This document shows positions 1 to 64,000 of a stretch of DNA of 64,000 bases, piece after piece. The stretch lies in NCBI GenBank assembly GCA_022225965.2, contig JAKJXP020000074.1:1-64000 (forward strand), written 5' to 3'. The notes below the pieces were generated by a model. That model did no database searches, was not told the DNA's origin, and saw nothing but the letters and a program-made list of their open reading frames with translations. The DNA comes from Diatrype stigma. Taxonomy: Eukaryota > Ascomycota > Sordariomycetes > Xylariales > Diatrypaceae. The position numbers and the translations under genes were made by a program. The number at the start of each line of letters is the position of its first letter. Positions within the stretch are counted from its first letter, which is position 1.

Positions 1-2
1 TG

Positions 3-1086
3 GATTGCGTTGCAGGTTGCGCAATTTCGAAAAATCCCGAATGGATGGATTGCAGAGGGTGGTGTCCACCAAATGGTGGACATCACGTTGCACAGGTTGC
101 GTTGCTTGACACCCTGGTCATCACATCCATCCAAGGGGCGAACAATGTCACTATGCCCGGGCTCAGCGGTGAGTGCTTTCCCCGAGCCCCTTTATAAAGG
201 GCCCCCTGCTGCGACGAGCAGACTTCTGTTCCTCGGCCTGGCTGACATTACCACGGTGGTGTAACTAGTCGCCGACGGAACCCCTCGGGATTGCTCCAGC
301 AACCGGTGCGGGTCGCAGGCCGACACCTCCATCATCCGGGACAGCGAGATCGAGAAGGGCAAGGTGGGCCCGCTGGGGCGGACCGAGGGCAACGGCGCGG
401 TCAACGCCACGACGATGATCCAGAGCTTCATGAGCGGGGCCGCCGCGCCCACGAACGACGGGGCGGCCGACGCCACCGGCGTCGAGGACGACATCGACCA
501 GTCCCAGCTGCGGGACGGCCGCCGCTCCAAGCAGACGCGGGGCCTCGGCAGCTTCCTGTCGGGCCTGTTCGGCGGCGGCCAAGACAACAGCGGCGCTGGC
601 AACAAGACCGAGACGGCGGCGGAGACGAACGTCGCCGCGACGGCGGGGAAGGGCGCCGCGAGCGGACTGCCGACCTGCGCGGACGACGGGTCCATCACCA
701 TGACGTTCCGGCAGATCAACCAGGACGGGGCGGGGCCGATGGAGGCGGCGGTCGACGGCACGTCCGGCGGCACGGACCCGGCGGCCTTCCAGCCGGCCGA
801 GGTCACGCAGGACGTACCCGGGATCGGCTTCGGGGGCCTGTCCCTGGCGACCAACACCGACTTCCCCGTGACGGTGCAGATGCCGGCGGGCATGACGTGC
901 GACGCGACCGTCGGCGGCGCGAGCAACGTCTGCGTCGTACGGGTGCGCAACGGGGCGGCCGCCGGTCCGTTCGGCGGGTCCGCCGCCTTCACGCAGTCCG
1001 CGGCCGCGCGCAAGAGAGCTATCCAGTACCGGTTGAAGAAGCGTGCTGCGGAGAACCGCCGCCGGCATCTTTTGGAAGGACGGTGA
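3..1086 (+). CDS. Egh16-like secreted protein (GEgh16/MAS3/cas1 family), 5'-partial
   Basis: The family is known from appressorium- and infection-expressed secreted proteins of plant and insect pathogens; its biochemical role is unknown. I read exon 1 as ..168, an intron at 169-268 (GTGAGT donor, CTGAC branch point, CTAG acceptor) and exon 2 as 269-1086. The junction yields the family motif MPGLSVADGTPRDC, followed by CGSQADTSIIRD, the GPLGRTEGNGAVN block, the CVVRVRNGAAAGPFGG block and a basic tail (ARKRAIQYRLKKR). The exon 1 frame is open from base 3 but I see no convincing signal peptide; the expected HG before VITSIQGAN is replaced by DTL, so the real first exon may lie upstream of the window, or the 5' end is altered. 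The only in-frame ATG is at 45. Exon 2 is strongly GC-rich and long antisense frames over it are shadows. Confidence 0.8.
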
Positions 1087-2071
1087 GATCGAGGCTGTGT
1101 GACACCAGGACACGCGGTGCTTACCGTCCTCCTCTGCCACGACGAAGCGAGGGTATCTGTTGAACGAGCACGTATGTAGACGTCTGTCATAATCACGGGA
1201 CTCGCATACCTCATCACGGAATTATACATCTTGTGCGAACTGCTCTTTCTAGTCCTACTCAAGTCAGGCTAACTAAGGTGCCTGCCGGGTGTAATTTTGT
1301 CATAAGCCGAACATTGAAGATAACGGCGATTTCGGAAACAGGTTAGTTGCCACACCTACGAACGACGTTAGCAAAGAATCGATCTCTCCATGCAGTCTAC
1401 TTAGATAAGTGGTGGTAAGTACGAGGAGCTGGAGAACCCCAACGTGCGTCAAGCTGTTAAGTACCAATCATCGTATTATGTGATCCCGGCTCTCCTATCT
1501 AGCCCTTATATCGGGACGTATTGATACTAACGGGTGGCAGCGACACTGTCTCTAACACTCCACGAAGCAACGAACAGATAAATCCTTTGAAATAAGTAGA
1601 AATTGAATAAATTACTCGAACAGCGTAGCTATTTCTTTTAAGCGAAAATTATCCCTCGCTCCTCTCCTGTCACTTCCGCCAGGAGATGAGGCCCAGCCCA
1701 AAGAGTGATTCCTCTCCCCAATGAATGCATTCAAAAGACGATAGGGGAAACTATGTCTCATAGCAGGTATTCCACACTGTTCGTGTATGATGACCTTGTG
1801 CTGCCTATCCAAGTTGATCCACAGCTGCTAGAAGTTATAGGCTGTATTTTCATCTAAGAATGGTAATCACGGATAAGTGGCAGGGTCTAGAATGAATGTC
1901 GTATCGAACTATCATGATCAGTGTGTCTAACCACCTGCAACTATCTAGCATCTGAACACGTTCCTTCGTCACATAAGCATATACCATTAACTTCTTGACT
2001 AGATATCGGCGCCATATATATACAACCCTTGCTCAAGCACCCTCTTCATCCGATTCTACCCTCCAGTCCTC
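1087..2071. other. Intergenic, no gene seen
   Basis: This is the 3' flank of the Egh16-like gene and of the convergent minus-strand membrane protein gene. Only short frames without family motifs or splice-linked partners are present. Confidence 0.6.
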
Positions 2072-2743
2072 CTATTCTCCCGGCGGCGGAAGCAGATCCG
2101 CGTATCGTGCTCTTATCTCGGCGGTCCCCTGTTGCATCCACTGCCTATACTCTTCGGGGTCGGCTGGGGCATCGGCCTCGAGTCTCTGGATGTCTTCGTC
2201 CATTTGCTGCAAGCGAGCATCCGTATCATCCGCGGCCGCTGCCGCTGCAGCTGCTGCGGGATCATCCGCAGCCGTCCCAGCACCATGGCCGCGCCCTGCG
2301 GTAGCAGCAGTAATAGCTCTGAGCAGTCTATCCAATTCTGCTGCTTTCCTATGCTGCTCCTCGTTCCGCAGCTGATCCTCGTAGGCCCGGTCTGCCTCCC
2401 ACAGCTGTCGGAAGTTGACTTGGTGCTGGTTGATTTCGTCCAGGACGCGGCGCAGGGAGTTCAGCGCTTTCATCAAGAATAGGCTGATGATCACAGCGGC
2501 CGCAATCGACGTCCACCATAAAAGGCCCCGCGTGTTGTGTCTTATTGCGGCGAGCTGTGAAAAGAAAGGGATGTGTCAGTGAGCTACTGTGGGGAACCAT
2601 AATTAGGCATACGAGATTCGCGTGAAACTTACTGAACTTTGGACTTCAATGGCCCAGGTCGCGAAGTTCCCGGCCGCGGCGCTGAGGTGCTGCTCTAGCT
2701 CCCGGGCATTTTTAGTTATGAATCCCTCCTTGAAGGCGTCCAT
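2072..2743 (-). CDS. Small single-pass membrane protein with coiled coil, unknown function
   Basis: Two exons, 2743-2633 and 2554-2072, are separated by a 78-nt phase-0 intron (GTAAGT; TTTTCACAG) and give about 197 residues. The ATG at 2743 is the first in frame. Residues 1-37 are hydrophilic. A hydrophobic segment around residues 47-65 (WWTSIAAAVIISLFLMKAL) follows, then a charged, probably coiled-coil region (LRRVLDEINQHQVNF and on), an alanine-only run of about nine residues next to a DD/AA-rich patch, and a proline-rich end. I do not recognise a family. It is a neighbour of a second small membrane protein on the same strand at 3.7-4.1 kb. The exon 2 frame and splice phase agree, which supports a real gene. 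Confidence 0.6.
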
Positions 2744-3680
2744 CTCCCGGTGTAACAGGGAATAGGGGATGTGCGGCTTAGAAAAGGGTGCGGCTTGATA
2801 TGGCGAGAATGGTGAGCTCCCGAATAGCTAACAGTATAACGGGAAACTCAGGCTGATCCGTGCCGGCCTTTCCCTCCCCATGATCACACGAAGTGTGCTT
2901 TTGCTTCACGACAAAGGAGATAATAGGAGCCATTGTAGACGCTTTCGTCGTTGTCCCGCTCAGGCTAACATCTGAACCGGGTCTAGCACAGGGCCGAAGG
3001 ACAAAGAAGGCCAGGAGACTTGGTAGTTACTCGACGTCCCAGGACAAAGCGTTTACCCGTGCACAGAGTTGTTGACGAGCTGGGTACCAATAAATCATCC
3101 CTATATAATTGACTATTGCTATGTTATGTACGCACGCGATGACTTCATTTCGATGTGCGAATCGGAACAACTTGTGAATCGGGGCTGGGTGGGCAACTGT
3201 GGCTACGCACGACGATATCATGCTTTAAGGTATCCCACGGTAATGTAGAATGACCATAATGCCGGGATATCCCCCATATGTCTGGTTTCGAGTTGAATCG
3301 ATATGAATGCGATCTTGGGTGAAAATAGGGGCATAGCCTTCCCGGGTCTGAGAATATAGGCATCACAATAACGATAGTCCCCCCCCCCCCCCCTATTGTG
3401 ACTAGACCCATATGATACAGGAACACAGGAACCACCCACAAGGCCAAATGGATTCCTAGCCACTGGAAAATAATGATGCAATAACACATTTATCCACTAT
3501 ACGGCAAGCTTGAACCGACCGCAGACTTGAGTAGCACCGGTACCACGACACGTTTCGCCCACTCTAAGTAGCCCATATAGAATCCCCATGATTGCCCTTG
3601 CCTACCATCCAGCTCCGCATCTATGGTCCAAGAGCCAGCTATCCAGCACGCCCGCTCGTCCTTTCCAGTTCCCACTTAGA
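2744..3680. other. Intergenic with a 15-bp poly-C tract
   Basis: I see no gene. The stretch includes an uninterrupted run of C at 3379-3393. Open frames on the minus strand at 3145-3489 run through the poly-C tract and show no family features. Confidence 0.5.
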
Positions 3681-4147
3681 TCATACCATAGAATCCAGCA
3701 ACCTCTTCCTCTGCCCACGGCCACGTTGCAGCCCAAGCCCAAGAGCCTGCTTCAAGAGGGTGATATCGTCCTTCTCATCATAAGAATCCGTCGTCGTCGT
3801 CGTCGTCGCCATCACAATCCCATCGTCACCGGCATCTTCCTCCCATCCCTCGCCCTCTCTCCCCTTTCGCAGCACCTCCTTGAACAGCTCCACCATGAGG
3901 AAGGCGTACAGCACGACGGCGGCGCAGAGGAGCACGACGAAGTGGTCGATGCGAGCGAGCCCGGTCGCGACCTATATTGCAAGACGGTTGTTAGCTACTC
4001 CGACTGGAAAGTCGTCGTTACCTCAGGTAGAGAGCGAAAATCCGCCCAAGTCAAACTCACCTCGGTGTACATGCCTCGCAGCGGATCCCCTAGCATCGGG
4101 ACCGCGACGCACCTGTGGTGACTGGCAGCTTGCGAAACCGCATCCAT
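3681..4147 (-). CDS. Small single-pass membrane protein, unknown
   Basis: Exon 1 is 4147-4061 (29 codons, ATG in a CCACCATGG context) and exon 2 is 3971-3681, joined by a 89-nt phase-0 intron (GTGAGT; AATATAG), giving about 125 residues. The second exon carries one hydrophobic segment, HFVVLLCAAVVLYAFLMVEL, followed by a basic/acidic stretch, a run of six threonines and a basic C-terminus. I do not recognise the family. The matching splice phase and good Kozak context argue for a real gene; the threonine run comes from a GTC/GTG-type trinucleotide repeat at about 3788-3806. Confidence 0.5.
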
Positions 4148-5090
4148 GGTGGGATGGTAAAGTCAGTCAGTTGGTGGAGGGATGCTAACTATTCTCGACT
4201 CCTCGGTGCTACGGACTGGTAGCCGAAAGATATGCTTAAGGACGTGCGTGGTTCGACTGATGCATACAGCTATCGTAATGCGTATGTATACCTCGATCAC
4301 AGTGGAGCTGTAAACGCCGGCTCTACAATGAAGCCAGCGCCAGCGAGTATTATCGTTCGTGGACAAAGGCCTCATTCTTGTTCCCGCGCGCGGAGACAAA
4401 GGATGCTAGCTCATGGGAGAGTATAATCGACTTGGTTAGCGAAGATGTTGAGAAGAAAGAGAGAGATTTCTTGCTGACACGACTGAAAGCGGTGATATGT
4501 ACGTATTCCCTGTTATGGAGTCTACCTAAGGAAGTACTCACGGCAGGCAGTATATCGGGAAGCATTGTTACATGCCAGTACGAGACGAATGAACAATGGA
4601 CAATAAACATTATGAGCAATGGTAAGCCCCTTTCCAAGGCACCACCGCCATGGAGGAATGTCGGGATTTTATGGTGTGCCTTCAGTCGATCTCCACACGT
4701 TTATTAGTCATTTAGTTGGGAGCATACATAGAAACTGTCCACAGGATGCTTTGAACCAGACAATCGCGGAAAAATGCACGGAGACGAGACTTCACAGAAA
4801 TACAAACAAAGACATAGATACGGACATTGGGTATCTTAACTAATCTTTTATGTTTGAATTAAAATCAACGCTATTAAGACTATACACTCCGTGTATATAT
4901 GGGTGTGTGCATGTGTCCTGATCTTCCCTCAGCTCGGCTCAGCGTGAACTCCACTATCAATCGGGTGGCCACAAAGCAACAGCTACCCGGTACTACGCCC
5001 TCACGCCCCGATGCGAGAAATGACGACGGTGTTCCTTCGTTATATGCAGTCTATCGTACAAGCCAGACGAACGCTGCTTCCTCCAAGGAC
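4148..5090. other. Intergenic
   Basis: This region holds the upstream side of the small membrane protein gene and the 3' flank of SET9. Overlapping frames at 4350-4707 on both strands have no recognisable motif and I do not call them. Confidence 0.5.
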
Positions 5091-7553
5091 CTAGCAGACG
5101 GTAGCCCGCAGGCTAGGATTCCGTCTCCGCGCGCTCCGCCTCGCGTCTTCCCTCTCGGCCGCCTCCACCGCCGCGGCCGTCGCACAGTTGCGATCGGCCA
5201 CATAATCGCCATCGCCATCGATGGCCTTGGCTGCTGCATTGGTGATAGGGGTCGTGGTAGTGGTATTAGTGGACGGCTGGGGATACTTTCTGGGCCGACC
5301 GCGACCTCGTTTGACCGGGATTTCTGTTCCCACCGGAGGTTGTGCCTGAATCGTCGCCTGGATCGGAGCCTCTATGTTCTGAGGTGCGGGGGCGATATCC
5401 GTAGTTGTAGTAGTGGTGGTGGTGGTAGCAGTGGGGGTGACGGCAACGACGGCCTCTGTAGCTGCAACTGCAACTGCGACGGTTGGGGTGGGGGTGGTGG
5501 TCGTGGGTTTGGGTTTTGAAGAGGATGAACGAGGCAGCTTCCGCCCGCGGATTTTCAGCTCGTCCTCAGGGTCCAAGAAGCGGTGCACGATCCGATGGTC
5601 CAATATCCGCTCCTCCTTGTCCTGGGGGCCTTCCCTCTCCGTCTTCGGCCACTGGTACCCGTAGAGCTTGGAGTGGCGCTCGCAGCGCGGGCACGCGCTG
5701 CGCGTGAAGTAAGCATCATGCTGAACGAAGGCCTCATTGCAGATGGTACAGTGGACCCAGGCGGTGTCGGGTTCGGAAAGCAGTACGGGAGTGAGCGTGT
5801 AGTCGCCAGGCATGCGGACTCGCTGCGATGTAACCTTCTGTGGTGAATCTTCCTGTAGAGGTTCTTGAGGTGCTTCTCGAGTTTTTCCTCGAGTGCGAGC
5901 GCGGCCCCGATCTGGTGTACCGGATGCGATACTGGCATCATTAGGTGATGGAAGAACATCATCAGTTCGAAGGGTAGCTTCCATCGCATTGGCCAACGGT
6001 GTGGCAGGAGCAGGTAACGCCATCGGCTCGACTGAGATGGTACTTTCTACCCCATTTGTCATGGTAGTGTCGTCGATTTTAGCAAATTTTGCAGGGGATT
6101 CAATCGTAGGTAGAGGTGCGGCGGTGATGCTGTCTTGATCCTGTATGAGTAGCGGGGCAGGTGCAAGTTCAGAAAGTGAAGATGTCACTGAGTCCTCCTG
6201 TTTCAAGGGTGGCGCTTGGAGTTTCTCCGGTGAAGCTTCTGGTGACTGTAGACCTGGCTCTTGGGTATCGCTCTCGGGTGTCGTCGCCGCGGTTATGATC
6301 ATATCGCCGCTTGCTGACTCAGATGTAGATCTTCCGTTAATTGAATCTTCATCGCTGCTCCGTCCAAATAGTGCGTCTGGTGTAGCAACAGCTTGAACGG
6401 CACAATCCATCGTCTTCTGCTTCTTCGCCGGGGTGACAGGGGGAGTTGTGAGTGACTCAAACTCCCGCTTGCGCTTCTGTCGTAGTAAGGTCTCCGGTCC
6501 TGGAGACCCAGCTAGGGAAGCTCGCCCCGAATCCATCCTGACCGTTTTAGATCTCGACTTCGGGATTCTGGGTCGAATATCAGGTGTGACTGAAGGTGTT
6601 CGCGAGGCCGAGGCCGAGCTCTCATCACGTCGCCTTCGGCGCAGAGAATATCCTCCCGCTGCCGACTCTATGCTTTTCTTCAGTGCCGCCGCACTTCCAT
6701 CCGGTTGCGCCCACCCATTGACCAGGTTATCCTCGCACGTCTTGCAGAGACATTCACAATTGTCCTCCCCGAAGTAACTTTCTCCGTACGTAACGGTAAT
6801 TTCGTCGCCCATCTCTATATTCTGCGTCGCAATGATCTCGATGCCTCCATGGCTAGTAATCATCAGGCGCGCATTTGCGCCGCAGTCGTGGTTGGCGAAC
6901 CGGGCAGGGCCCATAAACAGGCTGGCACATTTGTTCCTCGAACTGACCACGATGCTGAAATCCTTCTTCCGCGCCGACAAGGCATCCTCCTCCTTGGGCG
7001 AGATAAGAACTTGGATACCAGACAGATATTTGACTGGCTGTCCCTTCTTGATGAACTTCCGCGCTGTTATGCGGGCTTCGTGACTGACAATCGTGTAACG
7101 GTTAGTCGAGCTAACTTCGAACGGACAGTCGGGAAGGTAAATCTGCATGTAGCGACGTAAATGCTGGCGGAAGTCGTCCTTTTCTTTGGTGGTCTTCAGG
7201 CCTTGGTGGAATTTGCGCAACCCGTCTGTCGCAAGTAGCTTGGCCTCGGCGGTTTCGAGATCTGCTTCTACAATCAAATGCGACTGGATTATCTTGGTAA
7301 TCTCCTCCTCTTTGATGCCCCGCGAGGGATGGTAAGAGGGTCGGTTCTTAGGTATTGTTGTCCAGTAGAACGTCTAATACATGTCAATTCGAGACGCTAC
7401 GGCTTGACGTAGGTAGGTGGACGGCAGAGTCGTCCTAGGGATTGTTGTACTCACGTGGTCCACCAGCGCATCGGTCAGAATATCATCATAAGTTGACAAT
7501 TGGGCTAATGTTAAGGGTTGCCGCTTTGCGGCCATCTTCGCATTGGGCGCCAT
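5091..7553 (-). CDS. SET9: Histone-lysine N-methyltransferase SET9 (Suv4-20/KMT5 type, H4K20)
   Basis: The family methylates histone H4 lysine 20 in chromatin, using S-adenosylmethionine. Exon 1 is 7553-7455 (33 codons) and exon 2 is 7373-5091, joined by a 78-nt phase-0 intron; the product is about 793 residues. The N-terminus (LTDALVDH, then FYWTTIPKNRPSYHPSRGI) is typical of fungal SET9. The SET domain at about residues 120-250 has RFANHDCGANA (about 191-201), ITVTYG and a post-SET CxCxxC. The rest is low-complexity, with a conserved cysteine block (HCTICNEAF, then CPRCERHSKLYGYQWPK at about residues 570-610), a threonine-rich stretch and an AT-hook-like RGRGRPRKYP near the C-terminus. Start: the ATG at 7553 precedes the family N-terminus; the frame is open further upstream but without family similarity. 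Confidence 0.93.
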
Positions 7554-9043
7554 ATTGGCACAGAACCGACGAGGGTTCTTCGAAGTCCGGTTCTTTGGAA
7601 TTCGATGCTTTGGAGTTGGAAATAAGAGAATTCGAGGAAGTCCGGGGAACCCTGGGAGGAGAGAGCAAAAAGAATGTGTCAAAAGATTCAATCAATCTGT
7701 TGTAATCAAAGAATGTGTTTGACAGAGTACAGTGCTGGATCGGGTGAGAATTCTGTCAAGGCTCCCTTCCCTATGCGCTCCCCCAAAGGACCGATGCAGT
7801 TCAGGTCAGAGTCTGATGTGATATTGGTGATATACCAGGTGTAAGATTAGGGTAGCAGCGGTGATGCTTGTGGTTGAGACAGAGTTCGAAAATAGAGGCG
7901 AGACTTTATTTGTGTCCCCTTATCATTCGAGTGTAACTGATAGTAAGGTCCCTTTGTTCCTATTGTCATAAATCGCACTGGACTAACGGGGGCCGGGGGT
8001 GGAGGAATGGTGTGTAAGGGTGAGGATGGGACGAAAATGGAGGGAGGGAAGTTGAATTGTATTTAATCACGATGGCTCTCATGCTCTTATTAGGAGAAAC
8101 CTTATTTATTGGGAGGGTTTGATTAGGACAATTGGATAGAAGGATTAGGTATAGCAGGTCACGGAAGATGCGCTATAAAACAACTGAACACTGAAGGGAT
8201 CTAGACATTCTAGACATGGAGATGAGTACAGGGAGACGGACAGGGAGGTGTTCAGACATAAGGAGGAGCGTGTGAATCTGACATGAGCAACTGCCATCGC
8301 ATAGTCAGTCAATGTTGGATCGGTTCCTACAGGTTGGGAGAGTCGGGGGTTTACGCTGGGCTCTTCCCACAGCCCCAGAAAAGCGGGTGGCAGGACAACC
8401 AGAGCTGGAAGTATGGGGCATTTGTATGGGGCAATAAGATGCCATGACACCATTCTGCACTACCTAGCTGAGGTACCTACGGAAAAGGATATCGTTCTAA
8501 CCTTGGAAAGTTCGAGGTTCTATCGATAGAAGCATCCTGCATAATTCCTGCATGCTGCATCCTTGTCCATGCGTAAAGACACATGTGCACAAGGACCAAC
8601 TGCCTCAGCTAAGTACCTGATTAGTGGAATTGCTGCCAAATTGTGCAGTCAGCCAGTAGCTAGGTACTTTATACCTACTTAAGTGGTAAGTACTGGGATA
8701 TAACCCCCGTCCCCGATGGTACGCTAGGACCACCTGACCATCCTCACAGCGGTAGGTATCCACTGCGCTTCCGATAGGCCAATCGGTGGAACCTGGTTGC
8801 CGCTTTGCTTCTCTGAGGGCTCACCGGCCGGCGCCGCCTGGGGTAGGTACCACCTAGGCAAGGTACGGACACCAAAAATTCGAACAGCCCGGCCTCAAGC
8901 TCTCTCTTTCTCGAGCCTCACTATCGGACCTCCAGGCCACCAACGTCACCACCGCACCCACACGAAACCGCGGGTCATCTTCTCTCCTCGACTCGAGGCC
9001 TTCCGGTGTCAGGGTACGAGTGGGAAGTTCAAGCTAGCCCACC
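7554..9043. other. Divergent promoter region between SET9 and uL14m
   Basis: About 1.5 kb between two divergent genes, with no gene seen. The distal part contains scattered TAGGTAC/GTACCT palindromes common in intergenic DNA of this window. A weak minus-strand frame at 8145-8453 has no motif. Confidence 0.5.
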
Positions 9044-9804
9044 ATGATCCATCTAAAGGTACGTACGAGCGAACGATAGCTACGGGCGACGATCAGGAAA
9101 AGAAGAGAAGAGGAGGAAGGCGTTCGAGCAGACAAACCACACCAAGCAGGTCGCACACTACCATGAGAGGGGATCAAGAGAAGCTAATAGGGGATATCTC
9201 TTTTACTAGTCGATGCTGAACTGCATCGACAACTCGGGGGCAGCCATCGTCGAATGCGCCCTCGTCGTCGGGCAGAAGAAGAGACATGCAAGCATTGGTG
9301 CGTAGGACAATCCATGCATATATGCACCACACCTACCTATTTACCTACCCACCTACCTACCATCCCCCCCCCCCCCCCCCCCCCCGCCCAGCTCTAGAAG
9401 TCTACCTCGATGACCACCTCGCTACAACCCCCACCCCTGAGCGAACACAGCCGCTCCTACTTACCAACTGACAATACCCAACTGACGCATCGGAACAACC
9501 CGCCATAGGCGACAGGATAGTAGCGATCGTGCAGAAGCAGCGGGGCGCGTCGGACGCGGGGATGGGGGCGGCGTCGGCGGCGAACAAGGTGAAGCGGGGG
9601 GACATCCGGCACGCGATCGTGGTGCGGACGCGCAAAAAGGTGCAGCGGCCCGACGGCAGCGTCGTCAAGTTCGACGACAACGCCTGCGTGCTCATCAACA
9701 AGGCCGGCGACCCCGTCGGCACCCGCGTCAACGGCGTCGTCGGCGCCGAGCTGCGCCGCAAGGGCTGGAGCAAGATCCTCAGTATGGCCCAGATGCACGC
9801 TTAG
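9044..9804 (+). CDS. MRPL38: Mitochondrial large-subunit ribosomal protein uL14m
   Basis: Three exons: 9044-9058 (five codons, MIHLK), 9210-9297 and 9509-9804. Introns are 151 nt (GTACGT; TTACTAG) and 211 nt (GTGCGT; GCCATAG). The spliced product of about 132 residues reads as a bacterial-type L14: [29 protein letters not shown], then [28 protein letters not shown] and the [14 protein letters not shown] block. L14 binds 23S-type rRNA at the subunit interface. The length matches the bacterial protein (about 122) plus a short C-terminus. The ATG sits in ACCATGATC and no other start fits. Intron 2 is notable for a 22-bp C run and ACCTACC repeats. Confidence 0.95.
9364..9385 (+). repeat. 22-bp poly-C tract in intron 2 of uL14m
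   Basis: An uninterrupted run of C follows a series of CCTACC repeats (about 9330-9362) inside the intron. It is a likely length-variable site and may be misassembled. Confidence 0.8.
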
Positions 9805-10608
9805 CTTCACAACCAAAAAAAAATCCATATATTCTCAAATCAAACAATCTCGTGAAGAAAAAAACACAAAGAGAAGAGAAGGCAAGAGAAATAAACCGAT
9901 TTCCGCCGTGTCAGCCAGAGCGTCCGCGATCACCCCGATTGGACCGACCGGGGCTCGAAGGGAGCAAACAAATATATACATGAACAAAAACCAGTGATTT
10001 AGTAGCTTGGAGGAGAGGGTATCGTGATTGCCGAATTAAGCCTGAGAAAGGGGATGGCCTGTGTAGGTCTATTGACATCTTGTCGGTGGCCCGAGGAGCG
10101 TATGAGACGGAGTTGGGGCCTTCCTTGTGTTGACTAGGATGGCACGACAGTGTATCGGCTGTATATGTGTCTAGACAGCATAGAAGTGATTTGCAAACCA
10201 TCCCTGTATTATACGCCGTACGCAAGCCATCGGTCGGCGTTGTAATCTGTAGTGCTCGGTGTTGTCTAAAGAACCACAGTAGGCTTATTCGGTCACGATA
10301 TTTTATGGTATGGACAAAGACACAATAAAACAGTGATGTGAAAGGGTTGGGGTGAGGGTATTAAATGACTATCTCGCGTCAACTACCGACTATACTTCTC
10401 GCGGTAGCGAACGAGGGACAATGTCGTAGATATGTTTCCCTGTCCTGTCCATGGCTCAAGATGAGTCAAACCGGAATAAACTCCTATCTATGGATGGTTC
10501 CCTCCCATTAAATCCTGGAATCACCATGAAATCCTCCTGTCTGAAAAAGGCAAAACACCATCAACATGCTCCTATCTCTCTTTTTGGGTGGCACCTGTCC
10601 CCCCATCG
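9805..10608. other. Convergent 3' region between uL14m and RPB9
   Basis: No gene seen. It holds the 3' flanks of two convergent genes, with an A-rich stretch just after the uL14m stop codon. Confidence 0.5.
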
Positions 10609-11957
10609 CTAATCTTGTTGAGGTGGTTCTTCTGCAATCGCGTCTTGGAAGATATGACCACAATCGCAGCACACATAGAAAAGTTTCTGTCCAGGACATA
10701 TATCAGCCACATAGCCCTTGATCTTACCACCGCGTACGTAGAGCAACTCAAAGCGGTGGATGTGTGCGTGCGTGTGAATTTGTATGCAGTTAGAGGCAGG
10801 GGCTGGGGGTAACAAACCATTCCAGTTTCTGCGCTTCTCTGCTGAGACTGGAAGAATACGGCTTCCTTATAGTTGCAGACAGGACAGTCCTTGGTTTTCC
10901 GCGGGAGCTATATGGGTTGAAAAAGGTTCAACGTCAGCACCAGGTTCAGCAAACGAGAGTAGATACAATACATGCTCCCCAAAGCTGGGTGCCCTGAGCT
11001 GAGAGAAGAGGGGGGGTCCGATGAAAGCCCTCCCCGTTGCGCTGGTGGCCTAGCTGTCTGCCTGATGATAAAAATGCTGTACCGATATATGATATCATGC
11101 CTGCCTGCCTAATCCGGTGCTACATGGCCCTGCTACAAATCAAGGGGCTGCCCGATTCAGAGTCAACGGTTGTGATAGGTCTCGTGACGTCGAGATAACG
11201 CATTGAGGCGTGCGCGGCCCCACGAAGCCGTGGATAGATCCATTTCTGGCTTCACGTAGCGATGGCATCAAAACAGCTCGTAGGTATACTCCTCTTGGTC
11301 GATCCCCAGAGCTTCAGGAGGATCAGCATCGGGGTTGACGGCGACATCCATGGACAGGTACTGGGCAATGCCATCCTGCGAAAGATGTGGCATATTAAAC
11401 CCTTTGCAGGAGGCAAACCTGGCATCCCAGGCGTCCCTTCCGTCGGCGTCCATGGCGTTGAAGTAGCTGGCTTGTCGGATGTAGTCTAGGGCCTTGGAAG
11501 CGGCGAAGTCCGGGTGGAACATAACGTAGTGGTTGTAGTCCTCGACCGATGCAGGGTCCTGGCAGCGGTTGCAGTGGAGCAGGGTGACGCCGCACCTCAG
11601 GCAGACAGCTAGGCTACGCTCGGCAGTCTCGACTGCTTCAGGGGCCTCCGGGGCAGGGTTAAATGATGAAAAGTGGTGGTGGTGGTTACGAACCGTAGGG
11701 TCCGAGCCGACGTCCTGGGTCACGCCGGCCGTCTCGCCGGCAGCGTTGTTGGCCACGTAGCGGAATACGCATGTCGACGTGGCCTCTTCCGTAAACTGGC
11801 ACGTGCGGCAGGTGAACTGCAGCTTGTGGGAGTCCTCGTCTTCCTTGGGGTACAGCATGTTGGCGCATTCCGAGCAGAAGCGGAACGTGATCTGCTCAAG
11901 GTTCTTCTTGGCGTCGTCACCTTCGGCGGTTGTAGAGTTGGCGCTAGGTGAGGCCAT
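10609..11957 (-). CDS. RPB9: DNA-directed RNA polymerase II subunit RPB9
   Basis: Exons 11957-11694 (88 codons), 10907-10818 (30 codons) and 10686-10609 join in phase 0 twice, giving about 143 residues. RPB9 sits at the Pol II jaw and contributes to transcript fidelity and proofreading. The first zinc ribbon has C28, C31, C50 and C53 (FCSEC, then FTCRTC). Exon 1 ends at GSDPT and exon 2 begins LPRKTKDCPVC, as in other fungal RPB9. The TFIIS-like second ribbon has C96, C99, C124 and C127 (CPVC, QSQQRSAETGM, then YVCCDCGHIF). Introns are 786 nt (GTTCGT; CATATAG) and 131 nt (GTTTGT; GGACAG). The first intron is unusually long for this genome because it contains a second coding block, described next. 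Confidence 0.92.
11268..11957 (-). CDS. Alternative RPB9-locus product: first zinc ribbon plus novel 141-residue tail
   Basis: If the 11693 donor is not used, the RPB9 frame continues without a stop to 11268, giving 229 residues. The extension (residues 89-229) has strongly GC-biased third positions like real exons. It contains a four-cysteine pattern CLRCG..HCNRC (C119, C122, C129, C132), then a conserved-looking helical stretch (FHPDFAASKALDYIRQ, DAWDARF) and an acidic end. I do not recognise the domain. It would replace the TFIIS-like ribbon with a different zinc-binding-like tail. It could be an alternative terminal exon, a nested gene spliced to the shared exon 1, or a remnant. A short intron (GTTCGT..GAAGCAG, about 63 nt) could also remove the HHHH-rich linker. 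Seen: open frame and composition. Inferred: expression. Confidence 0.5.
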   Translation of the reverse strand: MASPSANSTTAEGDDAKKNLEQITFRFCSECANMLYPKEDEDSHKLQFTCRTCQFTEEATSTCVFRYVANNAAGETAGVTQDVGSDPTVRNHHHHFSSFNPAPEAPEAVETAERSLAVCLRCGVTLLHCNRCQDPASVEDYNHYVMFHPDFAASKALDYIRQASYFNAMDADGRDAWDARFASCKGFNMPHLSQDGIAQYLSMDVAVNPDADPPEALGIDQEEYTYELF

Positions 11958-13871
11958 CGTGAAGGGTCGAAGCTGGAGTGGTGGGTTGACAAGCAGCAGT
12001 GGTGAGATGGTGAGATGGGACGATGTTGTATTTATTGTACGAAGGTCGAAATTCCAGATACTCAGAATTCAGAATGTCGGAAACGGATAGTTGGACTCCA
12101 CAGCTGAGAATGATTATGGAATAAATAGAGTGGGGTATATGCTGACCCAAAATACGCGGTGTCTCAACTTGTGTGCTCTATCGTGTTATGGCCAGTAGTC
12201 TGTCTCGATATGTTAGGCCGAGAAAGGACCAGGACCGTCGAGTTTATTGGAGATAGTCTGATGAAGGTTATGATGAAGGTGGTGACAAAGGTTCAACCGA
12301 ACCGTAGGAATCCAGGATTTAGATACCTACAATAGCTGAGTACCGTTGGTGGTAGGCGGGTAGGTAGGCAACACGTAGGGATGTAGGTTTGATGGTTTGA
12401 GACTAACTGGATGACTAGCAAGACTAGACTGACAGGCGGTAGATGGGGGTTTGGGTGGGATGCTGGTGTTGGTGGCGAAGGAGTTTAGAAATAGAAAAAG
12501 CTCAAGCTCAAGAGTGTAAAATGGGAAAACCACCTGGCACTTCCACTCTCTAGTAATTGCAGCTTTGGGTTTCCATCCACAACAGCCACTTCAAAGAGCT
12601 GCTGCACTGAATGAACCTCATGGCACGAGTTAGCTGTTTTAGTGGGCACACACAATAGGCACTCAGGCACTGCATATACATACCTACATACAGCATACCG
12701 TACCTACCTAGGTACATCACAGCAAGGCAAACTCAAGTACATTACCTATAGTAGGTGGTATATCAGTACTGCCTCCAGATGCTGATTTTTATTTTATTGT
12801 TGCAATTATGTACACACTGTACAATATATGTCTGTGCATGCACAAATGGTAAGTGAATTAGTTATCACATGGAAGTGGTTTGGTCATTTGCCAACGTTGT
12901 ATTGTACAACACCTACAACGGCACCTGGGTAGCTACGGTAGGTACATGTATGTCAGTTGTATGTAGGGGCTCAAGCTGAACTGAAAACGTTCCTTACTTA
13001 GCGTACTTTACAATACATACATGGTATCACATCGGGCTGTGCCAATAGAAATTTACGTAGAAAGGTGTACTACATATCGAGGTTGAAATGGTTCTTTATG
13101 CCATTATTGCTTAAGGTTCCGAGGAACTGGACGTTTATCTTATAATGACATATATTTGTTTCAAGCACTTAGGTGACTATGTAAAAAATATCACAAATGT
13201 TGCCATGATCCATATTGTATTTCATAGGTACTTACTGTGCAGTTGTCTGCTTTACACATCATCACGGTCACGTTGGTACCTAATTAGGTAGCCACCTGCT
13301 CCTCTACGACCCTACCAATGTACGAAGTGTATGTGCATACATACAAAGTACATGCATACCCATGGGCCATTACCCAGTAATATCGGAGCCGGCACCCCGC
13401 GTTTCAAGGCTCCTGCCCCGCTTCGACCTGGCAACCTGGCAACCTGGCAACCCCGGCAACCTCGTGATCTATTTTCTCGGATTATTAACGCCTATCCCCC
13501 TAATCGGGAACTGACCTACCGGTAGCTTGTAAGGTAGGCGTGGATGACGTGCATTTTCTTGTTCTTCACCTTGACATTGTCTTAGGTCCCAGCTTGACGG
13601 TCCGTCTTTTGATTGAGCTTCAGCAATTGCCATCTCTACGTACCTTCCACCCTGCCTTGCGTACCTAGTCACCTCCAGGGCTTCCATTCTATCCCATTCC
13701 ATTCTCTTGTCACCCATTATCTAGACCGACCTGCCTGCCTACCTACCATTCTAGATACATAGACAGTCTTCGCAAGACGTGCACTGGCAATTGATTCTCC
13801 AGGTCTGAAAGGTGTAAAGACTACCCACTATTTCCGGTCTACCAGCACAGCTTGTCTAGCACCTTATCATT
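11958..13871. other. Intergenic, CCTACC/GGTAGG-rich
   Basis: About 1.9 kb of divergent promoter between RPB9 and PIN1. No gene seen. It contains many ACCTACCT/AGGTAGGT runs and GTACCTAGGTAC-like palindromes and, at 13434-13455, three copies of CCTGGCAA in a row. Confidence 0.5.
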
Positions 13872-14576
13872 ATGGTAAGTTGATGTATTGCGAGTATCCA
13901 TGATTCCGCGGTGGCTGCGCTCGTACTTTCCAGCTGCGCAAAAAACGTGGAGAGGGAAAAAGAAAAGTAAGAAACAAGGCTGACGTACGGAACCGCCCGA
14001 CTGCCACAGGATGAAACCGGGCTCCCCGCAGGCTGGGAAGTGCGCCACAGCAACTCCAAGAACCTGCCGTACTACTTCAACGCGGTCGAGAAGGTGTCGC
14101 GCTGGGAGCCGCCGACGGGGACGGACACGGAGCGGCTGAAGAAATACATGGGGCAGCACCACTCGGGCAGCGCGGGGGCGGGCGGGGCGGCCGGGCTGGC
14201 GGTGTCGACGACGGCGTCGGCGGCGGCGGCGCGGCCCGAGGGCAAGATCCGCGCGGCGCACCTGCTGGTGAAGCACCGCGACAGCCGGCGGCCGGCGAGC
14301 TGGCGCGAGGCCGCCATCACGCGCTCCAAGGACGAGGCGCGCGAGATCCTGCGCGAGCACGAGCAGAAGATCCGGTCGGGCGCCGCCTCCCTCGGCGACC
14401 TCGCCACCACCGAGAGCGACTGCAGCTCCGCCCGCAAGCGCGGCGACCTCGGCTACTTCGGCAAGGGCGACATGCAGAAGGAGTTCGAGGAGGCCTCCTT
14501 CGCCCTCCAGCCGGGCCAAATGAGCGGCATCGTCGAGACCGCGAGCGGCCTGCACCTGATCGAGAGGCTGGAGTGA
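13872..14576 (+). CDS. PIN1: Peptidyl-prolyl cis-trans isomerase PIN1/ESS1 (parvulin)
   Basis: The enzyme isomerises phospho-Ser/Thr-Pro bonds, notably in the Pol II C-terminal domain. Exon 1 codes only for the start codon (13872-13874); the intron runs 13875-14009 (GTAAGT; GCCACAG) and exon 2 is 14010-14576, giving 189 residues. A TAG lies in frame just upstream of the ATG, and the ATG inside exon 2 is in the wrong frame, so the one-codon exon is forced. The WW domain has W10 and W33 (LPAGWEVRHSNSKNLPYYFN, then SRWEPP). A Ser/Ala/Gly linker (about 48-78) leads to the rotamase domain: IRAAHLLVKHRDSRRPASW, then GDLGYFGKGDMQKEFEEASF and SGLHLIERLE. A TGG-repeat follows at 14602-14622 in the 3' flank. 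Confidence 0.95.
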
Positions 14577-17039
14577 AAAAAATGAGAAAGCGGAGGGCAA
14601 GGTGGTGGTGGTGGTGGTGGTGGTCGCGGCAGTGATGGAAAGGGGATGGAGGCAGAGTAAAAGAGGTGCGGGGAGACAATGGGAATGGGACACATACGAA
14701 AAGATCATGACAAAAACCAGCAGAAGAACGAAAACAAAAGACACCTCTACACCATCATCGACACGCTTGCTCTTCTCATCTTCATACCTTGAGTGGCTGA
14801 TCATGCAATTGGGTGAAAAAAGCAGAAACATAATACATGAACTAAACACACATGCTGGGTCGAGAATCTGCGTGTAGATAATCGGCTGGATCTGGCTCGG
14901 ATCCCGGCACGAGCTACGATAATAGCGACGTAAGGTCTCTGGGTTTAATACGAACAATTGCTATACTGAGCGTACACTGCTATGGGAATAAGAATAGCAT
15001 CTCACAACCGCTGTGTTTCTACTAAGTAGGCCACGTATCCAACTGCCCGCCTCCTATCTAGGGTTACTTATTATACCATGAATGTAAGGAGTCATGTACT
15101 TGTCAGGGCCATGACTTATAGACTCGAGCTATCTAGCTCTGTTTTCATCCTGTCAATGAACCCGTGACAGACCATGGGCGACTAGCTGATCGTAATGTGA
15201 CGGAATATGGTCGCTCCTCGACAACTGTATACCGATACACGCAACACGGTAGGTTGATCGCTAACGCCCCCCGCCCGAGATGTATCAATTTGGATCATTC
15301 TCTCGGCCGGCCTTCCCCCCTGCACTGGCCCTGGAGCTGAAGTAAACAGCTAGGAGGTATGTGTGGTCGCCACGGCGGTTTAGAGAGCTTACTGTACGTT
15401 AAAGCGTTGATAGATTGTCAAGGGTCCGGGCGATTGTCCAAAGTCGTTCCCAAGATTGCTCCCATGAGAATGGCATGCGCTTGTGTATTGATTCCTTCGT
15501 AGCAAAATAATGCCGATACGCCCACAGGCTAATCTGAAACGCTCACCCGGGGAGGGAAAGACAGCATGCTAAGTCGTGAAAGACACGAGCCGATCTCCCC
15601 CCGTCCTCCCTCGCCCTCTTTCCTATTACCCCTAGTTCGGCACTCCAAGTAGCATATCTCTTTTTGCAACGAGCATCAACGGCTAGATCTTTCCCTCCCT
15701 TCCCTGCTTTCTGCATCGGCATCTGCGTGCCGTGATAGGCTTATGCTGTGCGTCGCCGGCAAAACCACCCGGGCCCGTGGACCTGGAACATCTCTCTATC
15801 ATGGTTCGTTTCCAGATAATCAGGTGATACTGGGTGCAGCAGCTTGCCCTCCCGGCCACCACTCGACGAATGCACCTTAGACTACTTAGCCTCTGGTACC
15901 TGCGAGCTATATATAACCGCTTGTCCAAAAGCGGCGCGGCCGTTAGCCTAGAAAGGGGGGCTTTTCGTGTTTAGATAGCAAGGTCGGTGGCGACGAGGTA
16001 AAGCTAAGCTTGGCTCCGTGCTACGTTTCCTTCTTGCATGCAAATAGTAACCATCATCTAGCTGCCCCCATCACCCCATCTTCGTAGACCTTATGGTTTC
16101 ATGGGATTTGAGAACATGTGATAGCCGCGGGTGCGAATAACACTATATACGAAAATAGCCTCAAGAGGCTATTCCGGTCAGTTACCAGGCACACAGATGA
16201 CTAAGTAGTCTAGTGCTTGTACATCGCAGCACGTATGTAGTGGTAAGATAGGGTGGCAGCGTAACACACCTTAGGGAGAAGCTAATTTTGACAAATCGTA
16301 TGGCAGGCTCTTGTGTGATGCTTCCAATCTAAGCCCACGCCTCACCCGCCCCCCTTGTTCTCAGCCTCGATATGGTGACAAAGGTTAGTGGTTCTCGATC
16401 GTGCCCTTCGACAGTGGAGAGAAGAGGAAGAAAATAGAGGGCGTCGTCGTGATATCTCGCCACAACTGTGGAACGCCTACCGACTTAGCATCTGTGCACA
16501 GTGGAACGCGCTCGAGAGACCCTATCCTGAACATGATGAGACTCCAGTGAGGGCGTTGTCAGTTGCCATCCCCTATTAGACAAGGACAAGGAGAGTAGCT
16601 GAACAAGTTAGGTTAGCGGGATATTACCGAGGTTTGTTCGGTGATCGGGGACAAATTTCTTGATGGCATACACGCACAAAGTTCATGGTGTTGCGTTTCG
16701 CTTTCAGATTCGTACGTACGATGACGACACATTTACAAAGTTGACATTGCTATTCCAAGGCCCGCTTGACGTTGCAGTTTGACACAGATCTTTGTATTCT
16801 AACAATCACCAGATTACACTGAGTCTACCACGCCCAGTGTGACATCCAGGCTCCATCATATGTCGTGATAGTACCGTGTCTGTAGGAAGGGGGGCGGGGA
16901 AGGGGGGGAGCCAGTTCCTGGTCCCATCGTGTTCTATTGCGTCATATCATCGCACATTCATCGTTTGTTCATACCGTCATTACCATCGCTGTCGTGGGTT
17001 TGCTGGCTGGATACCCCTCTGGCCCTACTGGTCGCTTCC
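14577..17039. other. Long intergenic region with a perfect hairpin
   Basis: About 2.5 kb without a supportable gene. A perfect 9-bp inverted repeat with a 2-nt loop lies at 16154-16173 (AATAGCCTC/GAGGCTATT). G/C homopolymer-rich patches flank it (about 15,270-15,310 and 16,890-16,905). Confidence 0.5.
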
Positions 17040-18778
17040 TTATCTAGTGGCGAGACGCATTAGGAGGTCCGATACGCCCGGGAGGGCCGTGAGTGCGACT
17101 ATCAGCCCACCGAAAATACTCATCGAGAGGGCCGAGTAGGCGACGGCTGTCGAGTCACGTTCGATCAAATGAGCGGTTCCCAATGCCGCGGCATTTATCC
17201 CTATCGTCACACCAGCAGCTAGTAGCTTTGATTCTTCTCTAAGGCTTTTGTTGTTTTGGTACTGTGGACAGTAGTCGGACGGGGCGGCTTTCTCTGTATC
17301 TATACTGCTGTTTCCGGGCCCCAATCGTGCGGGGAGCATGCGGTCGTCGATCCGGAAGAAGTTTAACATGAAGTTGCCGAACATCTGGAACGACATGCCG
17401 CTACAGATACATAGCGCGCTCATTAGTGTTGTGCTTCCGTTGATCTTTTGGATTGCCGGGACGCCCAGTGCTATTGTGACGGACTTGGCAGCGAATGCCA
17501 ACGCCTCTTCTGCTTCTAGTCCCATAGCCCGAGCGAGCGTGACGTTCAGAAACACACTGATTGTTGCCATAAACAAGCAGGTCGATACAACCGCGAAGAA
17601 ACTGGCAGCAAGTTCTCGGCGATTTTCAAACATCTTCATCCCCAGGCAAAATATCCCAGCATCCAAAATCACACAGGCAAGGTCACCTGTACCCACATAG
17701 CGTCTGAGGCCCTGATCTTCAGTGATGTGGGTGAGTGCTTCTGCCAAGGTGCTATTCCTCCGGAAGTCTTCTATGACCTGATCGATGGTTGTCCTAGTGA
17801 GGAGGGTCTTGATCCAGAAATAGATTGTGCCAAAACCGGCAGTGAGCAAAACGGGATTAGCCAGTATGACGAGGGTGGAGCGGGTCCCTGGATAGCGAAG
17901 GAGGCGTTTTGAAGCCTTCAATGATCTCAGAAGTTGATGGCAGCACACCCATACAAATGTGAAGTAGAACGACTCGAATGGAGTATCGAATCCCGTGGCC
18001 AAGTAGATGGGAAACCCAACTATCAAGAGCAGAAAACCGCAGATCCATATCGGGAGAGTATGGATGAAAGTAACTAGTAGCTGATGAATCGCAGTAGGTG
18101 GTGAGGTTTCGACAGAAGCAGTCGGACCGTCACGAGCAAACAGGCCACTGAGCTGCGTCAAATCTGAGTTTTGCCGAGTAGGTTTCTGGGTTACCGGTGC
18201 CAACCAGCTTTCCCGGGGGCGGGGCCATGATTCATGATGGATACGCTCGAGTTCGTGGAGCCGTTGGGTTGTGCCCCGGCATCGTTGCTCGAGTTTGATG
18301 CTGCCGAAAGTAATGAGGTAAGTAGCAACATATGTCACAATAGTGATGATAACTACATGTGTTAATTACATACCAAACAACTAGCTATACGTGGATACTC
18401 ACCGAACACCGCTGCTATTTTGGGAGCATCTAGCGGTTCAGATATATGGTCCCGATTGAGCATAACAAACGGCGCAACGAAACCAAGAGACATGTGTCTC
18501 CCGATAAAGTCGGTTGGGCCCTGCAAGTGTGCACTGTAGAATGGTGCCACACCACCATGGATGCGATTGGCGGCGCTCATGAAGAAGAAAACGGCCATCA
18601 TGACGAACATCGATGCTGGTAAGTCAACATGGCGCCGGTCTAGAGCCATCTGGATAGGGATGATAACAAGCTGGTTCAGCACAACCAACAGCATCCCAAT
18701 GCTGAAGTCTCGGTATCGCTTGGCAGTTGATGGCTCTCGAATGCTCTTGCAAAGTTGTTGGAGGATAGTTGTTTTCAT
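17040..18778 (-). CDS. LrgB-family multi-pass membrane protein
   Basis: Exon 1 is 18778-18403 and exon 2 is 18352-17040, joined by a 50-nt phase-1 intron (GTGAGT; CATGTAG), giving about 562 residues. I chose the first ATG in frame, at 18778. Several hydrophobic segments occupy both halves. The C-terminal half carries the LrgB-type signature GTGDLACVILDAGIFCLGMKMF (in two parts here: GTGDLACVI, then LDAGIFCLGMKMF) followed by SVTIALGVPAIQKINGS, which is the conserved SVTtPiA-type motif of LrgB. Bacterial LrgB works with the holin-like LrgA; the plant homologue PLGG1 is a plastid glycolate/glycerate transporter, and fungi have similar two-part proteins. The substrate here is unknown. The divergent 2.2-kb upstream region has no neighbouring partner gene. 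Confidence 0.8.
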
Positions 18779-20992
18779 GTTCAATTAGCTAGTAGTACAG
18801 ACCTCCAACGGAGACGAGAGACATGCAGAGGTCGGATAGAGAAGGGGGGTTGATGTCTTGAAGCAATAACGAACCGAGACAACTTCGCTGGGACCTTTTT
18901 TAATCTTTTCAAGATATAGGGGCGCGGGTTTCTCTGTTTGTTTATAAATGGAAAAAGTCCAGATAGCAGCGGCAAATGCGGACCATAGATGTTGCCATCC
19001 CTACACCAGTGCTTGGAACGATCACATCGTAGGAAGGTCCTATCCACATACAATCCCATACGTAGGGCGGGAAAAGAGAACCGGGAGGAAACCCGAAGCA
19101 ACTGACGAATAGAGTCTCTCCGCGGTCGGATCAGATAAGGAGGAGCTTTATTCACGACGTCTCACACGTCTGGACTAGATATGTGAGCAAGGGGTGGAAT
19201 CTCGTTGAGTACGACAAGAACGATAATGCTTAATGGGGGCCTACAGAGTACAAACAAGATAACGACCAAGACACGACGGTGTTTCCCATTTGGCCGTTGG
19301 GTCAGTAACCGTTATGTCTCGAGATTGCGGTACACTGAGTTGTTGTCAACCCCTAACCTCGCGATTGCGACAGGGAAGGGTTTTTCCCAAACGGATGCGG
19401 CCCTGCGGCATAACGCAGCAAGATATGCGTCAGCGATGCAAACGCTTGGCCCGTTCCGCAGCATCGCCAAAGTCCCGGCTCCGGGATGTGGAAATTGAGA
19501 TATCCAGATGGTTGTCGTAACATAATCTCTTGACACAACATTGAGGGATTATGACATTGGGGCCAGTTAGGGCGATGGGAGTTCTAGCCTGACCAAGCCA
19601 GAACATCACGATTGGTGCATCTAACTATGTCATGAGCAAGCCTTCATTGCCCGTGTTCGAAAATAGAGCTGAGCGCTCACATGGAGCAAGTGCCCCATTG
19701 TACCGTTTTGGGGGCGTGGATTGACCGCTGGATCACCGGTCGTACAGTACAATCTGGCTGCAGGCCACTAAGCAACGTTCTGTGTCCTGATGCAAACACG
19801 TCGTATAAGACACAGCAGCGGCAAAGCGAACGGCCGACATGATCGAATAGTGCAATTGCCAATTGTAGGTAGCGGTTTAGCCTTTAGCAGAGCATTGTCG
19901 GAGGTAACATTAAGTCTATTCCAAGGGGGCCGAGGTTCTTTGTAGTAACATTTCTAGTCCGGATGAGATTAATTATGTAGGTATGATGTAAATATGATGA
20001 CTATGCTGATAAGTACGATTGGTCGAGGCGGGAGTAAGTAGCAGGAATGGCATGCTGGGTGATCAGTGTTCAAGCTTCTTAATCAGCGCCTCAGAAGTCT
20101 GCCTCTATTACCTAGGTACTCTTGCTGCAGCCCTACGACCACTTGCAGCGCCAATGTTACAAGCCAATGGACCCCCAATCACGTCCATTCGCGCTTGTCC
20201 TCTTGCATGAAGAGGCTTTCCACTTACAACATTGCACCAATGCGCCTGCCTGACTGGCTACCTAATTACTAGGTGTTGTAAGGCTTTATTGTAAGCTGTT
20301 ATTGTACATACCTGCACAGCATTCAAGCAAGACCTACTACACCTGAACACTTGTGTCCGTTAATATGTTGCTCGATATGGTTATGCAGCTCCTGAGAAAT
20401 CCGAGGCCGGTGAAAAGGTTCTGACCAGGACCCCGTGGCTGCCTTCAAAGGTTAATTTACGCGTCTACTTTATCCCAATGTAGCTTGAGGTTCTAGGTGC
20501 TGACACTATTTCCTCACGACGTCATCCCCGGGGCCAGAGGTATTAATTATATGGTCTTATCGTTATCGGGAATGGTTATGACGATAACCGCATCCGTACC
20601 ATACATAGATATGCACGTAGATCTCACAATCAGCATTTGACTCCACAGTCCAGCTTGGCCCAGCTCAGGGCTCAGGGACACCGGACATGCTAGCAATAGC
20701 GCTAATAGCACCGCAGCAACGCTAACAGCAACGCTAACAGCAACGCTAACAGCAACGCTAACAGCAACGCTAACAGCAACGCTAGGGCAATCACTAGCGT
20801 GCCTACCTCCAGATGCCCACTACATGTTTATCGGTACGTAGTTATCTCTTCTAAACAACCTGACCTTCAAGGTTGAACATTGAATTCAATTCCGAATTCA
20901 CAATCACAACAAAAGAAAGAACGAACCACTTCACGGCCACAACCTCTGGTCACCTGCCGTTTGAATCCTGGTCTCGACAAGGGCCAGACAAG
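18779..20992. other. Divergent intergenic region with a 12-bp minisatellite
   Basis: I see no gene here. Frames at 18781-19155 and 19205-19541 lack motifs. The distal third holds the GCTAACAGCAAC minisatellite listed separately. Confidence 0.5.
20721..20784 (+). repeat. 12-bp tandem repeat GCTAACAGCAAC, 5.3 copies
   Basis: Five identical units and a partial one, with degenerate units just upstream (GCTAATAGCACC, about 20,700-20,720). It lies about 210 bp upstream of the start codon of the 20,993 gene, in its promoter. Confidence 0.9.
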
Positions 20993-23000
20993 ATGACGTC
21001 TGTTCCCTTGAGCTTCAAACGCAGGCGCGTTGTCAACATCTTGAACAATGTTCTTGGTGTTCCTACCGCCGCCGACCGAAGTCGCCTTCTAGCCCTCATT
21101 GCTAGCGATGGGGAGGTCGAAGAGAGTGTCGCAAAGATAGAGGATCTTTGCTCGGGATCCCTAGGATCATATACCTCGGATGAACTCCAAACGTAAGTGT
21201 TCTCTGCATTTTGCTGGGTACCTAGGTATGATATAGTGGCTCACAACTCAAGCTAGTGCTGGCAAGCTGAGACTGGGCGGTGTCGGAGCTGATGGCTCTC
21301 TTACCTCAGTAGACTCCTGGGGCAAGTTGATGCAACTCTCATGGAAAGGTGACGACTTAGATGAGGCTCTACGGGCCTTGATCGACCACAACATTGAGTG
21401 TGGCAAGATCATTACTGCCTTCAGGGCACAAGCTTCCCGATATCTGGGCAGCAATGAAAAGCTCTCTGAGACATCGATTACACGCCATAACACCCTAAAG
21501 AACAAGGTCGCGATGTCTCGAGCTTCGTGCGCTGATTCAGAGAAGATGGTATGTGGATTAAGCTACAGTCTTCAGTACACGGTGCTAACAATGTGGTACT
21601 AGCTACAAGTACTCAAAGGCCGGTTCAAAGACAGCTTTAGTCTTCCCGAGCTTAACAAGAAAGTAGTACAGATGGCTTTTGACCATCCAGGAAGCAACAC
21701 GGACATTTTTGACAAACTAGATCAGCGAGAGCTCTTTGATGAGTGGACTAGTCCCTATGATCACATCCTGACGAAGCTCCAAGTGTTGGGGGCAGAACTG
21801 AAGTACAATGATGAGGGGGATAATGTACTTCTTTCCAATGCACGTCGATGTGCAAGCGAGTCAGTCATGTCTTTCATATTTTAAGGTGGCCGTTGACTTA
21901 CCATGTGTTATAGGGTTGTCTGGTCCTTTTTCTGCCAATGCCGGAGAAGCCTGAGCAACGTGTATCTTGAGGCTTCGATGGTAAAGACAGTGGACGTTGA
22001 CGATGCTCCCACACATGCAAGAGCAATCCAAGAAGAGCGTCGAGCACTTACAGAGGAGATACAGTCCCTGTGGGAAGAAGTTGTGCCTGTGGCGCACATG
22101 GCCGTCGAGAATCAATTTCTCAAGCCTTTCCTGAGAGCAGTCCACGTCAACCAGAGGGATGCAAAGCGAAGAAACGCTACGATGGCCGCCTACGTAAGGC
22201 AATCAGCTGGTACAACGCGGTTTATGAGAGATAGCAGGCTAACACCATCTTAGATTTCGGGTGTGCTGAGATACATGAATCAGCGTCTTCAAGTGTTGAC
22301 GAAACGGATCTACGTACTTGTTCTTCATCATCAGGCTCTATTTGAAGCGTACCAATTCGCATTATCCCTTACTGGGGGACCCTCATTTCATGATCGACCC
22401 CGACCAATATCCCAGCAGCAAGCGGCCACGTACCGCGACGACAGTCCAAGTTCCATCATCACGTTGCTGCAGGATTATCTCGCAACATTTGGCTCAATTC
22501 CCATCGAGATTGAATCGGACCACCCTAAGCGACAGCCGGCAGAACAGGTCGTCACGAAGCTTCAGGAGTTCGTGGCAAGTCGCAATGTGAAGCTCTCGGC
22601 CATGTACGAACAGATGCAGGACCTATTTGAAGCCGCAGCCAGAGCAAACCTCGGGAATGTCGAAATCGGTAGGGCCATCCTTTCTCGGCGTATTGCAGCA
22701 GACGGCAGTTCAGGTATGGATGTCCCGCGGGTCGTCCATAGGGATGAGGAGGCAGAGGAGGCCATCCGTCTCATGGAGGACGAGGTAGAGGTCGTCCGAG
22801 AGCGCTTCCGGCGCCTGGGCCAGACCGGGCCCGCCAACGCACCTGACTTCATCCTCAACGCGTACCTGAAGACTCACAAGCGCCTCTCGGCTAAGCACCT
22901 CGAAGGCTGCCTGAACTCGCAAACTCTTCATTTCTCATGCCCAACCTGCCACGGCTGCACCAAGTTCACGGACTTCATCGAGCGTTGGGGCGATGCGTAA
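20993..23000 (+). CDS. Unassigned coiled-coil protein (591 aa, five exons)
   Basis: Exons 20993-21192, 21257-21548, 21603-21859, 21914-22193 and 22254-23000 join with compatible phases (introns 54-64 nt, each with a CTAAC/CTAG-like 3' end). The product is hydrophilic and mostly helical. Segments of note are SRLLALIASDGEVEESV near the start, LGSNEKLSETSITRHNTLKN at about residues 135-155, ERRALTEEIQSLWEEVVPVA, and a C-terminal half with long charged helices. The last residues contain HFSCPTCHGC. I do not recognise it with confidence; the pattern of short N-terminal helices then long coiled coils recalls HAUS/augmin-type spindle subunits, but this is only a resemblance. No signal peptide or membrane segment is present. 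Confidence 0.7.
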
Positions 23001-23998
23001 AGTGCGTCAAAGGCGGATTCGTTGTATCTGACCAAGAGCCAACTGCCTGCAGTAGCTAGAGGCCCTGAAGGCCACTAATTGTTAGGAGGATTTTGTGTTT
23101 TCTTGTACTTCCAAGATTGGTTCCAAACTGCCAATCAGGAAATTGTTGGAACTGCATTTGGCCACCTACCAGATACCGGTAGGTGGCTTGTAATACGCAT
23201 GGTTTTTGTTTCTTCCGCACAGACGCTTGTGGCGTCATGGAATGGACCCTTTGTTATATAGACTGATTGCTTTACATCATGAGATACCCAAGAATGAACG
23301 TGTTAATGTAATATATGCCTGTAACCAGAGGTTCAGGCAAGGGATGGTTTCCGCTTCTACACAGATTGTCGCGTCCAGAAGCGAACCCATCTCACCACTG
23401 ACCCGGGTGAACTGAAGCCTATTGATGATAGTCAACAGTACGGAGAACTACCATGCCTGGAAACTTCAATAGTAGTGGGAAAACTCGCGTTAATTAAGTC
23501 TTCAATCCATAACCTACTAAGTCCTACATGTAAGTGACGAAAACTCGCCCTGCAATCGAACATAGTTGCTGGGTACCCCAACAAGCGGAAGTCGTTACAT
23601 GATCAGAGCCCCTCCCAGCAGACCATATCTCAACAACGTCTCGGCAAGATATCTATTGCAAAGCAAATACCGACGCTACCGCGAAGTGGCAGGACCAGAC
23701 ACCAAGGATGAACCAAACGCGACAGGTTATGACGCCTATCAGATGAGTACAGCTTCCCAAAGAAACCAAAGTCAGTCATGCCACCGTTTGATTATACAAT
23801 ATCTAAGAACGCCGCCAACCCTTCTTCGTCTATACTCAACGCCGCTAAACCCGGCCTCGATAGACAAAGCCCCGGCGGCTCAAACCGCAAAAAAAGAAAA
23901 ATGACGCGTAGACGGAAATTTTCCGATGGGCGTGTGCTCTCCAAAAATGACAAATAACAGAAGGCAGAGAAAGTAAAGGAAGGAAGGGCTTGATGGAA
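23001..23998. other. Convergent intergenic region with a hairpin
   Basis: No gene seen between two convergent genes. An inverted repeat at 23161-23187 (GCCACCTACC/GGTAGGTGGC, 7-nt loop) is close to the end of the upstream transcript and could form a stem. Confidence 0.5.
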
Positions 23999-24808
23999 CT
24001 ACACCACCCTCCCAACCCGAGCGGCGACCTGAGCGGCAGCCTTGCTCTTGATCGCAGCGCCGACCTTGCTGGAGACGCCCGCAGCAATGGGGTTGGCGTT
24101 GACCTTCTCGTCGAAGGATTGGAAGGCGGGGCCGAAGCGGTCGTCGACCCTATCGCGGGCGCCAGCCTCGAGGTCGCCGAGCTTTCCCGTGGCCTTGCTC
24201 GCGAAGAAGCGGCCGAACCCTTTGCCCTTCTCGACGGCGCGGCCGTACACGAACCCGTAGACGGCGGTGAGCAGCCAGAAGACGGCGTTGAGCAGGTCGA
24301 GCCAGACGGCGGTCTTCATGGCGCCGACGCTGACGTGGTCGCCGTCGGCGTCGTAGCGGGCCTTATCCTCGTCGCTGATATGGAGAAACTTGGCCGCGAA
24401 GGTGCCGAACACGACGACCCAGAGCAGGCTCAGCAGCGCGTCGGCCGCGAACAGCTTGTGCGTCTTCCAGAAGGGCACGGCGAGCGCGGCGGCCGCCACG
24501 GCCGACGCCGCGCCCACGAACAGCGCGTAGCACCAGGCCGGGGCCTGGGCCCGCCCGTCGGCGTGGTCCCCGCCCACGCGGCTGCCGTAGAAGCCGCACA
24601 CCACCAGCGCGAACACGAGCTGCACGCCGCGCCCGCCGAACCGCAGCCACATCAGCGGCGAGGCGAAGAACTTCTTGATCGACCCCTTGGCTACCGTCTT
24701 GGCCACGCCGACGCCGGCGTTGGTGAGGCCCGCTCGGCTGCTGCTGCTGCTGCCGTCGGCGGCATGGCCGGGTTGGTTCGGGGGAGGGGGGAATGTTGCT
24801 CCTTGCAT
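23999..24808 (-). CDS. MARVEL-type four-TM membrane protein
   Basis: A single exon of 269 residues. A hydrophilic Ser/Pro-rich N-terminus (about 1-45) precedes four hydrophobic segments at about residues 59-73, 89-112, 122-142 and 167-188; the second and third are separated by the short basic loop FWKTHKLFA. A C-terminal cytosolic tail of about 80 residues follows. This layout, with FGGRGVQLVFALVV in the first segment, matches fungal MARVEL-domain proteins, which are linked to membrane apposition and plasma membrane domains. Codon use is extremely GC-rich at third positions. No intron is needed. Function beyond a membrane protein is inference. Confidence 0.75.
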   Translation of the reverse strand: MQGATFPPPPNQPGHAADGSSSSSRAGLTNAGVGVAKTVAKGSIKKFFASPLMWLRFGGRGVQLVFALVVCGFYGSRVGGDHADGRAQAPAWCYALFVGAASAVAAAALAVPFWKTHKLFAADALLSLLWVVVFGTFAAKFLHISDEDKARYDADGDHVSVGAMKTAVWLDLLNAVFWLLTAVYGFVYGRAVEKGKGFGRFFASKATGKLGDLEAGARDRVDDRFGPAFQSFDEKVNANPIAAGVSSKVGAAIKSKAAAQVAARVGRVV

Positions 24809-26233
24809 TGTTGCTGCTAGGATGATGGATGGATAGATATATAGGTAGTTTTCTGGATTTTCTTTAGGGGGGGGAGTTGATTTGGTTTTGTTCTTTTGGC
24901 TTAGTAGTAGTACCAGACTGCTATCGCTTTGGAAGGAAAGGAATGCAAATGTATTATAAAAGTCAAGGTGACTAAGTATTAGAGAGAGTGCGGAGAAGTG
25001 AATCCGAGTATTAACGTTTCAATCAAAGTGAATCACAAAATGAGATTCTGAATCATGCCAAAAGAAAAACCACTGCTGGGGAACACTGGGGAGGGAAGTG
25101 TGGTTATACAAATACCTAACCTAAATACCTACGCAAAAGACAATGACAAAGAGATGAATGCGAGGGCGAGCAAAGGGGACCAGGTAGGCGCGGCGCGTGA
25201 TGGCAAACCACGGACTACGGACGACCGGCCTTTGTCCCTCGATGTTTGAAACAAAGGAAGGTCTAATTCTAGGCTCGCAATGGAGCTCTTTCGACTCGAC
25301 TCGAAAGAACAACTCTCCTGCTACGAGGGCGGCCCATGGCAAAGCCGTAGCATCGTGGGCTGGGATGCAGAGGTCGATTGGCTTGTAAGCGTTCCTTGCC
25401 CTAACGTTGGCGGCTCGATCGGGCGTTAGCGAGCGCTATGATTGGTTGCGCGGGGGTGCCTTATAGCCAAGCGCCGCTAGCCGCCGCGGGTTGCCGCCTA
25501 CAGGTACGAAGTAAGGTACCCAGGTACTTCGTACACTTGACTGCTGCGCATTAGGCGGTAAGAACTCAATAATGATGTGCTGACTCCATGATTGATGTTG
25601 AATATCATATCTTATTTATCAAATCGTGCAGATTTAAACAGTTCGGGAATATCTACCTGCGTACTTTTAGACATGTGACTTCTGTATAAGTGACTCCTTG
25701 TGTCGTATGTTCGAGTTCCTAATTAGGAAATCCGATATATGGCTGAAGATGTGGCTAGGGGCATCTGCCCACTTCTGCCACTCCCCATGCGCTAAGACCA
25801 TACGTCAGTGTCTAACGTCAGCGTCTGCTGTCGTGTTTCAACCTCATTCATCTACCTAAAAGGACATCTTATCCTTCCTCACCTCATATTGAACAGAAGA
25901 TTTAAACATCTCAAAGAATCTCTCTATCTTGTATATCTTTTTAAAATCTATCTATATCTACATGCTCATACTAGCTGTGTTAACACACGATATTATCGAT
26001 CAACTCTATCTTTACTAGAGGCTTAGGTACCTAGTTAGCATACGCACTCGACTCGCTAATAACGCTCCGGCATTTGCCATCCAACGGTCCTAACCTACAT
26101 ACCTACGACCGCCTACAACAGCAGCCGATTAGCACGCTAGCCACGCTAAGAAGCCCCCCTAAATCCAATTCCCACCACCTTAAATACCTAGACATCGTAA
26201 CCGCCACACACCACCACCACCACCACCACCACC
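24809..26233. other. Divergent promoter region
   Basis: About 1.4 kb with no gene seen, between divergent MARVEL and LysM genes. A CACCAC repeat (26,210-26,232) directly precedes the LysM start codon and probably lies in its 5' leader. Confidence 0.5.
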
Positions 26234-26785
26234 ATGGGCCGCTGGTCGCAATACGATACCGACGAGGAGCGTCTGCCCGAGGGCATGCAGCGCATCGGAT
26301 ACGATGCCGACACCGAGACCTACACGTACCGGGACGCCGACGGCAGCACGTGGGAGGGCGCGCCGGGCAACCAGTACGGCCGGCTGACGCGGGTTTCGGG
26401 CCCGCCGGCTCCCCCGCCCGACTACGACGACATCAACGACAACGAGGAAGTCTCGGTGCGCATGCCCCTGTCGTACGACAACAGCAGCTCGCCGCAGCAG
26501 AGGCCGTCGTGGCGCCACGAGATGATGCCCCTGCTCAACTTCCTCGGCCTCATCGGGCTGTTCCTGATCGCCCTGTTCTGGTTCCTCGGCGGCTCGTCAT
26601 CGTCGTCACCGCCGCCCGTGACGTGTGGCGACCAGAGCGCCCCGCACAAGATCGTGGCGGGCGACACGTGCTGGTCCATCGCGGAGGCGAACCGTTTGTC
26701 GCTCGATCGCCTGTTGCAAGAGAACGAGGGCCTCGACTGCGGTGCGCTCTCGGTTGGCGGCACGGTTTGCGTTCCGCAGACCTAG
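26234..26785 (+). CDS. Membrane-anchored LysM-domain protein
   Basis: A single exon of 183 residues with the start in CACCATGGGC. Residues 1-90 are acidic and Tyr/Asp-rich (YDTDEERLPEGMQRIGYDAD and on). One membrane segment at about residues 100-118 (LLNFLGLIGLFLIALFWFLG) is followed by a serine run and a C-terminal LysM domain: HKIVAGDTCWSIAEANRLSL, then LLQENEGLDCG and GGTVCVPQT. LysM binds GlcNAc polymers (chitin, peptidoglycan). The absence of an N-terminal signal peptide and the central membrane segment suggest a type II membrane protein with the LysM on the far side. Secreted LysM effectors have a different layout. Confidence 0.85.
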   Translation: MGRWSQYDTDEERLPEGMQRIGYDADTETYTYRDADGSTWEGAPGNQYGRLTRVSGPPAPPPDYDDINDNEEVSVRMPLSYDNSSSPQQRPSWRHEMMPLLNFLGLIGLFLIALFWFLGGSSSSSPPPVTCGDQSAPHKIVAGDTCWSIAEANRLSLDRLLQENEGLDCGALSVGGTVCVPQT

Positions 26786-27661
26786 GCGTTGTTCCTTTTG
26801 GTTAGATGCGCGGCGCGATTATCATGCCTTCATCGCTTGATTGGATCTATTCGGCGCATATGGCCTGTATGTATTGTACTTGGCCTATTCTGAGACGCAC
26901 AGAGGCTATATATGCCCAGTGTCCAGTTGCACTACTTGTGCAATATGAATGGGCTGGATTTCCTTGGTTAAATGGAGGGTCCGGCGTCAATAGATTGACT
27001 GTAGATTGGAAAAAAGGAGATATTGGGACTGAAAAAGCTGGACTCAAGTCCCTAGTTTCACGAGATATATGGACTGCCAAGATTCCTGGACTATATCATT
27101 CCTCAAATGGAATCTATACCTGGCACCCCTGACTGAGAATAGTGCATACATAGCGCTTTCGCGAGTCAATATGGTAGTTCTCAACACAGTATTGTTAGCC
27201 CTAGCACTGGGCTGATCTATATCCCCTTCTGGTAGACCTCCAAGGTATGCTACAGAACTCATATGAAACCTGATCTCCTGATGCGCAAACACCAGCTTGA
27301 CTTACGATATGAAGCGTCAAGATAACCGGTTATCGTGACTCATCAAAGACATTGACAGCATCCGGTACTGCTATAGGTATCGTCACGGCGGCACAGGCGC
27401 AGCATTGCTTCACCGTCGTGCAGATTGCCGTTGTAGCCTCCACCTCGTACCCCTTCGGCCATTCGATACCGCTTCAAACCAGCGTAGGCGACATGCTCTT
27501 GTTCATTTTCCCGTTGCTGAAGCCACAGCAGTGGTCCCGACAGAGGTCCGGAAATCCTATGACAATTCAGGGGAGTGAACCGCACCTTGGCACACCTTGT
27601 ACACAGACGCCTACATCAACCAGTGATTGTGATATAATGAAAAAAGAATCTAGGTTTATGC
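26786..27661. other. Intergenic, possible decayed coding traces
   Basis: No intact gene. A minus-strand frame at about 27,343-27,585 has Gly/Cys-rich composition next to the relic below and may be a further decayed fragment, but I cannot assign it. Confidence 0.35.
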
Positions 27662-28109
27662 CTACTGCTTGTTTCTACACTGCGAGACAGACGCGCCACC
27701 ATACCCAGCCCCGATATTGGCCTTCTCAAAGGTCGACGTGACAAGTCGGGCGGCTTACTGTGGAGTGATTGTGCCCTTGAGGTCAGGCGCAAGCTTGTCC
27801 GTGGATCCCGCGAAGCCTTTGAGCTGTTCTGGAAACGGCTATGGGCTTACATTAGTATTCAAAATGTCTTCTAAAAACGAACATATGGATATGTATCATT
27901 TGCTGGGCGGCCCACCTCTACCACACCCGGGCCGATACTCAAGAGAATAGTACATCGTCTTTCTTGCACTGCGGGCTGAACCTAGACATAATGGCGTTCG
28001 TCGCCGCCTTGGAGGCGGTGCATGCCGGGCTCGTCTCAACAATTAAAGCGTTGGTGAAGTTGAGGTCGGCGTGACCGGAGGAAATGGAGACGGCCTTCTT
28101 GACTTTGCC
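27662..28109 (-). pseudogene. Relic of a small secreted-type protein gene
   Basis: On the minus strand, 28109-27939 encodes KVKKAVSISSGHADLNFTNA, then LIVETSPACTASKAATNAIM and a cysteine before a TGA. Further on, 27841-27662 encodes LKGFAGSTDKLAPDLKGTIT, then an in-frame TAA and STFEKANIGAGYGGASVSQC. Both pieces have the Ser/Thr/Ala/Gly and scattered Cys composition of small secreted fungal proteins, but stops, a missing start and no clear splice sites indicate decay. The family is not recognised. The two pieces may come from one gene or two. Confidence 0.35.
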
Positions 28110-28278
28110 CTCCAGAACAAGGGGGAGGAGAGGTGGATGAGTTGGATGTTATCAACAATTTAGTCTGCCACAACTCCAATCTAACAGCTTCCAGCTCCTC
28201 CGATTTGTTGCCTCTATGGAATGAATAGCGTTAAACCCATACCAGCTCCGACAGTAGCCAGAGGGCAATACGACTTAC

Positions 28279-28441
28279 GCGCAACAAGGCCTGAGCTCGC
28301 TTACAAGGCACAACAACACTCAGGTCCTCGTCAGCCTGGAAGCACTCTGATGTACTGCAGGCCATCGGGCTTCGAGAGTGGTTCATACAGCGCTGCATCA
28401 CCAAGAAGCCCTGTCAGAGGATAATGTGCTGGGAGGTAGAG
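28279..28441 (-). pseudogene. Fragment resembling the N-terminus of a HET-domain protein
   Basis: The minus strand reads LGDAALYEPLSKPDGLQYIR and VLPG, followed by a TGA. In a neighbouring frame EDLSVVVPCKRAQALLR follows and ends at a GTAAGT. The pattern YEPLSKPDGIRVL..LLPG is the usual start of fungal heterokaryon-incompatibility (HET) proteins. Nothing of the rest of the domain is visible, so I read it as a truncated and frameshifted relic. Confidence 0.35.
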
Positions 28442-29530
28442 GGATGCATAGGATCCCACATATATAGTAGTGGTGGGGCTTCTACGATTGTATAAGAGCC
28501 AGTTCTTCCCCCTATACCTTCCATAGGCTTAAGAACTATTCTGTTCCATCCTCCCCTACCGAGCAGCTGTCCTGTCACTCTGGGCACAAGGCACCGGACA
28601 GGCCCCCACGACCGTTAGATGCTGTTTCCGGTATGCTGGGGATGATTCTACTGCTAAAGTATCTATACATATCCCTATGCTGTCCAAGTATTGATACATA
28701 GTTTCATACCGTCACTGAGTGCTTGTAGTTACGGAGCTGTTGGCGAATAGTTACTTATCCAATGTAGAGTAACGGAATATGCCGTATGTAGTTGGATGTG
28801 GTGACCCAAAAGCTACTCTTCATCGGTATTAGTAGGGCTTAGCCCCTAACTTATTCCTGAGCCTCACACTCGAAGTGGAGATTCGTTGCGGGCCACGATC
28901 TGACACGATCTGACACGATCTGACACGATCTGACACGATCTGACACGTTCTAGCGGAAATCTCGATCCGTATGTCATTCCGGTCTGGGTTCCGGAGTGCG
29001 ATGTCCCTGAGCCGAACCTGACCTGCCCCATACCGCATAAAAGTACCTATATAATAAGCCAGAACCTACAACATTGCGCAGGATCTTACGGACCAGCATT
29101 CGAGCCATCGTGAAGTCACAGTGTTTTCGACACCAGACTGATCCCTAAGAACATTCATCGAAATGTTTTGGGAATTAGTTGACACCATCACCCACAGTCA
29201 CGATACATACCCTATACCCATACGAAAGGGGCCCAGGGAGACGGAAGGAAGCGGGATGATAGGGGTAAGGGGAAGGGGCTAAAAGGATTAAGACGGGCCC
29301 ATATTGCCTGACTGCTTCCTAAATAAGCCAACTTCTGGATTGCTTCAAGTCGAACAGATCGGGTGAGTGCTTTGTCTGAGTCTGAAGTGTTTGACTTGTT
29401 GCGCTGGCTGGCAGTTGGATATGGTTTGCATCTAATTGCACCGACGGTTCATAACGTTCAGATATAGCAGTTGGAATGGGAGGGACTACTCCTTTGGTCC
29501 TATTATACTATTGTGGTCTTTAACTCCGTT
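28442..29530. other. Intergenic with a 10-bp tandem repeat
   Basis: No gene seen. It contains the ACACGATCTG repeat listed separately. Confidence 0.5.
28894..28949 (+). repeat. 10-bp tandem repeat CACGATCTGA, about 5.6 copies
   Basis: Five perfect copies and a final imperfect one (CACGTTCT). The unit contains the 6-bp palindrome AGATCT-like core GATC. Confidence 0.9.
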
Positions 29531-30910
29531 TCACTGGGTCCCCATCGAGGCCCTTTTCCACGCCTCTCGTCCACGTTCGGCGGCATCATATTCCCAGAGC
29601 CACTTGAATAGCTCATAGTCTGTACCCCCACGGAGTTTGGCATCGCGCTCCTCCTGGTCCGGGCCATCAGCAAGAGCAAACATGGCCTTCTGGTCTAACG
29701 TGCGATGCCTGACATCCGAAGCCCGTGGTCTGCGAACCTCCTCGAATACCCTAAGAGCATCTGGGATTTGGTCACGCTCCACAGCCTGCTCGAATATCCC
29801 TCCAAGGACTCCTGCATCCTCAAAGGCCTGTGCAGCACCCTGTGCTCTGAATAAGGGTTAGCCAGTATCAGGAAAAGGTATGGAGACTCTATAACTCAAC
29901 ACTCACAGGCAGGGCAACATCGCGTGAGCAGCATCGCCTATTAATACAAACCGTCCGCTCTCATGGCGCCATTTCATCAATTCATGGATCTGGAACAAGG
30001 TCCACTTGGTGCAAACCGACCCCTTTACGCTGATAAGCTCTTGAAGTACTGGATCCCAGTCCGATATCTTGCTCCTGAACTCTTCAATGTCTGCTCGTTG
30101 CGGCCCGTACATAGCCTTGCCACTTGCACCCTCGGCGTATACCAGAACTACATTGAGCATATCGTGCTGGATAAGGTACGAGACCACGTGTCCGCTGGGC
30201 CCCATCCACACATTGACGGTAGATCGCCTTTTTAGATCATAAGCCAGATGGTCTTCAGTTATGTCTTTCGTAGGGACCGAGATGCGGTAGACAACATCAC
30301 CGGGGCTGAAAGGAGGATCCCCACGGCCCAGCAGACCAGCCCTGCAACGGGACCTCTCCCCGTCAGCACCCAAGATCAGGTCTGCCTCGTAGGTCTCGCC
30401 AGTGGAGAGGCGTAGGGAAGGCTTGTTGAAATCAACCTCTGTGACTTCGCTGCCCAGTTTGATTTCTATCCCAAGCTTCTCTGTTCCGGACAGCAAGGCT
30501 CTCAGGAGGTCGGCACGGTGAATCACGATGTAAGGGGCCTTGCCAACCAGGTTCGGATCGGCTAGAGGCAGTGACTGCGAGACCACATCTCCTCGATAGG
30601 AGCGGAACGCCCCGGCCTCTGGTCGGTCAGCATGCCTAAGGACCTCCTCGAAAACGCCCCAGTGTTGAAGCAGACGCGTAGCATTGGGGGATAACTGTAT
30701 CCCAGCACCGATCTGTTGAGTTGTGTTAGAACGTCTTGAAATATGATGAATAGAGAGCACAAATGTTACTTCTTGTAGCTTAGCGCTACGCTCAAACACA
30801 GTCACACGGTGACCAGCTTGAGCGAGAGCCAGTGCGGAAGCCAGTCCACTAAGGCCGCAGCCCACAACTAGAACGGTGAACACAGCCCGTGGTTTAGACA
30901 CATCCGCCAT
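29531..30910 (-). CDS. FAD-dependent monooxygenase (salicylate hydroxylase-like)
   Basis: Exons 30910-30770, 30712-29907 and 29846-29531 are joined by introns of 57 nt (CTAAC branch point) and 60 nt, giving about 420 residues. The Rossmann motif is VVGCGLSGLASALALAQAG near the start; the DG motif ILGADGERSRCR lies at about residue 200, and GDAAHAMLPCL/AQGAAQAFEDAG spans the second intron, as usual in class A flavoprotein hydroxylases. These enzymes hydroxylate aromatic or polyketide substrates with NAD(P)H and O2. No motif fixes the substrate. The gene is next to relics and a reductase-like gene 2.3 kb away, suggesting accessory metabolism, possibly linked with the 44-61 kb genes. Confidence 0.88.
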
Positions 30911-33252
30911 GGTGAAAACAAAGGTTGCAATATCGACTCCTGGGTCACTTGAATTTCCCTTCACATAGTCTTACCTTTATATTATTTCGTTTCTGCTTTT
31001 ACCGGCACATCTTTCGACCGACTTCCCGAATTGAGTTGAACGATGGCAGTATTTACAATGATCAACCGTAATAATGTATAAACAACGTAGACAATACTAT
31101 CCGTGTCGTGCAACCGAAAAAAGGATTCGGAAGAGGGGAGCTCAGGCACGCTTACAGGCAATTATCAATAGCTTACGTCAACTATTCGCAGTGGGGGTAT
31201 CATAATTAATAAGGAGCACAGAATTCCTATCCCTTGTTTGATAAAGAGGAAAAGGGTACCTGTCAGCACTAGCAAGGGTCGGAATATCATGACGGCCACC
31301 TTGCCTGTCTATACCTGTCTATGGATGTAACTGAACCCTGTATTCACTTAAACTCCATTGAATTCCAAGGTGGCGTACATAGTTGGCCGCTCAAGTTCAA
31401 GAAACTATAGCTACCGCTGCAATGCAGGGGACTTGGGATGACCTAGGTAATGATGTATCATTCGTTCTGGAAAAGTATCCCGCAGTGCCAAGTCCCCCTT
31501 TTCACTATACCTGTACGATCATAGGCAGGGGCCACCTACCTATTACATCCTTACCTTTATACTACACCACACCACCTCTCCAGTTTTATCTCTCCATAGC
31601 AACCACGAGGAATTCGCTGGTTAACTTTTGCCGCGTATTGATCCTAACTCCCAGACACCGCAATCGAAGGCCAGAATTGATCTTGACCTGGCTTGAGGCC
31701 TTGATGATACCTCAGAATAATCGAAGGGAAAGAAACCCACGTAGCTCCGGTTGATAGTCATTGTGCTCCGCTATGGTCTTGTTCAGGGAATAGCCCATAG
31801 CTTCCCTATAAAGCACGGATGTGGCACATCGAGAGCTGTAAGTAAACCATAGATTCAGTTCCTAAAGATATCGACGGAGCATGTCTATATTCTCAAGCTC
31901 ATGTATGCCGGCGTAAATCATGGTATTCGAGCTGCCGAGCAAATAATGCATCCCAAAACGCCCCACTCACCATCATTCTTTTCGTGTTACTGCGTTTGTC
32001 CATTTCTCACAAGTTCCCTCGAAATGGAAATATATGGTGTCGTTGTCAATCTTCCCTCGCTTAGCTATGGTCGCGACATAGGGGCAAGATAGGAGAGCTT
32101 GGACTATATGATTTGGTAATCGGCACCTAGCGGATTAACGCATATCATATACCTGTAAAGCTCTTCTGCTCCCTAGATGAGATCGCTTCTTCCTTCTATA
32201 TAATAATGATCCGAGTTAGCAGAACCCATGCATTAGATCACATATGCAGCGTCACGATTCTACCTTACGGTAGTAAAGAGGCCAGTTGCGGCACGCATCC
32301 ACTTATTGATGAAAGGGGTTCCTGTCGCTGACTTAAGTGCCACTGTCGCACGCGGACATCTTTCAAGTCTAAGGGGGCTTCATCAGCATCATTATCCGCT
32401 GATAAAGGGAAGATTACTACCCTGTTCAGTATAGGAGTTCATGTAAGTTGGGTATGCAACAAGTTTCGTAGGGGCTGAGGGGCTGAGGGGCTATGCAAGT
32501 GACCTAACCCACAAGCACTGCAGGGCAATCAAGAATCTCAGCTATGTGCAGCCTACGTGAAGTAGATGGATTATGCGACAGTTTGAGCATTGAACAGGAC
32601 CGGTACCTCTGATACCCATGCACGAATGCATACGCATGTGCTACAGCAACAGGAATTTGAGGAGACAATGGACAAGCCTGGGCGACCGAATTCTCGATTA
32701 ATAATTGATATTGCCGGAGTAATTACGTGATGCGTTCCGTACCCATGTCTTCCTCCTTCCTATAGGAAAAAGTACCTAGTGGCCCTAGAACCTTATAGTA
32801 TCGACTATACTGAAGTACGGAATATGATTGGCTAAAAGAAAAGAACGGGATTCTTTCCATGCTTGAATGCTCGGAATTCTTATTTTATAGAATCTACAAT
32901 ACTACCTGCGTTATGAGCGTGAAGAAGGCCTTGAACGTCATTTGCCTACTAGCCCGCACTACTTATAAGCGCTAACTAAGCTACTGTGCCCCTATTCACG
33001 TTGGCAGCTGCTGACAAACGCCTCATGAGCCTGTACATAGTATATGTCAATACTCGTTCATGAAACAAGGGAATTGGTCAGCTATCTGGTTGATTCGGTC
33101 AATTTATATAAAATTTGGGTTATCCCTGGGCTACTTAATATCTGCCCTACTCTCTTCTCATTCCGACAGAGACTAACTAATATCATACTCATCACCAAAT
33201 CTCTCGCAGTCGCCATAAATTACCACGGAGACTTTATATCATCGCATCCAAC
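30911..33252. other. Divergent intergenic region
   Basis: About 2.3 kb between the monooxygenase and MDR genes. No intact gene. It includes a short motif at 32070-32086 that recurs at 34820-34836 (GTCGCGA.ATAGGGGC), close to the 3' end of the hydrolase relic. Confidence 0.45.
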
Positions 33253-34383
33253 ATGTCTTCAACAACGACAAGCCAGCTGCCGGAAAGCTACAAGGGGCTC
33301 TACTTCACCTCATCCTCTGCCCCCCCTGAGGTCACCTCCTTCCCCGCGCCTACAGTAGATGTCGGGTCAGTGATCATCAAGCCATTATACTGCTGGATAC
33401 CAGGATACATCAACGATGTCTACTCCAACAGCAACCCGCGCGGGTATCCTGTCCCCTTCCCGGCTGTGGGCGGCCAGAACGCCGTCGGCCGTGTCGTTGC
33501 GGTCCCCTCAGATGCAGCGAAGCTGAAGGTCGGCGACCTCGTGATCGTCGACCCTACAATCCACCCGCGGGACGACCCCACCCAGATCATGCTCCTCGCG
33601 TTCGTCGCCCCCTCGGCGGAGATGCAGGGCCTCGCGAGGGGCGTCTGGACCCACGGCACCTGGGCGGAGCTCCTCAAGGCGCCCCTCGAGACCGTCCACC
33701 GCGTCGACGAGGCGGCCCTGCAGAAGCACGGCGCCACCCCGCGCGACCTCGTCTTCGTCGGGCTGATGTCCGTGCCCTACGGCGGCCTCCGGGACGTCAA
33801 CCTGATCGCGGGCGAGACCGTGCTGATCAGCCCGGCGACGGGCAGCTTCGGCGGCGCGGCCGTGCACGTGGCGCTCGCCATGGGGGCCCGCGTCATCGCC
33901 ATGGGCCGCAACGAGAAGGTCCTGGGCGAGCTCCGGGACCTGGCGCCGGGGCGGGTCGAGACGGTCAAGCTCAGCGGCAGCTGGCAGGCGGACCACGCCG
34001 CGATCGCGCAGTACGGCCCCGTCGACGTCTTCCTCGACATGACCCCGCAGACCGCCACCAACACCGACCACATCCGCGCGGGGCTGTTCTCCCTCCGCCA
34101 CGGCGGCCGCATGAGCCTGATGAGCAGCGTCGCCGAGATCGCCATCCCCCCCGCGTTCCTCGAGGCCATGGCCGTGACCATCCGGGCGACGATGATGTGC
34201 ACCTACAAGCAGGAGGAGGATCTCGTCAAGCTCGTGCAGTCGGGCGTCCTGAAGCTGGGCGAGAAGGCCGGCTTGAAGATCCAGGGCGCCTTCAAGATAG
34301 AGGAGTTCGACAAAGCGTTCGAGGCGGCGGAGAAGGAGTCTAGTGCTGGCCGAGCTTTCGTGTTCACCCCTAATGAAGAGTGA
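33253..34383 (+). CDS. Zinc-less MDR-family oxidoreductase (GroES-like/alcohol dehydrogenase-like)
   Basis: A single exon of 376 residues. The GroES-like half has VGGQNAVGRVVAVPSDA and KVGDLVIVDPT. The NAD(P)-binding half has ETVLISPATGSFGGAAVHVA (about residues 190-210), then ALAMGARVIAMGR. The catalytic-zinc ligands of classical alcohol dehydrogenases are not evident. Such proteins reduce or oxidise carbonyl/alcohol or enoyl groups, often in secondary metabolism. Third positions are very GC-rich in the 3' two-thirds, unlike the AT-rich DNA starting 600 bp downstream. The start ATG at 33253 lies in CCAACATGTC. Confidence 0.85.
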   Translation: MSSTTTSQLPESYKGLYFTSSSAPPEVTSFPAPTVDVGSVIIKPLYCWIPGYINDVYSNSNPRGYPVPFPAVGGQNAVGRVVAVPSDAAKLKVGDLVIVDPTIHPRDDPTQIMLLAFVAPSAEMQGLARGVWTHGTWAELLKAPLETVHRVDEAALQKHGATPRDLVFVGLMSVPYGGLRDVNLIAGETVLISPATGSFGGAAVHVALAMGARVIAMGRNEKVLGELRDLAPGRVETVKLSGSWQADHAAIAQYGPVDVFLDMTPQTATNTDHIRAGLFSLRHGGRMSLMSSVAEIAIPPAFLEAMAVTIRATMMCTYKQEEDLVKLVQSGVLKLGEKAGLKIQGAFKIEEFDKAFEAAEKESSAGRAFVFTPNEE

Positions 34384-34630
34384 AAGGCGACGGTACAGAT
34401 TTGGCACTGATCTAAATAGTCACCTGTTGCATTTTACCGGGCAATGAGATAATAGAAGAAGCAATGCAGTTAAGCGCAATTGTAAATATTTGTATACACT
34501 TATCAGAGCATCATTCGATCCGAGCTTCACTTTATTGCAATACCTGCCTATACCCTTTTTGTGACAGACTCATCACGCCATACAGGGGCACACCACAATC
34601 CAAGAGCCTTAGGAATTTTACCATTTCACT

Positions 34631-34831
34631 GTGACGGCACTGGTGGGTGCCCTGCCTCGCAGCTACGTCGTCCTAACATTCGACGGCCCTGGCCGGGGCA
34701 TAGTGGTTAGGCGTGAAAGGCATCGGCTACACCTGCGCGGCGACTTTGATGTCGTGTTGCAAGCCATCCTTGATGGATTTTGGGTGCATGCAGCTCGCTC
34801 GCTGTTCTATTACAACTTTGTCGCGATATAG
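34631..34831 (+). pseudogene. Fragment of an alpha/beta hydrolase
   Basis: The frame encodes LPRSYVVLTFDGPGRGIVVR, then HRLHLRGDFDVVLQAILDGF, and then loses similarity. This matches the stretch around the oxyanion/cofactor-free hydrolase core (AVLTFDGPGQGIVLR..LHLRPDWEVVTGAVLD) of fungal alpha/beta hydrolases used in polyketide pathways. No catalytic triad can be complete in this length. It is a truncated relic 250 bp after the MDR gene and 150 bp before the AT-rich block. Confidence 0.55.
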
Positions 34832-35867
34832 GGGCTACAATAAGAGAGCTTAGATTACATAACCAGGTAAGTGATCTTCTAAGTGCGACATTATAGCTAT
34901 TACATAATGTGGGCGGCCGGATCTATCATACGGGGTGGCCGGTTATGGGGTGATTGGCCTTAGGGTCTGCCATAACCACCCATCCATTTATTTTTTTTAA
35001 ACCGTAGGTAATCATTATGGGTTAATAGGTAACCATTGAAACGCAATTTCCCATTACTAATTAATGCTATAAACTAATAATTATTTATTAATTTATAGCA
35101 TTAATTAATAAATATCCATTATTAATGGTTATTTATTAATTATTATTATAAACCAATAAATAATTATTTACGAATAATTAATTATTTATAAATAATTATT
35201 TATATATATCGCATAATTATAACATATACGAAATTAAATAAAATTAATTATAATAGCTTATATTATAATAATACGTATTAATTTACGTATTAATTACGAT
35301 ACATTTCGTTATATAACTGTTATAATTAATTAAACTTAATAATTAAATAATTAAAACCTTATAGCTATGTTTTTTTTCGTTTAAATTTATAAAAAACATA
35401 ATATTTTAATTAATATTATCGTCTTTTTCGATATTTTTAATTAAGTTTAATTTAAATAATAATATATCTAGTTATAAATCCGGATTTATATAAAAGCTAA
35501 GTATTACGATTAATTTTAATATTATAAATAATATAATAGCCATATTTATGCCTTTTTAATAAAAACGGCCCTTATTATCGATAATTCAATTAATTATAAT
35601 ATCCGATTAATTTTTAACATAATTATGAAATAGGATTTTGTTTTATTTATTAAATTTTTTATTCCGAATTATATAATTTTAATTAATTATTTCTTTAATT
35701 ATTTCGGTAATAATTAAAAAATAAATAACATTACGAATAAATAAATATAAATAACGAAATAAGCATCGATTTTAATACCGGCATTAATAATGCGTTAATT
35801 TATTACAAATATAAAGTTAAAAATTAATACGGGAATTAATACGACGATTAATACGGAAATTAATACT

Positions 35868-36002
35868 GATACGTAAAAAAGGTGGGGACCAACCAGTTAA
35901 GGTTAATCCAGGTTATCTAGCTATATATACCCTGTATGTATATATGTATATAGCGTACACCACTTGGTTGGACCATGCTAGGCCCCCCTAGGCACCCGTA
36001 TC
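35868..36002 (+). mobile_element. 135-bp inverted-repeat element (MITE-like), copy 1
   Basis: It begins GATACG and ends CGTATC. Inside the ends are longer imperfect inverted repeats (GGGGACCAACCAGT against the complement of ACTTGGTTGGACCAT) and a near-palindromic centre of TATATATACC/TATATATG words. It is nearly identical to copy 2, same length and orientation, and is less AT-rich than its surroundings. Confidence 0.75.
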
Positions 36003-36173
36003 AAAGTGCCGGGGACGAAATAACCTCTATCGACCTCGATAGTCTTATTGCCAGATTGGGCTTAGGGCCGGAGCGCGCATTCCCAGGTGTGGTATGATAG
36101 AATGGGCTCGACGGGCTTATCGCCAATTGGGCTTATCGCTAAAGTCAGCTCGCCTCTCCTAGAATTTTTGGTA

Positions 36174-36312
36174 TCTCGTGCGGGAATCGAACCCGCCACT
36201 TTGCTGTGACAAGCAGCACTTCTTTCCAATAAGAGAACGAGATGCGTGGATCCTAGTGGCTGGGGCCCTTCCTTTATAATGGCACTGTACCGCTGCGCTA
36301 CCAGACCGGAAA
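36174..36312 (-). other. tRNA-like (Pol III, SINE-like) sequence between the two 135-bp elements
   Basis: On the minus strand, 36300-36290 is a perfect A-box-like TAGCGCAGCGG. The segment 36242-36174 (69 nt) starts TCTCGT, ends ACGAGA, has a perfect T-arm (GCGGG/CCCGC) with the B-box GGTTCGATTCC, and a GTC triplet where an Asp anticodon would be. The anticodon and D arms do not pair properly, and A and B boxes are about 100 nt apart. I therefore read it as tRNA-derived, like the head of a SINE, and not as a working tRNA gene. Confidence 0.55.
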
Positions 36313-36323
36313 TGCTACCATTT

Positions 36324-36458
36324 GATACGTGAAAAAGGTGGGGACCAACCAGTTAAGGTTAATCCAGGTTATTTAGCTATATATACCCTGTATGTATATA
36401 TGTATATAGCGTATACCACTTGGTTGGACCATGCTAGGCCCTCCTAGGCACCCGTATT
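36324..36458 (+). mobile_element. 135-bp inverted-repeat element (MITE-like), copy 2
   Basis: Same length, ends and internal inverted repeats as copy 1, except that the last base is T (CGTATT). The few visible differences from copy 1 (A/G and C/T) are transitions. The two copies are direct repeats 321 bp apart around the tRNA-like sequence. Confidence 0.75.
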
Positions 36459-39400
36459 AAATACGTAACATACCGAATTTTAAGGGTTCGTTTTTTTAAA
36501 GCAGCATTAAGCTTAAGAAACTTTTTTTTTTATCCGTAAAGCTTTAAAAGGTTTATTTATAAAAAAAAATGCAAAAAATTAATTTTATGGGACATTAACC
36601 ATGGCAATATATTCGAATATTATAGGGTTAATTTAATTTTAATTAATATTGCATTTTATCTTTTATCGTTATAATATTTAATTATTACTTTTTAAAAAAG
36701 TTATAAAAAAGCGCGAAATCGATATTTAAAGGATTGCAACTTAAAAAAAAGCCCTTAAATAAAAAGTTGTAATGTTTTAATTTAAAACCGATAACGACCT
36801 AACGATATAGCTTATATAAGATTAATATACGTATTAATCGGCGTATTAATTATTTATATACTTTATGCTATTAAATTATGCATTTTTTATTTAACTTTTT
36901 AAAATTAAGGTATTTCCGAAAACGAATTTATTAATATATAACCTTAATAATTTGCCGCATAAATTAATTATAAAACTAAATAAAAATATTATCCGAATCC
37001 GCATTTATTAAGATATATTTAAATCGTAAAGTTTAAATATTCAATTAATTTATTTAATAAAAAAGCAATAAAATACATAATCGAATAAATACCTTTATAA
37101 CGTTTTTGCGTAATATAGCAAATTCCGCGTTCCTTAATTTTAAAAGCTAATTTGCCTTTAATTTCTTTAAAAACAGCCCAATAACGTTATTTATAAATAA
37201 AATAATTCGATTAAGAATTGCTGTAATAACTTATCGTTTACGGATAATATCTTGATAAAAATAATAATCTTTTTTTCTTTTATTCCATTCGACGGATTCT
37301 TAATTTTCCTGATTCGTAAATTGAACCGTAAATGCGATTCCATATTTCTGGGCCATTTATAATAAATATTCGCCTTTTGTCTTTTTATAAGGAATTAATA
37401 TACCGATTAATACGTTAATAAATAATATTTATAAATCGTTTTTAATTTATTAATTAATAATTATTATTTAACGTTGCATTTTATCGTTATTTGCGTTTGG
37501 ATTGTTTTTTATTTATTTTTTTCGAATACGTCGTTACTTGGCCTTTATAATAGCTTTATGTTTTTCGATTGTTTTTTGCTTTTCGCTTAATCTGGTCGTA
37601 CGTTTATGCGCCTTTATAATATTAGGATTACTTAATAGCTTATTATTAAGCTTACGTTGCTTAAATTAATTAGCCAATAAAGAATTAAAATTATTTCGCT
37701 TTTACGGGGGCGCTATATTATTGCAAAGCAAATTAATATACGGATTAATACGTAATGATTCGCCAAAAATATAAATACGAAAATATTTCCAAAATGCATT
37801 AAGCAAAGTAATAAATTTAATTAAAACAATTAATGCAACCGTAAAAACCATAATATTAGGTAAAACTTATAAAGAAATAAAGTTTTTAAAAAAAACCTAA
37901 AAACCTTATTTTTATGCCCGAAAAAAAGGAAACTCCTATTAAAATAAGTATTAACAAAATGCTTATAAATTATTTTAATGTTATAAATCGAAAATTAACG
38001 TATTATTGGCGATATAGGAATTTCCGAAAATTTTTGTTATTAAAAGAAATAAGTTACGGTTATTACGGAACGAAACGCATTAATATAAAATTAAAGTAAG
38101 TCCATCGGTTAAATTTCGGGTATTCATTTATTTCATAAATACGTTTTAATATTTAAGCAATTAATTAATAACAAATAAAAATTAATAATTAATTATAAAA
38201 AGTAATTTATATTTATTATCTTAAATAAACTTTTAATAAAATGGAAATCCTTAGGTATAATCGTAATTCTTTTCGTATATATAGTACATAATTAATTATA
38301 TATAAATATTAAAATTAATTTTTTTTATCGCTTTTTATAAAGCAATTAATGCTAATACTTAAATACGAAACTGAACCTTTTTTGTATTTGTTATTATTTC
38401 CTTTATTAGTTTTTAAAAGGGCAGCCTTAAAATATAAAAATTAATTATACGTTAAAACTTTTTAATTTCGCGAAAGATAATAATTAGCATTTATTAAATC
38501 GTATTAATTAACGTATTAATTATTTAAAACTTATTACCTGGCTTAAAACGACGTCGACGCTATTAATTATTAGGTTTAGCATGAGCTTTACGTTTAATAA
38601 TTAAACCTTTTTTTGGCCTCGCTTTGATATGCGTTTTATTGAACTTACGTCCGTTTATTTTGTTAAATAATTTTCGACGTTATTAGGTAAAATGCAAGGT
38701 ATGGGTTTTAATAGCGAATTTAATAGCTTTTATTATAAATGGGTTATTTTTTTTATAAATTTAAGTATCGGCGTGAATGTTTTGAATTTCCTAATTATAT
38801 ACATATTGCCGAAATAAAGTAATTATTAATTAAGATTCGGATATTTCCTTAATTGTTTTTTCGTTTATTTGCGGTAATATTTTTGGTTTAATAACGGGCG
38901 GCATTTTGAAATAAAGTATATAAAAAAAGGTTTAATATGTTAAAAATAAAAAATAACGCTTCAAATATATTACATTAAACGGAACTAACGTATTAATTTT
39001 ATTCCGAACTAATAATATACGATCGTATACGGATAAATAAGCTTTATCCTTATAGGCAACATCCCTATAAATATTTCCTTTTTATTTGCTTTATCGGTAT
39101 AAAAAATGGAAAAAAAAGAAAATGCTTAATTAAATAATTTCTTATATTTTTTTTATTTTCGAAGTTATTTTCGAAATTATTTAAAAAAAGCCTTATTAAT
39201 AAGTTCATATTATAACATTATATTGGCAAATCCTAATAATAAATGCTTTCTTTAGGATATCGACGATTTATTTTCCGAACGAAAAAATGAAATAAACCAA
39301 AAACGGAGCTTTTTAAACGAATTTAAATTAAGCCCTTTTAAAAGAAACATAAGTTTATTATTCGGTCCCGAAATAAAACATATAATATTAAAACGTATTA

Positions 39401-42400
39401 GTACTTTCGATTTTATCGCTAATATTTTCCGCGAATTAAATATTTCGAACGAAAAAAATGCATCTTATAACGCCAAAAAAAAAATGAATTTCGCATAGCT
39501 GTTATGGGTAATTTATTTTTATCGAATAATTCGAAACGAACCGGCTTTATATTAAACGTAATAAAAAATTTAATATATTATTAATATATTAAAATTATAA
39601 AGAATAAGTTTTAAAAATAATAAGTAACGATATTTAAATATAAAATAATAAAGGCAAAAAAAAACGAACGTATAAAAAAAATAAAGAAAATAGCTAAAAC
39701 TAATCGAAAAAAAGGCCGGATTAAAAATATCGAATAAATATATTCGATGGATTGCATTTTTAAAACTAAATAGCGAATTAATATATAAAAAGAATTTAAC
39801 GAAAAAGCAACAATTAAAAAAAAGCGGCTTATGGTTATATATAAACAATATCGTATTGCTTTAAACCATTTTAAAAATGTTGCGATAACTTTAAATAACG
39901 GCATATTTTTTTTACGAAATTACTAAGTATTAACGAAATATAAAAAAGCCGCAAAAGCCGCTAAACGAATAACGACAAACGGTATATTAATATATTTATC
40001 GTTAATAAATTCCGTATTAATCCGCATATTAATTATTATATATTAAAAATAAAATAATTTATGATTTAATAAAATATTATTAATCGAAAACCGTTTAATT
40101 TTAAATGTATGGATTTTTATATGTTTATTATTTAATCGCATTATCGATTTCCATTTTAAAGCCTTTATTAATTATTTGTATTTTGGTTTTTCGTTATTTT
40201 TATTACGTATATTGCAAAAGCGTTATAATAAATATGCCGAAGCGATCGTTAAAAAAAAACTTAAGGACATTATTAAAGATTTTTATATTAACGTAACGCA
40301 TAATATATAAACCAATTCCGGGCTTATATGGAGTTTTTAAGGTATATACGTATATTTCGTTAATAAAAAATGGAATTTTAAGTACGTTTTTATCGATATA
40401 TATCCATGCGATAATAAAAAAGCAAAACTAAATATTAAAAAGATTTATAAAATATTAAACAAATACGATTTTGCCATACGGTTTTAAATAATTACAATAA
40501 ACGGCGGGCCTAGCTTTTCGATGAAATATATACGAAAATTCTTAATTAAAAACCATAAGCGATTAGGTATAGATTTTAAATAAATCGAAAACGTAAGCCA
40601 TTTTTATTGCTTTTTTTATATATTATAAATAATTAATGAAAACATTTATAAAGAACTTAGCGTTAAATAAGTTAAAAGGTTCGCAAAAAATGCAGGGGAA
40701 AAAATGAAAAAGAACGAAAACGGCAAAGTTAAAGTATTTAAGATTATTTTTAATAGCGTAATTAATATTTTAAAAGGAATACGTATTTAATCCCATTTTG
40801 CGTATTAATTTACGTATTAATTTACGTATTAATCTAAATTCTAGGTACGATAAATAATGACGTATATTAACCTTAATACCAAACGTTAAAAAAATTACGG
40901 CCATCGAATAAAAGTTTATAAATAATAAGCTCTTATAATTAAATCGTTATTTAAAGCTTATTCGTAACGTTCGTATAAAATGGAATTTTATTATATTAAT
41001 GTTAATTCGAATATATGTTTTATGGATAATAATTAAAAAATATATATTGGAAAAATATTTAGAAAAAAAATTAAAATTACGGAAGCGACATTATAAATCC
41101 TAAGTTATATTATTAATATTATTAAAGTTTTTATTTATTTAATAAACCTATTCGGTTTTAGCAAAAAATGCAATATTAATTATATATTTAAAAGTTATAA
41201 ACTGGTAATTTATTATTTAATCGTTTATAAAAATTATGTTACGGAAAAACTTAAAACCGAAAGCTATTTAACGTAATTAGAAAAAATTAATTATGCTTTC
41301 GATTTTGCTTTTTTTAAGTTAAAGGATTATCGATAAAAAGTTTTTGTTAATAATAAGGAATATCTTGTTATTATTATGCTTTTATATCTATTTAGCCGCA
41401 AAATAAATCCCAAGCATTTTAATAAATAACAAAAATATTTCGGAAAAAAATCAAATAATGAATATATTAAAGCCGAAGTTATCCGTTATTTTAAGAAATA
41501 TTACGAACCGTATCATGTTAAATATAATAACGAATTGGTTATTTTTAATTATATCTAGCATATTCGGTAACGAAATTAATCGGACATAACGGAAATAATA
41601 ACCAATTATTAATCGATAAATCCTTAAAAGATATCTTCATAATTGCAATATTAATTTAAAGCTTATTAATATTATATAGCCATTTTTTTTTTGTTTTACG
41701 CATTAAACGAAATGCTATTTTTAAAGCTATCGGATTTTATTATTAATAAATATTTAAAAATGAATCAATTAATTTAAGGCCATTTTAAGATTAATACGTT
41801 AATTAATACGATTAAATCTAAAGCTTAATTAAATTGCTTTTTAATTTTGGGCAAAATTAAAACGTTTATTATTTGGTTTTGTTATATTTATCCGTAATAT
41901 TTTTAATATTTAATCCGTTGCTGTAATAATAAAACGAACATAAAATTAAACTCGATTAATATATTATTTTAATCGATTTTTAATTAATCCGGATGCATTT
42001 AAAACTTTTCTTTTAATTATTTCTTTTTTTCGTTACGAAATACTTACGTTTTTCGAAAATGTATTTTATAACGAAAGAAATAACGATAGCAACGAAATTA
42101 ATATATTTCGGAAAAAGCAAGAACTTAAAAACGCATTTAAATTTTCATTTTCCGATATAATAGCGTTTTTATTATTGGTTTAAAACGGATCTAGTCTTTA
42201 TATATCCGAATTTAGGCATAATTTTGGTTTTAAATAAGCCTTTTTTGGATTCGTTCTAGCTAAATAGGTTTATGATACAATCGAAGTACAAAAATCGAAA
42301 ACCGTTGTTATTAATAAAACTCGACTTGTTATATTTTTCGTTCGAAATGGAAATAAATAAAAAAAAAACAGCAACAATAATAACCCAAAATTAACCGAAG

Positions 42401-44660
42401 CCTAAAGAAAATGCTACAATAAGAGCTAAACGAACGGCAATCCAATTAATTCTTTAAAACTAATGTATTTCCTATAATAATAATAATATCTTTTACGTAT
42501 TTATTATTTTTTTTTATTATATTAATTAATTTAAATATAAAATAAGTATTATAAATTAAATATTTAATAAATATTTAAATTAAGTTTTAATAATAAAGAT
42601 TTTAAATAAAAAGTTTATTATATAATTAAAATATAAAAAATATAATATATATTATTTTAATTATATTTTAATTATATAAAAATTTATTTATTTCATTTAT
42701 TTATAAAATATAAAGAAATATAATATTAAAATTAAAATAAGTATTATAAAAAGTATTTATTATTATATAATTTAAAAGGTATTTTAAAATAAAAGTATTT
42801 TAAAATAATTTAAATATTAAAAAATATTATAAATTTTAAATTTTTATTATTTTTTAAAGTTAATATTATAAGTATAATATATATATATATATATATTTCG
42901 ATATAGGATTTTATAATTAATCCATTATAGTTACTGTTAGTCGCTAATAGCCGCGTTTTATATTTTATAACTAGCGGACCCATTAAAATGTACATTAACG
43001 TAATTTTGGCTATACGTATCGTAATTACTTCTTTTTTTAACCTTCAATTCCGCCAAGATTTTCCTTTCGTTGCGTTTTCGTAAAACCCCCGATTTAAGTT
43101 AAAATTAATTAATACTTTCCGTTTTGGTCGCTTATCTGGCCGATTTTCGGGTTTTGCGGCCATTATGGCGCATACGAAATAAACCGATATGTTATTGCTT
43201 TTTTTGCGTATTAATTAACGTATTAATCGACGTATTAATCGCTTAATAATCAAGCCAAACGCGGCTAAAGATAAAAGCAAAAGCAAAGGCATAAGTAAAG
43301 GCATAAATAAAAGCAAAAACAAAGGCAAAGCCAAAAATAAGGCAATACTTAAAAAACCAAATATAAAACGTCGCCGCTTTAAGCCTAGTAATAAGTATTA
43401 AATTATTTTCGTATTTTATTTATTAAAAAAACGTTAATTTAATATAGCCGTTGTATTTCGAAAGATTTGTTTTAAGCAAAAAAAAACTTATAAAAAGCCG
43501 GCGATTTTAAAAACGCTTTTTTAACGATTAATTTAAAAGATTGCCTAAAATTTGCATTTAAATATTCGAATGCAAATTATTGCCTTAAAAGCGTTATAAA
43601 AAGCTATAAAAAAATTATTATTATTTTTATAATTAATAAGTTACGTATTAATTCGCGTATTAATCCGTATATTAATCGTTTATAATTATTAATTTATGCG
43701 TTATTTACGGCAAGCGTATTACTATTTAAGCGAAAGATATATAATTAGCTTATTAAGTTCGCCGAATTATGGATTTTATTAATTTAAATTATTTCGGCCC
43801 TGCGATAAAACTTACGAATTTTTTCGTAATTATGAATAAACGAAATAAATAAAATGCTAAAACTAAAAATGCTATACGTATTCGGATAATTAAAAAGCTA
43901 TATAATAAGGAAAACCAATAGTTTTTCGAATATCGGACGAAAAAAATACCCGTAAGCCAAAACGTTAAGCCCAAAAAGCTTATGGTGGCTTTAAAAAATA
44001 AAAAGCTTAAAAAAATAAAAAACGTTATATTTAAAAGGAACTACGTACTTTCGGTAAAGCTTTCGATAAAGCTTAATACGTAAATTAATACGTAAATTAA
44101 TACGCGCATTAAATATTGCGTTTAAATTTTAGCTTAATTGTAATACTTTAATTTTATTTTATGAAACGTTTTATTATACGAATAAAATAAGTTCGTATAT
44201 ATAAATTATTTAAATAAATAACTACTAGTTATTCATTTATTAAATTGCTAATTAATAAATAACCAATGATTATTATTTTAATTAGTAAGTAATTAGTGAT
44301 TAATTATTTTAACCAATAAGTAATCGGCTAATAGTTTATATTATTAATGGTTATTTACCAATAGGGATAACCATAACGGTTTTTCAGTGGTTACCTATTG
44401 GTTACCCACGGCAAGGCGTAATTGGCCTTATAGAAAATAGTTTGAGCTACCTAAGTAAATTGGGGGAAAGCCAAGCCAGTCTATGTATTTCCATCCTCTG
44501 GTCAGTCTATTTCCATCTTCTAGTCTATTTCCCTCTTCCGAGCCATCTCTTTTCACCCGCTAGTTAGCTCGTTCAATGTTGTGGGAAAGTCAGCCCATCA
44601 CCGCGGCCCTGTGCTCCTGTGTCCACTGCTTATATACAAGGGGACAGACACGCCAACCGT

Positions 44661-45255
44661 TCAAGACGGGTACTCCTTGGTGGTCGTGTTGACAATCTTG
44701 CCGTCCTCAATGAAGGTTGTCTGGGTGCCAAGCTGAATGTCAACCTTGGTTTGGTCAATCCAGCCCTTCTCAAACGCAACGACCTTGGTCTCCCAGTCCG
44801 GGTCGTTCAACATATTGCGGACTTTCTGCGGGTCCGACACCCAGTAGATGACGGCTGCGTCGTACGGGGCCATGTTCCAACCCGCGGCGCACCCGCCCTT
44901 GAGGTTGTCGAGGTCGCTCTGAAACTGCTGCTTGAAGGTGGCAGGTGTCAGGTACTATTTTGGGAGAAACAGAAGTCAGCGGCTGTTTATTGAGGGTGAG
45001 CTTGGCCTGGATTGATGTTCTGCCCGGGCGCTCAGCTGTAATTGATGAGGGTTGTTTCCCAGGATGCACCGATGCAGAACGAGATGGACGGAGACCTACA
45101 AGCTCGCAGCGATCAATGCCGTGCTTGTGAGCGACGGGGATGAAGCGAGGGATCTGCTCCTCGATGTACCATTTGGTCCAGGTCTCCTCATCATGCGACT
45201 GGTCTCGGTAGTGGAGGACTGATACTTTGAGAAGGGGCATCTGCTGCTCAGCCAT
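44661..45255 (-). CDS. EthD-domain protein (dimeric alpha-beta barrel)
   Basis: Exon 1 is 45255-45100 (52 codons) and exon 2 is 44954-44661, joined by a 145-nt phase-0 intron (GTAGGT; AAAATAG), giving 149 residues. It reads PLLKVSVLHYRDQSHDEETW, IEEQIPRFIPVAHKHGIDRC, then YLTPATFKQQF and a C-terminal DAAVIYWVSDPQKVRNMLND block, the layout of fungal EthD (ethyl-tert-butyl-ether degradation) proteins. In fungal clusters these small proteins often act as dehydratases or cyclases on polyketides. The substrate here is unknown. It stands between two AT-rich blocks, about 240 bp after the end of the first, so it is an isolated intact gene in RIP-affected DNA. Confidence 0.85.
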
Positions 45256-45904
45256 GGTTTCAAGAGAGCAGAACAAGCTTCAAGCGAGTAAAGGGTTGTC
45301 AGTCAATTCGGTTTCAAGGGATTTCGTTTCAATGTGTTGGATCTGGGTTTGAAAACCACCATCGTGAGCTGCTGCCCTAAATATGTCAACTTGTGGTAGG
45401 CTGAGACGGTGAGGCCACGCGCCGCATCTAATGTAGGCGGAGGGCAAAGACCGGGAATAAACGGGATGAACGCAAGAAGGAGCTTAGTCCCTGCAGGTAG
45501 GTGTTTTTTGGAAGCTTGCCGACGTGGTGGTCCGTAGGTTATACCAAGTCGGCTCATTATATATCTAACAAACCCGACCTGTCACAGGTGAGGCCCCTCC
45601 GCACCGAAGCGCCGAAAGAGCACAATATCCGAAGTGTTAAATGCCAGGGGCCGCCAGAAACTTCCGGTGCAGCTGCTACTTCTTCAGGTTGGTCCCCCGG
45701 GCTGGAGCCCCTTAGCTGGAGCTGGCCCGAACCGGTCCGCCCAAGTGGCTGTACCGGCTAGGTGGCAGCAGCTAGGAGCAGCAGCCAGGCCTGAAAGCTA
45801 GCTGCTTTAGGCGGGCACGGGCCGTTACTTAGCAGCCTACCTAGGTAGGTATGTATATGCATATTTAGTTTACGAAGTAATTACTCTCCTATTCGGAAGA
45901 GCTG
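45256..45904. other. Promoter side of EthD gene and an AGCTGG/CAGCAGCT-rich patch
   Basis: No gene seen. At about 45,690-45,800 the DNA is GC-rich with repeated AGCT/CCGG words (AGCTGGAGCTGGCC, GGCAGCAGCTAGGAGCAGC), resembling the unit of the tandem repeat at 61.9 kb. Confidence 0.4.
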
Positions 45905-47880
45905 ACCCCACCTAACTCTCATAGAAAAAAAAAAGTAACATAATAATCCTTCGTTTTATTACGGTATTATGGGTTTATAAATCACTTTAAATTAATAGTA
46001 ATAAATGTTATTATAAAAAAACATAATATTAAATAAAGTATAAACCTTCGCTTAATTAAGTAATAATAACTTAATAATAATAAAGTTATTATTACTTATT
46101 TATAATAATATGCTTAAATATATTAAAAAGGTAATAATAAAGCTGCTATTACTAGGAAAAATAAAATGGCACCGATAAAGCTATTATTAATTTAATGCTT
46201 AAAAATAAAACGGCATTAATAACGTTATTATTAATAACTTATATATATATAACGAAAATTAATTACGAATAACTTACGTTATTATATATAAAGTAAAACT
46301 TATAAATAATTTAATTAATAATATTACGATTTTATATTTTTATTTTTTATTATTTATTTAAGATAATGTTACGTAGCAGCCCTATAGCTGGTAAACAGAC
46401 CTTACACTTACTCCAGCTATGGCTACGTCATCCAATTACCCCTCATATATGCCAATAGCTTGCAGAGTTAATACCTTCGCAGTTATAAATCTTTTAATAT
46501 ACCTTATTATGTATGTTATGAAATCAGTAGCTTAATTGCTTTGTAATAAATAATAAATTAATAAATAAAAGTAATTAACGAATCGAAATTATTATTATTA
46601 CGTTATTATTATAAAAGAAAAGATTTAAAAAAGATTTTTTTTAATTTATAAATTATTTATATTTATAAATTACTTTAAATTAATAAAAACGATATAATAT
46701 TAAAAAAACATAATATTAATTAAGATGTAAGCTTTTATTTAATTAAATAATAACGGCTTAATAATAACGGAATTATTATTATCCGTTTATAACGATATAT
46801 TCGAATATATTAAAAAAGTAATAATAAAGCTGCTATTACCGAATAAAATAAACCGATATTAATAGCATTATTATTAACTTAATGCCCGGAAACGAAATAA
46901 TATCGATAGCGTTATTATTAATAACTTACGTACGTATAACGAAAATTAATTAAGGGCAGCTTAATTTTCGCTTTAAACTTTATTTACTTTTTTAAATAAA
47001 TATATATATATATAATACATAAATAAATAATCGGGTCTTTAATTAAAGCTGTTATATTATAAGTAATTATTTTTTAAAATACGTATTTATTAATAAGCGC
47101 TCTTATTACGTATTAAAAAACCTTTTAATAAATAAAGAAATTAATGTAATAATTTTAAAAAACGTCGAATATATTATATAATTATTTTAACGATTCGAAT
47201 TCGAATAAATTAATTAAATAAATCGATTAAATAAAAAAGTTAAAAAGAAAACGATTTAACTTTCGTATTATTATTTAAGTTAAATAATAACAAAACCGCT
47301 TTAAAAACGCGTTAATAATTAATAACGACTAAGCTAAGCTAGTGCCATTATATTTTAAGGTCTCGTAATATAAAAGAATTCCGATAAAAAAGCATTAATA
47401 AAACGAATTAGCTTAACTAAGCTCGAATGCCATCGTCGCTTCGAATCTCGCAATGTAAGAAATTCCGAAAAAAAGAAATACGTTATTAAAACGTAACAGT
47501 TTAATTAAGCTTACGTATTATCGTAATTCGAAATTTCGTAATATAAAAAAACTTAAAAAAATACGTTAATAAAACGCGTTAATAAAACGCATTAACTTAG
47601 TTATATTAATGTTATCGTAATTTAAAACGAAATAAAATCGCGATAAAAACGCGTTAAAAATAAGTGATTATAAAAATAATAAAGATAAATAAATAAATAT
47701 TATAATTATTTTATATTATATAATAAATTTTATAAACATTTAATAAATAAACGAAAGTAATTAATGAATTTAAATTATTATTATTACGTTATTATTATAA
47801 AAAAGATTTTAAAAACTAAATTCTTTTAAACTTATAAACTATTTATATATAAGCAAGCTTATAAACCTACGTTAACACTT
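45905..47880. repeat. Second AT-rich RIP block with diverged duplicated segments
   Basis: No gene. A segment at about 45,950-46,290 is repeated in diverged form at about 46,650-46,955 (shared words: ACATAATATTAA, GTAATAATAAAGCTGCTATTAC, GTTATTATTAATAACTTA). A second pair is about 46,560-46,680 and 47,740-47,860 (shared TTATTATTACGTTATTATTATAAAA, in two overlapping words). A short normal-composition island lies at 46,370-46,520. Confidence 0.7.
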
Positions 47881-50046
47881 AGGCAAACCACGTAGCGATT
47901 CTCACCATATCCATCTATCCAATTAAGCAGGCGGCGACGGACGAGGAAAGCTTCGCTAATATAAGGGAAGAATAAGCTATCAGGAGTACTCTCAGTTACC
48001 CTTAAATGAGAGGAGGCGTTGCCGGGCCTTATCAAGGCCCAACTGCTCCTAAGACCTCTGAGTAAAATAACCACAGCATCTATCACACAAGAACCTCCAA
48101 CCAACAAAACCTGTAGTTATTACGAAATGCAGGAATCGCTGGAATATAGCCTCTTGCTTGTTGCACGAAGTATTGGAATGCACTCCTGCCTAATATAGCT
48201 ACTGAAGGTATCACAACGGAAGCCGCGAAAGCTAGAAAGCTCCGGTACAAGCACCTACGCTTCACTCGGGCAAAGTAATATCGTTTGTTCGTCTGATCGT
48301 CTGATTGAATTCCTGAATATTTGTAGATGGAGGGGTAATCGTAAATCTTTGGCCAGCGGCGTCAGAGCACCTCGGATTTTGGGTAGCTCATGACGTTCAT
48401 GTAACCCTAGATACACATGGACTTCTTGCTACTAGCTACAGCGTCGCAGTTCTCATCTCCCTGCTTCGATGCAAATGCATATAATCCTGATATTCAGAGC
48501 GCAACACCTCGGAACGAGGTTACATCTAGCCTGCTTTACCCAAGTAGGTAACGGATATGTCAGCTCGACTGGAATGTGTTGCATTCTAAGCAGTGCTCAT
48601 GTAGGGATGGGTAGCTTTCTATTCGCGCAGACGACGCGCACAACTTCGTATTTCGTGGTAAGTACATATACATACCCTCGTGGGTGGGTGAGCATCCGCC
48701 AAGTTGCTCGGTATGATATGCTTTTATGTGTCTTACACCAAGCATGCACCTTCCAATGACAATGAGCCGACCGCCAAAATTCAAGTAAAGCGACACATAT
48801 GTGACGTTTAGGCCACTAAGATCCGCACCCCCGCTGCCGCCCCCCCTTTTGCTTCCACGCTTTTTCCTCACGTCTTTTTTGTGCCAGCCAACAGTCGACT
48901 CGTGGAGTCATCATGTTAGCCCAATTAGTTCGTGTCTAACATTCGTTACCTGCTGTACTATACATATATTTGTTACACTACACGAAGCTGCAGATTAAAC
49001 TGAGCTGAAACGAGTGACTTGGCCGAGAACTCCGACCGAGGATCGTAACTAAACTAGTCTTTCATCCCCCAAAAGTAGCCATGATTCACTGAAGCAGTAA
49101 CATCTCGCGAACGTTGTGCTCTCTAGTTGCCTAAACTTAGAAGAGTGCATGCTGTCAGGGGAATGGGGTGTACCTCACTATCACCGGGTTTCACTTCCCA
49201 AGTTACCCCCCATTCTCCTTGTCAAGCCTTACGGGGCGATAAGCAACCCCAAGAGACAAGGCCTATTTTGAAGCAACATAAACGACTATGTACATCTATA
49301 TCCGTCGAGTAATGTAGACCACAAGCTGGTCTATGATCATGGGGTATTGACCCTATCGCATCTGATGTATTAAATCGTATGAATTTGACAGTTCTACTGG
49401 TTCGGAACCGATGAGAGTAAGGCTGTGCCCTTTCACTCCAGGAGTACATGCCGGATACTATCACATTGTAGCCAAGAGAGACGTTGTCGACGTGGGATTA
49501 AGGCTCAGCAACACCGCTGATAGATTATGGGATGGACTTGTGATACATGACATCCACTCTTACAAATAAGTCGTATTTCTATAAGAAAAAATACCGGTAA
49601 GTCTGGGTAGCACTTTCTTACTTGTACCTCAATACAAACTGATCAATGTTACCTTGAGCCTTGCTCGCCGATGGCCAGAACCTGTGGTCTGTTGAGCTAT
49701 TATAAGATGTATTAGATAGTTACTGTAGTTCCGACGCGTAGTAATCTCGCTTGGGTCCCATATGGTACAAGACGATAAAAAACCCTTGTGTTGTAACATC
49801 AACGAATACCACTCTGTATGCGCGCGTTCCTTCACGTATATTTTCCAATAAGCTATGACGAGGCGAGGCGATAAATCAGCCGCACCAACCATGGCCACGG
49901 GGACAGATTTCCAAGCTGAATAGGATTCCGACAAGACGTAATGTTGATGAGGTTGGGGTAGTCCCATAGCGTTACAATGCCCCCCCTCCCCCACCTTCTA
50001 TTTTGGAAGGAAAACGGTTAGGTCACCATTGTCCTACAAACATGGC
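47881..50046. other. Low-confidence region, no supportable gene
   Basis: Overlapping minus-strand frames at 47,859-48,265 have some hydrophobic character but no motif and touch the AT-rich block. Frames at 49,629-49,994 have no recognisable family. I see no intact gene. A run of C/T-rich DNA is at 48,840-48,880. Confidence 0.4.
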
Positions 50047-51083
50047 CTAAGGTCTCTCCAATAGGCCCTCCTGAGAAATATTCACCGCACGGTCTTCGGA
50101 CCAACGAAGTAGCCTTTCGGTGTTGACACACTGACGTGGAATCGGGTACTCTGTCTCTAAGGAGACCCCCTCTTTTCCCCCCCACTGAAAAGTTGTTAGA
50201 GTAGTATCACCTCGACAGAGCGCTGCGATACGGAGCCATTCAAGGCAATGCTCTAGATTTTGAAAGGTGTTGTTAGTTAGTTCACTCGACAAAGGGGACC
50301 TAGGTTGTTTGAAGCTCTTACCTACGTGAGCTTCCTCCTCTTCGGCGTCAATTGATGATAGAGTACCATTGTAGTATGAACGATAGATCCAGTGCTTCAA
50401 CTTTTTCTATTGAATTGCATACTGTAGTCAGCGCTTTACATCTGCGACAAGGTTGATATAGCCTTACAAGGCAGTGTAGTTCATGGTAAACTCCAAGCTG
50501 TACCAAAACCCCTGAGCCATCACTGAGATGAACAGAATGAGCACCGAAAGGGTCAAGCCAATCTTGGGACACTCGAATATTCATTCCTGGACAAAGATTC
50601 AGTCACCATGCCTTGGAATGTTTCCAAGGGCGGGGGATAACGGAAGAACTGAGGGCAGGCCAAACCAGATAATTGTTTGTGCCAAACGGCGTCGAGTTCC
50701 GGACCAGGCTTCCCAGCGAACGGGCTGCTTAAGAAACCGTGCTTCTTAAAATACGTTGTTTCGTAATGAACGGCTTCTCTTGCAGGCGCTAATAGTTGTT
50801 ATTCATTTAGAACCTGGATAGTGCCTATAAATTACGTACAATTGGCGTGAATTGAAACCTGATGATCTTGAAACATGATGCTTCTCATAAGTATGATAAA
50901 TAGACAAGCATTGAGCATGAGGAGTCCAACATGCAGGGCAGAAACACCTTGTCGCCTCCACCCCTTGGCCCTCTTTTGTGTATTATTGGAGGCATGCACT
51001 TCTAGTAAGGATTCTGAGGGACTGGCGAGATGGTCATCAAAATCCGAAGCATCTCCAGACTTGAAAAGTTCTCCCGGGGACAT
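50047..51083 (-). CDS. UstYa-family oxidase (DUF3328), gene A
   Basis: UstYa-like proteins are membrane-anchored metal oxidases or cyclases acting on RiPP precursor peptides (ustiloxin, phomopsin, victorin, asperipin) or on small-molecule pathways. Exons 51083-50840, 50788-50666, 50586-50468, 50406-50322 and 50252-50047 join in phases 1, 1, 0, 1 to give 258 residues. A membrane segment at about residues 65-80 (LHVGLLMLNACLFIILM) is followed by SPAREAVHYE, PFAGKPGPELDAVW, GSGVLVQLGVYHELHCLKK and EEEEAHVEHCLEWLR. The two HxxHC motifs, HELHC and HVEHC, are intact, followed by CRGDTTLTTFQW. The second HxxHC is created only by the splice between exons 4 and 5. Start: the ATG at 51083 is the only in-frame ATG before the membrane segment. 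Confidence 0.92.
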
Positions 51084-51501
51084 GGCGTCTCTGAGTTGTC
51101 TTGGAAGGCTGAATGATGTAGTTGAAAGCAAGATTCGGGAAATTTCGAAAGGAATAGGTGCGCGGAATTGGAATAAGTAAAGAGTAAGTTATTATAATCA
51201 GACCCCACTAGCTAAATATCGAACACCAGATTGGTACGGGGGTGCATCGCTTGTCCGGGATGCAGCGATACCACCCTATAAATTGCAGAGCGGTAGATCT
51301 ATAATGTATCACAATTGTGCATGATTACGGCCCTTGAAGAGTAATATTCAATCGTATTGGCCAAAGATCAACGAATATCTAACCGAGTGTCATGCGATCC
51401 TTGCAATTTATGATATGTTTGCTCAAAATCCAACTACGATACTTGTTGAAAGCCATACAATACCTGCTCACAACATCCACGACTTCATTCATTTCCACGA
51501 T
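51084..51501. other. Promoter of UstYa A
   Basis: 418 bp between the start of UstYa A and the end of the small-peptide gene. No gene seen. Confidence 0.5.
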
Positions 51502-51830
51502 CTACACATCCTCCTCGTCTTTGTCAGACTCATCAAGCCATAGGTTCCCAACATTTTCATCTGCATCGACGGGTGTTCCTGCTAAGTATTAGGCTCTTGC
51601 TATGGTAATATGGCCGATTAGACACAGTGGCAAACTTACTCTTTACACTGACTACCACATCGCTTCTCGTATCAAACGTATTCATGTCTCCTAAGGCAAG
51701 CACACCGTCTATGATCTTATGAGAAAGTTTCTAACCAGAAACAACCATAGGACTTACCTCTCTGTGCAACTGGAGAGCCCAGTGTGTAACCTGTGACGAG
51801 GAGGCTTAAGAGGCAGGAACCGGTCTTCAT
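51502..51830 (-). CDS. Small secreted peptide, candidate RiPP-like precursor
   Basis: Exons 51830-51758, 51708-51640 and 51578-51502 (introns 49 and 61 nt) join in frame to give 72 residues. The start is MKTGSCLLSLLVTGYTLGS, a good signal peptide. Glutamine-arginine (QR) at residues 23-24 precedes a middle segment, and Lys-Arg at 47-48 (Kex2-type site) precedes a 24-residue acidic tail with one tryptophan (W61). The tail has no tyrosine, and no repeated core is seen, so the classical ustiloxin layout is absent. The last intron has tandem acceptors (TAG at 51582-51584, CAG at 51579-51581); only the CAG choice makes the KR site, the TAG choice gives KTG. The gene lies between two UstYa genes on the same strand. 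I infer a precursor peptide; a plain small secreted protein is the alternative. Confidence 0.6.
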
Positions 51831-52881
51831 GTTGTGGGTCACGTGAGTATGATGCAAACTTGAAGAGATTGTAGTGGTGGGAACAAGAGCTTGAGAGTAA
51901 GAGCCTTCGAAACTTAGCTTGAGTTATTTTTCAAGAAGTTCCCTACTGGCCTTATATATTGTTGTTGACCAGCTTCGTAGCCTGCTTCGTGTGAGGCTAG
52001 ACGGTTACAAATGCAGACCCCACCCTAAAGGAGCAGGCTCTGATATCATACCTACAACTACTACATACAATAATGATCCTCAGTTCTATAGATATCACTC
52101 AGGGCATATGTTTCTACTACTACGTATGGATTTGTGTGTCTGGGAAGAATTCTAGGCATTGCATATCAAAACTCTACGATCAAAGGCAAAACAGGGCAGT
52201 AGGTAGGTATAACACATGATAGGGGAGAGGGTGGGGGGCGTAGATATCCACATAATTTAGGATCCCACCGGTACCTTTATTTGCGCTACAAGTTTCCAAC
52301 CGGAAAGGGATCAGCGAATCAGAGCACTTAGCCAAGACACAGTATAAGATCTAGGCAGTGGAAGGATTCTAGCTATATAGGGTAAGCAAAAGAGTATAAG
52401 GATTTCACTGGGACTACTGTATATGAATAAGTCTGTATGTACGATTTTCCGTAATTCTGTTCACTATATTACAGCTATTTGTAGGCGGCAGGCACCTGTA
52501 TTTATACTGGATAGGCCGCTGTAGGTATTAGGCTTATAGGGAGTTATAAAAGGCTATAAAAGATTATAGAATTTTTTATATAAGGGGACGGGCCCCCTTA
52601 TTTCCCAGCAGCTTTTCCGTTTTGGGCTTAGTGTGTTTTGCCCAGGGGCAAAACCCTTATAGCTACGTAAGCTCGTAATTATATAATTACGTTATTATAC
52701 GGTCTGGAAGGTGCTGGAATCTTCCGTAGCCAGTAAGAATTTGTCCCTTTTTCCAGCTAATCCTAGAGTTACATATGCTGTGTCGACCATACGACGTAAC
52801 AAAAGCTGCAGTGCAACTTATAAGAGTAAGCAAGACGGTGAGGCCAGGTAGTATTCGATTAAGTTACAGGTATATACATAA
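51831..52881. other. Intergenic with three consecutive inverted repeats
   Basis: No gene seen. At 52,581-52,600 is TAAGGGG/CCCCTTA, at 52,635-52,654 a perfect 9-bp hairpin (GTTTTGCCC/GGGCAAAAC, 2-nt loop), and at 52,674-52,691 a perfect 18-bp palindrome (CGTAATTATATAATTACG). The T/A-rich pieces around them (ATAAAAGGCTATAAAAGATT) differ from neighbouring promoter DNA and may be a transposon remnant. Confidence 0.45.
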
Positions 52882-53844
52882 TCAGCCGTCTAACGGAAGG
52901 ATGAACTGTGAGAATATACCGAGATCTGATGTATCGACCATCCGACTTTCCGCCCACTGACGCAACAGGTCCCAGTTCACGCACTCATGGACACTGTGAA
53001 CCTTGGAGAATGGTTTTCCCTCGTGCCATAGAAAAGTTGCGAGTGTCGGATCACCCCGGCACATTGCAGCCTCGCGCCAGTACTCGAGACAATGATCTAG
53101 TCGATGTTAACCTCATCTTGCGTGATTCTGGTCATCCACTTACTTATATGTTGTGCTTCTCGTTCTTCTTCCTCTTCTGTCATATTAGTATAATAATAGT
53201 CGATGTAAAGATGGCGGCGAATACGCTTCTTCTCGATTGTGAGATTTTGTTCTGATCTATAACGTAAAGGCCAAGGACTTACAATGCAATGAAGCTCGTG
53301 AAACACTGCCATTTCTGCTAGATAACCTGAACCATCCTTGAAAGCAATAGATGATTCTCCAAGCTGTGAAAGCTCTTCGGGAGAAATCTTAATGGTCATT
53401 GCTGCATAACTGAGCCATAAAACTTGATGAAATTCGATTGAAAATGGGATTCTTACGTTTGATAAGCTCTCTCCATGCTTCGTCCAGTTCTTCTCTCGGT
53501 TCTCCCGTGTAAACATTGCTAGGATCTATGGACCTCCATAACTTGATTCTCCTATAAGAGATAGAGCTCATCGCGGGTGCTGGTCAATTATTAGAGTTTC
53601 AGCGCCAACTATATCAGGTCAATACATCGCATAGCTTACAGTATATGAGTCGTGGACGAATGCATGCATTTCCAGTCGAAACTCCATAGTAGACTAGCCA
53701 TACTACGTTGGAGACTATGAGCATGAGACCAAGCGCCAACTTAGGAGGATCTAAATGGACGTGTCGTAACTTTCGTGATGGTGATTTGGGGCGTTCTTCA
53801 TCGTTCTTGAGAAACGGAACATCCTCGGATATTTCAGAATCCAT
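52882..53844 (-). CDS. UstYa-family oxidase (DUF3328), gene B
   Basis: Exons 53844-53640, 53579-53457, 53401-53283, 53231-53144 and 53096-52882 join in phases 1, 1, 0, 1, giving 249 residues; the phases and the 119-nt third exon are the same as in gene A. A membrane segment at about residues 40-57 (LGLMLIVSNVVWLVYYGVS) precedes YSPAMSSISYRRIKLWRSID, YTGEPREELDEAWRELI, GSGYLAEMAVFHELHCI, KKRIRRHLYIDYYYTNM and INHCLEYWREAAMCRGDPTL. Both HxxHC motifs (HELHC, HINHC) are present; the second is formed across the exon 4/5 junction. Gene B and gene A are paralogues about 2.8 kb apart between starts. In RiPP clusters paired UstYa proteins act together on one peptide (UstYa/UstYb); that role here is inference. 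Confidence 0.92.
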
Positions 53845-55024
53845 GACTGTGGACTTTCAGATCGTATTGACGAGTGATGCGTTTGAATAGAAAGAAAGGG
53901 GGATATTATGAGGATTTCAGACCAGTCTTTTCTCTTTGCTCTGCAATGATTAAGAATATTCAAGGGAACACGGGAGTAAACAACGTGATTACAGAAATAT
54001 GTATTGTAAGCCCACTCAATGACATGTAAACAATCCCTTGTCAGTTCAGTGTTCCTGAGATGATTTAAACCGCTTCCATGCTGATCCTCTTAGGATTAAT
54101 GTTGGCCCTCAGATAATTGGGGTTCGAATGGGTATCTACAACCAACTGTGACAATGGCTATAATGCCACACTACTCCTATGGCCCAATGATGCGGCCACA
54201 ATATCGATACGTGAGATATTAACCCCATATACTTACCCATGGGTATTAGTATGGACTGCAAACAGGATGTAATGACCATAAGCTACATACTTAACACTTA
54301 AATTATTTTTATGATGCAACGTTACCATGCAAGCCAAGGCTACTTACAATACGTAGCGGCACACCTCCCCCTCCCGCAAGCATTCATCACATCGCCCCGG
54401 CAAGTGTACTATAAATACTCAGCCTTGTTTCTATTCTCTTCATCTTCACATTGTCATATTGAACGATTGGGTTCTTCCAAGTTCTTTCGTCAGTTGAGAC
54501 TAGTGGTCCGATTGCGGCACCAGTAACTATGTAGCTTTCGGCCTACATAAATGATCATCCCAACGGCAATACGACGAATCAGTTTTGATCCCAAGTTTGA
54601 ATGTAGGTACATAGTACAAGCTAGCTACCCTACTTCCGATTTCAGGAGGAATATGCGATGCGACCTCTTCACCGCCTGAGCTAGCGATCCATGCTTCCTC
54701 TATAGTGTAACATTCATTTAAATATCTGACCAACAATCATACGGGTATAATACGGACGATACCAAGAACTGATCGCCACTTCGGTTGTAGAAAGAGGCAT
54801 GATGCAGTTATGAGATATATGTACAGGTTCGAATTCTTCTATGAGTGCATACATTCCGTAGAATGCTTTCGTCCTAGCCTTATGGCCACGGCTCAGATAG
54901 AATACCTAGGTCGCCCTCGAATATGATTTTCCCCAAATCATCAATCTCTCCAACATCAATTACCTACATAGTCCACGGTATACAACCGTGCTTTTTGTTT
55001 GGAATTCTGATTATCCGTCTCGAC
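53845..55024. other. Divergent promoter region
   Basis: About 1.2 kb between UstYa B and the rhodopsin-like gene, which are transcribed away from each other. No gene seen; frames at 54,311-54,736 have no motif or signal peptide. Confidence 0.5.
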
Positions 55025-58000
55025 ATGTCTTCCCTGAATAGCGACAATAATGTCCCTACCCTTCTCTTGGTCTTTAGCATTGTGTTCAGCATTATGCCCA
55101 CCATCGCTGTAGTGCTTCGATTCCAAGCAAAGAAAAAGTCACAATCTAAGGTCTCCTGGGATGACTGGACCATACTCCTTTCTTTGGTACGTTCTGAGCT
55201 AGAGTGGGCTTGCTTTCCATTACTGATGCCGACGCAAGGCATCATGCGTCACCACTGCAATCTTGATCATCATTGGTGAGAAACATAATAGCCAATACGG
55301 GTTTACAAACACTCATTGTATCCAGGTGTCACAGCTGGTGGAATGGGTCGGCATCTAAAACGTGATGCTACTGGAAATCCCATCTACGACCATGAATATG
55401 TAATCTTTCAAAGGGTAAGTCCAAGATCTGATGTCAAGACTTTGCCAACGCTTATGGTTTGCAGATGAATTATGGGATTTGCCTTACCCAATTATTGGCA
55501 CTTGGTCCGACGAAAGTTTCGGTGCTACTTCTTTACCGTCGTATCTTCGGTGTTGAAGGGCGTCGCTTCACCATCATATCCATGACCCTCATTGTCCTCG
55601 CCACGACGTGGACAGTTGCTTTCTTCTTTACGAACGCCTTTCAATACACCCCCGTGAATTCAGGGTGGGCCCCAACTCCGGCAGGGTTACATCCAACCTT
55701 TATGCCCCCCACAAAAATGTTCTTAGCCCAATCTTATGCCGACGTAGCTCTAGATGTTGTCATCATCACGCTCCCAATTCCGCTTAGTATGTATTGTCAA
55801 CATATACGATAAGGTCTAAGAACTAATCATGGCAGTCTGGAAACTTCAGATAACCCTGCGAAGAAAAATACAGATTAGTGGCATATTTCTATTAGGCGCA
55901 ATGTTGGCTCGACCGACCAAATTCTTGATTGGGATCAAGCTAACGACTCGTTAAAACAACCGGTGCCAGTATTGCGAGAACTATTGTTCAATACGGTGTA
56001 GCTAAAGAATGTACGTATCGACCCTGCCTTTTTGTCGCGGTAAAATGGGTCTATTTGGAGCTGTTCTAATGCCATGGCAAGGGCCCCCCTGGGGGGCCCA
56101 TTGGGGCCTATATAAAGGTCCGATCTCCCCCCATACGTTCCGGACGTTCCCTTTTTTCCTTCCTTAAAGCTTTAGCAAAATGTAACAAAATACGTTAATA
56201 TAAGGGCTATTCAAAAACGCGACAGTTATAAGCCCGGATTCGCTACGGACTCGGTACTTTCTTTTTTTGAGCCAACTTCCGCTATGCGTTAGTCCTTTTT
56301 TTGCCCGTTCGTATCCTTTGCGCTTACGAAGCTTCTTTTCCCGTTTGCGCTTTCTGCCGCGTTTGCGAGGCTTTATGCTACGCTTTGTTTCTTTTTTAAA
56401 ACTGGCGGGCTTTAGTATTTTTAAGGATTACAAAAGGACGTATTCCCTTTTAACCCTATACGGAACAAGTTATTACAATCCTTTAAAAAATCGATTACCC
56501 TAAAAATATATAGCTGTTCGTTTTATAAATTCGTATGCCGCCTTCGTATAAACGACCTTTATTCGGTTATTAGAAATACGTAAATTAATCCCTTCATAAT
56601 TCCAATAAAAATAAGTCTAAACGAAAGAAGTTTATTTAAAAAAAAACGACTGGTTCCGAATAAAAAAGACGAACGCGGTATTCGTAAAAACCATTATTCC
56701 TAATTCAGCAATGCGTTATACCTTTCCGCCCTCGATTTCGGAAATAGGCGAGCTTCTTTTTGCCCCCCAGCCAGCTCGACGAGATCTCGCGCGGGCTTCG
56801 CAAACGTCGAATTGGGAGGTGGGCAAAACCCTAAGTCCTACGTTCGGCTCGGGTCGGTCATACGGGCTGGCTCGTTATGGGCCGGTTCAGCTTTCGCGCT
56901 GGCGTTTTTCCTTTTTCGGATAAAGGAAAGGCGATCCTTTCCGATAGGTCTTTATAAATCGCCGAAACCGATAAAAACGTTAAAGGAAAAATATTAGGGG
57001 TTTTTATTATACTTCCCTTTATATTATAAAACGGCAAAAGCTATATATAAACGATTCTTTTTTTAATTAAAGCGGCCTTTTTTATATAAGCCCTTAACGA
57101 TACCTAAATAAGAATTAGCCATAGCTATTTAAAAACTGGAATTATATGCCGCCTAAAATAATAAGTACTAAGCGTAATACTGCCGGTACCGAAAAGGAAC
57201 GCTCGATTCGGCCGTTTTAATTTTCCTTATATTAATAAGCCTATTTTAACCTTAAGGGATTTTTCGACCAAGGGCCTTTAAAATCGGGAATAAGTACGGT
57301 TAAGAGCTCGGCTAATACCTAAATGGGTGCCAATTCGGGCATTGCTTTAAAGCTCGGTTGGTATCCGCCCGCGTTCGGGGATACCAGCCCGGGCCGAAAT
57401 ATGGGCCGGCTTTTTCCCTTCTTTGCTTCTTCCCTTTTAAGGAAATAACGTTTAAGGCCGGTCCGAACCAGAAAAAGTTCGGCCGGTACCTTCGGAGGTA
57501 CCGGCTCGGTATAGCAAAGGAATTCGGCTGATATTCGCTTACGTTCGGGGGTACCAGTCCGGGCTTAAATACGACCGATACCTACCTTTATTCGGAAATG
57601 CCGGTTAGGTCCAATAAAGGAACCCGGCTAATATTACGGAATGCTCGGTCCGGTTCGCTTCGGTTTAGGTCTAATAAGTGCTTTTCCTTTAAAGAAATAC
57701 GTTATAAGCTGGTATTATATACGGGCCGGTATAAAACGCCGCATTACCGCTTTAAATACAGCACTAAAGAAATGCCAAAACCTTTTCCTTTTTTTTCGAT
57801 TAGGGTAGTTTTTTTTATAAAAGCTTAAAAATGAATGGTTATTACTTCGATTAATTAAAGCCGTTACGAATGCGCTGCATAGCATTACTTATAGGTTATT
57901 TGTCGTTTAATAAAGCATAAAAAAGTTCTTAGCTACGGAAAAGAAATACAACAACCACCGTTACGAAAGCGGTTCGGAATGCCACTTATCGATACGAAGA

Positions 58001-58908
58001 AATGCCGTTAATATAGCATCGTCGAAAGCCGCTCGTTATTCGTCGAACGCGCGGAAAAGGACCCATACGTAAATGCGTTTAAGCGCCCAAGGTAATTCCA
58101 AGGGGCTATTCGTCTTAACCATTTTAATCTTTCCATATAACGTATAATCATTCTTGCCGGTTACGATAAGTAATTCCTATATACCACTTTCGGAAATTAC
58201 GATATAATCTCCCTATATATATAGCCATGCTCGCTCTTTTTCTTCTTAAAAGGGACCTCCCAAGAAAAAGGGTATATCGCGGTAAAATGGATTTATTTGG
58301 AACTGCTCTAATGCTATGGCAAGGGCCCCCCTAAAAGGCCCATTGGGGCCTATATAAAGGTCCGATCTTCCCCCATACGTTCCGGACGCTCCCTTCTTTC
58401 CTTCCTTAAAGCTTTAGCAAAGTATAGCAAAATACGTTAATATAAGGGCTATTTAAAAACGCGACACTTTTGAAGTTTAAACGATCAATTTAATTTAACT
58501 ATTCCCTTATAACCGAATCACATAACTTAGACAAGACATGTAAGTTAAAGTTAAGGGCATTGCAAACAATCAGCTAAATTAAAACAAGACTTCCTTGCTC
58601 CTATCTCGTATTGGCCATTGATCGAATCAGCATTGGGTATTATTGCAGCATGCTTGCCCTTGCTACGCCCTATTGGTCAAATATACTCTATCAGGAGCTT
58701 AGTGCTTGTCTCCAGCAAGGCACTATCTGCTATATTCATACGATCAAGTCGAATTAGCCATGAATCGACACGTGGATATGAAAGTGATAAACGCTTACAA
58801 AGCTGTCCTCCTACTGGTCACGGTGGTCCTGCAAACAACGACCAGTGGCTCAAGCCATATAATCTATCGTACGGTAACTGTATACAACTCCCAACATGTG
58901 CCGACTAA
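55025..58908 (+). CDS. Fungal rhodopsin-domain seven-TM protein, last intron carrying an LTR element
   Basis: Exons 55025-55186, 55239-55275, 55326-55414, 55465-55786, 55836-55902, 55970-56010 and 58589-58908 join in frame to give 345 residues. This is the fungal integral-membrane family common beside secondary-metabolism genes: PTLLLVFSIVFSIMPTIAVV, SWDDWTILLSL, VTAGGMGRHLKRD, LGPTKVSVLLLYRRIF, DVALDVVIITLPIPL and WPLIESALGIIAACLPLLRP. The role is unknown (a receptor is suspected). The exon 5 donor is a weak GTTGGC but the phase and a CTAAC branch point fit. Intron 6 (56,011-58,588) contains a complete LTR element; without it the intron would be 139 nt. If the big intron is spliced the protein is intact. 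Confidence 0.75.
56033..56224 (+). repeat. 5' LTR
   Basis: Starts TGTCGCGG and ends CGCGACA, a terminal inverted repeat of TGTCGCG/CGCGACA. It includes an internal GGGCCCCCCTGGGGGGCCC palindrome, which is broken in the 3' copy by four G-to-A changes. Confidence 0.9.
58275..58466 (+). repeat. 3' LTR
   Basis: The same length as the 5' LTR. The visible differences (e.g. TGTC/TATC, CTGGGG/CTAAAA, GTCTA/ATTTA, ATGTAAC/GTATAGC) are all transitions, as expected from RIP. Confidence 0.9.
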
Positions 58909-59732
58909 CAAGTCACAGAGTGCTTGAGCAAACTATCGATCATGAAAGACAGGATGAGTCCCGTCCAATACTCACGCCTTCTGATGGTTGTACAGCAAAT
59001 GATGGGATTTTGAGTAAGGGGCTGTACGGAGTTGATCACGTAAATGAAAAAGGAGGTCATCTTAAGTAGTTGGAATTGGGGCGCTCAGTGGTTAATGGTG
59101 ATGCCTACAAGTTGCTATCATAGGAGAAATATTCGTATTGTCTCAACACTTTTGACTATTCTTAACGGCAGGGGGGCTCCTTCGGTGTTGGACAAGGTAT
59201 ATCTTCTTATTTGAGTTTATCCCTACCTTTTGACCATAAGATGTAGTAAGTTTAACACACAGTCTAACAAGGCATTCACAATGTCACAGTAGTGGAACTA
59301 GGAAGCAAGACCTGGGCGGGTGGTCACCTAGAATGTACAGATCCATCAATAAACCTCTTCAACAAGCCTTATTCAAGTTAAAGATACTTTTATGTATATA
59401 CAGAAGCCTGCTACACCCCCATTCCAAGTAAATATCGTTAAAATCCCAGGTACCCGATATGACGGAGCCTTGTGCGATTTTATGCATAAATACCTAAATG
59501 GCATATGCGGGGGTGATTAACCCCTTACCTAACTGGAGTAATTACCTAAGCGATATGTCGCTTATCTAAGGCAAACACCTACTTATCGTAGTGCAGGCTG
59601 CTGTTGCTACTTCTTACTTCTTACTTTACACCACCCCGATTTCCAAAGGGATATTTGCAGCCAGGCGACGGATATTCAGAGCAGGTATTATCCTTCCAAA
59701 AAGTATATCATTTGGCAACAATCATCGATAAG
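58909..59732. other. Intergenic
   Basis: No gene seen between the tandem rhodopsin-like and O-methyltransferase genes. Confidence 0.5.
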
Positions 59733-61307
59733 ATGGCTTCTGTGAACAGGATAATTGAGCTATCCTCAATCATTTCTAAGGAAACGGCGGCCATCAATAG
59801 CTTTCTCGTCAGCAACGGATTACGGACCCCATCTCTAGATGCAGATGCCCTCCAGTCCCTACCTATACCCGATGAGGCCAAGGATATCAAGGCAGCAAGG
59901 CTTGCAGTCATCGAGGCATGCTCGGAGTTAGAGGCGCTAATGACTGGACCGAGGGAACTGTTGAGATTCAAGGTCTGTTCATCTGTCTCCATTCACAGTT
60001 CGTTCTAGCTAATGAACAATGAGTAATAATAGTGGACTGCTTATTCCAGCGTGAAGGCGATCCTACGCTTCAAGCTTGACAGGGCTTTCCCTGTTGGAGA
60101 AGCTACGTCGTTTGAGGCTTTGTCCAATTTCTCGGGTCTCAATGTGATGAATGTTCGACGTATCGTTCGGCATGCCATTCTCAACCACCACTTTTTCCAA
60201 GAGAAAACACCTGGGGTTATCACGCATTCTGCTTTGACAGCCGTTCTGGCCCGCGACGACTTGATGCGGAACTCACTGATTGTCGAGCTGGACGAATTTT
60301 GGCCAGCAGGACTCAAGGTATTGACATCAGTTTAAAGAATCAAAGTTCGGACTGCTAATGCAAGTCACCAGATGGCCGACGCTATGGAAAGGTGGCCTAA
60401 CTCAGAAGAGAATAATGAGACAGTATGTCTGGTCCTTTGGTCCCTGGGAATATTATGCCGAATCCTTCGGTACTCGTACATATAAAGCTAACTGATGTCT
60501 TAGGGATTCACCCTTGCCAACAACAGCAACAAGGGCATGTTTGACATCTTTGCTGATGAACCTAATCGTGGAGACAGATTCGGCCTTTTCTTCTCAAAAC
60601 CTGATCCAACAGCTGATGGGCTTTTGAACGATTACCCCTGGGAAGATAAGAAGACCATGGTAGATGTTGGGGGCTCATATGGAAGTGTTGCCATCAGCAT
60701 CGCTGAACGATACCCTGATATAAAATGCATCGTACAAGACCTTCCGGATACGGTTGCAGAAGGAGCTTTGCGCCTGCCTGTTGAACTTCGAAACAGGGTT
60801 ACATTCATGGCACAGTAAGTTACCCTCAGTCCGTTGAAGTCGTTGGTGTTTTAATCTTTCTGGCTGCTCCAGTGATTTCTTTACCGAACAACCGGTCAGC
60901 GCCGATATATACTATTTCAGGTCCATCTTTCACAACTGGGCCGACAAGTATTGTATCAAGATTCTCCAGAACCTTATACCTGCCTTACAACCGGGTGCGA
61001 AAATTTTGATCCATGAACGTGTTCTGCCAGGACTTGAGAAACTGGACACGGTAGACGCCCAAAAAGCTATGTAAGCCTTTCACTGTATCCATTAACTACT
61101 TGAAGGTGACTCTGGGATAATATTGGTTGACTGATGATCCACAGCAATCTGGACGTAGGAATGCTACAGCTCTTGAATGCACAAGAACGCGAAATGCATG
61201 AATGGGTTGAGCTGTTCCGTCGGGCGGATTCTCGCTTTCGGTATCTGGGCGCCCGCCAGCCTACCGGCGATACTCGTTGGATCATGGAAGCTGAATGGAT
61301 AGGATGA
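59733..61307 (+). CDS. SAM-dependent O-methyltransferase (COMT-like)
   Basis: Exons 59733-59972, 60057-60317, 60372-60422, 60504-60814, 60873-61070 and 61145-61307 give about 407 residues. The N-terminal dimerisation/winged-helix part has FSGLNVMNVRRIVRHAILNH; a middle helix leads to MFDIFADEPNRGDRFGLFF, then the SAM loop VDVGGSYGSVAISIAERYP, CIVQDLPD, DIYYFRSIFHNWADKYCIKI (catalytic-His region HNW), and LDVGMLQLLNA. This is the fungal small-molecule O-methyltransferase family of secondary metabolism. The exon 1/2 junction is unusual: the obvious acceptor at 60049 is out of phase, and only a GAAG acceptor at 60056 keeps frame, at the cost of the usual segment before AILRFKLD. The gene may therefore have a small lesion or an extra short exon there. 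Confidence 0.85.
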
Positions 61308-61935
61308 TGCTCTTCGACTCCGCCCAAGGGGGTATATCGATCATTATGTCGAAGTGTCACCCAACATCTTAAGATGTCTACTAATGTCTACGCAAAATCT
61401 CGCACTTCTAGTCAAAGTTGTAGCTGGTATCTTGTTTCTTCGCTCCAAGCTCTTTTTGTTTATAACGAAATGTCTCACAATTATCCATACAGAGTGATAC
61501 AGCAGAATGAGCCCATTGAAGCGAGCACCCTGGGTGCTACGATTGCGGTACCCGATGGGAAACATCATTCGTGTGTGATTAAAAGTTCACTTCGCACATT
61601 TTGGGCACCTTGTCTCATCGGTTGCTCTCTATAAATCCTATCATTCATATCTGGGTCTTTCCTACAGCCTCTATCTTTATCCAAACCCAATCCAAGCAGT
61701 GCTGTCCCTATGCAAGGGCAAGCTGATACCAGCGTACTTGTGCCATATTGTGAGTAAAGTCACATTATGGGGAGCCGATATCGAAGACGCGGGCATGAGA
61801 AATTAATCATTCTGCCTTTGACCATAATTAGTCTCCACAGAAATTAAGGCGTTTGTATATAACCGGACTTTTGCGGACGACCCGAGCCCAAACGTAACAG
61901 CAGCATGCCCTCCTTATCCCCCCCCTGAGATACGA
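61308..61935. other. Intergenic
   Basis: The 3' flank of the methyltransferase. No gene seen. Confidence 0.5.
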
Positions 61936-62151
61936 GCTATATAGGGGCCACAACCGGCCTATAAATACAACAGCTTTATAGGGGCTACAGCCGGCTGGTG
62001 CCGTAGCTGGCAGCAAATAAGGGCCATGGCCGATATATAAATGCCGCAACTGGCAGCTATACAGGGGCCACAACCGGCCTATAGGTGCCGCAGCTGGCAG
62101 CAGCTATATAGGGGCCATAGCCGGTCCATAGGTGTAGTAGCTCTATAGGGG
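61936..62151 (+). repeat. Degenerate tandem repeat, units of about 35-46 bp
   Basis: About six imperfect units, each starting near AGCTATATAGGGGCCACAAC and continuing CGGCCTATAGGTGCCGCAGC then TGGCAGC. Units vary in length and carry many transitions. Similar words occur at 45.7 kb and, weakly, at 32.07 and 34.82 kb (ATAGGGGC). Confidence 0.75.
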
Positions 62152-62180
62152 TAGTTTGCATTAATAAGCCTAAAGTTAAC

Positions 62181-62675
62181 AATCCGTTTAACGGCACCAA
62201 ATAATTCTGTTAACGACACCAGATATTAACCGCATTCGGACGCATTCACTTATTACCCATCTTATTACTTAATATATCTTACTTACTTATATACCTACTT
62301 TATTATTATATCGCCAATACCTGTACCTTTATATAGCACAATTATACATATATACCCAAATAAGGGGGCTCCCATTGCCCCCTTAAACCCCCCGGACTTA
62401 ACCCTATTTTTAAACTAATTCTAACCCTAATTAACCCGTATTTTTTATACGGGACCTAATCCGTAACTGCGGCGTTAATGCAAGTGTAGGTGTAAATAAA
62501 TGTGGTAAGTAAATAAGTAAATAGTGAATGTTAGGAAGTAACTTAAAGGGTGCCAGGTTAGGTGTGGCTTTAGGTATAATACGGGTGGCTAATGCGTTAA
62601 ATTAGCGTTAGATTAGCTGAATGCGGTTAATGTCTGGTGTCGTTAGCAGAATTATCTGGTGCCGTTAAACGAATT
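62181..62675. mobile_element. Fold-back element with 57-bp inverted arms
   Basis: The left arm 62181-62237 and right arm 62619-62675 are reverse complements of equal length with four mismatches, all transitions (e.g. CGTTTAACGGCACC in both). The 381-bp loop contains no gene but includes a perfect hairpin CCCGTAT/ATACGGG (62435-62453) and TTAACCCTA-like words. Its ends (where target duplications should be) are not clear. Confidence 0.65.
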
Positions 62676-64000
62676 ATAAAGTTACGCCACGGCTATTCCG
62701 ACGGTCACTTAGGCTATTCCGACGGTCTCTAACCATATCTGAAAGGACTGCTTATACCGATCCACCATATACATTTAGGTGGCGATGTTATCGAACGCGT
62801 TTAGGCGACTATTATTTACATCGCGTATATAGTACCGCGTTTTGGGTCGGCATCCTAAGCTGGAATAGAAATCTTACAAGGGAATTTTTGGTGTTGCAAT
62901 TATAGGTCTAGAATTTATTAATAATATTGTCGTTGCGGCCATGGCTGCTGGCTAGGGTTATAGCTAGTATTATTCCTTTTATGCTTTCCTTATTGCTGTT
63001 GTTTTTACGAAGCTATTACGAATTAAGCCGGCGGTAGCGGCTATAACGGCGGTGGCTGCCATTGTTGCGATATTAGTGGCTGCCATTATTGCGATATTAG
63101 TGGCTGCTATTATTGCAATACTGGTAATTGCCATTATTGCGATATTAGTGGCTGCTATTATTATTATTATTATAATCGCTATTATTGCATTTATTATTAA
63201 TAATTCCATTATTATTATTATAACCGTTATGCCTATGTTATAGCGCTTAATTTATTTATCGTATAAGGAATAACCGGCGGTTACGGTATTATTTGCGGCA
63301 GCGGTTAAGTGGTTATAAATCGCGTTCGCGGCATTTTATCGTAAAATGAAATACGACGCGTGCTTTTATCGTAAGATAGATCCCTTTGTTACGCCGGAGG
63401 CCGCGTCGGTTATATAACGGGTATTATAATTGCTTTATTTTATCCTTTTATTTAAGTGCCCGGCGGTTTCGGCGGCTTCGGCGGCTTCGGCCTTAAAAGG
63501 CCTGGGCCATTTTTATTGCGACGGCGTATAGGAAGGATTTTCGGATTTTATTCGTTGCGGCGGACGCGTTTTTCGGGGAACATTGGCTATAAAAAGAAAT
63601 AACGAAGTTAGTAATAATTCGTATGGCTTGGGATTATTCCATTAATTAAAAACAAGTAAGAAAATTAGTCGGCGTTATAATTACATTAAATCTTCGAAGC
63701 TATTAATGCAAATGAAAGTGATTTATTGAAAATAGCTGTTTTTGTATTAAAAAAAAATAGATTATATGCCAATAAGGCAATCCGAATTGGCTAAAAAAAC
63801 CGCATTTGCAAACAAAAAGCGGTACGTTTTTTTTAACCATTTTAACCGTTTTGGTATATTGCCAAAGCATTTTGCAAAGAACGAAGAAGTTAACGTTATA
63901 ATGGATGTTATTAAAAAAGGTAGCATTCTTTAATTCGTTAATTTTTTCGTTTTTTTTTTTTGCAAGCCGGCTTTCGTATTTGTTTCGAATTTTTATTTAG
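62676..64000. other. RIP-like DNA to the window end
   Basis: No gene is supported. Composition is AT-rich with CGTAT/TTAAT words as in the earlier blocks, and all long frames arise from repeats. Confidence 0.6.
63052..63165 (+). repeat. 24-bp tandem repeat, about 4.7 copies
   Basis: The unit is GTGGCTGCCATTATTGCGAT followed by ATTA, with a few transitions between units. It produces a false open frame of Ala/Ile/Val on the plus strand and Asn/Ile/Ala on the minus strand. A run of ATT triplets follows to 63,220. Confidence 0.85.

Follow-up and report, generated by a model that had tools for sequence, protein, structure and literature searches.

A compact UstYa-type locus with a candidate non-repeat precursor peptide in Diatrype stigma

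In the fungus Diatrype stigma, two UstYa-family enzymes, UstYa_A and UstYa_B, whose linkage is conserved in other fungi, enclose a spliced reading for a small secreted peptide. We favour, with rather more confidence than doubt, a model in which this is a compact RiPP-like locus of the UstYa type with a non-repeat precursor and the peptide is the candidate substrate. The window, that is the whole stretch of DNA analysed here, is the leading 64 kb of the 244-kb contig C74 in a 49-Mb genome. The enzyme and peptide genes all have GT-AG introns and splice in frame, and they follow one another on the minus strand in the order UstYa_A, peptide gene, UstYa_B. The features of the locus and its surroundings are as follows.

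52882 to 53844, minus strand: UstYa_A, five exons (53844-53640, 53579-53457, 53401-53283, 53228-53144, 53096-52882), 248 aa with one acceptor corrected
51502 to 51830, minus strand: putative precursor-peptide gene, three exons, 66-73 aa, from splice models and chance controls
51579 to 51639, minus strand: intron 2 of the peptide gene, with a TAG/CAG tandem acceptor deciding the presence of Lys-Arg
50047 to 51083, minus strand: UstYa_B, five exons (51083-50840, 50788-50666, 50586-50468, 50406-50322, 50252-50047), 258 aa
55028 to 58908 (ends approximate), plus strand: Fung_rhodopsin (PF20684) gene, from profile matches and enrichment at UstYa loci, possible member of the locus
59730 to 61310 (ends approximate), plus strand: O-methyltransferase gene (PF00891), 97.7 bits on exon pieces, possible member of the locus

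This layout agrees with the original prediction of two UstYa genes flanking a secreted-peptide gene on the minus strand, except that 72 residues is not the sole length of the peptide, which has several readings, and that the coding-exon joins number ten (4 + 2 + 4) rather than the eleven claimed.

Both flanking genes proved to be complete UstYa-family genes, as had been proposed: the proteins passed the curated Pfam cut-off of 25 bits for PF11807 with 174 bits (UstYa_A, in its uncorrected 249-aa reading) and 133.2 bits (UstYa_B), and neither spliced frame contains an in-frame stop. The membrane anchor and paired HxxHC motifs ascribed to each protein were likewise recovered, in that both carry a hydrophobic N-terminal stretch and two motifs (HELHC and HINHC in UstYa_A; HELHC and HVEHC in UstYa_B), of which the H, H and C are invariant across 23 aligned A rows and 18 aligned B rows, chosen from the 79 and 23 homologues, respectively, found in the protein search. 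The nearest relatives of both enzymes belong to the Xylariales, such as Biscogniauxia, Daldinia and Hypoxylon. Because the orthologue alignment reads HCI-KRIRRH, the acceptor of UstYa_A exon 4 was shifted by 3 nt, so that this exon starts later than in the simplest reading and the protein has 248 aa. The dicopper site of UstYs has been described as forming oxygen-dependent cross-links between side chains (PMC12186524).

Orthologues of the two enzymes lie on one contig in 13 other fungi of the Xylariomycetidae and Pleosporales, a call based on the identical size of the contigs on which the A and B proteins are listed and thus denoting the same contig rather than adjacency. The linked genomes are Biscogniauxia FL1348, Daldinia loculata, Hypoxylon CO27-5, Hypoxylon FL1150, Hypoxylon trugodes, two Apiospora, Neopestalotiopsis clavispora, Xylariaceae FL1019, AK1471 and FL0255, Lentithecium fluviatile and Plenodomus tracheiphilus; Apiospora and Neopestalotiopsis are Amphisphaeriales, and Lentithecium and Plenodomus are Pleosporales. 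In a tree of 95 rows, a 17-row clade (support 89/75) contained the A partners, and an 18-row clade (96/95) the B proteins; proteins under 180 aa were left out, so Plenodomus P0059 and Apiospora P0098 are absent from it. Of the 16 named genomes on each side, 13 have the partner on the same contig; the 16 comprise, for A, the 15 of the tree clade and Plenodomus P0059 and, for B, the 15 of its clade together with Apiospora P0098. The metagenome rows P0076, P0095 and P0100 are excluded from these counts, and no such partner was found for the proteins P0008, P0011 and P0015 on the A side or P0084, P0089 and P0090 on the B side. Within the two homologue lists, no A-like UstYa outside the A clade shares a contig with a B protein except P0057, a single protein that occurs in both lists. 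Locus tags leave one gene between A and B in Apiospora rasikravindrae (PG993_000291/000293) and Apiospora sp. TS-2023a (PG984_001369/001371), and consecutive identifiers suggest that no annotated gene lies between them in Neopestalotiopsis and Hypoxylon sp. CO27-5. According to the A and B alignments, the linked enzymes are approximately 50-73% identical between species. These sequence comparisons firmly establish UstYa_A and UstYa_B as enzymes and as a conserved, linked pair, and since both oxidases are again found together on one contig in other fungi, the pair probably serves a small peptide-product pathway.

The peptide gene consists of a first exon at 51830-51758, a second at 51690-51640 or 51708-51640 and a third at 51578-51502 or 51581-51502. 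Two usable intron-1 acceptors give a peptide of 66 or 72 aa, so that the predicted 72 residues survive as one of several splice readings and not as the only length; together with the acceptor choice in intron 2, the main forms have 66, 67, 72 or 73 aa among 12 models in all. All of the main forms keep a signal peptide, predicted by a home-made heuristic, and a tail ending NVGNLWLDESDKDEEDV, and the peptide is composed of the signal peptide, a mid segment and an acidic tail with one Trp; the main reading has no Tyr after the signal peptide. The predicted Lys-Arg site depends on intron 2: its CAG acceptor yields VKR followed by TPV, whereas the TAG acceptor yields VKTGTPV without the site, and in the 66- and 72-aa readings Lys-Arg arises only through CAG. 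Retention of intron 2 would replace this ending with another, basic one that contains YY and RR. Neither the Lys-Arg site nor the choice of core can be called secure. The peptide contains no repeats and thus nothing resembling a tandem array of three or more units of 8 aa or longer bounded by dibasic sites, and its mid fragment does not match its tail as a diverged copy would, 4915 of 5000 shuffles giving an equally high score.

Could the peptide gene be no gene at all, but a spliced reading that arose by chance in 1.8 kb of intergenic DNA? Its variable splice choices and the failure to find a homologue would fit this explanation, as would the first version of our home-made finder, which builds spliced, signal-bearing small genes of up to three exons and under stricter settings gave no model for it. 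The settings for branch site, acceptor and length were changed after that miss, and the finder test is therefore supportive rather than independent. With these settings, the start of the peptide gene was the sole start returned over 48-56 kb, and a three-exon model with KR appeared in 0 of 200 and 0 of 1000 first-order Markov shuffles of that interval, while spliced models carrying KR or RR appeared in 31 of 1000. Over the window and 16 other loci (218,258 bases), the finder returned 15 spliced starts, seven of them with KR or RR (the peptide gene, three Kex2-type precursors next to other UstYa genes on contigs C42, C85 and C34, one UstYa gene on C19 and two others), and only the peptide gene gave a three-exon model with KR. 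In addition, the gene has perfect GTAAGT donors, TATATAAG and a CT-rich leader lie upstream, and its GC content by codon position (0.57/0.39/0.51) is like that of UstYa_A (0.54/0.39/0.44) and UstYa_B (0.58/0.41/0.45), which speaks against chance; no promoter word is shared among the three genes beyond what shuffles give. On balance the peptide is probably a real gene, judging from these sequence features, and a chance origin seems improbable.

The search for homologues of the peptide that the original prediction had proposed as a check, run here at the protein level, returned no relative among 5.8 billion proteins (one candidate, none scored), and the search of its own genome matched only itself. 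For the 13 linked genomes, that collection contains the A and B proteins at a minimum, and since the protein search requires exact 5-residue words, a diverged relative could be missed.

Within the same genome, 14 other UstYa loci were scanned as stretches of 10 kb (one of 9 kb, and one cut to 5.3 kb by the end of its contig), and five of them, on C19 (DSEAIPFYPKR), C85, C119 (DYAIR), C34 and C154, contain precursor-type repeat ORFs. At a sixth, on C42 (L014), a 66-aa Kex2-type secreted precursor lies between two UstYa genes, so that a small Tyr-free precursor enclosed by a UstYa pair has a parallel in this genome. The C42 precursor has a 73-nt phase-1 signal exon exactly as in the peptide gene, and a Fung_rhodopsin match lies beside C42 as it does beside UstYa_A; unlike the non-repeat peptide, it carries three imperfect copies ending AFKR/GFKN, its UstYa proteins are distant from A and B (at most 36% in short tblastn stretches), and its similarity to the peptide is not significant (126 of 2000 shuffles). 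The remaining eight loci yielded no convincing precursor in the repeat scan or the finder scan. Given that repeat number in this genome varies from three imperfect copies (C42) up to 16 (C119), the locus might be a dikaritin locus of the ordinary kind, with a precursor that has decayed until one core, no longer functional, was left; the fragments show no decayed repeats between them and both enzymes have kept intact frames, and we regard such decay as very improbable.

The Fung_rhodopsin gene adjoins UstYa_A in divergent orientation and is split by an LTR-like element at about 56033-58471; its upstream pieces score 87.5 bits, and the downstream piece, which matches the end of the profile, scores 21.2 bits, under the cut-off of 27. 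The genome search with PF20684 gave at least 155 matches, with 150 of 207 candidates scored. Among the matches listed, PF20684 lies within 4 kb of 5 of 15 UstYa loci, compared with 6 of 91 P450, 3 of 31 ketosynthase, 0 of 13 tyrosinase and 3 of 30 O-methyltransferase loci (Fisher p = 0.008 for UstYa versus P450 and 0.06 versus ketosynthase). In the same set of listed matches, the counts are 4 of 15 UstYa, 3 of 91 P450 and 0 of 31 ketosynthase loci at 3 kb, and 6 of 15, 10 of 91 and 8 of 31 at 8 kb, where the contrast with ketosynthase fades. As the idea came from the positions themselves, in one genome and among the matches listed, this enrichment is a lead, and the Fung_rhodopsin gene is a possible member of the locus. 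So is the O-methyltransferase gene, whose matches in the genome search fall within C74:60615-61032. FAD-binding and alcohol-dehydrogenase-like genes are present at 30-34 kb, and one P450 match lies at 236 kb of C74, among the 92 of 316 P450 candidates scored.

From this setting it could be argued that the A/B pair is real but acts on a precursor elsewhere or on a small molecule, the peptide being an unrelated, lineage-specific secreted peptide. The lack of detectable relatives of the peptide next to enzymes with some 50-73% identity between species would fit this reading, as would the genes at 30-34 kb and the O-methyltransferase at 60 kb, and DUF3328/UstYa enzymes are reported to act in nonribosomal peptide and polyketide pathways as well (PMC12048977). 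Nevertheless, neither an NRPS condensation-domain nor a ketosynthase match is found on the 244-kb C74 among the matches listed, a scan for repeated 4-letter words in open frames, covering the window plus a further 20 kb, picked up nothing but simple-repeat or low-complexity frames, as judged by eye, and the pair encloses the peptide in the way seen at C42. We consider a substrate elsewhere unlikely, though less so than a chance reading or decay, and the peptide the likely substrate of UstYa_A and UstYa_B.

For the peptide as substrate, we infer the following course, including the Kex2 cut, the core fragment and the chemistry. The peptide gene would encode a secreted precursor that enters the ER via its signal peptide; given the CAG acceptor, Kex2 would cut it in the Golgi, releasing GDMNTFDTRSDVVVSV as the mid fragment and TPVDADENVGNLWLDESDKDEEDV as the tail, and the membrane-anchored UstYa_A and UstYa_B, dicopper oxidases in characterised cases, would oxidise or cross-link one of these fragments. 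Most likely the core would be a short island of hydrophobic residues around GNLWL, and the acidic residues that come next would act as a follower; the mid fragment, which contains Phe, could alternatively be the core. The predicted RiPP-like pathway with an atypical single-core precursor is thus upheld in part, by the linkage of the pair in 13 genomes and the same layout at C42, and weakened where it depends on the core and the Lys-Arg site. Here we speculate further, as a doubtful though not far-fetched extension, that the A/B pair may define an unrecognised pathway in Xylariomycetidae and Pleosporales with single-core, non-repeat, Tyr-free precursors that repeat-based mining would not see, the core being oxidised at a Trp, Phe, aliphatic or acidic side chain and not at Tyr. 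If the model favoured here is right, UstYa chemistry would not be tied to repeated precursors, and surveys demanding at least three repeats would have missed a part of fungal RiPP diversity; the A-B interval would then be the place to look for such precursors.

Among known systems, the dikaritins (ustiloxin, phomopsin, asperipin-2a) likewise have UstYa (DUF3328) oxidases beside a secreted-precursor gene, if the peptide is taken as the putative precursor, and Kex2-type processing is plausible here as well; unlike them, the peptide locus has no repeated core, as judged by the sequence, the repeat scan and the shuffles, and no Tyr after the signal peptide. A tyrosinase belongs to the ustiloxin and phomopsin clusters, whereas none is found on C74 among the 22 PF00264 matches listed genome-wide (an exon-wise search and a lower bound); the asperipin-2a cluster is not known to contain one. 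In the lichen clan R1, compared here by description only, two UstY-type genes and an O-methyltransferase are typical, but, unlike the peptide locus, R1 has a tyrosinase and an FGE-sulfatase and its O-methyltransferase lies between the two UstY genes, and clans R1 and R2 are described as restricted to Parmeliaceae (PMC12048977). A survey of Hypoxylaceae reported ustiloxin-like RiPP clusters through precursor similarity, by which, its authors state, the true diversity cannot be shown (PMC8403587), and in Trichoderma a 109-aa putative precursor has one core started by KK, with no UstYa named among the cluster genes listed (PMC7099791). In the literature at title and abstract level, most subscription papers being outside reach, no description of the A/B pair or of a proven single-core UstYa precursor was found. 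The peptide shares with the KEPs of Umemura (2020; PMC7329392) a signal peptide (by our heuristic), a possible dibasic site and a DUF3328 neighbour, and it would escape that survey because it has no repeats, where at least 3 of at least 8 aa were required. That survey gives Tyr in 65.6% of the repeated sequences in DUF3328-linked precursors versus 38.2% in unlinked ones, and Trp in 20.5% versus 24.5%, so that Trp is no mark of UstYa pathways and a Tyr-free repeat, found in about 34% of repeats in linked precursors, is common rather than atypical as had been supposed (PMC7329392). Some lichen UstY-type clusters contain secreted genes with Kex2 sites and without repeats, for which a single core was raised as possible in 2025 (PMC12048977), and the claim of a new class, faced with this and with the third or so of repeats that lack Tyr, is not supported. 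The putative pathway is best read as a variant of the known UstYa RiPP type, and what is unusual at the peptide locus is the absence of repeats, not that of Tyr.

Fung_rhodopsin (PF20684) matches lie no more than 4 kb from 5 of the 15 UstYa loci in the organism's own genome, among the matches listed, and are rarer at P450 loci taken for comparison, with a match at this distance at 6 of 91 (again among the matches listed). Besides the match in the window, such matches near UstYa loci are found on contigs C42, C31, C82 and C57, and on C57 about 2 kb separate a UstYa match from an O-methyltransferase match, in addition to the PF20684 match.

Window 55028-58908, + strand: Fung_rhodopsin (PF20684) match near the UstYa locus
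Window about 56033-58471: LTR-like element, interrupting the rhodopsin-like gene
Window about 34000-48000: AT-rich tract, GC minimum 0.21

The LTR-like element carries direct repeats of 193 nt that are 91% identical, and among the matches listed this repeat has 40 in the genome, many of them paired at a spacing of about 2.0-2.4 kb. A 5-bp target duplication, judged by eye, is present at the insertion. Dinucleotide ratios are altered across the AT-rich tract, a RIP-like signature, and an island of normal GC at 44-46 kb contains a short ORF, which we take to resemble an EthD-type protein; a Pfam search with this ORF returned no match.

L014:4516-4772, - strand: 66-aa precursor on C42, flanked by two UstYa genes

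The C42 precursor contains internal copies (IDVADAFKRE..), and its locus constitutes a second UstYa/peptide/UstYa arrangement within the genome. UstYa genes are also adjoined by repeat ORFs of precursor type at loci L016 (contig C19), L017 (C85), L020 (C119), L025 (C34) and L026 (C154), the repeat being DSEAIPFYPKR on C19, DYAIR, without KR, on C119, and a Cys-containing unit (RGDLDVGQC...) on C154.
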